DNA of 64,000 nucleotides from Verrucomicrobiota bacterium (GTDB lineage Bacteria > Verrucomicrobiota > Verrucomicrobiia > Verrucomicrobiales > Verrucomicrobiaceae). Positions within the stretch are counted from its first letter, which is position 1; each line of letters opens with the position of its first letter. The notes under the pieces are model-generated. The model was not told the origin of the DNA, did not search any database, and saw only the letters and a list, made by a program, of their open reading frames with translations. The position numbers and the translations under genes were made by a program. This document shows positions 1 through 64,000 of the stretch, one piece after another. The stretch lies in contig JANYCZ010000064.1 of NCBI GenBank assembly GCA_025360015.1, forward strand, positions 62,001 through 126,000, written 5' to 3'.

Positions 1-689
1 TCGCGCATGAGCGGGCCTTTCGGGCCGGGCCCGCACCAGAGATCGTAATCAATGCTTTCAGGAACCGGCTGCGCCCCCTCGGTCTTGCCGATGCTGGGAC
101 GGCGCTTGTAGCACAGGCCGCGTGCGAACAGGATTTTTCCCAGATTGCCCTCCTGCACATACTTCACCGCATCCCCCAGGCCTTTGCGGCTGGAGCGCGA
201 CTGCGTACCAGTCTGCACGATCTTGCTGTACTTGCGCGCGGCCTTGACCATCTGCCGGCCTTCCCACACGCAGTGGGACACAGGCTTTTCGACATACACA
301 TCCTTGCCCGCCTGCACGGCCCAGATCGTGGCCAGGGCATGCCAGTGGTTCGGCGTGGCGATGCTCACGGCATCGATGTCCTTGTTCTCCAGAAGTTTCC
401 GCAGATCCGAGTAGCCGGTGACTTTGATCTTTTCTTTGTCGTAGGACGCCAGGCCTTTGGTGAGAGTCTTGCTGTCCACGTCACACAGGGCGGCGACGCG
501 CACACCGGCGCCGTCTTTGTTGAGCTTGTTGTAGCCGCTGAGGTGCGCGCCTCCACGACCGCCGAAGCCGATGACAGCCACGTTCACGGTGTCACCCGGG
601 CTTTTCTGGGCCCAGGAGGTTTTGGCGATGTAGAACACGCCGGCAGAAGCGGCGGCGGACTGTTTGAGGAAGGAGCGGCGTTGGGTCAT
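1..689 (-). CDS. Gfo/Idh/MocA family oxidoreductase, Tat-exported (3' end outside window)
   Basis: About 229 residues of the N-terminal part are present and the frame runs off the left edge. The protein starts MTQRRSFLKQSAAASAG, a twin-arginine signal, followed by a Rossmann fold with NVAVIGFGGRGG. The family signature EKPVSH follows at roughly residue 136. This family uses NAD(P) to oxidise or reduce sugars and related compounds; the Tat signal means the folded protein, probably with its cofactor, goes to the periplasm. The gene is divergent from the sulfatase at 771, and sulfatases and Tat Gfo/Idh proteins are frequent neighbours in polysaccharide-degrading Planctomycetota and Verrucomicrobiota. 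The substrate cannot be read from the sequence. Confidence 0.88.
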   Translation of the reverse strand, partial: MTQRRSFLKQSAAASAGVFYIAKTSWAQKSPGDTVNVAVIGFGGRGGAHLSGYNKLNKDGAGVRVAALCDVDSKTLTKGLASYDKEKIKVTGYSDLRKLLENKDIDAVSIATPNHWHALATIWAVQAGKDVYVEKPVSHCVWEGRQMVKAARKYSKIVQTGTQSRSSRKGLGDAVKYVQEGNLGKILFARGLCYKRRPSIGKTEGAQPVPESIDYDLWCGPGPKGPLMR

Positions 690-770
690 GGCGTGAATGA
701 GAACGTCAACCACGGCCCCGCCTTTCCTTTTTGACAAAGACCCCGGCATTCCTTCGTTAGCGACACAACC

Positions 771-2252
<1,482 letters not shown>

Positions 2253-2282
2253 GATGCGATCAAGGGGGAAGACGACGCCGTC

Positions 2283-2306
2283 TTGACTCTCATGTCCGCA
2301 TGGACA
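2283..2306 (+). promoter_or_regulatory. Candidate promoter -35 with palindromic operator before the DUF433/DUF5615 pair
   Basis: TTGACT at 2283-2288 resembles a -35 box. Directly after it lies the perfect inverted repeat TGTCC-GCAT-GGACA (2293-2306), 11 bp before the ATG at 2317. A palindrome in the promoter spacer fits autoregulation, as is usual for toxin-antitoxin operons. No convincing -10 box was seen, so this is tentative. Confidence 0.35.
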
Positions 2307-2316
2307 ATCTTCTGCC

Positions 2317-2544
2317 ATGAACCTCTTGGATCGCATCACCTTCGAAACTGGAAAATGTGGCGGACGGCCCTGCATTCGAGGTTATCGTATCCGTGTCAGC
2401 GATATTCTCGAACTGATCGCCGCAGGTGCCAGCCACGAAGAGATTCTACAGGACTACGACTTTTTAGAAGCTGACGATATCAAAGCCGCTCTGACCTATG
2501 CGGCACGGCAGACGGATCACACGGTTCTGGCCATCGCGGCATGA
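2317..2544 (+). CDS. DUF433 family protein, likely antitoxin
   Basis: A 75-residue protein of the DUF433 winged-helix-like type, with the characteristic opening GKCGGRPCIRGYRIRVSDIL and the later segment LDYDFLEADDIKAALTYAAR-like (here beginning LQDYDFLEADDI). DUF433 proteins are small DNA-binding-like proteins commonly encoded directly before DUF5615 PIN-like proteins and regarded as antitoxins. The stop codon overlaps the next start as ATGA at 2541, so the two are translationally coupled. The toxin-antitoxin role is inferred from family and arrangement, not shown here. Confidence 0.85.
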   Translation: MNLLDRITFETGKCGGRPCIRGYRIRVSDILELIAAGASHEEILQDYDFLEADDIKAALTYAARQTDHTVLAIAA

Positions 2545-2870
2545 AGTTTCTGGTGGACAATCAGCTGCCCACAGCTCTCGCCCGCTGGCTGAGTGCCAGA
2601 GGGCATGATGCTGTGCATGTTTTGGATCGCGGACAAGGACAGACTGATGATCGCCAGATCTGGGCTGAGGCTCTCGCTGAAAATCGAGTCATCGTTTCCA
2701 AGGACGAAGATTTTTTTATCCTGGCGACACGGCCTGGAGAACAGGGAAAGCTGCTATGGCTTCGTCTTGGCAACTGCCGCACCCAACACTTGCTGACCCA
2801 GCTCGAACAAATCTGGCCTTCGATCGAAACCGCATTGTCTTCAGATCAAAGAATTGTCGAAGTGCGCTGA
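2541..2870 (+). CDS. DUF5615 PIN-like protein, likely toxin
   Basis: A 109-residue protein that opens MKFLVDNQLPTALARWL, the standard start of the DUF5615 (Mut7-C-like PIN) family. Conserved acidic residues are visible at D6 and in the KDEDF motif at about 54-58, fitting a metal-dependent PIN nuclease core. The gene overlaps the DUF433 gene by 4 bp. The likely role is an RNase toxin inhibited by the upstream DUF433 protein. The family is poorly characterised, so catalytic activity should not be taken as proven. Confidence 0.85.
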   Translation: MKFLVDNQLPTALARWLSARGHDAVHVLDRGQGQTDDRQIWAEALAENRVIVSKDEDFFILATRPGEQGKLLWLRLGNCRTQHLLTQLEQIWPSIETALSSDQRIVEVR

Positions 2871-2991
2871 GCCGGAATTCGCTTTTCTGCTCAAGTCGCC
2901 ACCCTTGGGACCTTTTAACGACGCGCAGCACTTGCCCCGGTTGCACGCGCAAATCCGCTACCAATTCGCATAAAATCTTGTCAATGCACCA

Positions 2992-3014
2992 AAGATGAGA
3001 CAGCGTCTCATCTT
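2992..3014. terminator. Perfect 10-bp hairpin between the DUF5615 gene and the second sulfatase
   Basis: AAGATGAGAC (2992-3001), loop AGC, GTCTCATCTT (3005-3014). The stem is perfect. No long T-run follows (TTCTATTCC). It ends 19 bp before the sulfatase start at 3034, so it could be a terminator for the upstream pair, an operator, or an RNA hairpin in the sulfatase leader. Confidence 0.5.
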
Positions 3015-3033
3015 CTATTCCAACTGATCTTTC

Positions 3034-4722
3034 ATGCACCGTTTTCTCGCCACCTTCCTTTGCTTGGCCAGTCTTTTGACCGCCCAAATCCCTTCGCCGA
3101 CACCAGCGCCTGAAACGCATCCGGCCCCCGGTGTACCAGGAACCCCATCCACTACGGCAAACACAGCGCCTGCACCCGTTGCCGCTCCTTCACCGTCAGC
3201 CCCTTCCGGTCCTGCGACGCCAACGCCAACACCAGCCGCGCCAGGAGCTGCATCTGCACCTGCCGCTGAACCAACGCCGCCTGCCCCCTTACACCCCATC
3301 CAGCCGCCGCCTGTGAAGGTGCCTGTGCTGCCGCCGCTGCCAGCGGGACCGCCGCCGAACATCATCGTCATGCTCATTGATGACATGGGCTGGACGGACC
3401 TCGGCTGCTACGGCTCCAAGTATTACGAGACGCCGCACATCGACCAACTGGCGCAGGATGGCATGCGCTTCACGCAGGCGTATTCAGCGTGCACCGTGTG
3501 CTCGCCCACGCGCGCGGCGATGATGACGGGGAAATCGCCCGCGCGATTGCACATCACCGACTGGATCGCAGGCCATGTGCCAGACAACGGACGCCTGCTC
3601 ATCCCCAAGTGGACGATGCATCTGCCACTGGAGGAGGAAACCATCGCCGAACGTCTCAAGACACGGGGCTATGCCACCGCCAGCATCGGCAAATGGCATC
3701 TGGGTGAAGAGGAGTTTTATCCCACCAAGCAGGGCTTTGACGTGAACATCGGCGGCATGCACATCGGCTCACCCCCGAGCTACTTCTCGCCCTACAAGAT
3801 CGCCACGCTGCCGGATGGACCCAAGGATGAATTCTTGAGCGACCGCCTCACTGATGAGGCCGTGAAATTCATCGACAAGAACAAGGAGAAACCGTTTTTC
3901 ATCTATCTCCCGCACTACGGCGTACACACGCCGATCATGGGCAAGCCGGAAGTCATCGCCAAGTATCAGGCCAAGAAGGCCGTCGGTGGTCACAGCAACC
4001 CCGTCTATGCCGCACTCGTCGAGAGCATCGACGACAGCGTGGGCAAGCTGCGCGCTAAGTTGAATGATCTGAAGCTGGCGGAGAACACGATCTTCATCTT
4101 CACCAGCGACAACGGTGGTCTCAGCCATCTTGTGCGCCCGGATGGCTGGTCACGCGGCCCCACGGACAACAGTCCCGCGCGTCTCGGCAAAGGCAGCGCA
4201 TTTGAAGGCGGCGTCCACATCCCGCTCATCGTCGCATGGCCCGGCCTGGTGAAACCCGGCAGCACCTGCGATGTGCCTGTGATCACCTACGACCACGTTC
4301 CCACGCTGCTCGCGGCCACGCAGACGCCGCTCAAGAAAGACCAGGTCGTCGACGGTGAGTCCCTGCTGCCCCTGCTCGGAGCCACAGACACGCTCGCCCG
4401 CGAAGCCATCTACTGGCACTACCCGCATTACCACCCCGGCAGCGCCACGCCCTACAGCGCCATCCGTGAAGGCGACTGGAAGCTCATCCTCTTCCATGAG
4501 GACAATCACGTGGAACTCTACAACCTCAAACTCGACGCTGGTGAAACGGACAACCGCGCGCCCTTCGATTCCATCCGCGCCCTGCAACTGCGCGACAAAC
4601 TCACGACCTGGCTCAAGGACACCGGTGCCCAGATTCCTGAGCGCAATCCGAAGTACGATCCCGACAAGGCGCTCAATGAGCCGAGGAAGCCTGGAGCAGG
4701 CGGAAAGAAGAAGGCTGAGTAG
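3034..4722 (+). CDS. Secreted sulfatase with long Pro/Ala/Thr-rich N-terminal linker
   Basis: A 562-residue protein with a signal peptide of about 17 residues (ending near LLTAQ) and a sulfatase domain starting near residue 109 (NIIVMLIDDMGWTDLGCYG). The formylglycine motif is C156-S-P-T-R160, followed by the GKWHLG motif. Between signal and catalytic domain lie about 90 residues made almost entirely of Pro, Ala and Thr, which look like a flexible spacer or surface stalk. Expected role: sulfate ester hydrolysis on a glycan or polysaccharide outside the cytoplasm. The C-terminus is basic and glycine-rich (AGGKKKAE). Confidence 0.92.
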   Translation: MHRFLATFLCLASLLTAQIPSPTPAPETHPAPGVPGTPSTTANTAPAPVAAPSPSAPSGPATPTPTPAAPGAASAPAAEPTPPAPLHPIQPPPVKVPVLPPLPAGPPPNIIVMLIDDMGWTDLGCYGSKYYETPHIDQLAQDGMRFTQAYSACTVCSPTRAAMMTGKSPARLHITDWIAGHVPDNGRLLIPKWTMHLPLEEETIAERLKTRGYATASIGKWHLGEEEFYPTKQGFDVNIGGMHIGSPPSYFSPYKIATLPDGPKDEFLSDRLTDEAVKFIDKNKEKPFFIYLPHYGVHTPIMGKPEVIAKYQAKKAVGGHSNPVYAALVESIDDSVGKLRAKLNDLKLAENTIFIFTSDNGGLSHLVRPDGWSRGPTDNSPARLGKGSAFEGGVHIPLIVAWPGLVKPGSTCDVPVITYDHVPTLLAATQTPLKKDQVVDGESLLPLLGATDTLAREAIYWHYPHYHPGSATPYSAIREGDWKLILFHEDNHVELYNLKLDAGETDNRAPFDSIRALQLRDKLTTWLKDTGAQIPERNPKYDPDKALNEPRKPGAGGKKKAE

Positions 4723-4737
4723 TCAAAAGGCTTCGCC

Positions 4738-4801
4738 GTCAAGAAGCTGCGCAGTCGAGAGCGTCAAGACGGCCACCTCTTGACGGCTTGACCTTCTTGA
4801 C
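4738..4801. repeat. Nested inverted repeats with TTGAC-type arms
   Basis: An outer pair GTCAAGAAG (4738-4746) and CTTCTTGAC (4793-4801) encloses an inner pair CGTCAAGA (4762-4769) and TCTTGACG (4778-4785). Both pairs are perfect. Three TTGAC units lie in the right half and another at about 4816. This can fold into a cruciform or act as a terminator after the sulfatase gene. The TTGAC units also resemble -35 boxes for the gene at 4881. Confidence 0.55.
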
Positions 4802-4880
4802 TAGCGCGCCGCGCCTTGACCTCCCATACGCAACTTTCCTCTGAAACTGCACTTTCAATGAGCGTTGTAATGTCACCACC

Positions 4881-6311
4881 ATGAGTGCCATCCAACCCGT
4901 CTCGTCCCGTCGTCAGTTCATTGCCCGCAGTGCCACCGCTGCCGCTGCTCTGGGATTTCCCGCCATCGTCAGTTCACGTTCGCCGAATGAAAAACTGAAT
5001 CTCGTTTTCATCGGGGTCGGCGGACGTGGAGCGGCGAACATCAAGGAGCTGACCGGCGTCGCACTCTACACGCCGCCGCGTGGCAAAGATGCCAAGCCCG
5101 ATGCGGGCGCACCACCTCCTGTCGTCAATCCGCGTGAAAACGTCGTCGCGCTGTGCGATGTGAATGGCGAGAACCTCGACCGCGCTGGTGCTGCGTTTCC
5201 CAAGGCGCAAAAGTTCCGCGACTTCCGCAAGCTTTACGACTCCCTCAGCGCGGGCGAGATCGACGCCGTCGTCATCAGCACCACCGAGCACACGCATGCC
5301 TATGCCACACTGCCTGCGCTGCTGATGAAAAAGCCAGTGTACTGTGAGAAGCCGCTCTCCCACAACGTGGCCGAAGCACGCTTCATCACTGAAGCAGCGG
5401 CCAGGGCCGGGGTCGTCACGCAGATGGGCACGCAGATTCACGGCATGCCGAACTACCGCCGCGTCGTCGAACTGATTCAAAGCGGTGCGATTGGCAAAGT
5501 GACCGAGGCGCACGTTTGTGTCTCACGCGCCTGGGGCTTGCAGAGCGAGGAAGACGCAAAGAAAAACGGGGACATCGTCCACGTCACCGAGAGGCCCACC
5601 GTTGCTGAAACACCGCCGCCGTATCTGGATTGGGATCTGTGGATCGGCCCTGCGCCGATGCGTCCTTACAACAGCGTTTATTTCCCCGGCCCCAAATGGT
5701 ACCGGTGGTGGGACTTTGGCAATGGCACCATGTCCGACCTCGGCAGTCATTGGAACGATCTGCCCTTCTGGGCGCTCAAGCTCGATGCTCCGCTCAGTGT
5801 CGAAGCCTTCGGCCCGCCTCCACATCCCGAGATCGCCCCGGCTTCCATGCACGCGGTCTATGAGTACGGCCCGCGTGGCGACATGCCCGCCTGCAAGCTG
5901 CATTGGCATCAGGGTGCCGACAAACCTGATGTCTGGAAGAACGATCCCTTCATCAGCAAGTGGAACAACGGCGTCCTTTTCATTGGCGACAAAGGCATGC
6001 TCCTCTCAGACTACGGCAAGCATGTCCTGCTCCCCGAGGCCACGTTCAAAGACTTCCAGGCGCCGAAACCTTTCATCGCCGACTCCCCCGGTCAGCATGC
6101 GGAATTCCTCGCGGCCATCCGCAACGGCACACCCACCGGCAGTCCCTTCAGCTACGCGGGTCCGCTCACCGAGGCCAACCACCTTGGCAACGTCGCCCAC
6201 CGCGCTGGTGGCAAAATCGTGTGGGATGCGAAGGCGATGCGGATCACGAACAACGAGGCGGCAAATCGGTTTTTGAGCCGTGTGCCACGTGAGGGGTGGA
6301 AGCTGGGGTGA
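4881..6311 (+). CDS. Gfo/Idh/MocA family oxidoreductase, Tat-exported
   Basis: A 476-residue protein with a twin-arginine signal ([18 protein letters not shown]) and an NAD(P)-binding Rossmann fold ([18 protein letters not shown]). The family motif CEKPLSHNV is present, and the C-terminal part has the usual alpha/beta dimerisation fold ([16 protein letters not shown]). An insert of about 30 residues rich in Pro and Gly sits after the first beta-alpha unit. It probably acts on a carbohydrate or polyol in the periplasm. It follows the sulfatase at 3034 in the same direction and may belong to the same saccharide-processing group. The start is preceded by CACCACC rather than a Shine-Dalgarno sequence. 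Confidence 0.9.
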
Positions 6312-6321
6312 GTCACAAGGA

Positions 6322-6444
6322 GCGGGACTTGCCAAGTCTCGGCCTGGAAAAAGTGAAAACTCTCTAAAACGGCTTGTCGGAAATTAAGATCATGAGGCAG
6401 CTGAGCTCCCTGCGCCCCCATCCCACGGCACTTGCCAAGTGCCG
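6322..6444. repeat. Paired REP-like palindromes in convergent intergenic region
   Basis: Two related palindromes share the core ACTTGCCAAGT. Copy one is CGGGACTTGCCAAGTCTCG at about 6324-6342 (one G/T wobble). Copy two is the perfect hairpin CGGCACTTGCCAAGTGCCG at 6426-6444. They lie about 100 bp apart between two convergent genes and probably act as terminators or as a REP-type mobile repeat. Confidence 0.5.
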
Positions 6445-6455
6445 CTTCTTGCCCT

Positions 6456-7712
6456 TTACGCCGCCACCATCTCCTCGCGCATCTTCCAGCGCTGCTCATG
6501 CGTGAGCAGGCTGCGGAAGAAGTCTTCCTCCTTCTTGGGCTCCTGTCCCGCTTCGACCGGCAGACTGAATTCGAGTTCTAGTCCGCGTGGCTCTAGATGA
6601 CGTGCCTCGGCGGTGCCTCCATGCAGATGCATGGTGACGTAGCAGGCCATCATGTTCACGCCAAAATCATCCGGCTTGCGGCTGCGGGTGTAGAAGGGGT
6701 CAAACAGATTCACGGGCTTGTCCGCGCCTTCCCACATGCCGGTATCACGCACATACATCACCACATGTGACTGACCTTTCGCATCGTGCCTGAGCTGTGC
6801 GCTGATGTGGATGCTGTCGCCAGGACTGAGGTGCGTGAGCTCCTCCATGAAGATCAAACGCCACATCTGGCGAAAGCGCGCGCCATGCACCATGACCGGC
6901 GGCAGGCTGGGATCGACCGCGACTTCGATCTGCAGATTCTTTTCCTTCATCTGCGGCGCAAACATGTCGAGCATCTCGCCAAGCACCGTGTGGAGATGAC
7001 ATTGATCCGCACGCTCCAGGCGCTTGGAATGAGAGGCCTCGGCCAGCCGGGCCAGCATGGACTGAATGCGCTCTAGCTGCGACTGCGCCTGATTTTGCAC
7101 ATCAATCCAGAACGAGGGATCACGCGGATGCGCACCGCCGATCTCCTCCATCAGCTTCATCGGAGCCAGATCAATGAAAGCGCGCACAACGGTGAGAGCA
7201 TTGCGCAGATGGTGGTTGAGCCCTTCCGCCAGAATGCCGAGTCCGGAAACTTTATCGGCAGACAGCATGTTGCGCACGGACTCCGCTTTTTCCACCAGCA
7301 GACGCTCGCGCTCGATGAGCGCATGGTAGTAATCCATCGCGTGCTTGATCACCACGCTCAGTTCATCCGGATCCCATGGCTTGTGCAGGTAGCGGAAGCA
7401 GCGGCCGGAGTTCACCGCATCCACCGCCGCCTGATAGTCCGTGTAGGCCGTGACGAGAATGCGCACCAGATTGGGATTGAGCTTGCGTGCATGCTCCATC
7501 AGCTCAATACCGCTCGGCCCAGGCATGCGCTGATCCGTGAGAAGCAGGCCGATCTGCGGCCCGTAATTTTGCAGGATGCGATAGCCATCCATCGCATTGT
7601 TGGCGACGTGAATGATGTACTCGTCACCGAAGATTTCTTTGAAGTAATGCAGCGCCTTCTCTTCGTCATCGACGTAGAGGATGTGGTAAGGCGATAGCAT
7701 GGGACTCGGCAT
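6456..7712 (-). CDS. Response regulator fused to a degenerate histidine kinase
   Basis: A 418-residue protein. The receiver domain (about 10-125) has the acidic pair in YVDDEE, phospho-acceptor D60 in TDQRMPGPSG and K111 in YLHKPWDP. A linker helix and a dimerisation/phosphotransfer-like segment follow, with an H-box-like motif EGLNHHLRNAL at about 163-173. The ATP-binding part keeps DTG but has lost both Asn of the N-box (RLIFMEELTHL) and the glycine-rich G2 loop (DDFGVNMMA). It is therefore probably a pseudokinase or regulatory partner. It lies 5 bp downstream of an intact sensor kinase in one operon. No DNA-binding output domain is present. Confidence 0.85.
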   Translation of the reverse strand: MPSPMLSPYHILYVDDEEKALHYFKEIFGDEYIIHVANNAMDGYRILQNYGPQIGLLLTDQRMPGPSGIELMEHARKLNPNLVRILVTAYTDYQAAVDAVNSGRCFRYLHKPWDPDELSVVIKHAMDYYHALIERERLLVEKAESVRNMLSADKVSGLGILAEGLNHHLRNALTVVRAFIDLAPMKLMEEIGGAHPRDPSFWIDVQNQAQSQLERIQSMLARLAEASHSKRLERADQCHLHTVLGEMLDMFAPQMKEKNLQIEVAVDPSLPPVMVHGARFRQMWRLIFMEELTHLSPGDSIHISAQLRHDAKGQSHVVMYVRDTGMWEGADKPVNLFDPFYTRSRKPDDFGVNMMACYVTMHLHGGTAEARHLEPRGLELEFSLPVEAGQEPKKEEDFFRSLLTHEQRWKMREEMVAA

Positions 7713-7717
7713 CAGAT

Positions 7718-9160
7718 TCAGGTGTTTGCAGGTTTCTTCAGGCTCAGCGTGAACTGCGTGTGGCTGCCTGCGGCGGTGTCGATCTTTACTTCGCCTTCCA
7801 TCTGCTGGATCATGCGGAAGCAGATGCTCAGGCCCAGGCCCATGCCCTGCCCCACCTGCTTGGTAGTGAAAAAGGGATCAAAGATCTTCGAGAGATTTTC
7901 CTTCGGAATGCCGGAACCATTATCCCGCACGATCAAATCAACGCCGTTCGCGGTTTCGCAGGCTTTGAGCCAAAGGGTCGGCTCAGGACGACCCGCCAGC
8001 GCGTCCAGGCTGTTCTGCACCAGATTGAGCAAAATCTGAATGAGGTAGTTTTCATCTCCCTGCGCGATGACGTCCGACGGGATTTCATCGACCAGCAGCA
8101 CGCCGCGGTCGCCGATCTCCTTGGCCAGCAGGCGCAGCGACTTGCGTGCGGTCTCCTGCAAACTCACCGGTCTGGAACCCCGATTTTCCGGATGCGCAAA
8201 AGTGCGCAGGTCCGACACGATGGCGGCCACACGGTCAATGCCCTCGCCAATGTCTTCGGCAATGCTGGTGAAGGTCTCGGCGATTTCAGGCGGCAGCACC
8301 TTGCCCTTTTTCTTGAGGAGGTAGATAGCCGACTTCACGTAGTTCAGCGGATTGTTGATCTCATGCACGATCCCGGCGCTGAGCCGGCCGATGGAGGCCA
8401 GCTTCTCGCTTTGATCCAGCTGGGCTTCCGTTTCACGCAGGCGCTTCAGCGTGGCGGTGAGTTCATCGTTGCGTGCGGCCAGTTCTTCGCGCTGATCTTC
8501 CACTTTGCAGCGGTTCGCGAATTCCCGCAGTCGGATCGCATGATGCTGACGGCTGCCGAAATAGAGCACCACACAGTTCAGCAGGATGAAGCCGGTGTTG
8601 TTGACGAAGATGCCCAGAGCCCGTGAGTCATTCAGATGGAGATTGGGAAGTGTGGCGGCGAAATAGGCCAGCACCACCAGGCCGAGCGTGATGCCGATCT
8701 CACGGAAGGTCCAATGGAACACAAAGGCCGTGGCCACGATGCACAGCGTCAGTCCGGCGTAGTAGCCGGAACCGGGATCACCGCTGAGGTAGATCATGAA
8801 GCAGATCATCAGCGCTGGCAGCAGCGGCAGGATGATGGGGTAGGCGCGGCAGTATTTCCGCCCGAGCGACCCATTCAACGCCAGCAGCAACGGTACGCAA
8901 CTCGCGGCACAGGCCAGACGCAGCACCAGAAACTGCCAGTAGCTGGCTGGATATGCCATCCAGTCGAGGAAACTGCACAGCGGTACGAGGACCATCACAA
9001 ACCAGGCTCCCATCCGCGCGTTGCGCAGATTGAGTTCCATCTGTTCCTGCTCAAAACGGTTGGGCGGAGGCACAATTCCATCTGAACCACCCCTAGGGGA
9101 GTGATCTGTGCTGGATGCGATCAGAGGCGAGCTGATCTCTGCCAGGGCGGCGAAAGACAT
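7718..9160 (-). CDS. Membrane sensor histidine kinase
   Basis: A 480-residue protein with about six hydrophobic segments between residues 50 and 205 and a short coiled coil (about 215-255). A HisKA domain carries H266 in SAGIVHEINNPLNYV. The HATPase domain is complete: N-box LIQILLNLVQNSLDAL, G1 DNGSGIP and G2 GQGMGLGLSIC. It should autophosphorylate and pass phosphate to the receiver domain of the product encoded 5 bp downstream. The signal is unknown. The N-terminal membrane part is not a recognisable named sensor domain, though it resembles other integral-membrane kinase sensors in layout. Confidence 0.88.
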   Translation of the reverse strand: MSFAALAEISSPLIASSTDHSPRGGSDGIVPPPNRFEQEQMELNLRNARMGAWFVMVLVPLCSFLDWMAYPASYWQFLVLRLACAASCVPLLLALNGSLGRKYCRAYPIILPLLPALMICFMIYLSGDPGSGYYAGLTLCIVATAFVFHWTFREIGITLGLVVLAYFAATLPNLHLNDSRALGIFVNNTGFILLNCVVLYFGSRQHHAIRLREFANRCKVEDQREELAARNDELTATLKRLRETEAQLDQSEKLASIGRLSAGIVHEINNPLNYVKSAIYLLKKKGKVLPPEIAETFTSIAEDIGEGIDRVAAIVSDLRTFAHPENRGSRPVSLQETARKSLRLLAKEIGDRGVLLVDEIPSDVIAQGDENYLIQILLNLVQNSLDALAGRPEPTLWLKACETANGVDLIVRDNGSGIPKENLSKIFDPFFTTKQVGQGMGLGLSICFRMIQQMEGEVKIDTAAGSHTQFTLSLKKPANT

Positions 9161-9240
9161 AATTACTATAAAATTAATAATAATTACGTCGTTAAATCAA
9201 GGCGAATTCAAGGTATTTTACAATTGTCTGACATGGCCAA
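9161..9240 (-). promoter_or_regulatory. AT-rich leader of the sensor kinase operon
   Basis: About 80 bp of unusually AT-rich DNA lies directly before the start codon at 9160, in a GC-rich surrounding. On the minus strand several TTGATT/TTGAAT and TATTAT/TAATTT-like hexamers occur, but no single pair with ideal spacing stands out. It is probably the promoter and leader of the two-kinase operon. Confidence 0.35.
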
Positions 9241-9327
9241 CTCGACCAGAACGCCTCTCTCATGCCCGCTCGACAGCGTGCGGGACGCAAGCGAGTAAAG
9301 ACTGACGTGACGGATCTCAGTAGCGCC

Positions 9328-12300
9328 TCATTTGCCGGCCTTGTCCCAATGCATTTCGAATTTCAGGGTGGGCGGCTCGCCTGGCTGGCTGAGATCTAGC
9401 TCCCTGGATTCTCCTCTGCCTTCGATGATGCACAGGATTTCCGCTTTGGCCTTGGGCAGGCGGGAGAGGGTCAGCTTGCCGTTTTTGTCGGTGTTCTTGT
9501 TGCGGTAGTAGGCATCGGATGTCAGATCTTTGACGGCGATCTGGGCACCGGGCTCGGGCTTGCCGTTGAGGGTGACCTCCACGTGGATAGTGGCGGTGGG
9601 TGTCTGAAGAAAGTCCACATGGCTGGTTTCCCCCGGTTTCAGGATGACGGTCTGGCGAATGCCCACACTGCCATCATCTTTGTCAGTGCACACGACGTTG
9701 GCAGTCCCGAGGGGCAGACCGCCCACCTCAAAGGTGCCGTCGGGCTGGACCTGGATCTGCTGGAAATCAAACGACTGGGTCATGATGCTCACCCGGTCGC
9801 GGGCCGGATCCAAATCGGGAAGGCCTGCCAGGGTGCCGCGCACCTTGGCCGCGGGCTGCAGGTCGGAGATTTTCAATTCACCGTTGGTTGCTGACTGCTT
9901 GGTGAGCAGAACGGGCGCATAGCCATCGGCAAGAACGACGATGCTGTAGGCTGAAGTGGAAAGCGGCAGATGGATCTCCACCCGCCCTTTCTCATCACTC
10001 TTCACAATTTCGACATCGTTGTAGCTGCCGTAGTCCCGGAGGTCTGCCAGGTGCAGGCTGTAGACTCGCCCTGCAGGCCATTGGGGTTTCGCCACGCAGA
10101 AGACGCGTGCTCCGGCGACGGCTTGCTGGGTGCGTGCGTCTCGCAGCATGCCGATGACGGTGTGGCCGCGCTCCATGGCGATCTCCAGCGGCCATGCGGG
10201 ATCGTCTGCTGGCTGTGCGGCCAGACGCTCCACGTGTTTCAGGGCGTAGCCGGGTGCCGAAACCCAGAGGTCATGGCGGGCACGTGTGATGAGATCATCG
10301 ATGATGAACGTCCCATCCTCACTCCGGCAGTCCTGACCACGACGGCTGAGGTGGGCCGAATAACTCGCCGAGGGCTCGTCTGCTTTTCTCTTTCCTTGCG
10401 TACCACTCAGGCGGACGTTGGCAAAGGTGATGGGCTTCTTCGTCGCTGCATCGATGATTTTGCCGACGATGGCGCCGGGCTTGTCCACGGTGATGCGCAG
10501 CGGCTGGGTGGGGTCCAGCGGTGCGCTGCGGATGGGGGAGACCGTGAGGCCCCAGACGTCATAGGCCATTTCAGTCGCGGCCAGATTCCGCAATTCAAAA
10601 CGTCCTTCTTGATCGCTCTGAACATTTCTCCCGACGTAGTTAAGCCCTCCGCTGATCCGCATTCTCGGAGAGATGGAGACCTTGGGCACCGGGTTGCCCT
10701 TGCGGTCCACGATCTGCCCTTTGACCACCAGGCCTTTCTGCAGGACGAAGCTCAGCGGATGCTCTGCGGGATCTATGACCGGTGTCGCCTGCACCCAGGC
10801 GGGTGCAAATCCCTCGGCCTCGGCAACAATGGGCCGTAGCTCAGTACGCCCTATCTTGGTGATGGTGAATTTTCCTTCCGCATCGCTCCGTGCCCAGCGC
10901 AGGCCGACGAGAGACCAGGAATCACCGTAGCGCACGGTGGCCCCTTTAATGCCTTTGCCTTCGGCATCTTTCACGGTGCCGCCGATCTGCAGCCCTGCGT
11001 CCATGCCGATGTCACAGCGCGCGGTCGGGCCTTCCACCGGAGGGGGAATCTCTGAACGGTTCTGCTCGGCATAGTCTTTGTGCGTCACCTCCATGCTCCA
11101 AATGGGCCGGGTGCGTGAGTACCAGCCCAACTGATAGTTGCCGTCTGCATCAGTCACGCTTTTATGCAGCCATACTATGAGATACGGGCCCGAGAAATGA
11201 TCTTTGACGGCGGCTCCTTGGATCGGCTTTCCATTCGGATCCGTCACGCGGCCGCGGATCTCGAATCCGGGACCCAGTTTGACGGCGACCTTGCTTTCAG
11301 CCTGCCCGGCGGAGTTGAAGTTCACGCTGGTGTCTGCCAGCGGTGGTGAGACCACCACCAACTGACGATCTCCCATGGGCACGCCCTGCAGCGTCAGTTC
11401 GCCTTGGTCATTGGTGATACCGCAGTGACCTGAATCCACCACGACGCGGGCGTTTGCCAGCGGCCTGCCCGTGACCGCATCTGTGGCGGAGACATGCAGG
11501 GCACCGCCGGCGGAGAGCTTGAACTCAAACTCGCGCTGTTTGTCTTTCTTTAAGATCTCGAGGTAGGAGGGATTGTCGCTGCCGCCTGCCACGAGGTTTT
11601 CCTTGGAGGCCAGAGCGACATACTCCCCGGGCGCGATCTCTCCCTGCCACAGGCCCGCGGCATCGGCCGTGACTGATACTTCAGGAGTGAAAGGAGTGAC
11701 GGGTTCGGGCTTGTCGACACGAAACAAGCGCAGCTGAGCCATGGAAACGGGTTGGCCGGCGGCATCGCGAAACTTCACTGTCACCGCCACTTTTGGAACG
11801 TCCGTTTTTGCGGGTGCGGGTGCTTTTGCCGGTGCTACTGCAGGTGCGGGCTGCGCTTTTTCAGGCGGCACGGTTTGTGCCAGCATCACCGGCAGGCCGA
11901 TCACCGCCATGACTGCTGCGATGATGGCGGCGGCAGACCAGCGCATTGCGCCACGCCTGGCGCGCACGTCCAGCACCGCATGCACGCGCTGGCGCAGGCT
12001 GGAGGGGCAGGACATCGAAGGCACCAGCGCGGACACACTGCGGCCGCCCGAGGCCACGGCCAGCAGATGCTCCGCATAGATCTCCGGCCGCATGCCAGTG
12101 CGGAGCACGGCGTCATCGCACGCGCACTCGGCCTCCAGCAGGGCCGACCTGAGCAGCAGCCACGCCAGCGGATTGAACCAATGCAGCACACACACACAGG
12201 CCGTCAGAAAGTGGCTGAGAGGATCTCCGCGCCGTGCATGGACAAACTCATGCATGAGCACCGCCCGCTGGCGCTCCTGCGGCCAAGACTCAAAGCCGGC

Positions 12301-12972
12301 CGGCAGTAGCACTTTGGGAAAGATAAAACCAAAGACAAACGGGCCCGAATCATCGGCCGCCAGATGCAAGGCAGGCACACGTTGCAGGCCTGCCTTATCA
12401 GCACACTGCCGCGCCCGCTCCGTTGAGGCTACGCCCTGCCAGGGACAGGAGGCGGACCACCAAACGCTGAGCCGACGCAGCTCCCACGCCAATACCAGCG
12501 CCCCCACGCATGCACCCCCTGCCCAGAGCCAGAGCAGCACTGGCTCCAAGTCTTCCAAAGCGATGCTGCGGACAGGGCCTGTCGGTGGTGGGTCAGTTTT
12601 CACTTCCACGGGCGGAGGCGTGAGTGTGGGGATGGCCTTGGAGGTGGCCATGTCGGACTTAGCGACTGCGGAGGCAGCGGAGTTCATTTTCGGGGCCTCC
12701 ACAGGATCCTGTGCCGGATTCTGCGACAGGACCAAGGGAGCCGCTGCCGCAGGAGCCTGACGCGTCGCCATGGCGGGCATCACTTTCCAGCCTTCACACA
12801 GGCCGATGAGCACGGGAGTGAAGCCGAGGGCTGCCAGAGCGCACAGCAAAGCCCTGTGCCGCATGGCAGCAGAGAGGCGCGGGCGCAGCACCTGATAAAG
12901 CAACCATGCAATCAAAGCGAGGATGAGCCCGCGCAGGCCGGAGGCGTAAAGCAAAGCGATGGCCGTATTCAT
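9328..12972 (-). CDS. BlaR1/MecR1-like M56 membrane protease with long chain of Ig-like regulatory domains
   Basis: A 1214-residue protein. The N-terminal part has membrane segments (about 5-30, 40-60, 142-165) and the M56 zinc motif HEFVH at 241-245, with the downstream ligand region ALLEAECACDDAVL. Another membrane segment occurs near 345-365 (AAIIAAVMAVIGLPVML). In BlaR1 the remaining part is a penicillin-binding sensor. Here it is about 800 residues of repeated carboxypeptidase-regulatory-like/Ig-like units (for example FEIRGRVTDPNGKPIQGAAV, GGTVKDAEGKGIKGATV, VKGQIVDRKGNPVPKVSI). It overlaps the BlaI-like gene by 4 bp. Expected role: on sensing an extracytoplasmic signal it triggers cleavage or release of the BlaI-like repressor. 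The signal is unlikely to be a beta-lactam. Confidence 0.87.
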   Translation of the reverse strand: MNTAIALLYASGLRGLILALIAWLLYQVLRPRLSAAMRHRALLCALAALGFTPVLIGLCEGWKVMPAMATRQAPAAAAPLVLSQNPAQDPVEAPKMNSAASAVAKSDMATSKAIPTLTPPPVEVKTDPPPTGPVRSIALEDLEPVLLWLWAGGACVGALVLAWELRRLSVWWSASCPWQGVASTERARQCADKAGLQRVPALHLAADDSGPFVFGFIFPKVLLPAGFESWPQERQRAVLMHEFVHARRGDPLSHFLTACVCVLHWFNPLAWLLLRSALLEAECACDDAVLRTGMRPEIYAEHLLAVASGGRSVSALVPSMSCPSSLRQRVHAVLDVRARRGAMRWSAAAIIAAVMAVIGLPVMLAQTVPPEKAQPAPAVAPAKAPAPAKTDVPKVAVTVKFRDAAGQPVSMAQLRLFRVDKPEPVTPFTPEVSVTADAAGLWQGEIAPGEYVALASKENLVAGGSDNPSYLEILKKDKQREFEFKLSAGGALHVSATDAVTGRPLANARVVVDSGHCGITNDQGELTLQGVPMGDRQLVVVSPPLADTSVNFNSAGQAESKVAVKLGPGFEIRGRVTDPNGKPIQGAAVKDHFSGPYLIVWLHKSVTDADGNYQLGWYSRTRPIWSMEVTHKDYAEQNRSEIPPPVEGPTARCDIGMDAGLQIGGTVKDAEGKGIKGATVRYGDSWSLVGLRWARSDAEGKFTITKIGRTELRPIVAEAEGFAPAWVQATPVIDPAEHPLSFVLQKGLVVKGQIVDRKGNPVPKVSISPRMRISGGLNYVGRNVQSDQEGRFELRNLAATEMAYDVWGLTVSPIRSAPLDPTQPLRITVDKPGAIVGKIIDAATKKPITFANVRLSGTQGKRKADEPSASYSAHLSRRGQDCRSEDGTFIIDDLITRARHDLWVSAPGYALKHVERLAAQPADDPAWPLEIAMERGHTVIGMLRDARTQQAVAGARVFCVAKPQWPAGRVYSLHLADLRDYGSYNDVEIVKSDEKGRVEIHLPLSTSAYSIVVLADGYAPVLLTKQSATNGELKISDLQPAAKVRGTLAGLPDLDPARDRVSIMTQSFDFQQIQVQPDGTFEVGGLPLGTANVVCTDKDDGSVGIRQTVILKPGETSHVDFLQTPTATIHVEVTLNGKPEPGAQIAVKDLTSDAYYRNKNTDKNGKLTLSRLPKAKAEILCIIEGRGESRELDLSQPGEPPTLKFEMHWDKAGK

Positions 12973-13370
12973 GACTCCTCAGAGGTGTTGCGGGTTTGCT
13001 TTTGGGCTTCACGTATCACTTGAGCGATCTGCTTGAGCTCTTCATCCGGCAGCCGCGCGTCTGAGCCGGTGAGGTGGGAGGCAATGGCCTCACGCAGACT
13101 GCCGCCGAAAAAGGTGTCCAGCAGCCCCTGCATCGCGCGGCGGGCTGCGGAGCGTTTGGCCTTCATGGGGCGATAGACGTGCTCACGCCCGGTTTTTGCA
13201 TGGGTAAGGTGCCCTTTGTTTTCGAGGATTTGAACCAGCTTACGCACGGTGGCAGGCCCGGGCGCGTCGTGCATCGCCTCTCGTATGGCGGCCGCTGTCG
13301 CCTGCCCCTGCTCATAGACGATGTCCATGATTTCACGCTCGCGGCGGCTGAGTTGTTTCTCTGAGCTCAT
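12969..13370 (-). CDS. BlaI/MecI/CopY family transcriptional repressor
   Basis: A 133-residue winged-helix protein (LSRREREIMDIVYEQGQATAAAIREAM, then GPATVRKLVQILENKGHL) with the family's dimerisation tail. It represses its own operon until inactivated through the M56 protease encoded directly downstream with a 4-bp overlap. Two near-identical 18-bp palindromes lie just upstream (13379-13396 and 13443-13460) and are the probable binding sites. There is no beta-lactamase gene nearby, so the regulon is not obviously antibiotic resistance. Confidence 0.92.
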   Translation of the reverse strand: MSSEKQLSRREREIMDIVYEQGQATAAAIREAMHDAPGPATVRKLVQILENKGHLTHAKTGREHVYRPMKAKRSAARRAMQGLLDTFFGGSLREAIASHLTGSDARLPDEELKQIAQVIREAQKQTRNTSEES

Positions 13371-13378
13371 GATTTAAA

Positions 13379-13396
13379 GAGCGAAATTTTTCGCTT
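13379..13396. promoter_or_regulatory. BlaI-type operator, copy 1
   Basis: GAGCGAAATTTTTCGCTT, a near-perfect dyad with GCGAAA/TTTCGC arms. It starts 9 bp upstream of the repressor's ATG and would cover the promoter or ribosome-binding region. It matches copy 2 at 13443 in 16 of 18 positions. Confidence 0.7.
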
Positions 13397-13442
13397 ATTT
13401 ATCGCAGCTTATTTAAAAGGGGCGCTTCAAGGCAAGCCAAAT

Positions 13443-13460
13443 GAGCGAAATTTCTCGCTC
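13443..13460. promoter_or_regulatory. BlaI-type operator, copy 2
   Basis: GAGCGAAATTTCTCGCTC, palindromic apart from the centre. It lies 64 bp from copy 1, about six helical turns. It sits between the divergent repressor and glycerate kinase genes, so it could also influence the latter. Confidence 0.7.
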
Positions 13461-13650
13461 CATCACCGGCTCATTTCTCTAATCCTTTCAGGGCGATTTA
13501 GAATGAACTGCCATGTTGCAGCAAAGACGATGATCCATTGTCGAGAACAGCACTCGATTGTGAGCTTCAATAGTGGCGAGTATTTCGCCCCTTCCTCACA
13601 CCTCTTCCTCTTGGCAGCCGCGTGCCGCGCGCCATCCTATCGGCCTTCTC

Positions 13651-14775
13651 ATGCGCATTCTCATCGCCATCGACAAGTTCAAAGGCTCCATCCCGGCCAC
13701 TGTGGCCGCTCAAGCCATCGGCTCGGCACTAAATCAAACTCTGCCGGAAGCTGTCTGCGATCTCTGCCCCATCGCTGACGGTGGTGAAGGCACCGCCGAG
13801 GCCGTCGTCACCGCCTTGAACGGCGAGTGGTGTGAAACCTCCACCTTCGATTCGCAAAACCGCCCGGTTACCGCTCGCTATGGCCTTGTCCGCGCAGCAG
13901 GATACCTGGAGGCCATCATGGAAATGAGCGCCGCATCAGGGCTCGCCATGGTCAGCGATCTCCCGCTGGACCCCGTCACTGCGAGCACCTACGGCACGGG
14001 TTTGATGATGCTGAATGCGATGCAACGCGGGGCCACGCGCATCGTCATCGGCATTGGGGGCAGCGCCACCAATGACGCCGGCATCGGCATGGCAGCGGCA
14101 CTGGGTTTTCGCTTTTGGGATGCTGAAGGAGCACCGCTTGAGCCTATCATTTCCAATATGGACCGGCTTGCCAGGATCGAGCGGCCCGATGATGCGTTCC
14201 CTGAGATCCTCGTGGCCTGTGATGTGAACAATCCGCTGCTCGGCCCGCACGGCTGCACCCAGATTTATGGCAAGCAGAAGGGGGTGACGGATTTCGAGTT
14301 CTTCGAGAAGCGTCTGCTGCATCTTGCCGAGATCGCGAAGCGTGATCTGGGCGTGGATCATCGCGATGTGCCTGGCGCTGGAGCCGCCGGTGGCCTCGGC
14401 TTTGGCCTCATGACTTTCTGCGGTGCCAAGCTCACTAGCGGCTTCGATTTGATCGCCGATCTCGTCCATCTGCGGGAACGCATCGCCGCTGCCGACCTCG
14501 TTATCACGGGTGAAGGCCGGATGGATGCCCAGACGCTCCATGGCAAGGGGCCCATGGGTGTCGCCGACATGGCCCGGGAACTCGGCAAACCCGTGGCGGC
14601 TTTCGCTGGAGCCATTGAGGCAGAAGATCAGCTTCGTACCCGCTTCGATCTCCTTTGTGCCATCAAGCCCAAGGAAATGCCCTTGGCCGAAGCCATGCAG
14701 CGCGGACCTGAACTGCTGGCAGCAGCGGTCAGCCGTGAAAGCAACGCCCTCTGTGCCCTTTTGACCAACTCTTGA
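13651..14775 (+). CDS. Glycerate kinase (GarK/GlxK family)
   Basis: A 374-residue protein that converts D-glycerate and ATP to phosphoglycerate. The start at 13651 gives MRILIAIDKFKGSIPATVAA, the usual family N-terminus; an in-frame upstream start at 13573 would add 26 residues without family similarity. Motifs seen: CPIADGGEGTAEAV, GIGGSATNDAGIGMAAALG and LVITGEGRMDAQTLHGK. It is divergent from the BlaI operon and 60 bp upstream of fabD. It could serve glyoxylate, glycerate or sugar-acid breakdown. Confidence 0.93.
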   Translation: MRILIAIDKFKGSIPATVAAQAIGSALNQTLPEAVCDLCPIADGGEGTAEAVVTALNGEWCETSTFDSQNRPVTARYGLVRAAGYLEAIMEMSAASGLAMVSDLPLDPVTASTYGTGLMMLNAMQRGATRIVIGIGGSATNDAGIGMAAALGFRFWDAEGAPLEPIISNMDRLARIERPDDAFPEILVACDVNNPLLGPHGCTQIYGKQKGVTDFEFFEKRLLHLAEIAKRDLGVDHRDVPGAGAAGGLGFGLMTFCGAKLTSGFDLIADLVHLRERIAAADLVITGEGRMDAQTLHGKGPMGVADMARELGKPVAAFAGAIEAEDQLRTRFDLLCAIKPKEMPLAEAMQRGPELLAAAVSRESNALCALLTNS

Positions 14776-14793
14776 CCGGTCCTCTTGACCGTG
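14763..14793 (+). repeat. Triple TTGACC repeat between glycerate kinase and fabD
   Basis: Three TTGACC units occur in about 30 bp across the glycerate kinase stop codon, each preceded by a short pyrimidine tract (CTCTTGACC). The same TTGAC theme appears at 4738-4820 and before the gene at 2317. No good -10 box follows. Its role is unknown. Confidence 0.45.
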
Positions 14794-14835
14794 CTCAGTG
14801 CTCCCTCCCGCTCTCAACCACTCAACACTCCACGA

Positions 14836-15759
14836 ATGAACGCAGTCCTCCTTTTCGCCGGTCAAGGTGCCCAAAAAGTCGGCATGGGCAAAGATCTTGC
14901 CGAAAGCTATCCCTCCGTCCGCGCCCTCTTTGACCAGGCCGATGCCACGCTGGGCTACTCGCTGTCGAACATCATGTTTGAAGGCCCGATGGAGGAGCTG
15001 ACCAAAACATCCCGCTGCCAGCCTGCGCTCTACGCCCACGGCTTGGCCATCCTCGAAGTGCTCAAGAGCAAGGTCCCCACGCTCAACATCACCGCCACCG
15101 CCGGTCTTTCCCTCGGTGAATTCACGGCGCATGCCGCCGCCGGCACTTTTGATTTTTCCACCGGCCTCAGTTTGGTCTTCCAACGCGGCAGTTTCATGGA
15201 AGAAGCCTGCGAAAACACCAAGGGGGCCATGCTGGCCCTGCTCGGCGGTGAAGAATCCGCCATCCGCGAACTCGCGCAGGAGTGCGATGTCGATGTCGCC
15301 AATCTCAACGCCCCCGGCCAGATCGTGCTCAGCGGCAGCGCCGAAGGCATTGCGGATGCTGCGGCCAAGTCGAAGGACAAAGGCATCAAGCGCGCCATCC
15401 CCCTGCCCGTCGCCGGTGCTTACCACAGCCGCTTGATGAAGTCCGCGCAGGACAAACTCGCTGTAGCACTGGCCGCTGCGTCCATCCAAAGCCCGCGAGT
15501 GCCCGTGGTCTGCAATTTCGAGGCACGGCACGTCTCCACTCCCGAAGAAATCCGCTCCACGCTCACCAGCCAGGTCACCGGCAGCGTCCGCTGGGTGGAG
15601 AGCATGCAGCACCTTATCGCCGCAGGCCACACCACCTTCATCGAACTCGGCCCTGACGCCACCCTCGCCGGACTCATGGGCAAGATCGACAAATCGGTGA
15701 AGGTCCTCAGCATCAAGGATGCCGCCTCGCTGGAGGCTGCGGTCGCTCAACTGCAATAA
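14836..15759 (+). CDS. fabD: Malonyl-CoA:ACP transacylase
   Basis: A 307-residue protein of fatty acid synthesis that moves malonyl from CoA to acyl carrier protein. Starting at 14836 gives MNAVLLFAGQGAQKVGMGKD, the normal family opening with the GQGAQ motif; the nucleophile elbow is GLSLGEF. Other family features are FQRGSFMEEAC and the catalytic-His region VAGAYHSRLM. It stands alone without fabH, fabG or acpP next to it, and is followed 4 bp later by a redoxin gene. Length is normal for FabD. Confidence 0.95.
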   Translation: MNAVLLFAGQGAQKVGMGKDLAESYPSVRALFDQADATLGYSLSNIMFEGPMEELTKTSRCQPALYAHGLAILEVLKSKVPTLNITATAGLSLGEFTAHAAAGTFDFSTGLSLVFQRGSFMEEACENTKGAMLALLGGEESAIRELAQECDVDVANLNAPGQIVLSGSAEGIADAAAKSKDKGIKRAIPLPVAGAYHSRLMKSAQDKLAVALAAASIQSPRVPVVCNFEARHVSTPEEIRSTLTSQVTGSVRWVESMQHLIAAGHTTFIELGPDATLAGLMGKIDKSVKVLSIKDAASLEAAVAQLQ

Positions 15760-15763
15760 GGCC

Positions 15764-16309
15764 ATGAAACACCTGCTTTGCGCTCTGCTGCTCTTCACCA
15801 GCATCGCCTCCGCACTCGAACTGCCCGCCACCGACGGCAAGAGCTACGATCCCGCCGCTGCAGGTGACAAGAAAGCCGTCGTGCTCTTCTTCGTCTCGCC
15901 GTTCTGCTCGACCACCAAGTCGTTCATGAAGGAGATCAACCAGATCACTGTCGATTACAGCGACCGCGTCGTTGTTTACCTCGTGCATTCTGATCCCGAA
16001 ATCACGAATGAAGTGGCAATGGAACATGCCATTCTTTCCGAGGTAAAGGCCACGGTACTGCTCGACAAAAAGCAGGCGCTTGCGAAACAGGTGAAGGCTA
16101 GGATTACGCCGGAAGCCATTGTGCTTTCACCCAAGGCGGAAACACTTTATCAGGGCCGCATCAACGATCTCTATCTTGGTCCCACCAAGCGACAGCGCGC
16201 CGCTACCACCAAGGATCTGCGCGACGCGCTCGATGCCATCCTCAGTGGCAAACCCGTTCCTGCCCCGCAACAACCAGCTCAGGGCTGCAAAATCGGCGGC
16301 ATGAAATAG
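15764..16309 (+). CDS. Exported redoxin (thioredoxin/AhpC-like fold)
   Basis: A 181-residue protein. The start at 15764 gives a clear signal peptide (MKHLLCALLLFTSIASA). The redoxin domain has a single Cys at the usual active-site place (VVLFFVSPFCSTTKSF) instead of CXXC, and ends in the family tail TTKDLRDALDAILSGKPVP and GCKIGG. Similar domains in Planctomycetota and Verrucomicrobiota occur alone or fused to cytochrome c or copper monooxygenase domains. A peroxiredoxin-like or thiol-exchange role outside the cytoplasm is likely. It starts 4 bp after fabD and may be co-transcribed. Confidence 0.78.
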   Translation: MKHLLCALLLFTSIASALELPATDGKSYDPAAAGDKKAVVLFFVSPFCSTTKSFMKEINQITVDYSDRVVVYLVHSDPEITNEVAMEHAILSEVKATVLLDKKQALAKQVKARITPEAIVLSPKAETLYQGRINDLYLGPTKRQRAATTKDLRDALDAILSGKPVPAPQQPAQGCKIGGMK

Positions 16310-16343
16310 AATCCTGCGGGAGCATTTCAGGAAGTGCCTCACC

Positions 16344-16646
16344 TCACCACACCAGAACCTCTTCCTCAGGCTCCTCTTTTTTAACGACCGTCCAGCGGTA
16401 CATGATCGGGTAAATTGGGCGTTTGTCCTCGAAGAAATCCGAGACAAACGGCGGGCCGAACGTGGTGAAACCAAAATGCTGGTACAAGGACAGCAGATGC
16501 TTGCCTGTTTCGGTGATCAGGTACTCGGCTTCGTTTTTGACCGCGTACTCATTGATCCCCATGCACAAACTCAGAAGATGAATGCCAGCACTGCCTTTGA
16601 TGGTGCAGGCGCGTGAAAGCTCCAGACTCAGTTTCCGGTGGCAGCC
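16344..16646 (-). pseudogene. N-terminally truncated GNAT/FeeM-like N-acyltransferase
   Basis: The open frame runs from an in-frame stop at 16647 down to 16344 and contains ELSRACTIKGSAGIHLL, ETGKHLLSLYQHFGF and RPIYPIMYRW, which resemble the C-terminal half of GNAT or FeeM/autoinducer-synthase-type acyltransferases. The N-terminal half is missing. A TTG at 16568 could allow a 74-residue product, but the similarity extends upstream of it. It faces a truncated adenylate-forming gene whose own 5' half is also missing, so the junction near 16610-16645 looks like a deletion scar. Confidence 0.5.
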
Positions 16647-17552
16647 TCATTCATCTGCTCAACGGCGCCATCCGTTTCAGCAAGCCTGCTGCAAACACGC
16701 CCGTGGATTGGATCTCTGTTCTGCGACTATCAAGCGATCAGTGTCACCGCGCCCTGGCAGGAGATCATTGATAAACTGCACCGGATGAAACCTGACATTC
16801 TCATCGGCTATGCCTCCATCATCGGACGCCTTGCACAGGCCAAGCTCGACGGTACGCTCCAGCTGGACCTGCCCATTCCTGGTGGGGCCATCTCCACCGG
16901 GGGTGACAGCCTGACGCCCGGCATTCGTGCGCTGTGCCGCCAGGCCTTCGGCATCGAACCGCTGGATGGCTACGGCTGCGGTGAAACTCTCGGCATCGCG
17001 CGTCAGTGGTCAGGCATGCAGCACATGGTCGTTTTTGAAGATCTCACCGTCTTTGAAGCGGTGGGTCAAAACGAGCAGGAATCCCCGCCAGAGATGCTCT
17101 CAGATCACGCCCTTGTCACCCCGCTGTTTAACACAGCTCTGCCGCTGCTGCGCTATCGCATTGATGACAGGATTCGTTTTGGCCCGGCACCGGCAGGCTG
17201 GCCGTTCAAGGTCATCCATGAACTGAGCGGACGCAGTTCCATGACCTACACTTTTAGAGTCCCTGAAAAATTGATTTTTGTCGGGACTCAATTTCTCCAT
17301 GTCATGGAGTTCCAGCCCTTGGTGGCGTCCTACCAGTTTCGTCAGACTGGCCCCGACTCCATTGAATGCTGCTTCATCGTCCAGCGCGGAGCCGATCAAA
17401 TCGAAATTCAATCCCGACTGGAAGCTTCCATTCGCCAGGCCTTGGATGAAGGCGGCTGCGCCAAAGTCAGCGCCAAAGTCATTGCCGCTCATCACCTGGA
17501 ACCTGACCCCCGCTCTGGCAAAGTGGAGCAAAATGTCCCTCTCAAAGAATAG
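16610..17552 (+). pseudogene. Truncated and frameshifted CapK/phenylacetate-CoA ligase-like adenylate-forming enzyme
   Basis: From about 16712 the frame ending at 17552 reads SLFCDYQAISVTAPWQEI, MKPDILIGYASIIGRLAQAK, AISTGGDSLTPGIRALC and DGYGCGETLGIA. This is the adenylation core and C-terminal part of the CapK/coenzyme F390 synthetase-like family. Just upstream the similar-looking protein continues in another frame (GGSLIHLLNGAIRFSK, then NTPVDWI), which requires a shift near 16703-16712. The family's N-terminal part with the ATP-binding loop is absent. A GTG at 16638 could start a 304-residue product, but the enzyme would be incomplete. Confidence 0.6.
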
Positions 17553-17567
17553 AGCTTCCGGGTTTAT

Positions 17568-19172
17568 TTATTCATTCCCTTCCTTGCCCTTCTTCCCCTT
17601 GCCTTTGGTGGCAGGCTTCGGCCCTGCCTCCGAGACGTATTTCTTCTCCAGTTTTTCCCAGCGTTCGGCCATCGCTTTCACGCGTTCCGGTTCCTTCGCT
17701 GCCAGGTTGTTCGACTCCGCGCGATCCCCACTCAGCTCATAAAGCTCCCAGGCATCGTGGTTGTCAGTGGCGCTGACGATCTTCCAGTCGCCTTCGCGCA
17801 GTGCACGATTGCCGGAGTGGTTCCAAAACAAGAAGTCGCGGTTGATCGTCGCATCCTTGGCAAACGCAGGCACCAGACTGCGGCCCGGAAACGGCGGGGC
17901 GTTCTCCGGCATCGCGGGCTGTGTATCGCCAGCCAGCGCGAGCAGTGTCGGCACCACATCGATGACATGACCCGGCGTGTGACGCAGTTCGCCCTGCGCG
18001 CTGATTCCCTGCGGCCAGTGGGCGATGAGCGGTGTGCTGATGCCGCCCTCATGCACCCAGATTTTGTGACGGCGGAAGGGCGTGTTTGACACCGTGGAAC
18101 CACCCGGCCCGAGGCAGAGATAGGACGCCGCTGATCCCATCGGCACCGTCTTGTCATGGCCGCCACCGCGCACCATGATCTCCGCGCTCGCGCCGTTGTC
18201 GGAGAGAAAGAGGATGAGCGTGTCCTCGAACGCGTTCATGGCTTTCAACTGGGCGAGCACACGTCCCACCTCCTGATCCAGTCGGTCAATCATCGCCGCA
18301 TGGATCGCCTCTTTCGTGGCTTGAAACTGCTTTTGCTCCGAGGTCAGACTGTCCCACGGCACCGCATGCCGCGTTTCACCTGGGCCGAGAATTTCCAGAT
18401 CGCTCTCCTTGCCGCTCGGTGCCGTGATCTTCGGTTCAGGATCAGACAAGGTCGTCGAGATAAGTCCCATTCTCTTCTGGCGCTCGAATCGTGCCGTCCG
18501 AGTCTTCGGCCAGCCCTGAGTGTAGGTGTCCTTGTATTTCGCGATGTCCTCCGGCAGCGCCTGGATTGGGAAATGCGGTGCCGTGAAAGCCACATAGGTG
18601 AAGAACGGCGTCCCTGCATGCTGCTGCGCGTGTTCCTTGAGAAAGTCGATCGCGTACTGCGCGATGGCCGTGCTCGAATACCACGGCCCCTCAGGATCCG
18701 GCAGCGGCTTATCATCCAGTTCCTGCTTCTTCGGGTGAAAGTGACTTTCCTGCTGCGCCAAATAGTACGAGTGCGTGAATCCGCCATCCGCCACCACACG
18801 CGGCGCATTGCCCACATGCCACTTGCCCGAATGGTAACTGCGATACCCGAGCGGCGCGAGGCGCTGCGGCAGCGTACGCACCCAGGCCGGGAATTTGCCA
18901 TACTGCGGGTCCATGCCGATCTGCTGCGCATAGTGCCCGGTCATGAGCACACTGCGCGTGGGCCAGCACCGCGCCGTATTGTAAAACTGCGTGAACCGCA
19001 GCCCGCCCGCCGCCAGCTTGTCCAGATTCGGCGTCGCAATCTCACTGCCATAGCAGCCGAGATCCGAGTAACCTAGATCATCCGCGAGGATGATGACGAA
19101 ATTGGGTTTCGATGGTGCAGCGTGCAAAGCAGCACCGACGAGCAGCAGGAAGAGAACAGGCAGGCGGATCAT
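17568..19172 (-). CDS. Secreted arylsulfatase-type sulfatase
   Basis: A 534-residue protein starting at the ATG at 19172, which gives the signal peptide MIRLPVLFLLLVGAALHA; a TTG four codons upstream is a less likely start. Sulfatase motifs: FVIILADDLGYSDLGCYG, formylglycine Cys in CWPTR (Cys69 from this start), SGKWHVGNAP and ILFLSDNGAS. The C-terminus is Lys/Gly-rich. It should cleave sulfate esters outside the cytoplasm; substrate unknown. It converges with the CapK-like pseudogene, 15 bp away. Confidence 0.92.
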   Translation of the reverse strand: MIRLPVLFLLLVGAALHAAPSKPNFVIILADDLGYSDLGCYGSEIATPNLDKLAAGGLRFTQFYNTARCWPTRSVLMTGHYAQQIGMDPQYGKFPAWVRTLPQRLAPLGYRSYHSGKWHVGNAPRVVADGGFTHSYYLAQQESHFHPKKQELDDKPLPDPEGPWYSSTAIAQYAIDFLKEHAQQHAGTPFFTYVAFTAPHFPIQALPEDIAKYKDTYTQGWPKTRTARFERQKRMGLISTTLSDPEPKITAPSGKESDLEILGPGETRHAVPWDSLTSEQKQFQATKEAIHAAMIDRLDQEVGRVLAQLKAMNAFEDTLILFLSDNGASAEIMVRGGGHDKTVPMGSAASYLCLGPGGSTVSNTPFRRHKIWVHEGGISTPLIAHWPQGISAQGELRHTPGHVIDVVPTLLALAGDTQPAMPENAPPFPGRSLVPAFAKDATINRDFLFWNHSGNRALREGDWKIVSATDNHDAWELYELSGDRAESNNLAAKEPERVKAMAERWEKLEKKYVSEAGPKPATKGKGKKGKEGNE

Positions 19173-19276
19173 GGAACTATCCAAACGATGAGCATGCTCG
19201 CTTCCTACCTCAAATTCCGCTGATCAAATAGGGCCCTTCGCAGGCAGGACTGCCCAAGCCACCCAACGCCCCAGGC

Positions 19277-19305
19277 GCGCGGACTTCCAGCCCGCAGCAC
19301 TCCGC
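19277..19305. repeat. REP-like element with GCGGACT-type hairpin, copy A
   Basis: This 29-bp stretch matches the stretch at 49321-49349 in 28 of 29 positions. Its core GCGGACTTCCAGCCCGC is a hairpin (one mismatch here, perfect in copy B). It lies in the gap between the sulfatase gene and gyrA. A dispersed intergenic repeat is likely. Confidence 0.6.
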
Positions 19306-19411
19306 GAGCACCCATTCCTCCGCACTTCCCTGGCGAGAATGCCGCGCCCTCCAGCACTCCGCGAAAAAGAGAGGCGCAGATTGCGCTGCGCATCCCATCT
19401 CAAAATCCGGT

Positions 19412-22111
19412 TTATTCTGCCGCAGGCGTATCAGGCGTGTCTTCCGCAGGCGCTTCCTGAGTGGGTTCCGCCACGTCAGTCTCCACGGCGGCAGCTTCCG
19501 CCACGACCTCATCCGCGACCACGGTGGCCACATCCTGGATGGTTTCACCTTCCTTGAGGCCCATGAGTTTCACGCCCTGAGCATTGCGGCCGGTTTCGCG
19601 GATGTCGCAGATGCGGATGCGCACACTCTGGCCCTTGGTCGTCATGAGCATGAGTTCATCTTTGTCATGCACCGCCTTGGCAGCGACGACCTTGCCGGTC
19701 TTCTCCGTGACGTTCATCGTGGTGACACCTTTGCCGCCACGATTGGCGAGGAGGCGGTACTCGTCAAAAGCCGTGCGCTTGCCGAGGCCGTTCTCGGAGA
19801 CAACTAACACCATGGTGTCGGGTTCGTTGGTCAGACAGCTCACGAGGAAGTCGCCGTCATCGAGCGTGATTCCGCGCACGCCAGCCGTGTTGCGGCCGAT
19901 AGGGCGCAGGGTTGGCGAGGAAGGATCGCCCGTCTCATGGAAGCGGGCAAACATGCCTTCGTGTGTGACGAGGCAGATTTCTTTGTTGCCGTCGGTGAGC
20001 ACCACATCCACGAGGTCGTTGCCTTCCTCAAGGTTGATGGCCGCAAGGCCATCTTTGCGGTAGTTTTTGAATTCTTCGAGCGCGGTCTTTTTCACCGTGC
20101 CGTCCTTCGTGGCAAAGACGACGTACTTGTCGGCCGCCCACATGGCCTCATCTTCGGGGCCTTGGGCCACAAGAGTAAGCACTGCTGCGATTTTTTCCGC
20201 CGGAAAGCTCACGGAGTATTCTTTCCCATCTTTCGTCCGCGTCACGGTGTGGGCGGGCTTCAGATTGAGCATGTTTTTGATGCTGCGGCCTTTGCCGGTG
20301 CGTGCGGCCTCAGGAAGCTGATATACACGCTCCACATACATGCGGCCTGTATTGGTGAAGAAGAGCAGGAAGTCGTGCAGATGCGCGCTGAAGAGATGCT
20401 CGACGAAGTCGGTGGCTTCTTCCTCGCCCTGCGCCTCGCGGGTCTCCATGCCTTTCAAGCCTTTGCCACCACGGTTCTGCACGCGGTACTCGGCAGTCGA
20501 GGTGCGCTTGATGCTGCCCATGTGCGTCATGGTGACCACGGTCGGGTCGTTCGGGATGAGGTCGATGTTTTCGATCTCGCCCTCGGCGGCTTCGATGCGC
20601 GTCAAACGCGGTGTGGCGTGCTTGAGGCGGATGGCCTGCAGTTCGTCCTTGATGATCTGGAGCACGCGGGATTCACGGGCCAGGATGTCCATGAAGTCAC
20701 GGATGCTGACGAGCACCTCATCGTAGTCGGCTTTGATCTTGTCGCGCTCAAGTCCGACGAGCTGGTAGAGGCGAAGCTCCAGGATGTCCTCGACCTGCTT
20801 GTCGGTGAAGATGTAATTGTCTCCCACGATGCTCGCCTGGCCGCGGATCATGATGCCGAGCTGTTCGGCGGTGGTGATGGAGAAGTTGTAAGCCTTGAGG
20901 CGCTCACGGGCCTCATCACGGTTTTTGCTGTCGCGGATGATCTTGATGAAGTCATCCAAGTGGCCGAGCGCAAGGAGCTGGGCTTCGAGTTTTTCAGCTT
21001 TGAACTCGGCTTGCTTCAGCAGGAAACGCGTGCGGCGGATGATGACCTCACGGCGATGCTCGATGTAGCATGCAATCGCATCCTTCATGCTCAAAACGCG
21101 CGGCTTGCCACCGTCGATGGCCAGCATGTGGATTGAGAAACTCGACTCCAGCGCCGTGTGCTTGTAGAGATTGTTCAGGACGATCTGACCACGCGCATCG
21201 CGCTTGAGATCAATGACGACGCGGGTGTTTTCGTCAGACTCATCACGCACGCCGCTGATTTCGGCGATGACCTTTTCGTTCGCGAGTTCGGCGATGCGTT
21301 TCACCAGCTCAGCGCGGTTCACGTTGAACGGAATCTCGGTGATGATGATCTGCTCGCGGTTGCCGTTTTCGATGATCTCCGCCTGACCACGAGTGCGCAC
21401 ACTGCCGTGTCCGGTCTCAATGTATTCGCGGATGCCATTGGTGCCGAGGATGACGCAGCCTGTCGGGAAATCGGGACCTTTGATGTACGCCTGAATCTCA
21501 GTGCTGGTGATCTGAGGATTGTCGATCTGGGCGCACACTGCATCCACGACTTCACCGAGATTGTGCGGTGGCATGTTGGTGGCCATGCCCACGGCAATGC
21601 CGGTGCCGCCATTGACGATGAGATTGGGGAACGCCGCCGGAAACACGCTCGGCTCGGTGAGACGTTCATCGTAGTTCGGCACGAAATCGACGGTCTCCTT
21701 CTCCATGTCCGACATCAAGGTGCCGCCCAGGTGCGTCATACGGGCTTCCGTATAACGCATCGCTGCCGGAGGGTCCCCTTCCACGGAACCGAAGTTCCCC
21801 TGCGGATCGATCAACGGCTCACGAATGGCCCAGGGCTGCCCCATGTGAACCAGAGTCGGATAGATGACCGCCTCACCGTGCGGATGGTAGTTACCGGAGG
21901 TGTCACCGCAGATCTTCGCACACTTCATGTGCTTCTTCGGCGGATAGAGCGAGAGTTCATGCATCGCATAAAGAATGCGGCGCTGGGAGGGCTTCAGACC
22001 ATCACGGACATCCGGCAGCGCACGGGCGATGATGACGGACATCGAATAGTCGAGGAAGGAGTTCTTCACTTCTTCAGCGACAGAGATGGGGCGGATGTTG
22101 GGGTCTTGCAT
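19412..22111 (-). CDS. gyrA: DNA gyrase subunit A
   Basis: An 899-residue type II topoisomerase subunit, partner of GyrB encoded upstream on the same strand. Breakage-reunion features are [21 protein letters not shown] and catalytic Y120 in AAMRYTEAR. The C-terminal beta-pinwheel has a GyrA-box-like QNRGGKG where the usual form is QRRGGKG. The region matching E. coli residues 81-87 reads GEAVIYP, so the residues at positions Ser83 and Asp87 are Ala and Pro. An acidic, Ala/Glu-rich tail of about 35 residues ends the protein. Two unrelated small genes separate it from gyrB. Confidence 0.95.
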
Positions 22112-22160
22112 GAGATTGGGAAAAGTCGGAATGAGCGCGAAGTGCGAGGCGTGGTGAGGA

Positions 22161-22718
22161 CTAGCTGGCAGCCAGACGGAGACGTTCGAGAATCATCTCG
22201 CGAGTATGGCGATCTGGCGCGAGAGTCTGGATGAATTCCAGTACTTCAACGTACTCGTAGGCTTTGCAATTAAAGCCTAGACGCATAAATTCAATGTCTT
22301 TGGGGCGACCAACCTCGAGCTTGTTATAAGCCAGATCGAGCGGATGGAGGACATAAACCTCGATATCATCCACATAAAGATGAAGAGCACGCTCCTGCCA
22401 ACCGGACGGTTGTGAAAGCAGCGTCCATTCGCCCACACGTTCAATGTAAAACCCATGCTCGACGAAAAAAGCAGACTCTACAGCGATAGTGCTGTCCAGC
22501 GCCGCCCAAGCGTCAATCTTGTCCGGATCGTAAGGGGCAAATAAATCAATGTCAGCGGTGCGCCGCAAGTCGTCAGCGCACTCGGGCAGTGTCACAGCCA
22601 GGGAGCCACGCCCCACCACAATGAACTGCTTTTCGCCATAGACTTCAGCAGCTTTGCGTATCGCGATCTCGAAAGAGGCGAGCGTCAAAGCTTTGGCGTT
22701 GGCAATGTCTTGTCCCAT
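22161..22718 (-). CDS. Nucleotidyltransferase-like protein (DUF6036/AbiEii-like)
   Basis: A 185-residue protein with a minimal nucleotidyltransferase-like core: FIVVGRGSLAVTLPEC followed by RRTADIDLFAPYD, which supplies the G-S and D-x-D elements. Later LHLYVDDIEVYVLHPLDLAYNKL fits the DUF6036 family. Such proteins occur as toxins or as parts of abortive-infection-like modules, but many are uncharacterised. It lies 6 bp after a 126-residue helical protein and 49 bp before gyrA. Base composition is visibly less GC-rich than gyrA and gyrB. Confidence 0.72.
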   Translation of the reverse strand: MGQDIANAKALTLASFEIAIRKAAEVYGEKQFIVVGRGSLAVTLPECADDLRRTADIDLFAPYDPDKIDAWAALDSTIAVESAFFVEHGFYIERVGEWTLLSQPSGWQERALHLYVDDIEVYVLHPLDLAYNKLEVGRPKDIEFMRLGFNCKAYEYVEVLEFIQTLAPDRHTREMILERLRLAAS

Positions 22719-22724
22719 GGAAAA

Positions 22725-23105
22725 TCAGGCACGCAGAGGACTGGCTAACTGGGGCCGCGCAAAAGGAGAAGTCTCGCGCAGGTGGCGTGTCTGCTCGGAG
22801 TCGGAGCGGAGAATATCCGCGATCTCGATATTCGAACACTGCTCCAAAAGAGCGTGCCATTCACGCAGGGCCCAATGCAAGGACGAGTGCTCCGGGCTGC
22901 TCAGAAAGCGGTTCACATAACCCTTTGCCTGATCCAGCGACTCGGGGTGGGCTGAAATGTAATCAGCGAGTTCCATGAACCGCTTTTTCTCACGTTGCTC
23001 AACGATAAGCGCATGACGCTGTTTTTCGGCACGGATCGCGGACATCATTTCAGGCGTCGCATTATGCGGCGCCCCAAGGCTCAGGATGGAGGCTGGCAGT
23101 GGCAT
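22725..23105 (-). CDS. Hypothetical 126-residue protein paired with the nucleotidyltransferase-like gene
   Basis: No family recognised. The protein is predicted mostly helical, with a charged middle section (IRAEKQRHALIVEQREKKRF) and a motif HWALREWHALLEQC. No signal peptide or membrane segment is seen. It starts 6 bp after gyrB ends and stops 6 bp before the nucleotidyltransferase-like gene, so all three are almost certainly on one transcript with gyrA. By position it could be the antitoxin or regulatory partner of the downstream protein; this is inference only. Confidence 0.65.
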   Translation of the reverse strand: MPLPASILSLGAPHNATPEMMSAIRAEKQRHALIVEQREKKRFMELADYISAHPESLDQAKGYVNRFLSSPEHSSLHWALREWHALLEQCSNIEIADILRSDSEQTRHLRETSPFARPQLASPLRA

Positions 23106-23111
23106 CTGAAA

Positions 23112-26179
<3,068 letters not shown>

Positions 26180-29100
26180 ATGGCATCAATTCCCCCCAAC
26201 GAGTCCTCCCCGACAATGAAATCCACGCGCCGTCTCTTTATTTTCAATTCACCCACGGTGGCCCTCGCTACAGATTCAAATCCCTCCGAGCCCGCCTCCA
26301 GCAGGATTAGTCAGAGTATATCGCTGTTTTCCAGCTTGTTGCTCTCAATTCTCCTAGGAACGGCCGCCCTCACTGCATCCGCAGGCACGAGCGACACTTT
26401 TAAGGGTTCAAACACGGACCTGACTTCAGCTTCCGGGTACAATACAGGCAGCCTGCCGGGCAGCACCACGGACGTAAAGCTGACCACTTCAGGGACGGCA
26501 CTCACGGACGCCAACGTGGCATTGACCATGGAATCCCTCACTGCGGCTCCTGCCAGCAATACGACGCTCACCATCAGCGGGACCAACGGGCAGATCACCC
26601 TTGGCAACAGCGTCGGCTTCACCAACTCCAACAACAGCACGTTGAATGATTTGATCGCGCTAACGGGCACCAAGAGCCTGACCATCACCGGCAATGGCGG
26701 CACCAAAGGACTCGTCCTCGCCTCAAGTGGCAACTTCAACAATGCCAGCACCGCAAGTACCGGGCTGAGCATCGCCAGCAACATTTCGCAGGTCATCAGC
26801 GGCACATCCCTGACCATGACAGGCGTCGGCACCACCAGTCTGACGGGCACCAACACCTTCTCCGGCGGCTTGATGATCCTCGCAGGTGAAACCGATGTCA
26901 CAGGTGACTCCAGCCTGGGCGCTGCGGGCGGCAGCGTAACGATTAACGGCGGCCGTCTTGGCTTCGCCACCAACAGCATGACCATCGATGCGACCCGCAA
27001 TATTCTGCTTGGTTCCAATCCGACGGGAAGCAATACCAGCAGCACGCTGAGCGTCAAAGGCTCCATCACGGTGGCTTACAACGGTGCATTCCAAAACCTC
27101 AATGGCAGCACCACAGGCGACTTGGTAAAGCAGGGTGGCGGCACGCTGCAACTCGGTGGTGTGAACACCTATTCAGGCAGCACCTTTTTAAACAATGGCA
27201 TCACCCAGCTCACCACTGGCAATGACCGCCTGCCCACCAGCACCGTGGTCAACATGGGCCAGGCAGCGAGCGCCAACCTCGCCACGCTCGATCTCAACGG
27301 TAACAACCAGACGATTGCAGGACTGGTCTCCACAGCAGGCACCAATGCCACAGCGACCACCAACGTCGTCACTTCCACCACGGCCGCGACACTCACGGTC
27401 AACACAAGTGGCAGCAACAGTTACACCTACAGTGCGGGCACACAGGCGGCTTCCGGTGTGATCAGCGGCGCGGTTTCGCTCGTGAAAACCGGCACCGGCA
27501 CCCAGACACTTGGCGGTGCCAGCAGCTATACCGGCACGACACAGGTCAATGGCGGCACGCTCAACGTGGCCGGTTCCATCACCGGCACGGGTGCCATGAC
27601 CTTGAGCAACTCCGGCAGCACCCTTGCCACGGGCAGCGCGACAACCATCGGCGGTAGCATCACGGCGAACAGCGGCACCGCAATCACCGTCGGTGGCGCA
27701 GGCACCGTCGGCACACTCACCTCCGGCGCGCTCACCGTTAATAACGGCGCGGCATTGAATTTCGACATTCTCAACAATTCGAACTACGACAAGATCAACA
27801 CCACCGGCGTGCTCACGCTTGGCAGCGGGACGGAGACTGTCAACGTGGCCGGCTCCGGTTTCACCGCAGGGAACTCCTTCACGCTTGTGTCCGGCTATTC
27901 ATCCGTTACGGGCGGCGCCTTCACGCTCGGTTCCACTCCGGCGGGATTCAACTACAGTCTGTCCACAGGCGGGTCCTCCACCGTGCTCAGCGTTTCCGCG
28001 CTTGGCGGCAGCGGCAATGTGACATGGAGCACCACAGGCCTATCACCCACGTCAGGTACTGACGGCGCAGGCACCTGGACCAATGGCAGCACCAACTTCT
28101 ACAACACCGGCACTTCGGCGCAGACGACTTGGGACAACACGGCGAGTTACAATCTGACTGTGGGCAGCAGTGGCACCGGCGGCACCATCACACTCGGCGG
28201 CAATGTCACCGTCGGCGGCGCGCTCACGCTGGCACCGGTGAGTTCCCCATACACGCTCGGAACCGCAGGCGGCACAAACACGCTGACGCTTGCCGGCGGC
28301 ATCACCGCCAACAATTCGGCCACGATCAATGCGCCGACGGTCCTTTCAAACTCGCAGGCTTGGAACGTCACGACCGGAACGCTAACAGCGAGCGGTGCGA
28401 TCAGCGAAACCGGCGGCGCACGCCAGCTCAGCAAATCTGGCTCAGGCACTCTTGTGCTCGCCAGCGCAAGCAATAGCTACAGCGGCGGAACCATCCTCGG
28501 CGGCGGCATCGTGCGGGTCAGTTCGGACGCCAACCTTGGCAACGCTGCGGGAGGGCTCACCTTCGCCGGCGGCACGCTGCAGACGAGCGCAGGCATCACT
28601 TCTGCGCGCGGTGTCAACCTCAGCAGCGGCGGTGGCGTCTTTGACTCGAATGGTTCTGACTCCACGCTGAGCGGACAGATCTCCGGCACCGGCGCTTTGT
28701 CCAAGAACGGCTCAGGCACACTCACAATCAGCAACACCGGCAACAACTACAGCGGTGGTACGACAGTCAACGGCGGCGCTCTCTCCATCGCCAGCGGCAG
28801 CTCCGCCGGGACGAGCGCCAGTGCCATGACCGTCAACAGCGGTGCGACGCTCACGGGCTCGGGCACCGTCAACGGCACTACATCCGTCAACAGCGGCACG
28901 ATCAACGGCACCGGACTCAAACTCACCGGCGCAGTGACATTCAACGGTGCCGGCAATAACGTGAACGGCACAGTGACCTCTGCTAACGGCACCGTTTTGA
29001 CGGCCGGCTCCACAGCGGCGGTGAACGGCACGCTCACGGGCACGGGCTCTGCTGTCACCTTCACGACCACTGGCAACAACGCGACACTGACCAACCTCGG

Positions 29101-31999
29101 CACCATCAACCAGACCGGCACCGGCCGCGCAGTGCGCGACAACACCGGAGTCACCGGGCTGGTGATCAACAACGGGAGCACCACCAACTCCGCCGCTTTG
29201 ATTCAAACCGCCGATGCCGACGCGGTGCAGATGAATGTCTCCAGCGGCAGCGTGACGGTGAACAACTATGGCAGCATCATCTCCAAAAATGCCTCGGCCG
29301 GTGGTGCACAAGCACTGGACTTCAACGCCGTCACCACGGGCTCCAACACGATCAACAACTATGCCACTGGATACATCGCAGCCACCAATGCGGATGCCGT
29401 CCGTCCTGGTGTGAATGGCGTGGTCAACAATGACGGCTACATTCTTTCCACCGGCGATGTCATCGGCATTGGAGCGAAGAACAACACGGGTGTGGTCATC
29501 AACAACACCGGCACCATTGAGGGCGGGCATCACGCCATCACCGGCGGAGCACTGGACAGCACCACTCCTTACACCACCACCGTCACCAACAGCGTGGGCG
29601 GCCTCATCCAGGGAGACAACGGATCTGGCATCAACCTTGATGGCTTCAATGCGAACCAGACAGCCACCATCATCAATCACGGCACCATCACGGGCTACGG
29701 TGGCTACCTGTCAGATGGCAGCCCTGAGGATGGCGATGGCGTCGATGTGGACGGCCTTGTGAATGTGACCAACACAGGAATCATCCGCTCTTTGAACGCA
29801 TCAAGCACTACGCCAGGAGCTCCCGCACACAGCGAAGGCATCACCGTCGGCGGCGGCACCATTACCAACTCCGGCACCATTGAGGGGCTGGTGGCGAGTG
29901 GGAACACCAATGCCATCGGCTATGGCATCACGCTTCTGGGCAACGACATCACCACAGGACCTCTCACTGGCGGTCGTGAGCCCATGTATGGAAATGCCAC
30001 CGTCAACAATCTGTCCGGCGGGCTGATCCGTGGTGACAGCGCCTCCGGCATTGCCGTGCTCGGCTCCACCGCCAGCGGTTATGCCGTCACCATCAACAAC
30101 AACGCCGGGGCCACCATTCAGGGCGGAGCCACCCTCTCCGGCCTCGGTAATACTCAGGCGGCCATCTTCACCGGTGAAGACCCGGTCACTCTCAACAACG
30201 CCGGCAAGATTGATGGTTCCAGCAACGGCTACGCCATCACAGGCGACACCGGTAATATCACCCTCAACGTCACCGGCGGCTCCGCTTTGATCCTCGGTGC
30301 CATCACCGGTGGTTCGGGCACCAACGTCATGCACATTGATCCCGGCGCAGGCAACACCTTCTCCTACGCGGGTGCGATCTCGAATTTCAGCACTGTCGAA
30401 GTCAAGAGCGGCACCGTGGCGCTCTCCGGGGCGAGCAGTTCCTACAGCGGCACCACCACACTCACGGCGGGCCAGTTGAGCCTCAACAACGCCGCCGCCA
30501 TTGGCACCGGCACCTTGGTCATCAATGGGGGTGTGCTCGACAACACCACCGGCTCGGCGCTCACGCTCAGCACGAACAACGCGCTCAGCATCAATTCCAA
30601 CTTTGAATTCAAAGGCAGCAGCGATCTGAATCTCGGCACCGGCGCGGTGACACTTGATGCGAACCACGTTGTGACCGTTGATGCCGGCAAGCTCACCATC
30701 GGCGGCGCTTTCACCAGCAGCCAGTATCAGCTCACCAAAGCGGGCGCAGGCACCTTGGTGCTCAGCGGTGCGAACAGCTTCAGCGGCCCCGTCACCGTCA
30801 GTGGTGGCGCACTCAGCACCAGCAATGTTGCCTCCCTCGGTGCCGGCACCCAGGTGAACCTCAGCAGTGGTTCCTCGCTGCAATACACCGGCACCAGTGC
30901 CACCATCACGCAGGACATCACCGTGACCTCTGGCACGGGCTCCATCCAGAACACCGGTGGCGGCACGCTGACTCTCAGCGGGAACCTCAGTAAGAACGGG
31001 ACTGTGCTTACACTCTCCGGCGGCGTCATCAATGCCAATGGTTCCATCACCGGCAGCAGCGCCGGTTCTGACCTCGTGGTGGACGCAGCCACCGTGAATG
31101 AAAATGCCGCCAACACTTACAACGGCCCGACTTACATCCGCAATGCCGGCACGCTGAACGCCAATGTGGCCAGCGCCCTGCCGACAGCGAACGGGCGCAC
31201 GTCAGTGATCCTCGATGACACCGGCAGTGGCGGCTCCAAGCTCGCCCTCGGCGCGGATCAATCCGCCGCCGCGCTCACCGGCGCAGCCTCCTCCACCGTC
31301 GATCTCGGCGGCCACACGCTGACGGTCGGTTCCACCAGCGGCACCACCACCTACAATGGCGTGATCACCAGCAGCAGCGGGGGCATCCTGGTCAAAGATG
31401 GTGGCAGCACTTTGATCCTGGCCGGAGCCAGCACCTACGACGGCGGCACGCAGATCAATGCTGGCTCCTTGAGCGTCACCAACACCACGGGCAGCGCCAC
31501 AGGCTCAGGCTCTGTGATGGTCAATTCAGGCGGTGCTTTGAACGGCACCGGCACCGTCGGCCCAGTCGCCGTCGCCAGCGGCGGCACGATTGCACCCGGC
31601 CTTGATGTGGGCGCCTTGAACGTCAACGGCACCCTCGATCTCGTGGGAGGTTCCCATCTTGACTACAACCTCGGCAGCTCTTCCAGCCTCCTCAACGTTA
31701 GCGGCGCGCTCAATTACACCGGAGGCGGAGCGGCCATTTTCGACATCGCCAACACCGGCAGCATGACGAGCGGCACCGACTACACCCTCATCAACTATGC
31801 TTCCGAGTCGGGTCTGTCTCTCGCCAATCTGGCCTTCGGCAGCACGCCGTCTGTCTTCAGCGGCCACTTCGTCATCGGCGCCAATTCACTCACCCTGCAT
31901 GTGGACTCCGTGCCGGAGCCTTCGCGTGCGCTGCTGGGAGCCCTGGGGCTTGCATTCATCGCCCTGCGTCGTCGCCGCCGGGTGCGTGCGGCTTATTAA
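26180..31999 (+). CDS. Giant autotransporter-repeat protein with PEP-CTERM sorting signal
   Basis: About 1939 residues, rich in Gly, Ser, Thr and Asn. An N-terminal hydrophobic segment (LFSSLLLSILLGTAALTASAG, about 47-68) acts as an export signal. At least seven passenger-associated repeats of the form G-x-G-T-L-x-L-x-G-x-x-x-Y-S-G-x-T follow (for example GSGTLTISNTGNNYSGGTT, GGGTLQLGGVNTYSGSTF), predicting a long right-handed beta-helix. The tail reads VPEPSRALLGALG, a hydrophobic stretch and an Arg cluster: a PEP-CTERM signal for exosortase/archaeosortase processing, not an outer-membrane barrel. It is probably a surface or secreted adhesin or matrix protein. ATG at 26216 (MKSTRRLFIF) is an equally possible start. 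Confidence 0.85.
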   Translation: MASIPPNESSPTMKSTRRLFIFNSPTVALATDSNPSEPASSRISQSISLFSSLLLSILLGTAALTASAGTSDTFKGSNTDLTSASGYNTGSLPGSTTDVKLTTSGTALTDANVALTMESLTAAPASNTTLTISGTNGQITLGNSVGFTNSNNSTLNDLIALTGTKSLTITGNGGTKGLVLASSGNFNNASTASTGLSIASNISQVISGTSLTMTGVGTTSLTGTNTFSGGLMILAGETDVTGDSSLGAAGGSVTINGGRLGFATNSMTIDATRNILLGSNPTGSNTSSTLSVKGSITVAYNGAFQNLNGSTTGDLVKQGGGTLQLGGVNTYSGSTFLNNGITQLTTGNDRLPTSTVVNMGQAASANLATLDLNGNNQTIAGLVSTAGTNATATTNVVTSTTAATLTVNTSGSNSYTYSAGTQAASGVISGAVSLVKTGTGTQTLGGASSYTGTTQVNGGTLNVAGSITGTGAMTLSNSGSTLATGSATTIGGSITANSGTAITVGGAGTVGTLTSGALTVNNGAALNFDILNNSNYDKINTTGVLTLGSGTETVNVAGSGFTAGNSFTLVSGYSSVTGGAFTLGSTPAGFNYSLSTGGSSTVLSVSALGGSGNVTWSTTGLSPTSGTDGAGTWTNGSTNFYNTGTSAQTTWDNTASYNLTVGSSGTGGTITLGGNVTVGGALTLAPVSSPYTLGTAGGTNTLTLAGGITANNSATINAPTVLSNSQAWNVTTGTLTASGAISETGGARQLSKSGSGTLVLASASNSYSGGTILGGGIVRVSSDANLGNAAGGLTFAGGTLQTSAGITSARGVNLSSGGGVFDSNGSDSTLSGQISGTGALSKNGSGTLTISNTGNNYSGGTTVNGGALSIASGSSAGTSASAMTVNSGATLTGSGTVNGTTSVNSGTINGTGLKLTGAVTFNGAGNNVNGTVTSANGTVLTAGSTAAVNGTLTGTGSAVTFTTTGNNATLTNLGTINQTGTGRAVRDNTGVTGLVINNGSTTNSAALIQTADADAVQMNVSSGSVTVNNYGSIISKNASAGGAQALDFNAVTTGSNTINNYATGYIAATNADAVRPGVNGVVNNDGYILSTGDVIGIGAKNNTGVVINNTGTIEGGHHAITGGALDSTTPYTTTVTNSVGGLIQGDNGSGINLDGFNANQTATIINHGTITGYGGYLSDGSPEDGDGVDVDGLVNVTNTGIIRSLNASSTTPGAPAHSEGITVGGGTITNSGTIEGLVASGNTNAIGYGITLLGNDITTGPLTGGREPMYGNATVNNLSGGLIRGDSASGIAVLGSTASGYAVTINNNAGATIQGGATLSGLGNTQAAIFTGEDPVTLNNAGKIDGSSNGYAITGDTGNITLNVTGGSALILGAITGGSGTNVMHIDPGAGNTFSYAGAISNFSTVEVKSGTVALSGASSSYSGTTTLTAGQLSLNNAAAIGTGTLVINGGVLDNTTGSALTLSTNNALSINSNFEFKGSSDLNLGTGAVTLDANHVVTVDAGKLTIGGAFTSSQYQLTKAGAGTLVLSGANSFSGPVTVSGGALSTSNVASLGAGTQVNLSSGSSLQYTGTSATITQDITVTSGTGSIQNTGGGTLTLSGNLSKNGTVLTLSGGVINANGSITGSSAGSDLVVDAATVNENAANTYNGPTYIRNAGTLNANVASALPTANGRTSVILDDTGSGGSKLALGADQSAAALTGAASSTVDLGGHTLTVGSTSGTTTYNGVITSSSGGILVKDGGSTLILAGASTYDGGTQINAGSLSVTNTTGSATGSGSVMVNSGGALNGTGTVGPVAVASGGTIAPGLDVGALNVNGTLDLVGGSHLDYNLGSSSSLLNVSGALNYTGGGAAIFDIANTGSMTSGTDYTLINYASESGLSLANLAFGSTPSVFSGHFVIGANSLTLHVDSVPEPSRALLGALGLAFIALRRRRRVRAAY

Positions 32000-32208
32000 G
32001 ACTCGCATAATGGAGTGACATTATAGCCAAGGTTCGGCCTGTGAGAAACAGGCGGTGATGATTGAAGGCCGGCGGCGCATTTTGCGCAACGCGCGGGTTG
32101 CCTCAAAGCTCAGCTCCCAGGCCTCGGTGGGACGGGAAATAGGGGAGGCCTGGATACAGAAGGAGTGGTGGTTGCCCCCCCTCCAAACCCCCGCCGTAGC
32201 TTCTTTGA

Positions 32209-32295
32209 TGGTACCGGCGGTCGGACTCGAACCGACACATCCTCACGGATACAAGATTTTGAGTCTAGCGCGTCTACCAATTTCACCACGCCGGC
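32209..32295 (-). tRNA. tRNA-Leu (anticodon CAA)
   Basis: An 87-nt class II tRNA read on the minus strand, beginning GCCGGCGTGGTGAAATTGG. The acceptor stem GCCGGCG pairs with CGCCGGT, the T-loop is GGTTCGAGTCC and the 3' CCA is encoded. The anticodon loop CTCAAAA gives CAA, reading UUG. The anticodon stem has one T-T mismatch. The variable arm is long, as expected for leucine tRNAs. Confidence 0.93.
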
Positions 32296-32316
32296 ATGTC
32301 TCAAAGAAGAGTCCTC

Positions 32317-32967
32317 TTAAATAGCGAAATCGCGGGAGCTTTGCAAGGCTTTTGGCGGTCCAAGTATCTCCTGCATCAAAATAGCTTGCCGCATCAGCGC
32401 CGGATCACGGCGCAAATGCCTCAAAGTGGCTAAAACGGATCCGGCAGGAGCGACCGCATTGGCGACGACCACCACGGCCGGCGCAGACGCCACGGCGGGG
32501 ATTGGAGCCGCGGCCGCAGTGGCCACGGGTCGCTGCACTGGAGCTGACGCGGTAGCACGCGCGGCGGGCTGAGCCTGCCGTGCCCGCTGCGGTGGTTGCT
32601 GCTGGCGTAGCGGCTGCTGCTGGCGCTGCGGCAGGGGTGGCGGCGTTCGCGGTGCCGGGCGTCCGGGCGCCTGTCCTGCCACCTCCTTCAGTTCTTGCCA
32701 TGCCTTGCGCAGTTCATCCCAGGGCGAGGGTGCCACCACGGGACGCGCCGGTGGGGGAGCCGCTGAAGTCTGACCCGTTTGCTTGCGCCAGGCGGCTTCC
32801 CGCAGGCGCTGCTCCTCGGGGTCCGGCGGCGGTACGGGCATGGCTCCCGATTTCTGCTGCCAGTTCTCCCACAGCCATTTCACAAAGCCCGCCAGCAACG
32901 CGATGACGATGATCGCCATCTGAAACGGATCAAAATCGCTGCTCAGCAGAAGTGGATGCATGGTCAA
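32317..32967 (-). CDS. Hypothetical membrane-anchored Pro/Gln/Ala-rich protein
   Basis: 216 residues. A single membrane segment near the N-terminus (FQMAIIVIALLAGFVKWLW) is followed by a low-complexity part with Pro-Gln-Arg runs (about 105-140) and Ala-rich stretches. The last 30 residues are helical (LATLRHLRRDPALMRQAILM). It follows floA by 15 bp in the same direction, so it likely belongs to the FloA/NfeD transcript. No known domain is recognised; a scaffold or partner of the flotillin-like protein is possible but unproven. Confidence 0.65.
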   Translation of the reverse strand: MTMHPLLLSSDFDPFQMAIIVIALLAGFVKWLWENWQQKSGAMPVPPPDPEEQRLREAAWRKQTGQTSAAPPPARPVVAPSPWDELRKAWQELKEVAGQAPGRPAPRTPPPLPQRQQQPLRQQQPPQRARQAQPAARATASAPVQRPVATAAAAPIPAVASAPAVVVVANAVAPAGSVLATLRHLRRDPALMRQAILMQEILGPPKALQSSRDFAI

Positions 32968-32982
32968 ACAACTCGCTCAGGG

Positions 32983-33993
32983 TTATTTCGCGCCAGAGGA
33001 TTCCCCAGCGATCTTGCTGCGCATCTCAGTATCCGCGAGCACGTTTTTGTACTTGGCGTAGTCCATGACTCCGAGCTGCCCGTTGCGAAAGGCCTCGGCA
33101 ATCGCCAGCGGCACCTGCGCCTCGGCCTCCACCACTCGTGCGCGCATTTCCTGCGTGCGTGCGGACATTTCCTGCTCTAGCGCCACAGCGGCCGCGCGGC
33201 GCATTTCGGCCATGGCCTGCGCGATCTTTTTATCGGCCTCAGCCTGCTCAGTCTGCAGCTTCGCGCCCACGTTTTCACCCACGTCGATGTCCGCGATGTC
33301 GATGGAGAGAATCTCAAACGCCGTGCCTGCGTCCACCCCTTTGTGCAGCACCAGCTTGGAAATGGCATCCGGATTTTCGAGCACGTCCTTGTAGGAGTTG
33401 GAAGACCCGATGCAGGTCACGATGCCCTCGCCCACGCGAGCGATGACCGTCTCCTCCGTCGCACCACCGACGAAGCGATCCAGATTCGTACGCACCGTCA
33501 CCCGGGCGCGCACCCGCAGAGAGATGCCATCCTTCGCCACAGCGTCGATCTTGCCACCCCGGCCCATGTCCGGATGCGGGCAGTCAATGACCTTCGGATT
33601 GATGCTCGTGCGCACGGCCTCGAGCACCGTTTTGCTAGTGCCTTTACAAGCAAGGTCAATGGCGCAGGCACGGTTGAAATCGAGCGGGATGCCCGCCTTG
33701 TCCGAAGCGATCAAGGAGAGCACCACATGCGTCACCTCACCCCCGGCCAAAAAGTGCGCCTCCAGTTGATCCGTGCCAATCGGAATGCCAGCCTTCGCTG
33801 CGGTGATGCGGGTATCCACGATCAGCGCATTCGGCACTCCGCGCAGCCACATGGCCAGCAGCGTGGGAAAACTCACCGGCGCATTGGCGATGCGGGCACG
33901 CAGCCACAGATTGAAAAACTTCGCGACCATCAGGAACAGGACGAGCGAGACGATGGTGACAGCGCCAATGAGGAAGATTTCGAGAGTGGACAT
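32983..33993 (-). CDS. floA: Flotillin-like protein FloA
   Basis: 336 residues from the ATG at 33993 ([20 protein letters not shown]); longer in-frame openings upstream overlap nfeD and lack similarity. It has an N-terminal membrane hairpin (about 5-25), an SPFH/band-7-like domain ([51 protein letters not shown]-like segment at about 260-275) and a C-terminal Ala/Glu-rich coiled coil ([20 protein letters not shown]). FloA organises membrane microdomains and works with NfeD proteins; nfeD lies 34 bp upstream. Confidence 0.93.
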
Positions 33994-34027
33994 GTGTGGG
34001 TCTATGGGTTGGGAAAAAAGGAATAAT

Positions 34028-34498
34028 TCAGAGGATGCGCACAAGAAGATTGCCCGGCTCCGCTGCAATAACTTCGACACGCGTCCCCGCCGCAGCAAGG
34101 CCGTTCTGGCAGCGCACCTCATAGCGCTGTCCATCGATTTCAGCACGTCCCAGCGGGCGCAGTTCCGTGAGCGCGATGCCCTGCGAACCCGGCGCGGCTC
34201 CGACCGCCGCCGGTGTCTCGATGGTAGTAGTGAGAGTCATGGCACGCCGGAAAAACTTCACCGCAAACCAGCGCAGCCACGCGAGCAATGCCGCCACCGA
34301 AAACAGAACAATGCCCAGCGCCAGCCACATCCGCTGGCCGGAACTCCAGCCCACCAGATCCTCCGACATCAGCGTCAGCCACAGCGCAATGAAAAGGGCA
34401 ATCGTCCCTAGAATACCCGCCACCCACCCCGGCAGAAAGGTTTCCAGCATGATCAGCAGGATGCCGAACAGCGTTAAGATGGCAATGCTGGCGAGCAT
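34028..34498 (-). CDS. NfeD-like membrane protein
   Basis: 156 residues: two to three membrane segments (about 5-22, 27-45 and 58-76) and a C-terminal OB-fold domain ([21 protein letters not shown], then [19 protein letters not shown]), the hallmark of NfeD proteins. This is the short form without the serine protease domain. It is encoded directly before floA in the same direction, the standard pairing of these membrane-microdomain genes. Confidence 0.9.
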
Positions 34499-34575
34499 GA
34501 GTCAATCAAGCTGGATGCTCCATGACAGGCCGTCAACCCACGATCCCATCACAAGCGTTCACGACACCCTCATAA

Positions 34576-34618
34576 ATCGTCCTCGTCCTCCTACTCGAAC
34601 TCGAACTCGTCCTCGATC
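34576..34618. repeat. Short tandem CTCGTC/CTCGAA repeat
   Basis: Low-complexity DNA between the transglutaminase-like gene and nfeD, made of repeated TCGTCC and CTCGAA units. About 70 bp to the right (34681-34720) lies another possible hairpin, CCGGCTTTAGCCGG. Both are intergenic; no coding content is seen in 34499-34730. Confidence 0.5.
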
Positions 34619-34730
34619 CTGCCGTTCCGCAAACCCTCAAGATATCGAGCCACCAAGAAGCGCCGAGTCCCTTCTTCGTATTGTAGTCCCGGCTTTAGCC
34701 GGTTCCGGCTTCCCCTCATCACTCCGCACC

Positions 34731-36158
34731 TCAAGGCCCCCTCACCGGCATCATGGACTGCAGCCAGTCTTTCGATCCTGCGGGAATGCTGCCAAGATTC
34801 AAAAACGTGGGTGACGCCGGACTGCTGAATGAAGTGCGGGCCAGACGGCTGGCATCCGCTGAAGTCGCGGCCTCAAGCAGATTCTGTGTCCCCATTTTCA
34901 TGGCCGTGCCGATCGGTGCACGCGCCAAGATCGGATCGCCGCCCAGTTCAGCGCGCGGCTCCACACGGGTCCACGTGTTGGCAGACCAGTAATCCCCTTT
35001 CCAAGAACGATTGGCACTCGTGGGTACGTAGATGGCAAAGCGGTCAAACAACACCTCCGGCACGTACCGGCTGCCCACCCGGCTGGCCAGGGGCGGATCA
35101 CTCGGATCAGGCCGGCTCTCCGTCGATTCCAGCAGGTACTCTTTGTCGTCGATCTTCACCACGCACCAGGCATGTCCGCCCAGATCGCCGTAGCGCCCCA
35201 GTGCCACGCGCACCTGAAAGCCGCGTGACATCAGCCAGTCGGCCAGAAAGATGGAGGAATCCTCGCAGTCACCCCGCTGCAGCCGCTGCGTCTCATCTGC
35301 AAACTGCCAGCAGTCCGTCTGCTCCGGCTTGGCAAAGCTGCTGCCCGCCTTGGCCCCGGGGTCATTGGCGTAGCGGCAGTTGGCGTGTACGGCGGACCAG
35401 ATGGTGAAGAGCTGCTGCACGCGCGACTGGTTTTTCGCAAACATTGCCTGCGGCGCGTAGCCCGTGAGAAACTCATTCACGTAGTGAAACCGCCCCGCGC
35501 TGTCCGCCGCGATCACCGCATACTTGCGGTGGCACTTCGGGCACTCCAGCGCCATGCTGCGCTGCGCCCGCGAGAGCTTCATGAAGTGCGGCTGCTTGCA
35601 GTGCACGCAGGTGCTGAAAAACGGCTCATCTCCGGATTGGGACAGCGCCTCCGGCGTGAAGTCACGCAGCCGCTGGCCCAGTACCAGCAGCGCTTCATTC
35701 ATCAGTCCGCTGGCCCGTGGACGCAGGACGATGGCCATGTGCGTCATCTCCGGCTGCGCACGGTGCGAATACTCGTGAAAGCGCTGCAGCAGCTCCCGCA
35801 GGCTCGGGCTGCTGGCGGAGCACACCGAGACGCGGTAGTAGCGCGGCATGCCTTCCTGCACCAGCTCGGTGACCTTGTTCAGGTCTGAAGTGTCGATCTT
35901 GGGAAACTCCTTTTCCAGCCAGGCCTCCATCTCGGGGTCCACCCGCAGCGTCGGCGTCTTCTCCGCCATGCGCGTGTAATTGAACTGGTCCACCAGATCC
36001 AGCCGGAACTTGGCCGCACTGTACTGCGCACCGGGACTCGTCATCAGTTCACCCAGCCGCATTTCCCAGCCCTTCAGCCATCCTTCCTTCATCGCCGCAA
36101 ATCCCCCCGCCATCAGGACGGCGGAGGCAACGAGCCAGGTGATGAGACGACTGTTCAT
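34731..36158 (-). CDS. Transglutaminase-like membrane or exported protein
   Basis: 475 residues starting at the ATG at 36158 (MNSRLITWLVASAVLMAGG), which gives an N-terminal membrane or signal segment. The middle has a zinc-ribbon-like section (CVHCKQPHF and CPKCHRKYA at about 180-215). The transglutaminase-like catalytic triad region follows: Cys in RGDCEDSSIFLADWL, His in GGHAWCVVKID and a following acidic residue in LLESTESRPD. Similar proteins are cysteine proteases or protein cross-linkers, mostly uncharacterised. The combination with a rubredoxin-like metal site is unusual. Confidence 0.72.
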   Translation of the reverse strand: MNSRLITWLVASAVLMAGGFAAMKEGWLKGWEMRLGELMTSPGAQYSAAKFRLDLVDQFNYTRMAEKTPTLRVDPEMEAWLEKEFPKIDTSDLNKVTELVQEGMPRYYRVSVCSASSPSLRELLQRFHEYSHRAQPEMTHMAIVLRPRASGLMNEALLVLGQRLRDFTPEALSQSGDEPFFSTCVHCKQPHFMKLSRAQRSMALECPKCHRKYAVIAADSAGRFHYVNEFLTGYAPQAMFAKNQSRVQQLFTIWSAVHANCRYANDPGAKAGSSFAKPEQTDCWQFADETQRLQRGDCEDSSIFLADWLMSRGFQVRVALGRYGDLGGHAWCVVKIDDKEYLLESTESRPDPSDPPLASRVGSRYVPEVLFDRFAIYVPTSANRSWKGDYWSANTWTRVEPRAELGGDPILARAPIGTAMKMGTQNLLEAATSADASRLARTSFSSPASPTFLNLGSIPAGSKDWLQSMMPVRGP

Positions 36159-36282
36159 AACGTCCCAAATTATAGTTTTTATAACGTCGTGCGCAACGAA
36201 AACCGGGGACAAAGACAAAGTCCTTACAGTCCCTGCCCCCAGTCAGGGGGGAAATCCCCCGCCACAGGGTGGGGTGGCACTC

Positions 36283-36702
36283 CTACTTTTTCACCTGGAA
36301 GGGAATCTGCGGGGTGTAAGGCCACAATTTCGGCGCATTGATGCCCACGGCCCCAAACAAAGTGCCAGGCCTTTCATTGACGGTATCGCTCACGTCGCCA
36401 AACCAGGCCGCTTGCGGATTGCCCGCCAGATTCGAAACAAAAATGCCGCCGGTCTCCGTGCGGCCGAGCAAAACGCCCACCGTGCGAATGCGTTGCGGTG
36501 CCAGATAATACGTCCCTTTGGGGGACACCACTTCGGCATGATAGACGCCCGCCGGGAACCTCACCATTCCCTGCCCGCAGACACGCTCCTCGCCGGGCCC
36601 CACCACGATGGACGCCGTTTTGGCTGGAGCAGGAGCCACAGAGGTGCAGGCACCCAGCAGCAACGGGGCAAGGAACAGGCAAAAAACACGCGATGATTTC
36701 AT
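36283..36702 (-). CDS. Hypothetical lipoprotein
   Basis: 139 residues with a lipoprotein signal peptide and lipobox LLLGAC near residues 15-19. The mature part contains VVGPGEERVCGQGMVRFPAG and GVLLGRTETGGIFVS. No named domain is recognised. Together with its single-Cys mature sequence and size it resembles small beta-rich periplasmic lipoproteins. It stands 65 bp upstream of the sulfatase start (on the other side, 38597 is distant) and 60 bp downstream of no clear partner, so no operon role is proposed. Confidence 0.65.
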   Translation of the reverse strand: MKSSRVFCLFLAPLLLGACTSVAPAPAKTASIVVGPGEERVCGQGMVRFPAGVYHAEVVSPKGTYYLAPQRIRTVGVLLGRTETGGIFVSNLAGNPQAAWFGDVSDTVNERPGTLFGAVGINAPKLWPYTPQIPFQVKK

Positions 36703-36767
36703 GAATAGGGTGGTGGGAGGAGTCTCTGAGTTGGGAGGTTACCCATCATCAGGATTCATGCCATCAA

Positions 36768-38597
36768 TCACTTTGTCTTCAGCGTCAGCGTCACCCGCCG
36801 CACCTCCATCACCGTCTGCCCCGGAATCTCCAGCGCACGCAGCTTCAGCAGCCCCCTCCTGGCAGGCAGGGTGATCGTGCCGAGCCGCAGGCTGTGAAAA
36901 TCGCGCATGAAGCTCTCGCCTTTGCGTGGCGCACGGTCCTGGTCATCCAGCAGGCGCGGAAACCAGCCGGGAGTCACCTTTCCTGTCGTCTTGGCCCCCT
37001 CAAAACCCAGCTCCACCGTCGCTCCCGCATCCGCCTCTGGACAGGCGTAGTCCAGGCTCACCTCATAGTCTCCCGGCGTATGGACCTCGATGTCCCACGT
37101 CATGGCATCCTCCTTCGTCTTCCAGTTCACGAAGTACGAGCAGTTCGGCGCGCCGGAGCTGCGCGTGACTTCGCCATGCGGAATCCCATCCCGCGCTTCC
37201 AGCATAGTGATGGGAAACTCGGTGTAGCCCACCGGGTAGGGCCGGTCATCCGCGAACGGTTCCGCCCCCGGGTTTTTCCCCTTGGCCTTCCCCTGCCCCT
37301 GCCCTTTTCCTTTGCCACCCGCAGGAGCAGACACATACGGCTTCCCAAACACCTCAGCATGCCACGCCGCAGCCTTGGCCGTGAGTTCCGCAGCGATCTG
37401 CGGCTGCTCAGCAGTCACGTCCTTCGTCTGGCCCGGATCCGCCACCATGTCATACAGATGGCCAGTCGCATCAAGCCGGTGCGTCTGCGTCCGCACGCTC
37501 AGGCGCCCGCTGTTGTAATTCATCAGCTCGCGCGGCCCGCGCTTCCATTCGCCGCCCAGCAGCAGCGTGGAAAAATCCCACCCATCCAGCGGCTTCGTGC
37601 TCACCGGCTTCACCCCCGCCAGCGCCGTCAGCGTCGGCAGCAGGTCGATCGCTCCCGCAATCGGCGTGATCATGGTCCCCTCCTTGATCTTCCCCGGCCA
37701 GCGAATGAACAGCACCGATCGCACCCCGCCTTCATCCGTGACCCCCTTCTTGCCTTTCATGCCATCGTTCCAGCGGTAGCTGTTCGGGCCGTTGTCACTG
37801 AAATACACCACAATGGTGTTCTCGCTCAGCTTCAAATCCTCCAGCTTCTTCAGCACCCTCCCCACGTTCACGTCGATGTTGTCCAGCATCGCCAGCACCG
37901 TGCGGCTCACCGCCAGATCCTCCTTCTCCCCCTCCTCGCCCCGCATCGCCACCGGCGAATCCTTGAACTTGTTCCAGTGCTCGTCCGGCACGCTGAAAGG
38001 CGAGTGCGGCGTCGTCAGCGGGATGTAGCAGAAAAACGGCTTCTCCCGGTTCGTCTCGATGAACTCCAATGCCTTTCCCACCAACACATCCACGATGAAT
38101 CCCTTCGCACGAAACATCTTCCCATTGTGCTCCAGCGGCGGGTCAAAATACTCCCCCCAGTGCCCCGAGGTGTAGCCCACATACTCCTGAAACCCCCGCG
38201 CATTCGGGTGATACGGCCACTGGCTCCCATTGTGCCATTTACCAAACGCCCCCGTCGCATACCCAGACGCCAAAAAGCTGTCCGCAATCGTCTTCTCATC
38301 CGTGTTCAGCCGCTCCAGCCCCGTCGAAACCCCCTTCACCCCGCCCCGCGAATGGTAGCGCCCCGTCAAAAACTCCCCCCGCGTCGGCGCGCACAGCGCA
38401 CACACAAAATACCGGTCAAACCGCGCCCCCACCTGCGCCAGCGAATCAATGTTCGGCGTCTTCAAGTTCGTGTTCCCATTCACCGAATAATCCCCCCACC
38501 CCGAATCATCCGCCAGCATCACCACCACATTCGGCGGTGCCGCATGGAGATGGTTACAAACAACGAGCGCCAGAAGGAAACAAAGTCGATGAATCAT
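36768..38597 (-). CDS. Secreted sulfatase with C-terminal carbohydrate-binding-like domain
   Basis: 609 residues: signal peptide of about 19 residues and a sulfatase domain (VVVMLADDSGWGDYSVNG) with the formylglycine motif C69-A-P-T-R73 and GKWHNGSQWPYHP. A Gly/Lys-rich linker around residues 425-440 leads to a C-terminal domain of about 130 residues (from TRSSGAPNCSYFVNW) that looks beta-rich, like a carbohydrate-binding module. This is the longest of the four sulfatases here and the only one with an added domain, suggesting targeting to an insoluble or surface glycan. Confidence 0.9.
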   Translation of the reverse strand: MIHRLCFLLALVVCNHLHAAPPNVVVMLADDSGWGDYSVNGNTNLKTPNIDSLAQVGARFDRYFVCALCAPTRGEFLTGRYHSRGGVKGVSTGLERLNTDEKTIADSFLASGYATGAFGKWHNGSQWPYHPNARGFQEYVGYTSGHWGEYFDPPLEHNGKMFRAKGFIVDVLVGKALEFIETNREKPFFCYIPLTTPHSPFSVPDEHWNKFKDSPVAMRGEEGEKEDLAVSRTVLAMLDNIDVNVGRVLKKLEDLKLSENTIVVYFSDNGPNSYRWNDGMKGKKGVTDEGGVRSVLFIRWPGKIKEGTMITPIAGAIDLLPTLTALAGVKPVSTKPLDGWDFSTLLLGGEWKRGPRELMNYNSGRLSVRTQTHRLDATGHLYDMVADPGQTKDVTAEQPQIAAELTAKAAAWHAEVFGKPYVSAPAGGKGKGQGQGKAKGKNPGAEPFADDRPYPVGYTEFPITMLEARDGIPHGEVTRSSGAPNCSYFVNWKTKEDAMTWDIEVHTPGDYEVSLDYACPEADAGATVELGFEGAKTTGKVTPGWFPRLLDDQDRAPRKGESFMRDFHSLRLGTITLPARRGLLKLRALEIPGQTVMEVRRVTLTLKTK

Positions 38598-38657
38598 GGT
38601 CCGCCCCGTAACGCAGCGTACGTAGCAATGCTATCAGCGGATTGAGAATTGAAAAGC

Positions 38658-39635
38658 CTAATTCAAAAACACAGGAAATTCCCCCAATGGCGGTTCTGAC
38701 GGCACCTCTAACAATTCCTTGAGCAAGTCATCACGCATGGCCGTTTCGATTCGTTTGGAGTGCCAGTGAAAAGCGAATTTCGTTCTGAGGTATAGCGGCG
38801 CGCCCACGGCGAAGTCTTCAGAACGTACTATCATCAGATACTTTTGAGAACTGAGTTGCTGAGTAGCAATGTCGCCCTGAATGAGCATAGTCTCCCAGCC
38901 CACGCCGCCTAGACGGCCATTGGCCTTCGCTGCATATTGCTCGTTTGAGACGATAAGCACGCGGTCTGCAAGTTGGAGTTCGTTGGTCATCCATTGTGGC
39001 AAGTCCATCCCCTTCTTGAGGTGCCAGCGGTCAAGTCGGGCTTCGAGGCCATTGCTACGGAGAAAAGTTCCCAGAGACTCGATCCAAGCTGTGTGAGCAT
39101 CATCGGTGGCTGTATAGCTGATGAAAACACGAAGAGGCCGCTGTGGGGTAACGGCGGGAAGAGGTTGTTTTGCAAATTTGTCGTAAACTAGCCGGTGAAG
39201 GACACAGATGGTTAGAATCGCGTTGGGAGATGCCGTCTCTAGGAAGCCACTCCTTAACGATTCAACGACGGTCTCACTGCTAAGACCGCCAGCACCTGCA
39301 CCAAGCAGCGGGGCAGAGATGGCCCGAACGCTTGATTCACGTACGGTGAAACTCCCGAGAGCACGCCCAATACGATAAATCACTTCTGAGCGGGAAGTGT
39401 TGTGAAGAACGGAAGCAGCATAAGCGACAAACTGAGCGATGTTCTGCCCCCCAGAAAACGGAACGACGTCAATTTCACCTAGCTCCAATTGGTTAGGAGG
39501 CTGTGGAAGCTTGTAGCTGGCCAAGCTCTGCGCAACGAAAGGCGTAATGCTTCCGCCAGTAGAGCAAGGCAATACAATTAGATCGGTGGGTCCATCAAAC
39601 AGGTTTCCGATTCGGATTTTTACTTGCGCAAGCAT
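38658..39635 (-). CDS. Macro domain-TIR/SEFIR fusion protein, candidate antiphage effector
   Basis: 325 residues from the ATG at 39635; a GTG at 39671 is an alternative start. Residues 5-150 form a macro domain (VKIRIGNLFDGPTDLIVLP and the ADP-ribose loop APLLGAGAGGL at 109-118). Residues 168-265 form a TIR/SEFIR domain (RVFISYTATDDAH, LDRWHLKKGMDLP and GGVGWETMLIQGD) with candidate catalytic Glu248. TIR enzymes cleave NAD to ADP-ribose products and macro domains bind such products, so both enzyme and sensor could be in one chain. Base composition is clearly less GC-rich than the neighbours, suggesting horizontal acquisition. No partner gene is adjacent. Confidence 0.82.
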   Translation of the reverse strand: MLAQVKIRIGNLFDGPTDLIVLPCSTGGSITPFVAQSLASYKLPQPPNQLELGEIDVVPFSGGQNIAQFVAYAASVLHNTSRSEVIYRIGRALGSFTVRESSVRAISAPLLGAGAGGLSSETVVESLRSGFLETASPNAILTICVLHRLVYDKFAKQPLPAVTPQRPLRVFISYTATDDAHTAWIESLGTFLRSNGLEARLDRWHLKKGMDLPQWMTNELQLADRVLIVSNEQYAAKANGRLGGVGWETMLIQGDIATQQLSSQKYLMIVRSEDFAVGAPLYLRTKFAFHWHSKRIETAMRDDLLKELLEVPSEPPLGEFPVFLN

Positions 39636-39862
39636 AGTGGAAAAGTTCGTGATGATATAACAAAAACACACAGCGGCAAGCCCTAGTCACCAAGTCTTGG
39701 CGACGATTGCCTTGCGTCTCTCCTTTCAGCGGAGCGGCAGGTAGGAGAACGAGGCTATTCCGGCACAGCGAACCCCTCTCGACTCCTTGCCCTCATCCCA
39801 ACACGCTCCCCCTCCGTTCGCCATACCTCATCCATCGCCGCCATTTCCTCCCTCACTCCCCC

Positions 39863-39890
39863 TTGACCATCCCCTAAAATCCATTAACAT
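39863..39890 (+). promoter_or_regulatory. Candidate promoter of rpmE
   Basis: TTGACC at 39863-39868 and TAACAT at 39885-39890, with a 16-bp spacer. The start codon of rpmE follows 65 bp later, leaving a leader of about 55 nt. This leader may carry an autoregulatory site as in other bacteria, but none was recognised. Confidence 0.45.
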
Positions 39891-39955
39891 CTCTCCCCCA
39901 CGCCCCTGCGAAAGCTGCATTCCGCGCCTCGCCTGACCACGTGGACCCCACCACC

Positions 39956-40231
39956 ATGAAAGAAAACATCCATCCTAAAACCACCGAGACGACCATTACC
40001 TGCACCTGCGGTGCTGTGTATAACACGATCTCGACCGTGCCAAACCTCCGTATCGGCATCTGCTCCGCCTGCCACCCGTATTTCACCGGTGAACAGCGCT
40101 TCATCGACACCGCCGGTCGTGTGGACAAGTTCGCCCAGCGCTACGGTTCCACCCGCGCGCGCCGCAGCCCTCCGAAACTCGAAGCCGCTGCTGCTGCAGC
40201 TCCTGCCGCCGAAGTTCCTGCCGAAGCGTAG
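39956..40231 (+). CDS. rpmE: 50S ribosomal protein L31
   Basis: 91 residues starting at the ATG at 39956 (MKENIHPKTTETTITCTCG). All four zinc-binding Cys are present in CTCG and CSAC, so this is the zinc-containing (type A) form. Family motifs HPYFTGEQRFIDTAGRVDKF are intact. The C-terminus is extended by about 20 residues, mainly Ala. The start is preceded by CACCACC. A strong terminator follows the gene. Confidence 0.95.
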   Translation: MKENIHPKTTETTITCTCGAVYNTISTVPNLRIGICSACHPYFTGEQRFIDTAGRVDKFAQRYGSTRARRSPPKLEAAAAAAPAAEVPAEA

Positions 40232-40254
40232 CTCTCAGCCCCTTCCCTTTAGTC

Positions 40255-40294
40255 AAACGGTGTCCATGCCTCGTGCTGGACACCGTTTTCTTTT
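40255..40294 (+). terminator. Intrinsic terminator after rpmE
   Basis: A perfect 12-bp stem, AAACGGTGTCCA (40255-40266) with TGGACACCGTTT (40277-40288), a 10-nt loop and then TTCTTTT. This is the clearest rho-independent terminator in the window. Confidence 0.9.
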
Positions 40295-40345
40295 GGCTCA
40301 GTGAAGGCCGAGCGTGCGCAGACGCTTTCATGGCCTCGTTCCGGT

Positions 40346-40375
40346 TCGTCATTCGTCATTCTGATTTCGTCATTC
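40346..40375. repeat. Imperfect tandem TCGTCATTC repeat before prfA
   Basis: Three copies of TTCGTCATTC-like units, spaced with TGA, end 12 bp before the prfA start. The role is unknown; it could be a simple sequence repeat in the leader. Confidence 0.45.
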
Positions 40376-40387
40376 TCTCTTCTCCTC

Positions 40388-41467
40388 ATGGACTACTCAG
40401 GCGTCATCGCCGGTAAACGCACCCGCTTCGCCGATCTCGAAGACATCATCGGCCGCCCCAATTTCTACGACGATGCCAAGAAGGCGGGCGACATGCTGCG
40501 CGAACACCGCAGCCTGCAAAACCTCCTCACAAGCTGGGACTCCTTTGAAAAATCCCAGGTCGAACTCGCTGAAAGCCGCGTCATGGCCAAGTCGCAGGAG
40601 GACAAAGAATTCGCCGAAATGGCCGCCGCCGAAATCCCCATGCTGGAGCAGCGCATCATCGACCTCGAAAAGGCCATCCAGGAATCCATCCTGCCGCCCG
40701 ATCCGCTGGAAGGACGCGACATCATTCTCGAAATCCGTGCCGGCACCGGGGGCGATGAAGCCTCCCTGTTTGCCGCCGATCTCCTGCGCATGTACAACCG
40801 CTTTGCGGAAGGCCGTGGCTGGAAGCTCGAATCCCTCGACACCAGCGCCTCCGACGTCGGCGGTTTCAAGGAAGTCATTGTCAAAATCAGCGGTGAAGAC
40901 GTGTACCGCGTCATGAAATACGAAAGCGGCGTCCACCGCGTGCAGCGCGTGCCCGCCACCGAGGCTCAGGGCCGCATCCACACCTCCGCCGCCACCGTCG
41001 CCGTGATGCCCGAGGCCGAGGAAGTCGATTTCGAACTCAAGTCCGACGAAGTCCGCATCGAAGTCTGCCGCTCCTCCGGCGCAGGCGGTCAGGGCGTGAA
41101 CACCACCGACTCCGCCGTTCAGGTCCTGCACATCCCCACCGGCACCATCGTCCGCTGCCAGGACGGCCGCAGCCAGATCAAGAACAAGGAAAAAGCCCTC
41201 AGCATCCTGCGCTCACGCCTGCTGGAAAGGAAGCAGCAGGAAGAAGCCGCCAAATACTCCGCCAACCGCCGCAACCTCATCGGCAGTGGCGGCCGCGAAG
41301 AAAAGATCCGCACCTACAACTACCCGCAGAACCGCGTCACCGATCACCGCATCGAGCTCACGCTCTACAATCTCGATCAGTTCATGGAAGGCCGCATCGA
41401 GCCCATCCTGAACGCCCTGCTGGCCAGCGATCTCAAGGAGCGTCTCGCCGAAGCAGGCCTGGGCTGA
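40388..41467 (+). CDS. prfA: Peptide chain release factor 1
   Basis: 359 residues from the ATG at 40388 (MDYSGVIAGKRTRFADLED). Codon recognition motif PAT in RVPATEAQGRIHTSAATVAV marks RF1 (UAA/UAG). The catalytic GGQ motif is in SSGAGGQGVNTTDSAVQ. Length and the C-terminal region (YNYPQNRVTDHRIELTLYN) are normal. The methyltransferase gene prmC, which often follows prfA, is not here; the next gene is convergent 6 bp away. Confidence 0.95.
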   Translation: MDYSGVIAGKRTRFADLEDIIGRPNFYDDAKKAGDMLREHRSLQNLLTSWDSFEKSQVELAESRVMAKSQEDKEFAEMAAAEIPMLEQRIIDLEKAIQESILPPDPLEGRDIILEIRAGTGGDEASLFAADLLRMYNRFAEGRGWKLESLDTSASDVGGFKEVIVKISGEDVYRVMKYESGVHRVQRVPATEAQGRIHTSAATVAVMPEAEEVDFELKSDEVRIEVCRSSGAGGQGVNTTDSAVQVLHIPTGTIVRCQDGRSQIKNKEKALSILRSRLLERKQQEEAAKYSANRRNLIGSGGREEKIRTYNYPQNRVTDHRIELTLYNLDQFMEGRIEPILNALLASDLKERLAEAGLG

Positions 41468-41473
41468 AGCGTC

Positions 41474-41938
41474 TCACTTGCCGTAGTAAACCGCCGAGTA
41501 GGGCGGCGTCCGCGAGTAATGAAACACCCCTGTTCCCCAGGCCGGGCGGAAGACAAAGCCGTCCACCGCATACTTGTGCGAAAACCATGCGGACTTGGGA
41601 TGGAACGGCGCGACCGGCAGGTCGATGTACTTCCCGTGCTCCGTCTCCCCGCTCACCCGCTGCACCACCACGAGATTTCCCCGGTGCGTATAGACCTTCA
41701 AGGGATGCAGCCGCTCAATACCGCGATCCCAATAAGCCGGCGGAATCTCCCTCTGAAACTTCTGCCGATGCTTCAACACGGTCTCATCAAACGCCGCCAT
41801 CGTCCGCCATGCATCCCGCTGCAGCCCCTTGTGAAAGGTCGAGCCCGGGTCTGCATGCTGCTCCTTCATGCAACTGCTTAGAAACACAACGAGCACTCCC
41901 AGAATCAGCGCAGCAGAGGGCAGAGAAATCTTGTTCAT
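41474..41938 (-). CDS. Hypothetical lipoprotein
   Basis: 154 residues from the ATG at 41938 (MNKISLPSAALILGVLVVFLSSC), a lipoprotein signal with lipobox LSSC. The mature part contains RDAWRTMAAFDETVLKHRQ, TEHGKYIDLPVAPFHP and YSAVYYGK at the C-terminus. No named domain is recognised. An upstream in-frame start at 42016 would overlap the leader of the serine hydrolase and is less likely. Divergent from the serine hydrolase at 42059. Confidence 0.65.
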   Translation of the reverse strand: MNKISLPSAALILGVLVVFLSSCMKEQHADPGSTFHKGLQRDAWRTMAAFDETVLKHRQKFQREIPPAYWDRGIERLHPLKVYTHRGNLVVVQRVSGETEHGKYIDLPVAPFHPKSAWFSHKYAVDGFVFRPAWGTGVFHYSRTPPYSAVYYGK

Positions 41939-42058
41939 TCCTCCACATTCAGCATGCCCCCTCGAACATTCAACCTGCTTCTGGAATGCGGCAGCGAGAT
42001 CATCCTTCCGCCACAAGCTTTTCGCAATTCCACGTTCTCCTCCCCCGTTCCATCACCC

Positions 42059-43588
42059 ATGCCACGCTTCGCCCCATTTCTCCTCCTCCTCCTGTTCGCC
42101 ATCGGTCTGAGCGCCAAGGAATACGTCCCCACCGATCCTCGCGAAAAGGATCTGCTGGAGTTCATCACCTATGAAATCGAGATCGAGGGCGAAGTCTGGA
42201 AAGACAGCAGCCGCTTTCCCGATCTCGTCTGGCAGTCACCGGACCGCGCGCTCGCCATCATCGGCCAGTGCCCGCTCGTCATCCGCTGGTTCAACAAAGA
42301 CCTTGATGAAGTCAGCAAGCCCGATGGCAAAGCCCCCTACGTGGCCTACCTCGAAGGCCGCAGCGAGCACGGCCAGCACATCCGCCGCATGGTCACCGCC
42401 AGCCCCGGCGGCAAGGCGCTCACCACCTTTCCCCATCCGGCCCGCGAAGAATCCTTCGACGAAAAGCAGTGGCTGCTCGACGAGCAGCAGATCGCCCTCA
42501 AACGCAAGCTGCTCGGGGTCGAGCAGAAGTTCGCCCACTTCAAAGCCCCGCAGAAAACCAGCGAGACCGCCCCCACCCTGCACCCCGGCACCGCCGCCGA
42601 GGCAGGCTTCAAGCCCGAATCCCTCGCCGCCATGCGCACCGCCTGCCGTGAGTGGTTTGCAAGCTCCAAGGAACCCTTCGTCGCCCTCGTCGCCTCCCAC
42701 GGCGTCATCCTGTTTCACGAAGCCTTTGACGATCCCACCACCGGCACGACTACCCTCGACACGCCCAAGCACATGGCCTCCATCACCAAAACCATGAGCG
42801 CCAGTGTGTTTGCCCAATTCATGGATCAGGGCCTCGTCAGCCTCGACGATCCCGTCGGCAAACTCCTGCCCGACTTCCCCGTGGAAGGCCCCAAGGCCTT
42901 CACCTGGCGCGCCACCTTCATGCACACCGCCGGTCTACACATGAAGTCCGGCTCAGGCCGCGAAGTCCACAATGCTTGGAGCGACAACTGGGCCGCCAAC
43001 CTTCTGCCCTGCCTCATCGTCGGCCAGGAGCACAAGTACAACAACATGGACACCGAACTCACCGGCAAAGCCATGGAACTCATCACCGGCAAAAGCGTCC
43101 TTCGCCTCATCAAAGACAACCTCTTCATCCCGCTGGGCATGTCACACTCCCGCATTTCCGATGTCTGCCATGGCAGCGAATGCAACGCCCTCGACGTCGC
43201 GATCTTCGGCCAGATGCTGCTCAACCAAGGAGCCTATGGCGACACCCGTTTCATGTCCCGCGACATCTTCCAAAAAATGCTCCCCGTGAAGCTGCTCACC
43301 TTCTGGCCCGCCGCGAAATTCGACATCCCCTGGGGCATGGGCCTCACCTACTTCAACGAGCGGGACCCACGCGCAGGCAAGGACGGCATCCCTGCCAGCA
43401 AAACCCTCCTCAGCAAAAAAACCTTCTGCCACGGCGCAGCCTCCGGCGCCGTGCTGCGCGTCGATCCCGAAAACGAAATCGTCGTCACCCTCGTACGGGA
43501 AAAAAACAGCGAAGGCGACGCCTACAAAACCAACCTCGCCAAGTTCCTCCTCGCCGTCGATGAAGGCATCATCAATCGCAAGCCCTGA
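42059..43588 (+). CDS. Exported serine hydrolase (class C beta-lactamase/penicillin-binding fold)
   Basis: 509 residues from the ATG at 42059, giving a signal peptide (MPRFAPFLLLLLFAIGLSA). A unique N-terminal segment of about 160 residues precedes the beta-lactamase-fold domain. Catalytic S-x-x-K is in HMASITKTMSASVF and the second motif in KYNNMDTELTG. Such enzymes act as esterases, peptidases or beta-lactamase-like proteins in the periplasm. It is about 100 residues longer than a simple class C enzyme. Substrate unknown. Confidence 0.85.
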   Translation: MPRFAPFLLLLLFAIGLSAKEYVPTDPREKDLLEFITYEIEIEGEVWKDSSRFPDLVWQSPDRALAIIGQCPLVIRWFNKDLDEVSKPDGKAPYVAYLEGRSEHGQHIRRMVTASPGGKALTTFPHPAREESFDEKQWLLDEQQIALKRKLLGVEQKFAHFKAPQKTSETAPTLHPGTAAEAGFKPESLAAMRTACREWFASSKEPFVALVASHGVILFHEAFDDPTTGTTTLDTPKHMASITKTMSASVFAQFMDQGLVSLDDPVGKLLPDFPVEGPKAFTWRATFMHTAGLHMKSGSGREVHNAWSDNWAANLLPCLIVGQEHKYNNMDTELTGKAMELITGKSVLRLIKDNLFIPLGMSHSRISDVCHGSECNALDVAIFGQMLLNQGAYGDTRFMSRDIFQKMLPVKLLTFWPAAKFDIPWGMGLTYFNERDPRAGKDGIPASKTLLSKKTFCHGAASGAVLRVDPENEIVVTLVREKNSEGDAYKTNLAKFLLAVDEGIINRKP

Positions 43589-43708
43589 GCGCAGCCATGC
43601 CTGCAGCCTGTTGAAAAGCATCCCGCAGATGCATTTACCCGCTTTCCATTTCATCGCCTTGGCGGATCGTTGCGGCTAAGTTTCCACCTCCGCATCCCCT
43701 CCTCCATT

Positions 43709-45013
43709 GTGACCATTTCAGTATTCGGACTCGGCTATGTCGGCGCCGTCACCTCCGGCTGCCTCTCCCAGATCGGCCACCAAATCATCGGTGTCGATGT
43801 GCATGAGCCCAAGGTCCGCGCCTTCAATGAAGGCCACTCACCCATCGTCGAGCCCGGCCTGGAGGAAATGCTCCAATCCGCAAGCCGCGACGGCCGCCTG
43901 CGCGCCACCACAGACACTGCCGAAGCCGTGGCCGCCTCCACCATCAGCATCATCTGCGTCGGCACCCCCTCTCTGCCCTCCGGCAGCCTGGACCTGAAAT
44001 ACGTCACCCTCGTCACCCAGCAGATCGCCGCCGCCGTACAGCAGCAGCAGGGCAAGAAGCATATCCTGGTATTTCGCAGCACCATGCTCCCCGGCAGCAC
44101 GCGCACTCTCGTCTCCGCGCAACTCCAGAACCTCATCCACTCCGGCCATCTCCAGGTCTATTACTGCCCCGAGTTCCTGCGCGAAGGCACCGCCGTAGCA
44201 GACTTTCGCGACCCCTCCCTGGTCGTCGTCGGCACGGAGGACGGCCTCTCACCCGCCAGCGCAGAGATCACCTCCCTCTTTGGCGGCACGCCCTCCGTCC
44301 TGCGCTGGGAAGGCGCGGAGATGATCAAATACGCCAGCAATTATTTCCACGCGCTCAAGGTCGGCTTCGCCAATGAGATCGGCCGCGTCTGCAAACATCT
44401 CGAAGAAGATGCCCTCCGCGTCATGGACGTGGTCTGCCAGGACACCCGGCTGAACATCTCCCGCTACTACATGCGCCCCGGTGCCCCCTTTGGCGGCTCC
44501 TGCCTGCCCAAGGACGTCTCCGCCCTGCGCGCCTTTGCCCGCCAGCAGGGCCTAAACCTCCCGCTGCTGGAAAACACCCAGACCAGCAACGACGCCCACC
44601 AGCACCAGTTCGTGCAGCTCATCGAGCAAAACGGCAAACGCCGCATCGGCCTCATCGGCCTCGCCTTCAAAGCCGATACCGATGACCTCCGCGGCAGCCC
44701 TCTGGTGGCCGCCGCTGAGACCCTCATCGGCCGTGGCTTCACCGTCAGCATTTACGATCCCCAGATCAATCTCTCCCGCCTCATCGGTGCCAACGAGCAG
44801 CAGATCCAGGCCCGCATGCCGCACCTCGCCCAGCTCCTCAAACTCGCCCCCGAAGAGCTCATCGAAAACTGCGACGTCCTCGTCATCTCCCAAAAGTGCG
44901 TCCCCCCCGCCACCCTCCGCGCCCACATCCGCCCCGAGCATCTCATCATCGACGTCATGGGCTGGGAGCCCCTCAAGACCCTCCCCTCCCGCTACGAAGG
45001 CCTCTGCTGGTGA
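43709..45013 (+). CDS. UDP-glucose/GDP-mannose dehydrogenase family protein
   Basis: 434 residues from the GTG at 43709 (giving VTISVFGLGYVGAVTSGCL); a TTG at 43670 would add 13 residues before the NAD-binding fold. Rossmann motif GLGYVG, middle motif CVGTPSLPSGSLD and catalytic Cys in PFGGSCLPKDVSAL are intact. The layout is closest to GDP-mannose 6-dehydrogenase (AlgD), but UDP-sugar specificity cannot be excluded. It makes an activated uronic acid for exopolysaccharide or surface glycan synthesis. No other polysaccharide genes are adjacent. Confidence 0.9.
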   Translation: MTISVFGLGYVGAVTSGCLSQIGHQIIGVDVHEPKVRAFNEGHSPIVEPGLEEMLQSASRDGRLRATTDTAEAVAASTISIICVGTPSLPSGSLDLKYVTLVTQQIAAAVQQQQGKKHILVFRSTMLPGSTRTLVSAQLQNLIHSGHLQVYYCPEFLREGTAVADFRDPSLVVVGTEDGLSPASAEITSLFGGTPSVLRWEGAEMIKYASNYFHALKVGFANEIGRVCKHLEEDALRVMDVVCQDTRLNISRYYMRPGAPFGGSCLPKDVSALRAFARQQGLNLPLLENTQTSNDAHQHQFVQLIEQNGKRRIGLIGLAFKADTDDLRGSPLVAAAETLIGRGFTVSIYDPQINLSRLIGANEQQIQARMPHLAQLLKLAPEELIENCDVLVISQKCVPPATLRAHIRPEHLIIDVMGWEPLKTLPSRYEGLCW

Positions 45014-45369
45014 GCCGAGCCTGACAATCACGCACGCAGCCAGCATGCCTGCCGTAGGATAGGTGTGGCGACAGCCCGCCCGTCCACCAGCGCGTGGCAA
45101 CGCCCAACCACTCCCTCCCACCCATAGCCAGGTGATTTGTGGAAGCTACTCCACTGGCAAATGCTGCCTCAGGTAAGACGTCATCAGCTCATACAAATGC
45201 CGCTGCGTCCCCTTCCCCGTATTGATCGCATGATCCCGGTTCGCGCCCCCCCCGCATCTGCCCACACCGCTGCCGCGTCTCAAACACGCTCTGCTCCTTC
45301 CCCGTCGCCACGCCCACGACTCCACCGCACGCCTCCGGCCAATTGGCAATTCCCAGTTTACAATCCCCT
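45014..45369. other. Intergenic region between the nucleotide-sugar dehydrogenase and putA
   Basis: No complete gene is present. It contains the peptidase S9 C-terminal remnant at 45146-45247 and a short AT-rich stretch near 45340-45365. The G- and C-rich parts around 45250 (a run of C) look degenerate. Confidence 0.55.
45146..45247 (-). pseudogene. Remnant of a prolyl oligopeptidase/S9-type peptidase C-terminus
   Basis: The minus-strand frame ending at 45146 reads NRDHAINTGKGTQRHLYELM then TSYLRQHLPVE, which resembles the extreme C-terminus of S9 (DPP IV/prolyl oligopeptidase) enzymes, including the region of the catalytic His (DHA). Upstream the frame breaks down into G/C-rich, unrelated sequence. 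The rest of the gene is missing, so it looks like a decayed relic. Confidence 0.5.
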
Positions 45370-48300
45370 TCAGCCGTCCCGCTCCCGCAACTGCCCATAC
45401 CGGTGCATCGTCTCAGCCACACTCTGCTCCCTCACCCAGCGCGTCAGCTCCACCCGCCCTGCCGCCAGCAGCGGCGCATTGATCCAGTTCAAGCCCGCCT
45501 CACACGCCGCCCGCAGCACCGCATCGTCCGGCACCCCCACCGTCCTCAAAAACTCGGCACGCCCCGCCCGTTCCGCCAATCGCTCAATAAACGCCTCATC
45601 GCTCTCCTCCTCACGCACGCTGATCACCAAAGGCGCACCCGTGATCTGCGCGGCACGCTGCGCACGCTCAATGCTCACCTCATCCCGCGTCTCCAGCCGC
45701 AGGATCACCCCACGGCATGCGCGATACCGAAACACATTCGACTCACACCGCAGCGCAGACGGATCATGCTCCACCGAAAAATGCTCCGCCCACGCCGCAG
45801 CATAATCATCCGCCCCATCGCCCACATCACTCAGTCGGCAGAAGCTCATCACATAGTTCGGCCCGCCCGCCTTCGCACCGGGGCCGATGCACGATTTCTT
45901 CCACCCACCAAACGGCTGCCTCTGCACGATTGCCCCGGTGATCGCACGATTGATGTACAAATTCCCCGCCTGCACATGCTCCCGCCACCAGCCCGTCTCA
46001 TCAGCATCCAGCGAGTGAATCCCCGCCGTCAGCCCATAGGCCGTCGCGTTCTGCCATTCAGTCGCCTGAGCAAGTGACTCCGCTCTCATGAGCCCCAGCA
46101 CCGGACCAAAACACTCCGTCTGGTGAAACCACGATACCGCACGCACGCCCAGCTTGATGCCAGGCGTCCACGTACCGTCCCCGATCTGCCGTGGCTCCAG
46201 CAGCCACTCCTCCCCTTCATCCAGTTGCGTCAGCGCCCGCTGCAAATCCCCGCCCGGTGTCAGCACCAGTGGCGTCACCACACTGCGCGGATCCGTCGCC
46301 GGTCCCACCGGCAGACTCGCCGCCGCATCCTTCAACTGCCTGCGAAAAATCGCATCATCATAGACTTCAGCTTCGAGAATCGCCAGACTCGCCGCACTGC
46401 ACTTCTGCCCCGAGTGACCAAACGCAGAACGCACCAGGTCCTTGATCGCCAGCTCACGATCCGCCTGCGCGGTAATGATTAGCGCATTCTTCCCGCTCGT
46501 CTCTGCCAGCAGATGCAGCGCAGGCCGCCAGCCCTGAAACCTCCGCGCCGTCTCATAGCTGCCCGTCAGCACCACACACGCAATGCGCGCATCCGTGATG
46601 AGCTTCGTACCCGTGTCGTTGTTACATGCGAAAAACTGCAGCACCTCATGCGGCACTCCCGCAGCCCACAGTTGCTGCACCAGCAGCCACGCCGTCTGGC
46701 GCGTCGCAGGCGCAGGTTTGAAGACCACGCTGTTCCCCGCCATCAGCGCCGCCAGCACCCCACCCGCAGGAATCGCATACGGAAAATTCCACGGCGACAC
46801 CACCGCCACCACACCGAGTGCCTTCGCCTTCACCCCCTGCGGAACCGCGCCCGTGCGGGCATAGTAGCGCGCGAAATCAATCGCCTCTGACACCTCACCA
46901 TCGCCATCCGCCACCGCCTTCTTGCCATCCACGCGCATGCACGCCAGCGTGGTGAAACGCTCCGCCGCCATCAGGTCCGCAGCGCGGTTGAGGATCTCCG
47001 CACGCCCCGCCACTCCGAGCCGCTCCCAGCCCGCCTGCGCCTCCACCGCCGTCTGCAGCATCGCTTCAAGCTCCCGCAAAGGCGGCAGCGTTGCAGGCTG
47101 CCATGCGTTGATCGCTGCGGCCAAAGCCTCACGCGTGGCCGCCTGCGTCCAGTCAGAGTCAGGCTCGTTTGCAAACGCCACCTCCGCAGCAGGCCTCACC
47201 GCAGGCCTCTTGCGGCGCGGCTCCTCAGACACCCCCACGCGTTCCTTCCACCCGCGTACAAATCGTTCACGCTGCTGCTCCCACTCCGCAGAGCCCGGCC
47301 GCATCGCAAACATGTCGCGCAGGAAATTCTCCGGCGCGGTGTTTTCATCCAGCCGCCGCACCAGATACGCCATCGCGCTCAGAAAATCATCCCGCTGCAC
47401 CGCCGGTGCATACAGCAGCAGCCCACCCGCCGCATCCCGCACCGCCCGCGCCTGATGATTCGCCATGCCCTCCAGCATCTCGATCTCCACCCGCTCTTCC
47501 ACGCCCTGCTCTTCCCGCAGCGTGAGCGCCAGGGCCACATCAAACAGATTGTGCGTCGCCACGCCCAGCCTCACCGCCGCCGCATGCTCTGGCTCGCAGC
47601 CATACTCCAGCAGACGGCGAAAGTTCGCATCCGTCTCCGCCTTCGTGGCATACGGCGCCTGCTTCCAGCCATGCATCTCCGCCTCCACCGCCTCCATCGC
47701 CAGATTAGCGCCCTTCACCAGACGGATCTTGATCGGCGCGCCGCCCTCCGCCACACGCCTGCACGCCCACTCCGTCAGCTCACGCTGCGCCGCGCCCGAG
47801 TCAGGCAGGTAAGCCTGCAGGGCGATCCCTGCGGAGTAACTACGAAACTCCGGCTCATCCAGCACCCCACGAAACGCCGCCACCGTCAGCGCCAGATCGC
47901 GATACTCCTCCATGTCCAGATTCACCCATTTCCCATCCTTCGCCGCCGCACGATACACCAGGCGCAGCCGCGCCTTGATCTCCGCCAGCGTGTCATCCCA
48001 CGCGATCAAACTGATCTGGCTGTAGATCGCCGAAATTTTCACCGAGATATAATTCACCTGCGGATCCGCGAGATGCCCCAGCACCACCGCCAGCCGCTTC
48101 TCCGCCTCCTCTTCACCCAGCACCGCCTCGCCCAGATGATTGAGGTTGATGCGAAACCCCTCCGCCGTCCGCGTCGTCAGATAATGCCTCAGCGGCTCCT
48201 GCTCCCCCGGCAATATCACCCGCGCACTGTCCGCACGCATGCGCTCCGCCACCGCCTTCATCACCACGCCCGGCAGCACCACGCTGCCCGCCGCGCCCAG

Positions 48301-48606
48301 CCCCATCAGCAGCCGATCCGGCAGCGGCGGATACTCCGGCACCCCCAACCTCCCAAGCAACCCACGCCAGCGCCTCGCTTCCACCCGCGCATCACGACTC
48401 CGAAACACCTCATCCACCATCGCAAACGTAAACGCCCTGCCTGCCGGATCATTCATCAGCCTCCCCAGCTTCGCGGCCTCAGCCCGCTCAGCCCCCGTTT
48501 GCTGACTCAGCGCCGCACTCAGCAACCGCTCAGCCACCGTCGCCACGCGATCACAGAACTCCGTCTCAGAGTCAAATACTAGGTCCGCACGCTTCATACC
48601 CATCAT
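45370..48606 (-). CDS. putA: Bifunctional proline dehydrogenase/L-glutamate gamma-semialdehyde dehydrogenase
   Basis: 1078 residues. The N-terminal half is a FAD-dependent proline dehydrogenase barrel (INLNHLGEAVLGEEEAEK, YISVKISAIYSQI and KIRLVKGANLAMEAVEAEM). The C-terminal half is an aldehyde dehydrogenase with AETSGKNALII and catalytic Cys in GHSGQKCSAASLAIL. It oxidises proline to glutamate. No N-terminal ribbon-helix-helix DNA-binding domain is present, so it is not the autoregulatory E. coli form. It has no putP transporter next to it. Confidence 0.93.
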   Translation of the reverse strand: MMGMKRADLVFDSETEFCDRVATVAERLLSAALSQQTGAERAEAAKLGRLMNDPAGRAFTFAMVDEVFRSRDARVEARRWRGLLGRLGVPEYPPLPDRLLMGLGAAGSVVLPGVVMKAVAERMRADSARVILPGEQEPLRHYLTTRTAEGFRINLNHLGEAVLGEEEAEKRLAVVLGHLADPQVNYISVKISAIYSQISLIAWDDTLAEIKARLRLVYRAAAKDGKWVNLDMEEYRDLALTVAAFRGVLDEPEFRSYSAGIALQAYLPDSGAAQRELTEWACRRVAEGGAPIKIRLVKGANLAMEAVEAEMHGWKQAPYATKAETDANFRRLLEYGCEPEHAAAVRLGVATHNLFDVALALTLREEQGVEERVEIEMLEGMANHQARAVRDAAGGLLLYAPAVQRDDFLSAMAYLVRRLDENTAPENFLRDMFAMRPGSAEWEQQRERFVRGWKERVGVSEEPRRKRPAVRPAAEVAFANEPDSDWTQAATREALAAAINAWQPATLPPLRELEAMLQTAVEAQAGWERLGVAGRAEILNRAADLMAAERFTTLACMRVDGKKAVADGDGEVSEAIDFARYYARTGAVPQGVKAKALGVVAVVSPWNFPYAIPAGGVLAALMAGNSVVFKPAPATRQTAWLLVQQLWAAGVPHEVLQFFACNNDTGTKLITDARIACVVLTGSYETARRFQGWRPALHLLAETSGKNALIITAQADRELAIKDLVRSAFGHSGQKCSAASLAILEAEVYDDAIFRRQLKDAAASLPVGPATDPRSVVTPLVLTPGGDLQRALTQLDEGEEWLLEPRQIGDGTWTPGIKLGVRAVSWFHQTECFGPVLGLMRAESLAQATEWQNATAYGLTAGIHSLDADETGWWREHVQAGNLYINRAITGAIVQRQPFGGWKKSCIGPGAKAGGPNYVMSFCRLSDVGDGADDYAAAWAEHFSVEHDPSALRCESNVFRYRACRGVILRLETRDEVSIERAQRAAQITGAPLVISVREEESDEAFIERLAERAGRAEFLRTVGVPDDAVLRAACEAGLNWINAPLLAAGRVELTRWVREQSVAETMHRYGQLRERDG

Positions 48607-49320
48607 ACGACTCTGGCAGTGATATGATCACAAAGAGCACGAATCGGTCGGGTTCACGCATGAACAGCCAGAAAACATCCGCACGGCATGAATGCCCCTC
48701 ACCAACAGCATAGATCGTAATTTTTGGCAAAGGCCACCCATGAGCGCAGTCCGTACTGGGAGCGCGTTGGTTTTTAACCGGCTCTGGCGTGCGCCCCTGA
48801 CACCCGAACCACCACTTGCTCCATCCCGGACCAATGTATCAGGGACGTTCACCCGAGCCAATAAAATATCACCGCTCCCCAGTGCGCACTCCTTGCAGCG
48901 AACCGCAGCCCCATGATATCCAAGCCCAATCTTAACGGAGTGCAATTCCCGCCAGCCACGGAACACGACGCCCTTTCCGCCCTCCCCATCCCTTTCGTCC
49001 TTGAGACCCCCACCACGCTCAAGTCGTCCTCTTCATGCGCTGCACCGCCAAAATCAGAACCAAGCACCCAACGCCATAAGTGTTGAGTCACAGCCCTTCC
49101 TATCCACTCGCGCCGGAATGATCCTTCACCGTCCATAAGTCCAGTATTGAGTTTCGCACATAGGGTGACACAGCACACCATCAATCCTAACCAAGAGTTT
49201 CTTCATTCCCAGCGCATAAGTCCTCTGGCAAAAACCACGTGTGCACATCACAGCATGAATGACACCCTGTTAAGGCGTTCATCACGACCATGAGTACCGA
49301 AGGCCAAGGCGCCCCCCGGA

Positions 49321-49349
49321 GCGCGGACTTCCAGTCCGCAGCACTCCGC
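49321..49349. repeat. REP-like element with GCGGACT-type hairpin, copy B
   Basis: This 29-bp stretch matches 19277-19305 with one difference. The core GCGGACT-TCC-AGTCCGC is a perfect 7-bp hairpin with a 3-nt loop. It lies in an intergenic region 30 kb from copy A. Confidence 0.65.
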
Positions 49350-49742
49350 AAACACACGCCACTCCGCAGCGTCCCTGCCGCCATCGCACTCTCTTCCCAA
49401 GGTCTTCGCGCTCCCACTGTTCCCCAGGCAACCATCTGCGGACCCAAGAGCCCGTGTACTCGGAGCGTTTTCCAGAGGATCCCTGGGCGTTAGTAGAAGG
49501 TAAAAAAAACAACACCCCACCTTAACTCAACGCCATTCATCACAGCATATCCCTCCTCACAAAATAACACCCTCTAACAAGTCTGGATAATAACGTCTTT
49601 AGCCAAGAATAAAGAGGGCAAACCATCTCTTTAGTCATCTGTCCAGCCAGTAATATCGTCCGCGAATTCTGCGCCGGATGCCTGATCTCAGCATAAGCAA
49701 AAATAGACTCTCCGCGCCTGCACAAAAGAGGTTTTTCCCACA

Positions 49743-49817
49743 CTAAAATTCTTCAACGTCACGATAATAGGGTGGGTCCAATGCGATGACGCTGCAATCA
49801 AGTTTGTCAGCGCCTTC
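49743..49817 (-). pseudogene. Possible fragment of a DNA methylase with a DPPY motif
   Basis: A 24-residue open stretch bounded by stops reads GADKLDCSVIALDPPYYRDV on the minus strand, followed by EEF and a stop. DPPY preceded by hydrophobic residues is the catalytic motif of adenine or cytosine-N4 methylases. Nothing else of such a gene is seen nearby. It may be a relic or a chance match. Confidence 0.3.
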
Positions 49818-49904
49818 TCAAGCAGATCTTCACTGTGAATCAATCGTCGGCGTCGGCCACACCTGCAGTGATAGCAACATCACTCAAACAGAAAGACCAC
49901 CACT

Positions 49905-50891
49905 ATGAAACTCAAATCCACGCATCTGATCGGCGGCTTTTTGGCTGCTGCATGCGCCTTCACTCAGGTGCAGGGCGCTCCTACCTCCAGTCAGGAACTG
50001 GCCCCCATGACCATTCAAGGCAACGCCCCACGCACTCCTAAAGTAAACGGAGAAGTGGACAGCCCCAAGAATAGTTTTTCCGAACTCATCGAAATCGAAG
50101 TCCTCAACTTCCAAAACGAGAAGCTCGGCAGAGTCAAAGCCATCACCGCAGACTTGGAACAGGGCCGGTTGGTTGAAGTCCTTATCGGCACCCGCAGTGG
50201 AATGCTGGGGATGAATGAAACCCTCACACCAGTCCCTCCTTCATCATTGATGATCGACGCACGCCATGAGATCGCCCGCATCAATGTGAGCAAGGCCCGC
50301 TTTGACGCCGCTCCCAAACTCCCGAGATCAAATGCCGCCTTCTACTCCCAGCAGGACCGCGCCATTGCATCCAGCCGCTACTTTGGCGTCGCACAACCTT
50401 GGTTCGCACGTACGGGGCTGGGTTATGTCCAGACCACGGCGGACCTCGAACTCATGCAGATCAAAAACATGCAAGGTCAATACATGGGCAAAGTCGGCCT
50501 GGTGCTGATGGATCTGCCCACCTCACGGATTCGTCAGATCGTGGATGACACAGAATCCATGGACGGCAGCGGCAGCCACTTCCTCCGCCCAGAAGCTCTG
50601 CACTACAATGCGAAGCGTAATGGCCTCGTGCTGAACAATACCTTTGCAGGTCTCAACAACAACGCGGCGCACTTCCGCTGGGTCCATGGCAATGGCGGTG
50701 ACAACCACTATGTCCAAGAGCTGAATGCTGGCCAGGCCGCACCGACCGTGCCAGTGGTTCAGACGCGCCAGATTGTGCATTCCAAGCCCATCACGGTGAG
50801 AAAGGCCATCGTGGTCACCAAGCCCGCCACACAAAACTCGCGCACCGCCAGCAAATCCTCTTCAACCATGAAGGACCTCGCAGCTGAGTAA
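49905..50891 (+). CDS. Exported PRC-barrel-like domain protein
   Basis: 328 residues with a signal peptide (MKLKSTHLIGGFLAAACAF, cleavage near VQGA). Two PRC-barrel-like units are seen: LIEIEVLNFQNEKLGRVKAI with LVEVLIGTRSGM at about 60-105, and LMQIKNMQGQYMGKVGLVL at about 182-215. The C-terminal part is Gly/Asn then Thr/Lys-rich and likely unstructured. PRC barrels bind RNA or proteins in several unrelated systems; exported ones are common but poorly understood. A terminator-like stem follows the gene. Confidence 0.72.
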   Translation: MKLKSTHLIGGFLAAACAFTQVQGAPTSSQELAPMTIQGNAPRTPKVNGEVDSPKNSFSELIEIEVLNFQNEKLGRVKAITADLEQGRLVEVLIGTRSGMLGMNETLTPVPPSSLMIDARHEIARINVSKARFDAAPKLPRSNAAFYSQQDRAIASSRYFGVAQPWFARTGLGYVQTTADLELMQIKNMQGQYMGKVGLVLMDLPTSRIRQIVDDTESMDGSGSHFLRPEALHYNAKRNGLVLNNTFAGLNNNAAHFRWVHGNGGDNHYVQELNAGQAAPTVPVVQTRQIVHSKPITVRKAIVVTKPATQNSRTASKSSSTMKDLAAE

Positions 50892-50910
50892 AGCACCCAA
50901 GCTAGCGCGG

Positions 50911-50947
50911 AAGGGGAGGCGGACGATCACCATCGTCCCCTCCCCTT
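50911..50947 (+). terminator. Terminator-like stem after the PRC-barrel gene
   Basis: A 16-bp stem with a single bulged C: AAGGGGAGG-C-GGACGAT pairs with ATCGTCC-CCTCCCCTT around a 4-nt loop. The tail is TTCAACTTT, a weak T-run, but the stem is strong. Confidence 0.65.
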
Positions 50948-51106
50948 CAACTTTGAGCGGCACGTGTCTCCGCAAGATCGGAAAGCGAATCAAGCAAGGC
51001 CGCACAGTCCTCCTGTCACGATGAGACTTCAGGAGCGCCTGCGCTGATCTGCCCATGCGGCATTCCAGATTGGACACACACGCTGCTCCTCCCCCTTCTC
51101 ACGCTC

Positions 51107-51904
51107 ATGATCCTCGACGCCTCCTGCCACTTAGAATATGAGACCCGCGAAGAGATCTCTGCCATCTTCATGCTGCGCCCCCGCAGTGGTTGGGCGCAGT
51201 GGATCATGCAGGAGGACTTTGTTCTCACTCCCCGCGTCCCCGTCGTCGAATACTCGGATCTCTACGGCAACATCTGCCAGCGCATCGTGATGCCCAAAGG
51301 CAGCTTTCATTTCTCCATGCGCTGCAGGGCATGGGCGCCAAATGATCTCGACAGCCAGCCGCTCGCAGCGCTGCAAACCGTCGCCCAATTGCCGGTAGAA
51401 GTGCTGCACTACCTCCTGCCCAGCCGCTACTGCCAGTCCGACAAGCTCGGCAGCATCGCCTCCTCCATCGTGGGCACCACGCCGCACAATCACCATCAGA
51501 TCATGCGCATCCGTACCTGGATCCATGAAAACATCACGTATGAACGGGGTGCCAGTGATTCCTCCACCTCCGCTCTCGAGACGGCGCACACACGCCGTGG
51601 CGTCTGCCGGGATTTCGCCCATCTGGGCATTGCCCTCTGCCGGGCCATCAACGTGCCGGCACGCATGGTGGTGGGTTTCGTTCATAACCTGGATCCGATG
51701 GACCTGCACGCCTGGTTCGAAGCCTACATCGGCGGGCGCTGGTACACCTTTGATGCCACGGAGGACAAGCCCGGCGGTGGTCGCATCGTCGTGGCCTATG
51801 GCCGCGATGCCGCAGACGTGGCGCTGGTTTCACTGTTTGGCAGCTTTACCTGCACCAACATGCAGGTCACCGTCGAACACGTGGTGGAAACCAACGAGAA
51901 ATAG
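51107..51904 (+). CDS. Transglutaminase-like family protein (Anbu-associated type)
   Basis: 265 residues, no signal peptide. The N-terminal part is a beta-rich transglutaminase N-domain (LEYETREEISAIFML), and the catalytic core has Cys in TRRGVCRDFAHLGIALC, His in DLHAWFEAYIG and Asp in YTFDATEDK. It is followed 36 bp later by the Anbu-type gene. In many bacteria these two sit in a cluster with a circularly permuted ATP-grasp ligase and an alpha-E protein, which are missing here. It is probably a cytoplasmic peptidase or amide-forming enzyme of that system. Confidence 0.87.
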   Translation: MILDASCHLEYETREEISAIFMLRPRSGWAQWIMQEDFVLTPRVPVVEYSDLYGNICQRIVMPKGSFHFSMRCRAWAPNDLDSQPLAALQTVAQLPVEVLHYLLPSRYCQSDKLGSIASSIVGTTPHNHHQIMRIRTWIHENITYERGASDSSTSALETAHTRRGVCRDFAHLGIALCRAINVPARMVVGFVHNLDPMDLHAWFEAYIGGRWYTFDATEDKPGGGRIVVAYGRDAADVALVSLFGSFTCTNMQVTVEHVVETNEK

Positions 51905-51940
51905 CCTCAGCCACCGCAGTCCACCTCCACCACGCCTCCC

Positions 51941-52711
51941 ATGTCCTACTGCCTCGGCATCAATACAGCGGACGGCCTCGTTCTCGCTTCAGACTCACGC
52001 ACCAGCTCCGGCGCGGATCAGGTGAACACCTGCCAGAAGATGCATCAGTTCGTCATTCCCGGAGAGCGCATCTTCGTCATTCTCACCACCGGCAGCCTGT
52101 CGCTCAGCCAGTCAATCATCACGCTCCTGCGGCAGGATTTCGATGCCGGCAAAGGACTGGCCGCCGTGGCCAACATGTATGAGGCCGCGCGCGTGCTCGG
52201 CAGCATGGTGCGGCGCATCGCCGATCTGGATCGGGCAGCTCTGGAAAAGGACAATTTCCGTTTCAATGTGAACCTTCTCCTCGGCGGCCAGATCAAGGGC
52301 GCACCTCACGAACTCTACATGGTCTATCCTCAGGGCAACCCGCTGCGCTCCACCCCGGACTCGCCCTACCTGCAGATCGGCGAAAGCAAATACGGCAGGC
52401 CGATTCTCGATCGCGGCATCAGCCATCACAGCACGACCATCCATCAGTCCGCCAAATACGCCCTGCTCTCGCTGGAGGCCACCATGCGCTCCAACTCCAC
52501 CGTGGGACCGCCCGTGGACCTCCTGCTCTACAATCGCGATGACCTGCGCGTCTCCCACTACCGCCGCTTCTACAGTCATGATCCCGATTTCATCGAGATT
52601 CACAGCTCATGGGAGAAAGCCCTGCGCAACGCCGTCCATCAGCTCCCCGACCTCCGTTTCGATTGCGGCGACATCGCCCCCGGCATCGAGCCTCCCACCT
52701 GGCAGCCATAG
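51941..52711 (+). CDS. Anbu-type proteasome-related Ntn hydrolase
   Basis: 256 residues opening MSYCLGINTADGLVLASDSR, the signature of Anbu (ancestral beta subunit) proteins, with N-terminal Ser2 as nucleophile after Met removal; many homologues have Thr or Ser here. SLLLGGQIKGAPHELYMVYP-like family features are seen at about 110-130 (NLLLGGQIKGAPHELYMVYP). Anbu forms helical or ring-like assemblies of proteasome-beta fold, with little proven protease activity. It lies in an apparent operon with the transglutaminase-like gene. No proteasome alpha subunit or ATPase is nearby. Confidence 0.88.
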   Translation: MSYCLGINTADGLVLASDSRTSSGADQVNTCQKMHQFVIPGERIFVILTTGSLSLSQSIITLLRQDFDAGKGLAAVANMYEAARVLGSMVRRIADLDRAALEKDNFRFNVNLLLGGQIKGAPHELYMVYPQGNPLRSTPDSPYLQIGESKYGRPILDRGISHHSTTIHQSAKYALLSLEATMRSNSTVGPPVDLLLYNRDDLRVSHYRRFYSHDPDFIEIHSSWEKALRNAVHQLPDLRFDCGDIAPGIEPPTWQP

Positions 52712-52915
52712 AGCGGTTTAAATAAAAACGTAACATTCCCACGGTGAAAACAGCCAAAGGGCCTCGCGTGTGCGCCAGCAAAGTGGCCCGCACAGTCCTC
52801 TGTGCGGTTCCCAGCGTGCACGACTTCCAAGCCACCGGACAGAGAACTAAGCGTGCACTCTTTGCGCCAGCCCTCGGCTCTCAAACCCCATCGGCCATGA
52901 AATATTTAAAATGCT

Positions 52916-54484
52916 CTAAGGCTGCTGTGCCACCGGCTTGAGCGGCATCGATGCATTGTCCATGGCCCAGTCATCCGTACGAAACGGTGCCACTGGCAGA
53001 CCACTGCCATTGACCAGATTCACCTCAGGATTGTTCGCCCAGGCATAGCGCACTGCCACTGGCTTCGCCATCGCAGGCAGCGACACAATGACGTGCTTGC
53101 CCTGAATGCGCGCCTCCGCCCACTGCCAGTGCTTCGATTCATCCGCCACAGCAAAACCCTTCACCGCTGCTCCACCGTCCACTGTCTTCAGCCCCTCCGC
53201 ATGTTCGAGGTGGATCACGATTTCGCCGCTCTGGATGACATGACTTTCATACCTCGGGCCGCTCCACTCCAGCTTCTCACCATACACTTTTGCCCGCGCC
53301 CACAGCGCCAGACGATGCCCGATCTCCTGTTTGTTAGTGGGATGAATGTTCCCCGCATCTCCAATGTCGAGATTGACCGTCATCCCCGTATGGGGCGTGG
53401 CCAGCGCCTTGTCCTGCGCCTCACGCAGTCGCGCCCAGGTGGCAGGCGCTTCAGGCGCAGCCTCCCTCTTTTGGAAATTGGGCAGTTGCACCCAGGCAAA
53501 CGGAAACTCCGCACCCCACCGCGCACGCCAGTCGCGGATCATGAGCGGAAGCTGAAGCGCATACTGCGGCCCATTGCCCGCATTGGATTCACCCTGATAC
53601 CAGATCACACCACGAAAGGCGAAAGGCACCAGCGGCGCAATCTTCCCATTGAACAAATTGCCAGGCCGGTTGGGATGCAGCGGATCACTGCCCACATAGA
53701 CGGGCTGCGGCGGCGCAGGCTGCTTGGCCGCCAGCGCCGCCTTCACGGCATCCTGCCATTGCTTCTTGGCCTCATCATTCTTCACCCGGTTCTCCGGCTG
53801 CTCAAACAAGGCCACGTCCTTGTCCCACCGCTTCAGCAGCGGCTGCAGTGAAGCTTCCTTCTGCATCACTTCCATGCTCGTCCAGGATTCAATGGTCGTG
53901 CCGCCGACGGATGAGTTGATCAGCCCCACCGGCACCTTCAAAGTCTGGTACAGCTCCCGGCCAAAGAAATAGGCAGTGGCAGAGAAATTAGGAATCGTCT
54001 TGGGTGAGCAGTTCTGCCACACTCCCTGACATTGGTTTTGCGGAGTGGTCGCCGTAAAGGACTGCACAAAAAACATGCGGATCAATGGGAAGTCTGCCGC
54101 CGCCATTTCTTTTGCGGAATCCGACACACCTTTGACCGGCATCGCCATGTTGGATTGACCCGAACACAACCACACTTCCCCCACGAGCACATCCTTGACC
54201 ACCTCGGTGCTTTGACCCGAAATACGCAGAATCCGAGGATCGGCAGACGCCGGCTGGGGATCCAGCACCACCTTCCAGCGTCCGTCTTTGTCCGCCTTTG
54301 TGATCTTCGTCTGATCCGCAAACTTCACATTGATCTCCTGCCCCGCCTCCGCCCACCCCCATACCGGGATCGGCCGGTCACGCTGCAGCACCATGTGATC
54401 TTTAAAGATCGCCGGCAGACTCACCGCAGCATGGCTGCTGAGCGCGCATCCAGCGGCAAGCAGTAGAATCAAGCATGTTCTCAT
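52916..54484 (-). CDS. Sialate O-acetylesterase-like SGNH hydrolase
   Basis: 522 residues from the ATG at 54484 (signal peptide MRTCLILLLAAGCALSSHA). The SGNH catalytic Ser is in WLCSGQSNMAMPV, the oxyanion/Gly-Asn block in VIWYQGESNAGNGP, and the Asp-His pair in LDIGDAGNIHPTN. It removes acetyl esters from sialic acids or other acetylated sugars in the periplasm. It fits with the sulfatases as a glycan-undressing enzyme. A 204-bp gap without genes separates it from the Anbu gene. Confidence 0.9.
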   Translation of the reverse strand: MRTCLILLLAAGCALSSHAAVSLPAIFKDHMVLQRDRPIPVWGWAEAGQEINVKFADQTKITKADKDGRWKVVLDPQPASADPRILRISGQSTEVVKDVLVGEVWLCSGQSNMAMPVKGVSDSAKEMAAADFPLIRMFFVQSFTATTPQNQCQGVWQNCSPKTIPNFSATAYFFGRELYQTLKVPVGLINSSVGGTTIESWTSMEVMQKEASLQPLLKRWDKDVALFEQPENRVKNDEAKKQWQDAVKAALAAKQPAPPQPVYVGSDPLHPNRPGNLFNGKIAPLVPFAFRGVIWYQGESNAGNGPQYALQLPLMIRDWRARWGAEFPFAWVQLPNFQKREAAPEAPATWARLREAQDKALATPHTGMTVNLDIGDAGNIHPTNKQEIGHRLALWARAKVYGEKLEWSGPRYESHVIQSGEIVIHLEHAEGLKTVDGGAAVKGFAVADESKHWQWAEARIQGKHVIVSLPAMAKPVAVRYAWANNPEVNLVNGSGLPVAPFRTDDWAMDNASMPLKPVAQQP

Positions 54485-54556
54485 GGCTGGCGTGGAGGGT
54501 TGCACAACCATATTACGGCTGCGCCCAACACAGCAGCTGTATCCATCCACCACCGA

Positions 54557-55015
54557 TCACTCCTCGATGGTGGGATTGTCGATTCCTAAGGCGTTCGCCA
54601 GATCCGTAAAATGCTCCTGCTCCTGGGCGATGATCTTGCGCAGCACTTCGCTCAGCGCATACTCGCCCATCGCTTCCGCCTGGCGGATTCTCTCGCGGTA
54701 GTTGCGGATGGTCTCCATTTCATTGTCCATGTCAAAGCGCAGCATGTCCTCCGGCTTATCAGACATCTTCACCGCCTTCGGCACCGTCGTCGGCGTGCCA
54801 TTGAAGTAATCGATCTGTTTTGCAATCAAGATTGCATGGCTGAGCTCCTCCGACGCATGAACGCTCAGTTCTTTCGCAATGTTCTGATATTCAGCGCCTT
54901 TCAGCATCTGGCTGTAAACAACATAGGCAATAACGGCCTGAAATTCGCGGGCGAGATCTTCATTCAAAAGATCGATCATTTCCTGACGGCTGGGTGTGGG
55001 AGAGGGCGTTTTCAT
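54557..55015 (-). CDS. Ferritin-like domain protein
   Basis: 152 residues from the ATG at 55015 (MKTPSPTPSRQEMIDLLNED). A four-helix ferritin-like bundle with conserved metal ligands: EDLAREFQAVIAYV, HASEELSHAILIA and IAQEQEHFTDLANALG (E-x-x-H pairs). It is likely a diiron protein or iron-storage/oxidative-stress protein of the bacterioferritin-like type. Longer in-frame starts upstream overlap the divergent yihY leader and lack similarity. It could link to the heme/iron locus downstream at 56-63 kb, but this is speculative. Confidence 0.83.
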   Translation of the reverse strand: MKTPSPTPSRQEMIDLLNEDLAREFQAVIAYVVYSQMLKGAEYQNIAKELSVHASEELSHAILIAKQIDYFNGTPTTVPKAVKMSDKPEDMLRFDMDNEMETIRNYRERIRQAEAMGEYALSEVLRKIIAQEQEHFTDLANALGIDNPTIEE

Positions 55016-55157
55016 GGGAAAGGTTGGTTGCCTCCAAACCTTCGTATTATGGCGGGGGCATGGATGTGCAAAGTTTGGAATCGGGGTGAGAAACTTCACC
55101 ATCCACCGGGAGCGGCTCACGCGAAATACAGGCATGCACGCCGTCCTGCTCGGTGTC

Positions 55158-56105
55158 ATGGACGAACACCACCGAATATCTCCGCGCGTGACGAAATCAT
55201 TCTTCCAGCTGCTCAAAGAAACCTTCATCGCATGGAATGCACACAAAGCGCCCAAGATGGGTGCCGCGCTGGCCTATTACACGACCTTTTCCATGGCCCC
55301 GATGGTGATGCTCGCCGTCGGCGTCATCGGTTTGGTGGTCGCGCAGGCTGATGCACAGGCGTCCATCGTCTCACAGCTATCCACCATCATGGGCAGTGAA
55401 GGCGGAACCATTGCGGAAGCCATCCTGACGCATTCAGCGCAGCAGCAGACGGGGCTGTGGGCCACTCTCACTGGGCTGGTCGTGCTGCTGGTGGGAGCCT
55501 CCGGTGTGTTCGCCGAGTTGCAGGATTCCTTGAACATCATCTGGGAAGTCCCCCCTCGCGAGCGGCCTTGGCGGACGCTCATCCAGGAACGCCTGCTCTC
55601 CTTCGTCATGGTCTTTGTCCTCGGCTTTTTGATGCTGGTATCCCTGCTGCTCTCAGCGGGCATTGCCGCCCTCGGCGCAGGGATGAAAAGCTGGGCACCC
55701 GGCTTTGAGGCCGTCTGGGAAAGCGCGAACTCGCTGGTGTCATTTGTGGTCATGACGCTGCTCTTTGCAGCAATCTACCGCTTCATGCCCGATGTGCGCA
55801 TTGCCTGGCGGGATGTCTGGACTGGCGCGGCATTGACCACCGCTTTGTTCATCCTGGGAAAATACCTCCTCGGCATCTACATCGCGCACAGCGCCTTCAC
55901 CTCCATGTATGGCGCTGTCGGCTCGCTGGTCATCCTGCTTGTGTGGGTCTTTTACTCGGCGCAGATCTTCTTCTTTGGTGCCGAGTTCACCTGCGTTTTT
56001 GCCCGCCGAAAGGGCAGCCACCGCTCCCGGCCGGAAAGTCAGATCACCGCCACAGCTCACGCCCAGGCTTCGCCTGAGGCGCAGCCACCTTTCAGCCTCC
56101 GATAA
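55158..56105 (+). CDS. YihY/BrkB family inner-membrane protein
   Basis: 315 residues from the ATG at 55158; ATG at 55134 is an alternative. Six membrane segments occur between about residues 25 and 275 (for example GAALAYYTTFSMAPMVMLAV and LWATLTGLVVLLVGASGVFA). The YihY motif FAELQDSLNIIWEVPP is intact. The C-terminus is cytoplasmic and basic. Function is uncertain; older ribonuclease-BN labels for this family are wrong. It converges with the DUF2149 gene. Confidence 0.88.
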   Translation: MDEHHRISPRVTKSFFQLLKETFIAWNAHKAPKMGAALAYYTTFSMAPMVMLAVGVIGLVVAQADAQASIVSQLSTIMGSEGGTIAEAILTHSAQQQTGLWATLTGLVVLLVGASGVFAELQDSLNIIWEVPPRERPWRTLIQERLLSFVMVFVLGFLMLVSLLLSAGIAALGAGMKSWAPGFEAVWESANSLVSFVVMTLLFAAIYRFMPDVRIAWRDVWTGAALTTALFILGKYLLGIYIAHSAFTSMYGAVGSLVILLVWVFYSAQIFFFGAEFTCVFARRKGSHRSRPESQITATAHAQASPEAQPPFSLR

Positions 56106-56122
56106 TTTGAACAAATGGCACT

Positions 56123-56449
56123 TCACTTCTTCTGCTTGTCACGGACGTAGATGATCTCGCCGGACTTAAGCCGGTAGGCCGTACCAAGGCGCTCCCCTTC
56201 ACCGCTCTTGCTGGCGTGGCTTTCCTGGAAGCGCTCGATTTTGGTGCGCTCCACTCCGATGCTTTCCACCGTGGGGGATCTGTCTGCCGGTGCATCGTTA
56301 TGCGCGGTGGGGGTGGGCTTGGGCAGGTTGAAATAGCTGACCACAGCCAGGAGCAGGGCCGCGGCAAAGGCGATCCACACATCAAATAGATTGATAAGTC
56401 CGCTGGCCGGATCGTCCCCTTCGGAGTCGTCCCACAGGCGCTTCTTCAT
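56123..56449 (-). CDS. DUF2149 membrane protein of the hmu-like locus
   Basis: 108 residues: an acidic start (MKKRLWDDSEGDDPASGLIN), one membrane segment (LFDVWIAFAAALLLAVVSYF) and a periplasmic tail with YRLKSGEIIYV. This is the DUF2149 family, known almost only next to CobN-like and MotA/ExbB-like genes. It overlaps the ExbB-like gene by 4 bp. Its shape (one TM helix plus periplasmic domain) resembles ExbD, so an ExbD-like partner role is plausible. It is the last gene of the four-gene operon. Confidence 0.85.
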   Translation of the reverse strand: MKKRLWDDSEGDDPASGLINLFDVWIAFAAALLLAVVSYFNLPKPTPTAHNDAPADRSPTVESIGVERTKIERFQESHASKSGEGERLGTAYRLKSGEIIYVRDKQKK

Positions 56450-57045
56450 GGGAGAGCGGGCCGGTTGGCGTTGGTAAAGAGGTGCTCCAGCGTGCTCAGG
56501 TCACGCTGATACCAGTTTTTGCGCACAAGATTCATCGTATACGAGCAGCACCCAAGCAGCACGCCGACCACTGTGGCAGTGAAGGCGACCACGAGATTGC
56601 TGGAGAGTGTGGCCAGATCTCCGGAGGCCAGCCCTGTCAGCGCCGGGCCCAGCGGAATGAGCGTGCCCATGAGTCCGAGCATGGGCGCAATACGTGTCAT
56701 CCATGTGAGGCGGGACAACGCGGTGGCGGTCTCGATCTCCAGATCCACCAGGCAATGCGACAGATCCCCCGCCCCGCCCCATTGGGCCAGGAGCTGGTGC
56801 AGCCGCGCTGGCAGGCCGGTCGTGGCGGTGCTAAGAATGTGCAGCAGCCGCACCTGATCCCCGCCTTCCCCACGTGCGCGCCGGAGATCTGCCAGGATGG
56901 CCACGATTTGACGACGCCCCAGCCACTCACGTAGGAGTCCGCCCAGCAGCATGGCGCTCCAAGCGACGAGGATGATGATGGCTGCCAGCGTGGGCAGCAG
57001 CACCGCCTCGGAGATCAATGAAAGGAGTTGTTCGAGCAGCTTCAT
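56446..57045 (-). CDS. MotA/TolQ/ExbB-type proton channel protein of the hmu-like locus
   Basis: 199 residues from the ATG at 57045, which overlaps the CobN-like stop by 4 bp. Membrane segments are at about 10-32, and 110-165 with the family core RIAPMLGLMGTLIPLGPAL and VVAFTATVVGVLLGCC. It should use proton motive force to energise the receptor or the CobN-like protein, together with DUF2149. This gene corresponds in position to the ExbB-like gene of Bacteroidota hmu loci. Confidence 0.88.
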   Translation of the reverse strand: MKLLEQLLSLISEAVLLPTLAAIIILVAWSAMLLGGLLREWLGRRQIVAILADLRRARGEGGDQVRLLHILSTATTGLPARLHQLLAQWGGAGDLSHCLVDLEIETATALSRLTWMTRIAPMLGLMGTLIPLGPALTGLASGDLATLSSNLVVAFTATVVGVLLGCCSYTMNLVRKNWYQRDLSTLEHLFTNANRPALP

Positions 57046-60000
57046 GAAGTGGAACCAGCTTTTCTGAAGAAGCCGACCATGATCAGAAGCACAGCTGCGG
57101 CGCCAATCAACCAGACGAATGTGTTCCACGCAGGTTGCAGCACGGTCCCTTCCTGCTGCGGCTTGCTTTCAGAGGGCGGTGTTTGCTCCTTGGTTTCACC
57201 GATCTGCGGACCGCTTACTTTCTCAACCTTCGCATCCGGTGCAGCGGCGCTTTGCTGGAGCTTTGCCTTCATGTCCTGCGCCAGTGCCGCCGCTTCCTGA
57301 TCTCCTGGCGCAGTGAGCTTGGCGCTGACAAAGTCAGCCATCCGCGTGTTCCCCCCGCTGACGAGACCTCCTGAGTCGCCATGCGCCTTCACCGAAGTCG
57401 CGTAGAGTTTCGCCAAGGTCTGCAACTGCTCGGGCGTGGCCTTCCACAGGTCTTTGCGTGCAGCCTCGATCAGCGTGGCGCTGATTTCCTGCATGGCATG
57501 GGGTGACACGCGCTCAAACCACTCGGCGAGCTGCAGCTTGTGCTTGTCTTTAACGAGCACGTCATAGACCTCGTCCCACGTCTCCTGGGTGACGCTTTCC
57601 CGCCGCGTCACGGACCAGCCAAAGGTGTTCTTCACCAGTTCGGCTATGTGCCCTGCCCCGGCGTAGTCATGCGATTTCATGCCTTCAAGCCAGCGGCGGT
57701 TCAGCAGTTCCGCCTTCAGATTGGCAGCCAGCACTTCCTCGAAGTCGCGCACCCGCGCACCGCTGGGATCGCGCACATCTGAAATGACTGCGGCAGGCGA
57801 TTTGCCGGTGACTTTTTTCACCGCCATGCTCAGGCCGCCCAGATACTCATAGGCGTGGTGATTGGACAACTGGCTGGTCATGTTCGAGGCCCACACACGC
57901 AGCACGGTGTCCGTGTTTTGCAGTGCCTCTTCATACAAGCCGTCCACCTTCTCGCCCCAGGTGTCCTGAGTGTAAACAAAGCTCATATTGTCGGTGTACA
58001 CGTCCGTGATCTCATCGTCCTTGTCCCACACGCCGGAGCGCGGCACGAGGTAGAGGATGTGTGTGCCGCTCATGTTTCCCGGCTTGGTGCCAAAGATGCG
58101 CGCCGCAGCATACTGATCTGCACGCGCACCGGAGTAACCACGCTGCAACAGGCGCGCATGCGTGGCCGCGACAGCCTCACGCACCGGATTCGCGCTCTCA
58201 GGAGCAGATGCAGCAAGCCGCACAGCTTTGTCGAGCAGTGCCACGCGCGTGGGAAAGTTTTCTTTGTACTGACCTCCCATGGCAATGAAGACCTCCACCC
58301 GTGGCCTTCCCAGCTCTTCAGCAGAAATGAGTTCCACATCGATGACGAGGTTGTTCTGATTCCAGATCGGCCGCACCCCGAGCAGCGCGAGAATCTGCCC
58401 TTCCATGACGCCAAAGTCGCGCATCGTTTCCATGCCATTGAGATCGAGCGCGATCTTCTTCGGCTTTCTCGTCCGCAGCAGTTCATCCACCAGCTTGCGC
58501 GCTGTTTCCCAAGCGGGCCGAGTCGGAATCTCCTCGGGATTGAGCGAGTACAAATTGCGCCCGCCAGGAGCCGTCGCCGGATTACGGATGGGGTCCGGCC
58601 CCGGACCCGGCTCGATGTAATGCCCGCCCAGAGCCGTCAGCAAGCCCGTGTGCTCTTTGCCCGCATCCCGCAGGCGGGCGCGCACATCGCGCGCAAATTC
58701 CACATCCTTCTGCAACTCCGGTGTCATGCGCATGCCGGCCGGCGGCCCACTCTCCAGCGCGGCGCGCAGAAACTCCGCAGCCTTGGTGCGATCCTGCTGC
58801 TTGTGCTCGACTGCCGCACGCTGCAGCCCACGAGTCGCGGCCAGATGATCCAGCAGCGGCTCACCCAGAATCTGCACCAGATACGGCACCATCTCCGCTT
58901 CATGCGGCCCTTCTCCCAGCACATGAAGCCGCAAGGGCGTGCACGACTCAAACAGATTGTGCAGATGCTCATCAAGGCGCGTGACGGCCGCGTCATCCAG
59001 CACGCCCCCCCCGCTGCCGTGCAGTCGTGCATCTCTCGCCTGCTGGCTGACACGCTTGCGGTACTCCTCTTTGAGCAGTCCATCCTCCAGCGTGCGGAAC
59101 TTGTGAATGTCTTCATGCAGGTTCTTGAATTCGTCATCGAGCCCAGCGGCGAGCGTGGGCGGCGGCAGATGATCCACCAATGCGGCGTAGGAGCGGCGGC
59201 GAGCCAGCGTGGCCTCGCCCAGATTGTCCGTGATCCACAAATCAATAACCGGCAGACGACCCACGCAGATGTCGCTCCAGCAGTCTTTGGAAAGCCCGGC
59301 CTCCTTGCCCGGCAGCAGCTCCAGCGTTCCGTGCGTGCCCCAGTGGACAATGGCATCGGCATGATACTGCTCATCCAGCCACCAGTAGAAGGCGAGGTAG
59401 TTGTGCGGCGGCGGCACATCGCGGTTGTGCAGCAGGTTTTCGTCCTGCTTCTCGCCGCGCTCCGGCTGTGGCATGAGGGTGAGATTGCCCATCTCCAGCT
59501 TGGGCAAAACGATGTGCGGCTCGCCGTTGCGCTTCACCACCATGATGCGTCCCGGCGGCGGGCCAAACTTCTCCACCATCGTCTTCCGTGCTGCCTCGCT
59601 CAGCTTCGTATTGAACCACTGCTCATACTGATGCAGCGGCACCAGCACCGGCTGCGATTCATCTACGAGCTTTTCCAGATCTCCCTGCACCCATGGGCCG
59701 ATGTTCCGCCCGCCGCGCTTCATCGCGTCAATCAGCGCCGCCGTGCTGGACGGGGTGTTCTTCAGCGTGAAGCCCGCCTCCTGCATGCGCGGCAGAAAGC
59801 GCATGAAGCTCTCCGGCGCATCCAGAAAGCCACCCGTGGGACTTCCGCGCATGAGGTCGTCCTGGCCCAGCCCTTTGTTGTAATAGATAAGTGCTATTTT
59901 TTTCTCCGCATTGCTTTTGCGCTTCAGTGCCGCCCAGCGCGCTGCACGTGCGGCGAAGGCCTCGATGCGATCTGGAATGGGCTCATGCAGGCGGAAACCC

Positions 60001-60995
60001 TGGATATTCTCCTTCAAACCGCCGACGACTACGGGCTCCAGCGTGCCCCAGGACTCCTGCAGCGCCATGAACATGCCCACATCGCGGTGTGAGAGACCGC
60101 GGGGATCGCGCAGCCATTCCTCATTCGTGGTGGCAAGCATGGAGATGGGCCGCAGATAGGGCGCATCCAGTTCTTTCAGCAAGGCAGTGCTCTGCCACAT
60201 CGCGCCATGACGATCTTCGATGAGGATTGTGGGACTGGCAGCGCGCGTGAGTTTCGTGACTTGTTCTTCACGGTCGCCAAACACCGGAACCACATTGAGC
60301 CCCTGTTTTTCCAGCGCGACGATCTGTGCGTCGATGACCTTCAGATCATGCGTGATCCAAAACGACTGCTGCAGGAGAAGCACCGCCACTGAGGCACCTT
60401 CCACCCAGCGCTGCTTCCCGCGCTTGAAAGCGATAAACTCGCCGATGTCTGCAAAGGCATCCTCGCGCGCGGGATCGTAGTAGCCTGCATCGGGTATGAG
60501 CACCGGCGGCTCGATCTCACCTGCCGTGGCGCAATGCTTCACCATGCAGTAGCGGATCAGCCGCCGCACATTCACCGTGCCATTGGGCCGCCAGTAAGCC
60601 GGCACCGCTTCGTCTTTCAGCAGCAGCCCCGCCTTGTCGAGATCCATCTGGCTGCCGCGCGCATCCAGCGGGATCACACGCTGCGCGGGATTGATTTCAC
60701 GCGCCTGCTTGAGCCGCTGCGTGAGTGCGGGCGCTTGATCCGCTTCCAGGTTTAGTACAAAGATGAGCCCGAAGCGTGAAGCCTGAGCCGCCGGCTGCGT
60801 TTCATTGAAAGTCTGCCCTCTGAAAAACTCCGCATGGATCCTGTTTTCACGGCACGCGGCCTCCACCTGCGGCATGGAGCGGTCCCACACGCCAATGAAG
60901 GCCCAGTTCAGCGGCTCTGCGGCGCGCAATGGCCCTGCCAGCATCAAGCAGCAGCCGGCCCACAAGAAAAAACAGCGCATGAGTTTGAGGTGCAT
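57042..60995 (-). CDS. Exported CobN/HmuS-like chelatase
   Basis: 1317 residues from the ATG at 60995 (MHLKLMRCFFLWAGCCLMLA); ATG at 60980 also possible. The signal peptide ends near LRAAEP and a C-terminal membrane anchor is seen (FVWLIGAAAVLLIMVGFF), so the large domain is periplasmic. CobN family core HWGTHGTLELLPGKEAGLSK is near residue 550. Ordinary CobN is cytoplasmic and inserts cobalt; exported CobN-like HmuS of Bacteroidota hmu loci removes iron from heme. The order receptor, this gene, ExbB-like, DUF2149 matches. It begins 1 bp after the receptor stop. Confidence 0.85.
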   Translation of the reverse strand: MHLKLMRCFFLWAGCCLMLAGPLRAAEPLNWAFIGVWDRSMPQVEAACRENRIHAEFFRGQTFNETQPAAQASRFGLIFVLNLEADQAPALTQRLKQAREINPAQRVIPLDARGSQMDLDKAGLLLKDEAVPAYWRPNGTVNVRRLIRYCMVKHCATAGEIEPPVLIPDAGYYDPAREDAFADIGEFIAFKRGKQRWVEGASVAVLLLQQSFWITHDLKVIDAQIVALEKQGLNVVPVFGDREEQVTKLTRAASPTILIEDRHGAMWQSTALLKELDAPYLRPISMLATTNEEWLRDPRGLSHRDVGMFMALQESWGTLEPVVVGGLKENIQGFRLHEPIPDRIEAFAARAARWAALKRKSNAEKKIALIYYNKGLGQDDLMRGSPTGGFLDAPESFMRFLPRMQEAGFTLKNTPSSTAALIDAMKRGGRNIGPWVQGDLEKLVDESQPVLVPLHQYEQWFNTKLSEAARKTMVEKFGPPPGRIMVVKRNGEPHIVLPKLEMGNLTLMPQPERGEKQDENLLHNRDVPPPHNYLAFYWWLDEQYHADAIVHWGTHGTLELLPGKEAGLSKDCWSDICVGRLPVIDLWITDNLGEATLARRRSYAALVDHLPPPTLAAGLDDEFKNLHEDIHKFRTLEDGLLKEEYRKRVSQQARDARLHGSGGGVLDDAAVTRLDEHLHNLFESCTPLRLHVLGEGPHEAEMVPYLVQILGEPLLDHLAATRGLQRAAVEHKQQDRTKAAEFLRAALESGPPAGMRMTPELQKDVEFARDVRARLRDAGKEHTGLLTALGGHYIEPGPGPDPIRNPATAPGGRNLYSLNPEEIPTRPAWETARKLVDELLRTRKPKKIALDLNGMETMRDFGVMEGQILALLGVRPIWNQNNLVIDVELISAEELGRPRVEVFIAMGGQYKENFPTRVALLDKAVRLAASAPESANPVREAVAATHARLLQRGYSGARADQYAAARIFGTKPGNMSGTHILYLVPRSGVWDKDDEITDVYTDNMSFVYTQDTWGEKVDGLYEEALQNTDTVLRVWASNMTSQLSNHHAYEYLGGLSMAVKKVTGKSPAAVISDVRDPSGARVRDFEEVLAANLKAELLNRRWLEGMKSHDYAGAGHIAELVKNTFGWSVTRRESVTQETWDEVYDVLVKDKHKLQLAEWFERVSPHAMQEISATLIEAARKDLWKATPEQLQTLAKLYATSVKAHGDSGGLVSGGNTRMADFVSAKLTAPGDQEAAALAQDMKAKLQQSAAAPDAKVEKVSGPQIGETKEQTPPSESKPQQEGTVLQPAWNTFVWLIGAAAVLLIMVGFFRKAGSTS

Positions 60996-60996
60996 T

Positions 60997-63192
60997 TTAA
61001 AAGGTGAGACGACCGCCAACGACCACGTTGAAGCCCGCTGCCTGGCGCTGCTGCTGGGCATAAGCCTGGCGGTATTTGGTGTCGAATACATTGTTCAGAT
61101 TGAGCGTGAGTGAGAAGGAACGGCTCCCCTCTTCCCAGACCTTCACGCCCGTGCGGATGTTCGTCACGAAGAAGCTGGGGATTTGAAAGTTGGAATTGAT
61201 CGGCGGATTGTTCGTCGCATTGGGTGAACCCAAAGCGGGATCGACGGAAAAGCCGGCGTCGATTTCATCACTCGTATTGTGACGGATCAGCGGCCCGGCC
61301 CACAGTTCGGAAAGCTCCACCCAGCATTTCTTTTGCTCGGATTCAAAGCGCACGCCAAAGTTGCCATACAACGGCGGTATGAAGCGCAGCGGCACATTCT
61401 GCGACTGGTTCTGGCCGTAGGTCCAGGTGGTGTTGTTAAAGATAGTGAAATGCCGGTCCAAGTCGTAGCTGAGCGCGAATTCCACGCCGGTGATGTAGCC
61501 TTGTGCTGAGTTGGAATTGCGAGTGGCATTGTAGGTCACTCCACCAATGACGACGGTGCCCGAGGTCGTGGAGGTGATGAGGTCCGACAGCTTCGTGAGA
61601 TACCCGGTGAGCGAGCCTTTGAGCCGTGCCGTGTGAACCCGGGCACCGATTTCATAGGTGATGCTCTTCTCCGGATTGACGGCCAAACTGGGCAACGAGG
61701 CGGTGAGGCTCGAAAACACGGGCGTGCCGGCACTCAGCAGATCGCTGTAAGTGGGCGTGCGATAGCCCGTGGCGATGTTGGCCACCAGGTCAAAGGAACT
61801 TGTGGCTTGATACACGGCCCCCACGTTCCAGGTCACAGCGTTCCAGTACTTGTTCGCGGCGAGATCGCTGACCGTGTACCCGGCGCCTGGAATCACATCC
61901 AATGGCTCGGGGTGTGAGTGCAGATGCGTGTTTTCATAACGCGCCCCCATGTTGAGCAGCAGCTTGTCCGTGGGTTTGAGATCAAGCGTGACGAAGGTGT
62001 CAAAGACCTCGTAAATGCCATCCGGCGTGATGCCAGCAGGCACTGAGGAGGTGGTCAGCCCGGTGGCGATCACCTGGGTGGAGAGCCGCTGTGAGGAGGA
62101 GAGATTTTCGTGCCGGTAGTCCATGCCATAAACCAGACGCGTATTCTTTTTCTTCCCGAAGGTGGCCGCGTTTTGAATGCCCACGCCCCAGACATCCTGA
62201 TCCGAATTGGTGATGGTGTTGTTGAACAGGGTGGCGGTCTGCACGCGCCGCTCGCGCAGCTGGTCGTAGTACTGGTAGTAGCCGTAGACCTTGAGCTCAT
62301 CACTCAGAAAGCCCAGCTCTTTGGCGGTGTAGTCCATCTTCACAATGCCACGGCGTTCCAGCGGGCTGTAGATGCGCGGCACGCCGTTCGCATTGAGCTG
62401 CGACTGCACGTAGCTGTTTACATCCGTGCGCTCATTGCCCACCCAAGACACTCGAAAAACATGACCTTTGACCGGCTGGAACGCGAGATTGGCATATCCG
62501 CCGCTGGTGTGAAAACTGGTGGGCTGCAGCGGCCCTGTGGAACTATGGTAGTTGCCCGCATCCTGGGCCGACCACCCGGCGGCAAAGGCCCACATGTCAT
62601 TGCTCGCATGCATATTGGCCGCATTGGTGAACTCCGTGTTGTTGCTGCCGTAGCGCGAGTACACATCCCCGCCTACGTTCAGGCTTTCCGAGAACTCACC
62701 ATGTTTGGAAAACACATTGATCACACCGCCGATGGCGTCGCTGCCATACTGCACCGACCCGGCGCCGCGCACCACTTCCATGCGCCCCACGGCATCAATC
62801 GGAAACTGGTTAAAGAAAGGATTGGGGCCGGAAAAAATTCCCCCGTTGTTGATTCGTACACCGTCCCAGAGATACACCAGCTTGTTGCCCATCTGGCCGC
62901 GAATGATCGGCGAGCCCTGCGCTGCCACCTGGTTCACCCAGACGCCCGGCTGCTCCTGCAGCATCTCCGAAGGGCTGGTGGCCTGGAAACGTTCAATGCG
63001 CTTCTGCTCCACCACATTGGTGGACTGAGGCAATGTTCTTTGGTCCTGGGCCGTTCTGGAAGCCGTAACGACCATTGTGGGCAGTTCATCCTCTTCATCC
63101 TGCTCTGGTTTTTCAGCCGCCTGCAGATGAACGGCCCAAAGCACGGTCAAGGAAAGCGCCAGCCTGGAAAATCGAAAGTGTGTGAGAACCAT
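60997..63192 (-). CDS. TonB-dependent outer-membrane receptor of the hmu-like locus
   Basis: 731 residues with a signal peptide (cleavage near LQAAEK), a TonB-box-like TMVVTAS and a plug domain (SEMLQEQPGVWVNQVAAQGS, VEVVRGAGSVQYGSDAIGG-type motif at about 125-145). The C-terminal barrel closes with VVVGGRLTF. A GYRTPTYSDLL segment corresponds to the FRAP-box position of heme receptors, with a later NPEK. It likely imports heme or another metallotetrapyrrole. It heads the operon and has a palindrome and a hairpin in the leader. Confidence 0.9.
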   Translation of the reverse strand: MVLTHFRFSRLALSLTVLWAVHLQAAEKPEQDEEDELPTMVVTASRTAQDQRTLPQSTNVVEQKRIERFQATSPSEMLQEQPGVWVNQVAAQGSPIIRGQMGNKLVYLWDGVRINNGGIFSGPNPFFNQFPIDAVGRMEVVRGAGSVQYGSDAIGGVINVFSKHGEFSESLNVGGDVYSRYGSNNTEFTNAANMHASNDMWAFAAGWSAQDAGNYHSSTGPLQPTSFHTSGGYANLAFQPVKGHVFRVSWVGNERTDVNSYVQSQLNANGVPRIYSPLERRGIVKMDYTAKELGFLSDELKVYGYYQYYDQLRERRVQTATLFNNTITNSDQDVWGVGIQNAATFGKKKNTRLVYGMDYRHENLSSSQRLSTQVIATGLTTSSVPAGITPDGIYEVFDTFVTLDLKPTDKLLLNMGARYENTHLHSHPEPLDVIPGAGYTVSDLAANKYWNAVTWNVGAVYQATSSFDLVANIATGYRTPTYSDLLSAGTPVFSSLTASLPSLAVNPEKSITYEIGARVHTARLKGSLTGYLTKLSDLITSTTSGTVVIGGVTYNATRNSNSAQGYITGVEFALSYDLDRHFTIFNNTTWTYGQNQSQNVPLRFIPPLYGNFGVRFESEQKKCWVELSELWAGPLIRHNTSDEIDAGFSVDPALGSPNATNNPPINSNFQIPSFFVTNIRTGVKVWEEGSRSFSLTLNLNNVFDTKYRQAYAQQQRQAAGFNVVVGGRLTF

Positions 63193-63196
63193 TCAT

Positions 63197-63233
63197 CACG
63201 CATTGGCCCCCTCCGGAGAATGCGCAATGCGTG
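63197..63233 (-). promoter_or_regulatory. Leader hairpin around the ribosome-binding region of the receptor gene
   Basis: Perfect 9-bp arms CACGCATTG (63197-63205) and CAATGCGTG (63225-63233) enclose 19 nt that contain GGAGGGGG, the only strong Shine-Dalgarno-like run before the receptor start at 63192. The SD-like run would sit in the loop, so folding or a bound factor could affect translation. Confidence 0.5.
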
Positions 63234-63255
63234 CCCAGGTGGTAATCACAGGTTT

Positions 63256-63270
63256 GGACAAAAATTGTCC
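63256..63270 (-). promoter_or_regulatory. Palindromic operator candidate of the hmu-like operon
   Basis: GGACAA-AAA-TTGTCC, perfect 6-bp arms, 64 bp upstream of the receptor start. It does not match a standard Fur box as read here. It is a plausible site for a metal- or redox-responsive repressor shared between this operon and the divergent serine hydrolase at 63424. Confidence 0.5.
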
Positions 63271-63423
63271 GCTTTGCCCGCGCGACAGGCCCTCTTTTAT
63301 CCTTTCCACTTTTCACCACGGTCGCAAAACCAAGAGCGCCCCGCCCGGGCGTACTGCGGGGCGGCAGCCTTCACAAAGAAGTTGGAACGCGTCAGCTTTT
63401 CTGCCTAGACTGATTGTCCCACC

Positions 63424-64000
63424 ATGAAACGCCGCCTGCTTTCCCTGCCTCTGACCACCACCGCGTTGTTCCTCGCGGTTCTCTTTCCTGCCATGGCTGC
63501 CCAGCCCCTGCCACGGAGCACGCCGGAGGCGCAGGGCGTGTCCTCGCAGGGTATCGCCAGTTTCGTCGAGGCGGTGGACAAGATCCACACGCTGCACAGC
63601 TTCATGATCCTGCGCCATGGCCACGTCATCGCAGAAGGCTGGTGGAAGCCGGAAGCGGCGGACAAACCGCACATCCTGTGGTCGCTCAGCAAGAGCTTTG
63701 ACTCGACCGCGGTCGGTCTGGCCATCGCCGAAGGAAAGCTGAGCCTGGAGGATCCGGTGCTGAAGTTCTTCCCCTCAGAAGCGCCTGCGGATCCTTCCGA
63801 AAATCTGCAAGCCATGAAAGTGCGCGATCTCCTGACCATGAGCTGCGGCCACGACGTGGAAACAAAGATCCCCGACAACGCGCCGACGGTGAAGGAGTTC
63901 CTCGCGCTGCCAGTCCCGCACGTGCCGGGCACCCACTTCCAATACAACACCTACGGCAGCTACATGCTCTCCGCCATCGTCACCAAGGTCACCGGCCAGA
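63424..64000 (+). CDS. Exported serine hydrolase of beta-lactamase class C type (3' end outside window)
   Basis: 192 residues are visible, open at the right edge. The ATG at 63424 (MKRRLLSLPLTTTALFLAVLF) gives a signal peptide; the start is preceded by CCACC. Catalytic S-x-x-K is in LWSLSKSFDSTAVGL, and a downstream tyrosine motif in HFQYNTYGSYMLSAI. The family includes esterases, peptidases and beta-lactamase-like enzymes. It is divergent from the hmu-like operon. Confidence 0.88.
   Translation, partial: MKRRLLSLPLTTTALFLAVLFPAMAAQPLPRSTPEAQGVSSQGIASFVEAVDKIHTLHSFMILRHGHVIAEGWWKPEAADKPHILWSLSKSFDSTAVGLAIAEGKLSLEDPVLKFFPSEAPADPSENLQAMKVRDLLTMSCGHDVETKIPDNAPTVKEFLALPVPHVPGTHFQYNTYGSYMLSAIVTKVTGQ

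What the first reader, a model, noticed from the sequence alone, without database searches (positions are those of the whole stretch)
56123..63192. hmu-like locus: TonB receptor, exported CobN-like chelatase, ExbB-like channel and DUF2149 in one coupled operon
Seen: four minus-strand genes with 4-bp overlaps or a 1-bp gap; the CobN-like protein has both a signal peptide and a C-terminal membrane anchor, so it works in the periplasm. Known: in Bacteroidota, hmuYRSTUV loci pair a TonB heme receptor with a CobN-like HmuS that dechelates heme; the accessory ExbB-like and DUF2149 proteins occur there. Inferred: this locus is a heme- or metallotetrapyrrole-dechelating uptake system in a probable Verrucomicrobiota genome, without an HmuY hemophore or a DUF2162 gene. 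No CobS/CobT or ChlD/ChlI partner is present, so classic cobalt insertion is unlikely.
Basis: partly seen in the sequence, partly recalled or inferred. Interest (0 to 1): 0.75.

Follow-up and report, generated by a model that had tools for sequence, protein, structure and literature searches.

The report
Exported heme-dechelatase-like metal scavenging operon
A Verrucomicrobia genome carries a four-gene operon that probably imports a metal-containing ring molecule, most likely heme, and strips out the metal outside the inner membrane; it belongs to a separate branch close to the known heme dechelatase HmuS.

Summary
In detail: four tightly packed minus-strand genes encode a TonB receptor, an exported, membrane-anchored CobN-like protein, an ExbB-like channel and a DUF2149 protein. 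The CobN-like protein is not B12-synthesis CobN (common clade rejected, AU p 2e-7; no CobT found in the genome), but it is not inside HmuS either. It lies in a clade of Verrucomicrobiota, Lentisphaerota, Planctomycetota and one gamma MAG, beside HmuS in two trees and unresolved in a third. It keeps HmuS His254, His538, Glu577, His1209 and Glu1212, but lacks Met79, the methionine-rich insertion, HmuY and DUF2162. The receptor groups nearer heme/hemoglobin receptors than BtuB. Best reading: a periplasmic metallotetrapyrrole-dechelating uptake system, probably for heme iron. The metal is unproven: the same four-gene layout is Zur-regulated in Pseudomonas aeruginosa, and relatives sit under B12 riboswitches or in a hydrogenase-maturation cluster, so DUF2149 (HmuV) is not diagnostic of heme. 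ExbB-DUF2149 also accompanies CobN-like genes in archaea and planctomycetes with no TonB receptor detected nearby, which suggests that the pair may power the dechelatase itself. New variant of a known kind.

The parts
60997..63192 (-). TonB-dependent receptor, heme/hemoglobin-receptor-like, 731 aa
   Evidence: Pfam; NCBIfam; tree
57042..60995 (-). Exported, C-terminally anchored CobN-like protein (putative dechelatase), 1317 aa; His263, His555, Glu594, His1047 and Glu1050 match HmuS His254, His538, Glu577, His1209 and Glu1212
56446..57045 (-). ExbB-like proton channel subunit, 199 aa; Thr128 and Thr158 conserved
56123..56449 (-). DUF2149 (HmuV-like, ExbD-like topology), 108 aa; Asn20 and Asp23 at the start of the one membrane helix
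63256..63270 (-). Palindrome GGACAATTTTTGTCC upstream of the receptor gene, kept as GGACGAATTTTGTCC or GGACGATTTTTGTCC in L079, L080 and L084; possible operator, regulator unknown

Best explanation
A metallotetrapyrrole scavenging operon. The receptor brings a metal-loaded ring, most likely heme (about 60%), across the outer membrane. The exported, anchored CobN-like protein binds it in the periplasm and removes the metal between two conserved histidines (555 and 1047), running a class I chelatase in reverse as HmuS does. Freed Fe(II) would enter by FeoB, which the genome has. The ExbB-like and DUF2149 proteins supply proton-motive energy, either to the receptor through TonB (the published assignment for HmuU/HmuV) or directly to the dechelatase. 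Shown: gene layout, export features, placement outside cytoplasmic CobN, conserved catalytic residues, patchy distribution. Inferred: direction of reaction, substrate, metal and energy coupling.
For: PDB phmmer: HmuS 9d26 494 bits, ChlH 366, CobN 355. Foldseek with a pLDDT 86.5 model: HmuS E 3.6e-74, CobN 3.9e-63, ChlH 2.8e-54. PVC clade (100*) joined to the HmuS clade with 99* (137 rows) and 97* (52 rows). His254, His538, Glu577, His1209 and Glu1212 equivalents kept in 9 of 9 window-clade proteins; the His1209/Glu1212 pair is in 8 of 8 Bacteroidota hmu proteins but in 0 of 5 true CobN and 0 of 13 methanogen rows. Receptor nearer heme receptor models. FeoB present. Ferrochelatase not found in this genome or in 14 other same-genus genomes and hemE not found, so tetrapyrroles from outside may matter.
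Against: Met79 (0 of 9), the methionine-rich insertion, Ser1067 (1 of 9), Gln1198 and Trp1202 (0 of 9) are not kept. The His1209/Glu1212 pair also occurs in 9 of 14 PA1923-like proteins, one of them (L152) behind a Zur-like box, so it does not tell iron from zinc. Joining the PVC clade to the PA1923-like clade is not rejected (AU p 0.077). VIA-align ranks CobN (Z 49.7) over HmuS (41.6 and 42.2). The receptor lacks the histidine that I recall between FRAP- and NPNL-like motifs (the heme receptor L192 lacks it too). A B. fragilis double mutant in two CobN-like BtuS proteins grew worse on heme iron but still made PPIX (PMC6460266, passages). The genome also has a heme oxygenase family gene, another route to heme iron.
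Confidence: 0.6

Rival explanations
1. A zinc (or other non-iron metal) scavenging system like P. aeruginosa PA1922-PA1925, taking the metal from a tetrapyrrole or another metallophore in the periplasm.
For: Same gene content as PA1922-PA1925, which rose 45- to 147-fold in a znuA mutant behind a predicted Zur site (PMC4542158, passages) and whose promoter binds Zur (PMC8531726, passages). Kinship with the PA1923-like clade not rejected (p 0.077). A related Stenotrophomonas locus has GTTATACTATAAC upstream of its receptor genes (Zur consensus recalled).
Against: No Zur-like box near the window gene (best match 5 mismatches). Larger trees join the PVC clade to HmuS (99*, 97*). The PA1922-like receptors of L152 and L143 score best with CirA-type models and group by BtuB; the window receptor does not. 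PA1923 itself was not available for the tree.
Confidence: 0.2
2. A cobalt or nickel tetrapyrrole system (B12-like or hydrogenase-linked), the BtuS sense of the family.
For: Trichlorobacter L032 has two cobalamin riboswitches just upstream of its operon; Runella L039 lies between hypF and hypCDE.
Against: Those relatives carry Asp-Asp at 1208-1209 (4 of 4 rows of their group); the window clade has His-His-Glu (9 of 9). No riboswitch in the window or in 7 window-type loci. Receptor not BtuB-like by NCBIfam scores or tree.
Confidence: 0.08
3. A cytoplasmic-type cobaltochelatase CobN of B12 synthesis that merely lies beside a receptor gene.
For: Pfam and NCBIfam models of CobN match; VIA-align ranks CobN first.
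Against: Clade with true CobN rejected, AU p 2.35e-07. C-terminal hydrophobic segment in 8 of 9 window-clade rows and 0 of 5 true CobN. Under every NCBIfam CobN cut-off. No CobT. No cob genes among the 7 flanking window genes scanned.
Confidence: 0.02

Closest known systems
HmuS and the hmuYRSTUV operon of Bacteroidota (PDB 9d26; PMC12583661: abstract, four sections and passages seen)
   Same: TonB receptor, exported anchored CobN-like protein, ExbB-like and DUF2149 proteins; catalytic His538, Glu577, His1209, Glu1212 and heme ligand His254 equivalents
   Different: Separate clade; no Met79, no methionine-rich insertion, no HmuY, no HmuT/DUF2162; His-His-Glu where HmuS has Asp-His-Glu; other receptor branch
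Zur-regulated PA1922-PA1925 of Pseudomonas aeruginosa (PMC4542158, PMC8531726: passages seen)
   Same: Receptor, CobN-like, ExbB/ExbD-like and hypothetical (DUF2149, name recalled and from a search listing) in one operon
   Different: Other receptor type and, in larger trees, another CobN-like clade; no Zur box found in the window
BtuS family of CobN-like proteins (Rodionov 2003, cited in PMC6460266: passages seen)
   Same: Exported, membrane-anchored CobN-like proteins distinct from CobN and ChlH
   Different: The B12-riboswitch-controlled relative L032 has Asp-Asp-Gln at the metal site; the window has His-His-Glu and no riboswitch

Membership tests
HmuS heme dechelatase | Falls inside the HmuS clade | tested here: not met
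   Own PVC clade beside it; relation unresolved in 22 rows
HmuS heme dechelatase | Catalytic His538 with Glu577, and His1209 with Glu1212 | tested here: met
   9 of 9 window-clade rows
HmuS heme dechelatase | Heme ligand His254 | tested here: met
   9 of 9; note only 4 of 8 Bacteroidota hmu rows have it
HmuS heme dechelatase | Heme ligand Met79 | tested here: not met
   0 of 9; also only 3 of 8 Bacteroidota hmu rows, but 17 of 17 Verrucomicrobial HmuS-like rows
HmuS heme dechelatase | Methionine-rich insertion (about 120 residues) | tested here: not met
   163-197 residues where HmuS has 350; also short (181-190) in 4 of 8 Bacteroidota hmu rows
HmuS heme dechelatase | hmuY and hmuT (DUF2162) in the operon | tested here: not met
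   No relative in the window or ten window-type loci; four abutting genes only
HmuS heme dechelatase | NADH-dependent conversion of heme to PPIX and Fe(II) | not testable with these tools
   Needs a bench assay
Exported CobN-like (BtuS/HmuS-type) superclade | Groups apart from cytoplasmic CobN and BchH; membrane-anchored | tested here: met
   100* branch of 114 rows and 42 rows; AU p 2.35e-07; C-terminal segment
Cytoplasmic cobaltochelatase CobN | Inside the CobN clade, with CobS/CobT partners | tested here: not met
   (CobT only; CobS and ChlI/ChlD not searched genome-wide)
Zur-regulated PA1922-25 type | Same CobN-like clade and a Zur box | tested here: inconclusive
   AU p 0.077 does not reject kinship; no Zur-like box (consensus recalled); PA1923 itself not in the tree
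ExbD (for DUF2149) | Sequence homology to ExbD/TolR | tested here: inconclusive
   hhalign probability 1.1 with a thin 5-row ExbD profile, though it aligns the conserved Asp; no ExbD model hit; PMC10100974 calls HmuV an ExbD homolog (passages)

The most novel reading that the evidence does not exclude
ExbB-like plus DUF2149 is a dedicated proton-driven motor for periplasmic class I (de)chelatases, in place of the cytoplasmic AAA+ partners (CobS/CobT, ChlI/ChlD), and not, or not only, a TonB energiser; and the family is a general metal-extraction module whose metal follows a site triad (His/Glu for iron or zinc, Asp/Gln for cobalt or nickel). Support: the pair lies near CobN-like genes in 12 of 34 archaeal loci (no outer membrane) and 14 of 14 planctomycete loci, with no TonB receptor detected near any of these 26; Trichlorobacter and a Lentisphaerae locus of the window type carry a separate canonical ExbB-ExbD-TonB set close by; purified HmuS was restricted to 1-2 turnovers (PMC12583661 section 11). 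Against: window-type locus L071 has a tonB gene directly before the receptor, which suits a TonB role; HmuS makes some PPIX without HmuU/HmuV; 22 of 34 archaeal loci show no such pair in the DNA held (some at contig ends).
Probability: 0.35. Interest if true: 0.8.

Novelty: new variant of a known kind. Interest (0 to 1): 0.55.

Why it matters
[quoted passage not shown] This finding adds a separate lineage across PVC bacteria with the same catalytic residues but other accessory parts, beside zinc-, B12- and hydrogenase-linked relatives. The machinery therefore looks like a general way to strip metals from tetrapyrroles. It also questions the published view that HmuV (DUF2149) is diagnostic of heme transport (PMC10100974) and makes the energy-coupling question testable.

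Tried and rejected
Regulon search: the palindrome GGACAATTTTTGTCC is exact only once in this genome, and near matches are at or below the control counts in most of four genomes, so it names no metal; it resembles a Fur-type 15-mer with 3 mismatches (consensus recalled), too weak to use. Rfam: no riboswitch in the window or 7 window-type loci. Conserved neighbours of the window clade: only a beta-lactamase-family gene shared with L080 and small sets shared by L080 and L084. The AU test on 52 rows did not finish; repeated on 22 rows with the simpler LG+G4 model. DUF2149 model: mean pLDDT 66, not searched. A ferritin-like gene at 54557 was not counted as iron evidence: it lies behind an opposite-strand BrkB-family gene and has no relative in the fetched flanks of other loci. 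Paper searches: Verrucomicrobia with CobN, heme and TonB-dependent, 0 papers; CobN, chelatase, ExbB, proton motive force and periplasm, 4 papers (passages read in two of them, the other two listing only), none seen to propose the motor; DUF2149/DUF2162, 5 papers (passages read in one). Subscription journals are mostly not held. PMC9431628 was seen as a listing only.

Rows dropped: ORFs under 1000 aa or 300 bits and ten duplicate loci were left out of the 137 rows. The active-site alignment left out rows of seven methanogen loci (121 of 137 rows kept), and the groups counted are chosen subsets: 17 of 23 Verrucomicrobial HmuS-like rows, 13 methanogen rows, 14 proteobacterial rows; planctomycete rows L093, L114, L129 and L139 are in no group. 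Receptor detection rests on a few phmmer queries within about 4 kb, so absence is an underestimate (only 1 of 5 Bacteroidota loci scored one).
Full report
OBSERVATION. The four genes are present as described: receptor 63192-60997, CobN-like 60995-57042, ExbB-like 57045-56446, DUF2149 56449-56123, with a 1-bp gap and two 4-bp overlaps. Pfam confirms each family. All four are under purifying selection against L080 (dN/dS 0.057 to 0.083). The window lies in a 6.6 Mb assembly (G000), 96.9% complete, whose only PF02514 match is this gene.

DISTRIBUTION. Of 288 sampled genomes of the phylum, PF02514 matches in 37 and DUF2149 in 31; 30 of the 31 are also in the PF02514 list (my comparison of the two listings). 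The three same-genus and three same-family genomes in that sample have neither. The order receptor, CobN-like, ExbB, DUF2149 is kept in L079-L085 and L071.

PHYLOGENY. In a 137-row FastTree (it warns of long branches) and a 52-row IQ-TREE mixture tree the window protein lies in a PVC clade (100*) outside cytoplasmic CobN and BchH, joined to the HmuS clade with 99* and 97*. The HmuS clade holds Bacteroidota hmu proteins, Verrucomicrobial proteins that mostly come from ExbB-DUF2149-CobN operons, and a few planctomycete proteins. A 22-row tree leaves the split of PVC, HmuS and the rest open. AU tests there reject the PVC clade joined to true CobN (p 2.35e-07) but not joined to the PA1923-like clade (p 0.077). 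So a place beside HmuS is favoured, not proven.

ACTIVE SITE. HmuS numbering was mapped from 9d26; residue roles are from PMC12583661 (passages, section 22). Window-clade rows keep His254, His538, Glu577, His1209 and Glu1212 in 9 of 9. The triad at 1208, 1209, 1212 is His-His-Glu in 9 of 9 window-clade rows; Asp-His-Glu in 8 of 8 Bacteroidota hmu and 17 of 17 Verrucomicrobial HmuS-like rows; Asp-Asp-Gln in 3 of 5 true CobN (the others Asn-Asp-Gln and Asp-Gly-Gln); Asp-Asp-Gln in 8 and Asp-Asp-Ser in 5 of 13 methanogen rows; Asp-His-Glu in 9 and Asp-Asp-Gln in 5 of 14 PA1923-like rows; Asp-His-Asp in 2 of 2 BchH; Lys-Tyr-Tyr in 11 of 13 planctomycete and Lentisphaerae relatives. Met79 (0 of 9), the methionine-rich insertion, Gln1198 and Trp1202 are missing in the window clade. 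The rows in each group are chosen, not all rows.

STRUCTURE. A model of 1196 residues (mean pLDDT 86.5, pTM 0.85) matches HmuS first by Foldseek (E 3.6e-74, CobN 3.9e-63) but CobN first by VIA-align (Z 49.7 against 41.6 and 42.2 for HmuS). The fold shows the superfamily, not the substrate.

RECEPTOR. TIGR01785 and TIGR01786 (heme) score 217 and 203 bits against 126 for the B12 receptor model, all below cut-off. Of the 25 listed best plasmid relatives, all under 30% identity, 10 are annotated hemoglobin/transferrin/lactoferrin family receptors and none as a B12 receptor; 350 more were not listed. In a 30-row tree the window-type receptors form a clade with an Emticicia receptor (99*), in a wider group with three heme-type receptors and two others (92), apart from BtuB; several branches are long and nine forks are open. 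No histidine lies between the FRAP- and NPNL-like motifs (motifs recalled), but the heme receptor L192 lacks one too. Against PDB chains BtuB and PhuR tie (83.1 and 82.8 bits).

GENOME CONTEXT. FeoB and a heme-oxygenase family gene are present. Ferrochelatase was not found here nor in 14 other same-genus genomes (2 of all 22 genomes searched had it, both of other families), and hemE was not found here. The classical heme pathway therefore seems incomplete; an alternative route was not searched.

REGULATION. A palindrome GGACAATTTTTGTCC lies upstream of the receptor gene and is kept in three close relatives, but it is a single-copy exact site in each of the four genomes and near matches are not above control. 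No Zur-like box and no riboswitch was found, so regulation does not name the metal.

WIDER FAMILY. The module is not confined to heme. PA1922-PA1925 of P. aeruginosa is Zur-regulated (passages). Stenotrophomonas L152 has the Zur-like box GTTATACTATAAC (consensus recalled); 16 other loci scanned had none within one mismatch. Trichlorobacter L032 has two cobalamin riboswitches just upstream, and Runella L039 lies between hypF and hypCDE. ExbB and DUF2149 lie near the CobN-like gene in 53 of 80 loci (12 archaeal, 41 bacterial); a receptor was detected near 18 of the 53, in 0 of the 12 archaeal and 0 of 14 planctomycete ones. ExbB Thr128 is kept in 116 of 116, Thr158 in 101 of 116, and DUF2149 Asn20 in 117 of 117 and Asp23 in 116 of 117, archaeal members included. 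Published work assigns HmuU and HmuV to energising HmuR through TonB and calls HmuV diagnostic of heme transport (PMC10100974, passages). The archaeal and planctomycete clusters do not fit that view and suggest a motor acting on the chelatase. Against it stands L071, with a tonB gene directly before its receptor.

VERDICT. The finding is real and its interpretation right in kind, but this is a separate clade close to HmuS and not an hmu locus. Heme iron is the likeliest substrate (about 60%), zinc the main rival (about 20%).

Noticed in passing
L087 6698-7723, L090 6678-7718, L086, L091, L094, L099, L156 (planctomycetes): Directly before the CobN-like gene, where window-type operons have the TonB receptor, these loci have a DUF1559 protein with a type IV pilin-like N-terminal methylation motif (Pfam-checked in L087 and L090). 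A pseudopilin-like protein may take the receptor's place.
   Followed up: partly
L086-L091, L094, L099, L102, L156, L072-L074: Planctomycete and some Lentisphaerae relatives have Lys-Tyr-Tyr in place of the metal-site His-His-Glu in 11 of 13 rows, so their reaction or substrate may differ.
   Followed up: partly
L039 (Runella slithyformis plasmid) 1119-9153: Receptor, DUF2162-like, ExbB, DUF2149 and CobN-like genes lie inside a hypF-hypCDE hydrogenase maturation cluster: a possible nickel version.
   Followed up: no
L032 (Trichlorobacter lovleyi plasmid) 1185-1651: Two cobalamin riboswitches in tandem just upstream of a receptor-DUF2162-ExbB-DUF2149-CobN operon, beside bzaF.
   Followed up: no
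G000 and 14 same-genus genomes: No ferrochelatase found in any of the 15, and no hemE in G000: heme auxotrophy or another heme route in this genus.
   Followed up: partly
L035, L037, L128 versus L106, L135, L136: In Bacteroidota hmu proteins the two heme ligands seem to change together: GMG with His254, or GRG with Met at 254.
   Followed up: no
L105, L108, L115, L116, L117, L123, L134 (methanogens): Two or three exported CobN-like genes in tandem in one locus.
   Followed up: no
window 54557-55255 (-): Ferritin-like gene downstream of the operon on the same strand, behind an opposite-strand BrkB-family gene; no relative in the fetched flanks of other loci.
   Followed up: partly
window 51107-52711 (+): A transglutaminase-like gene followed by a proteasome-family gene.
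   Followed up: no
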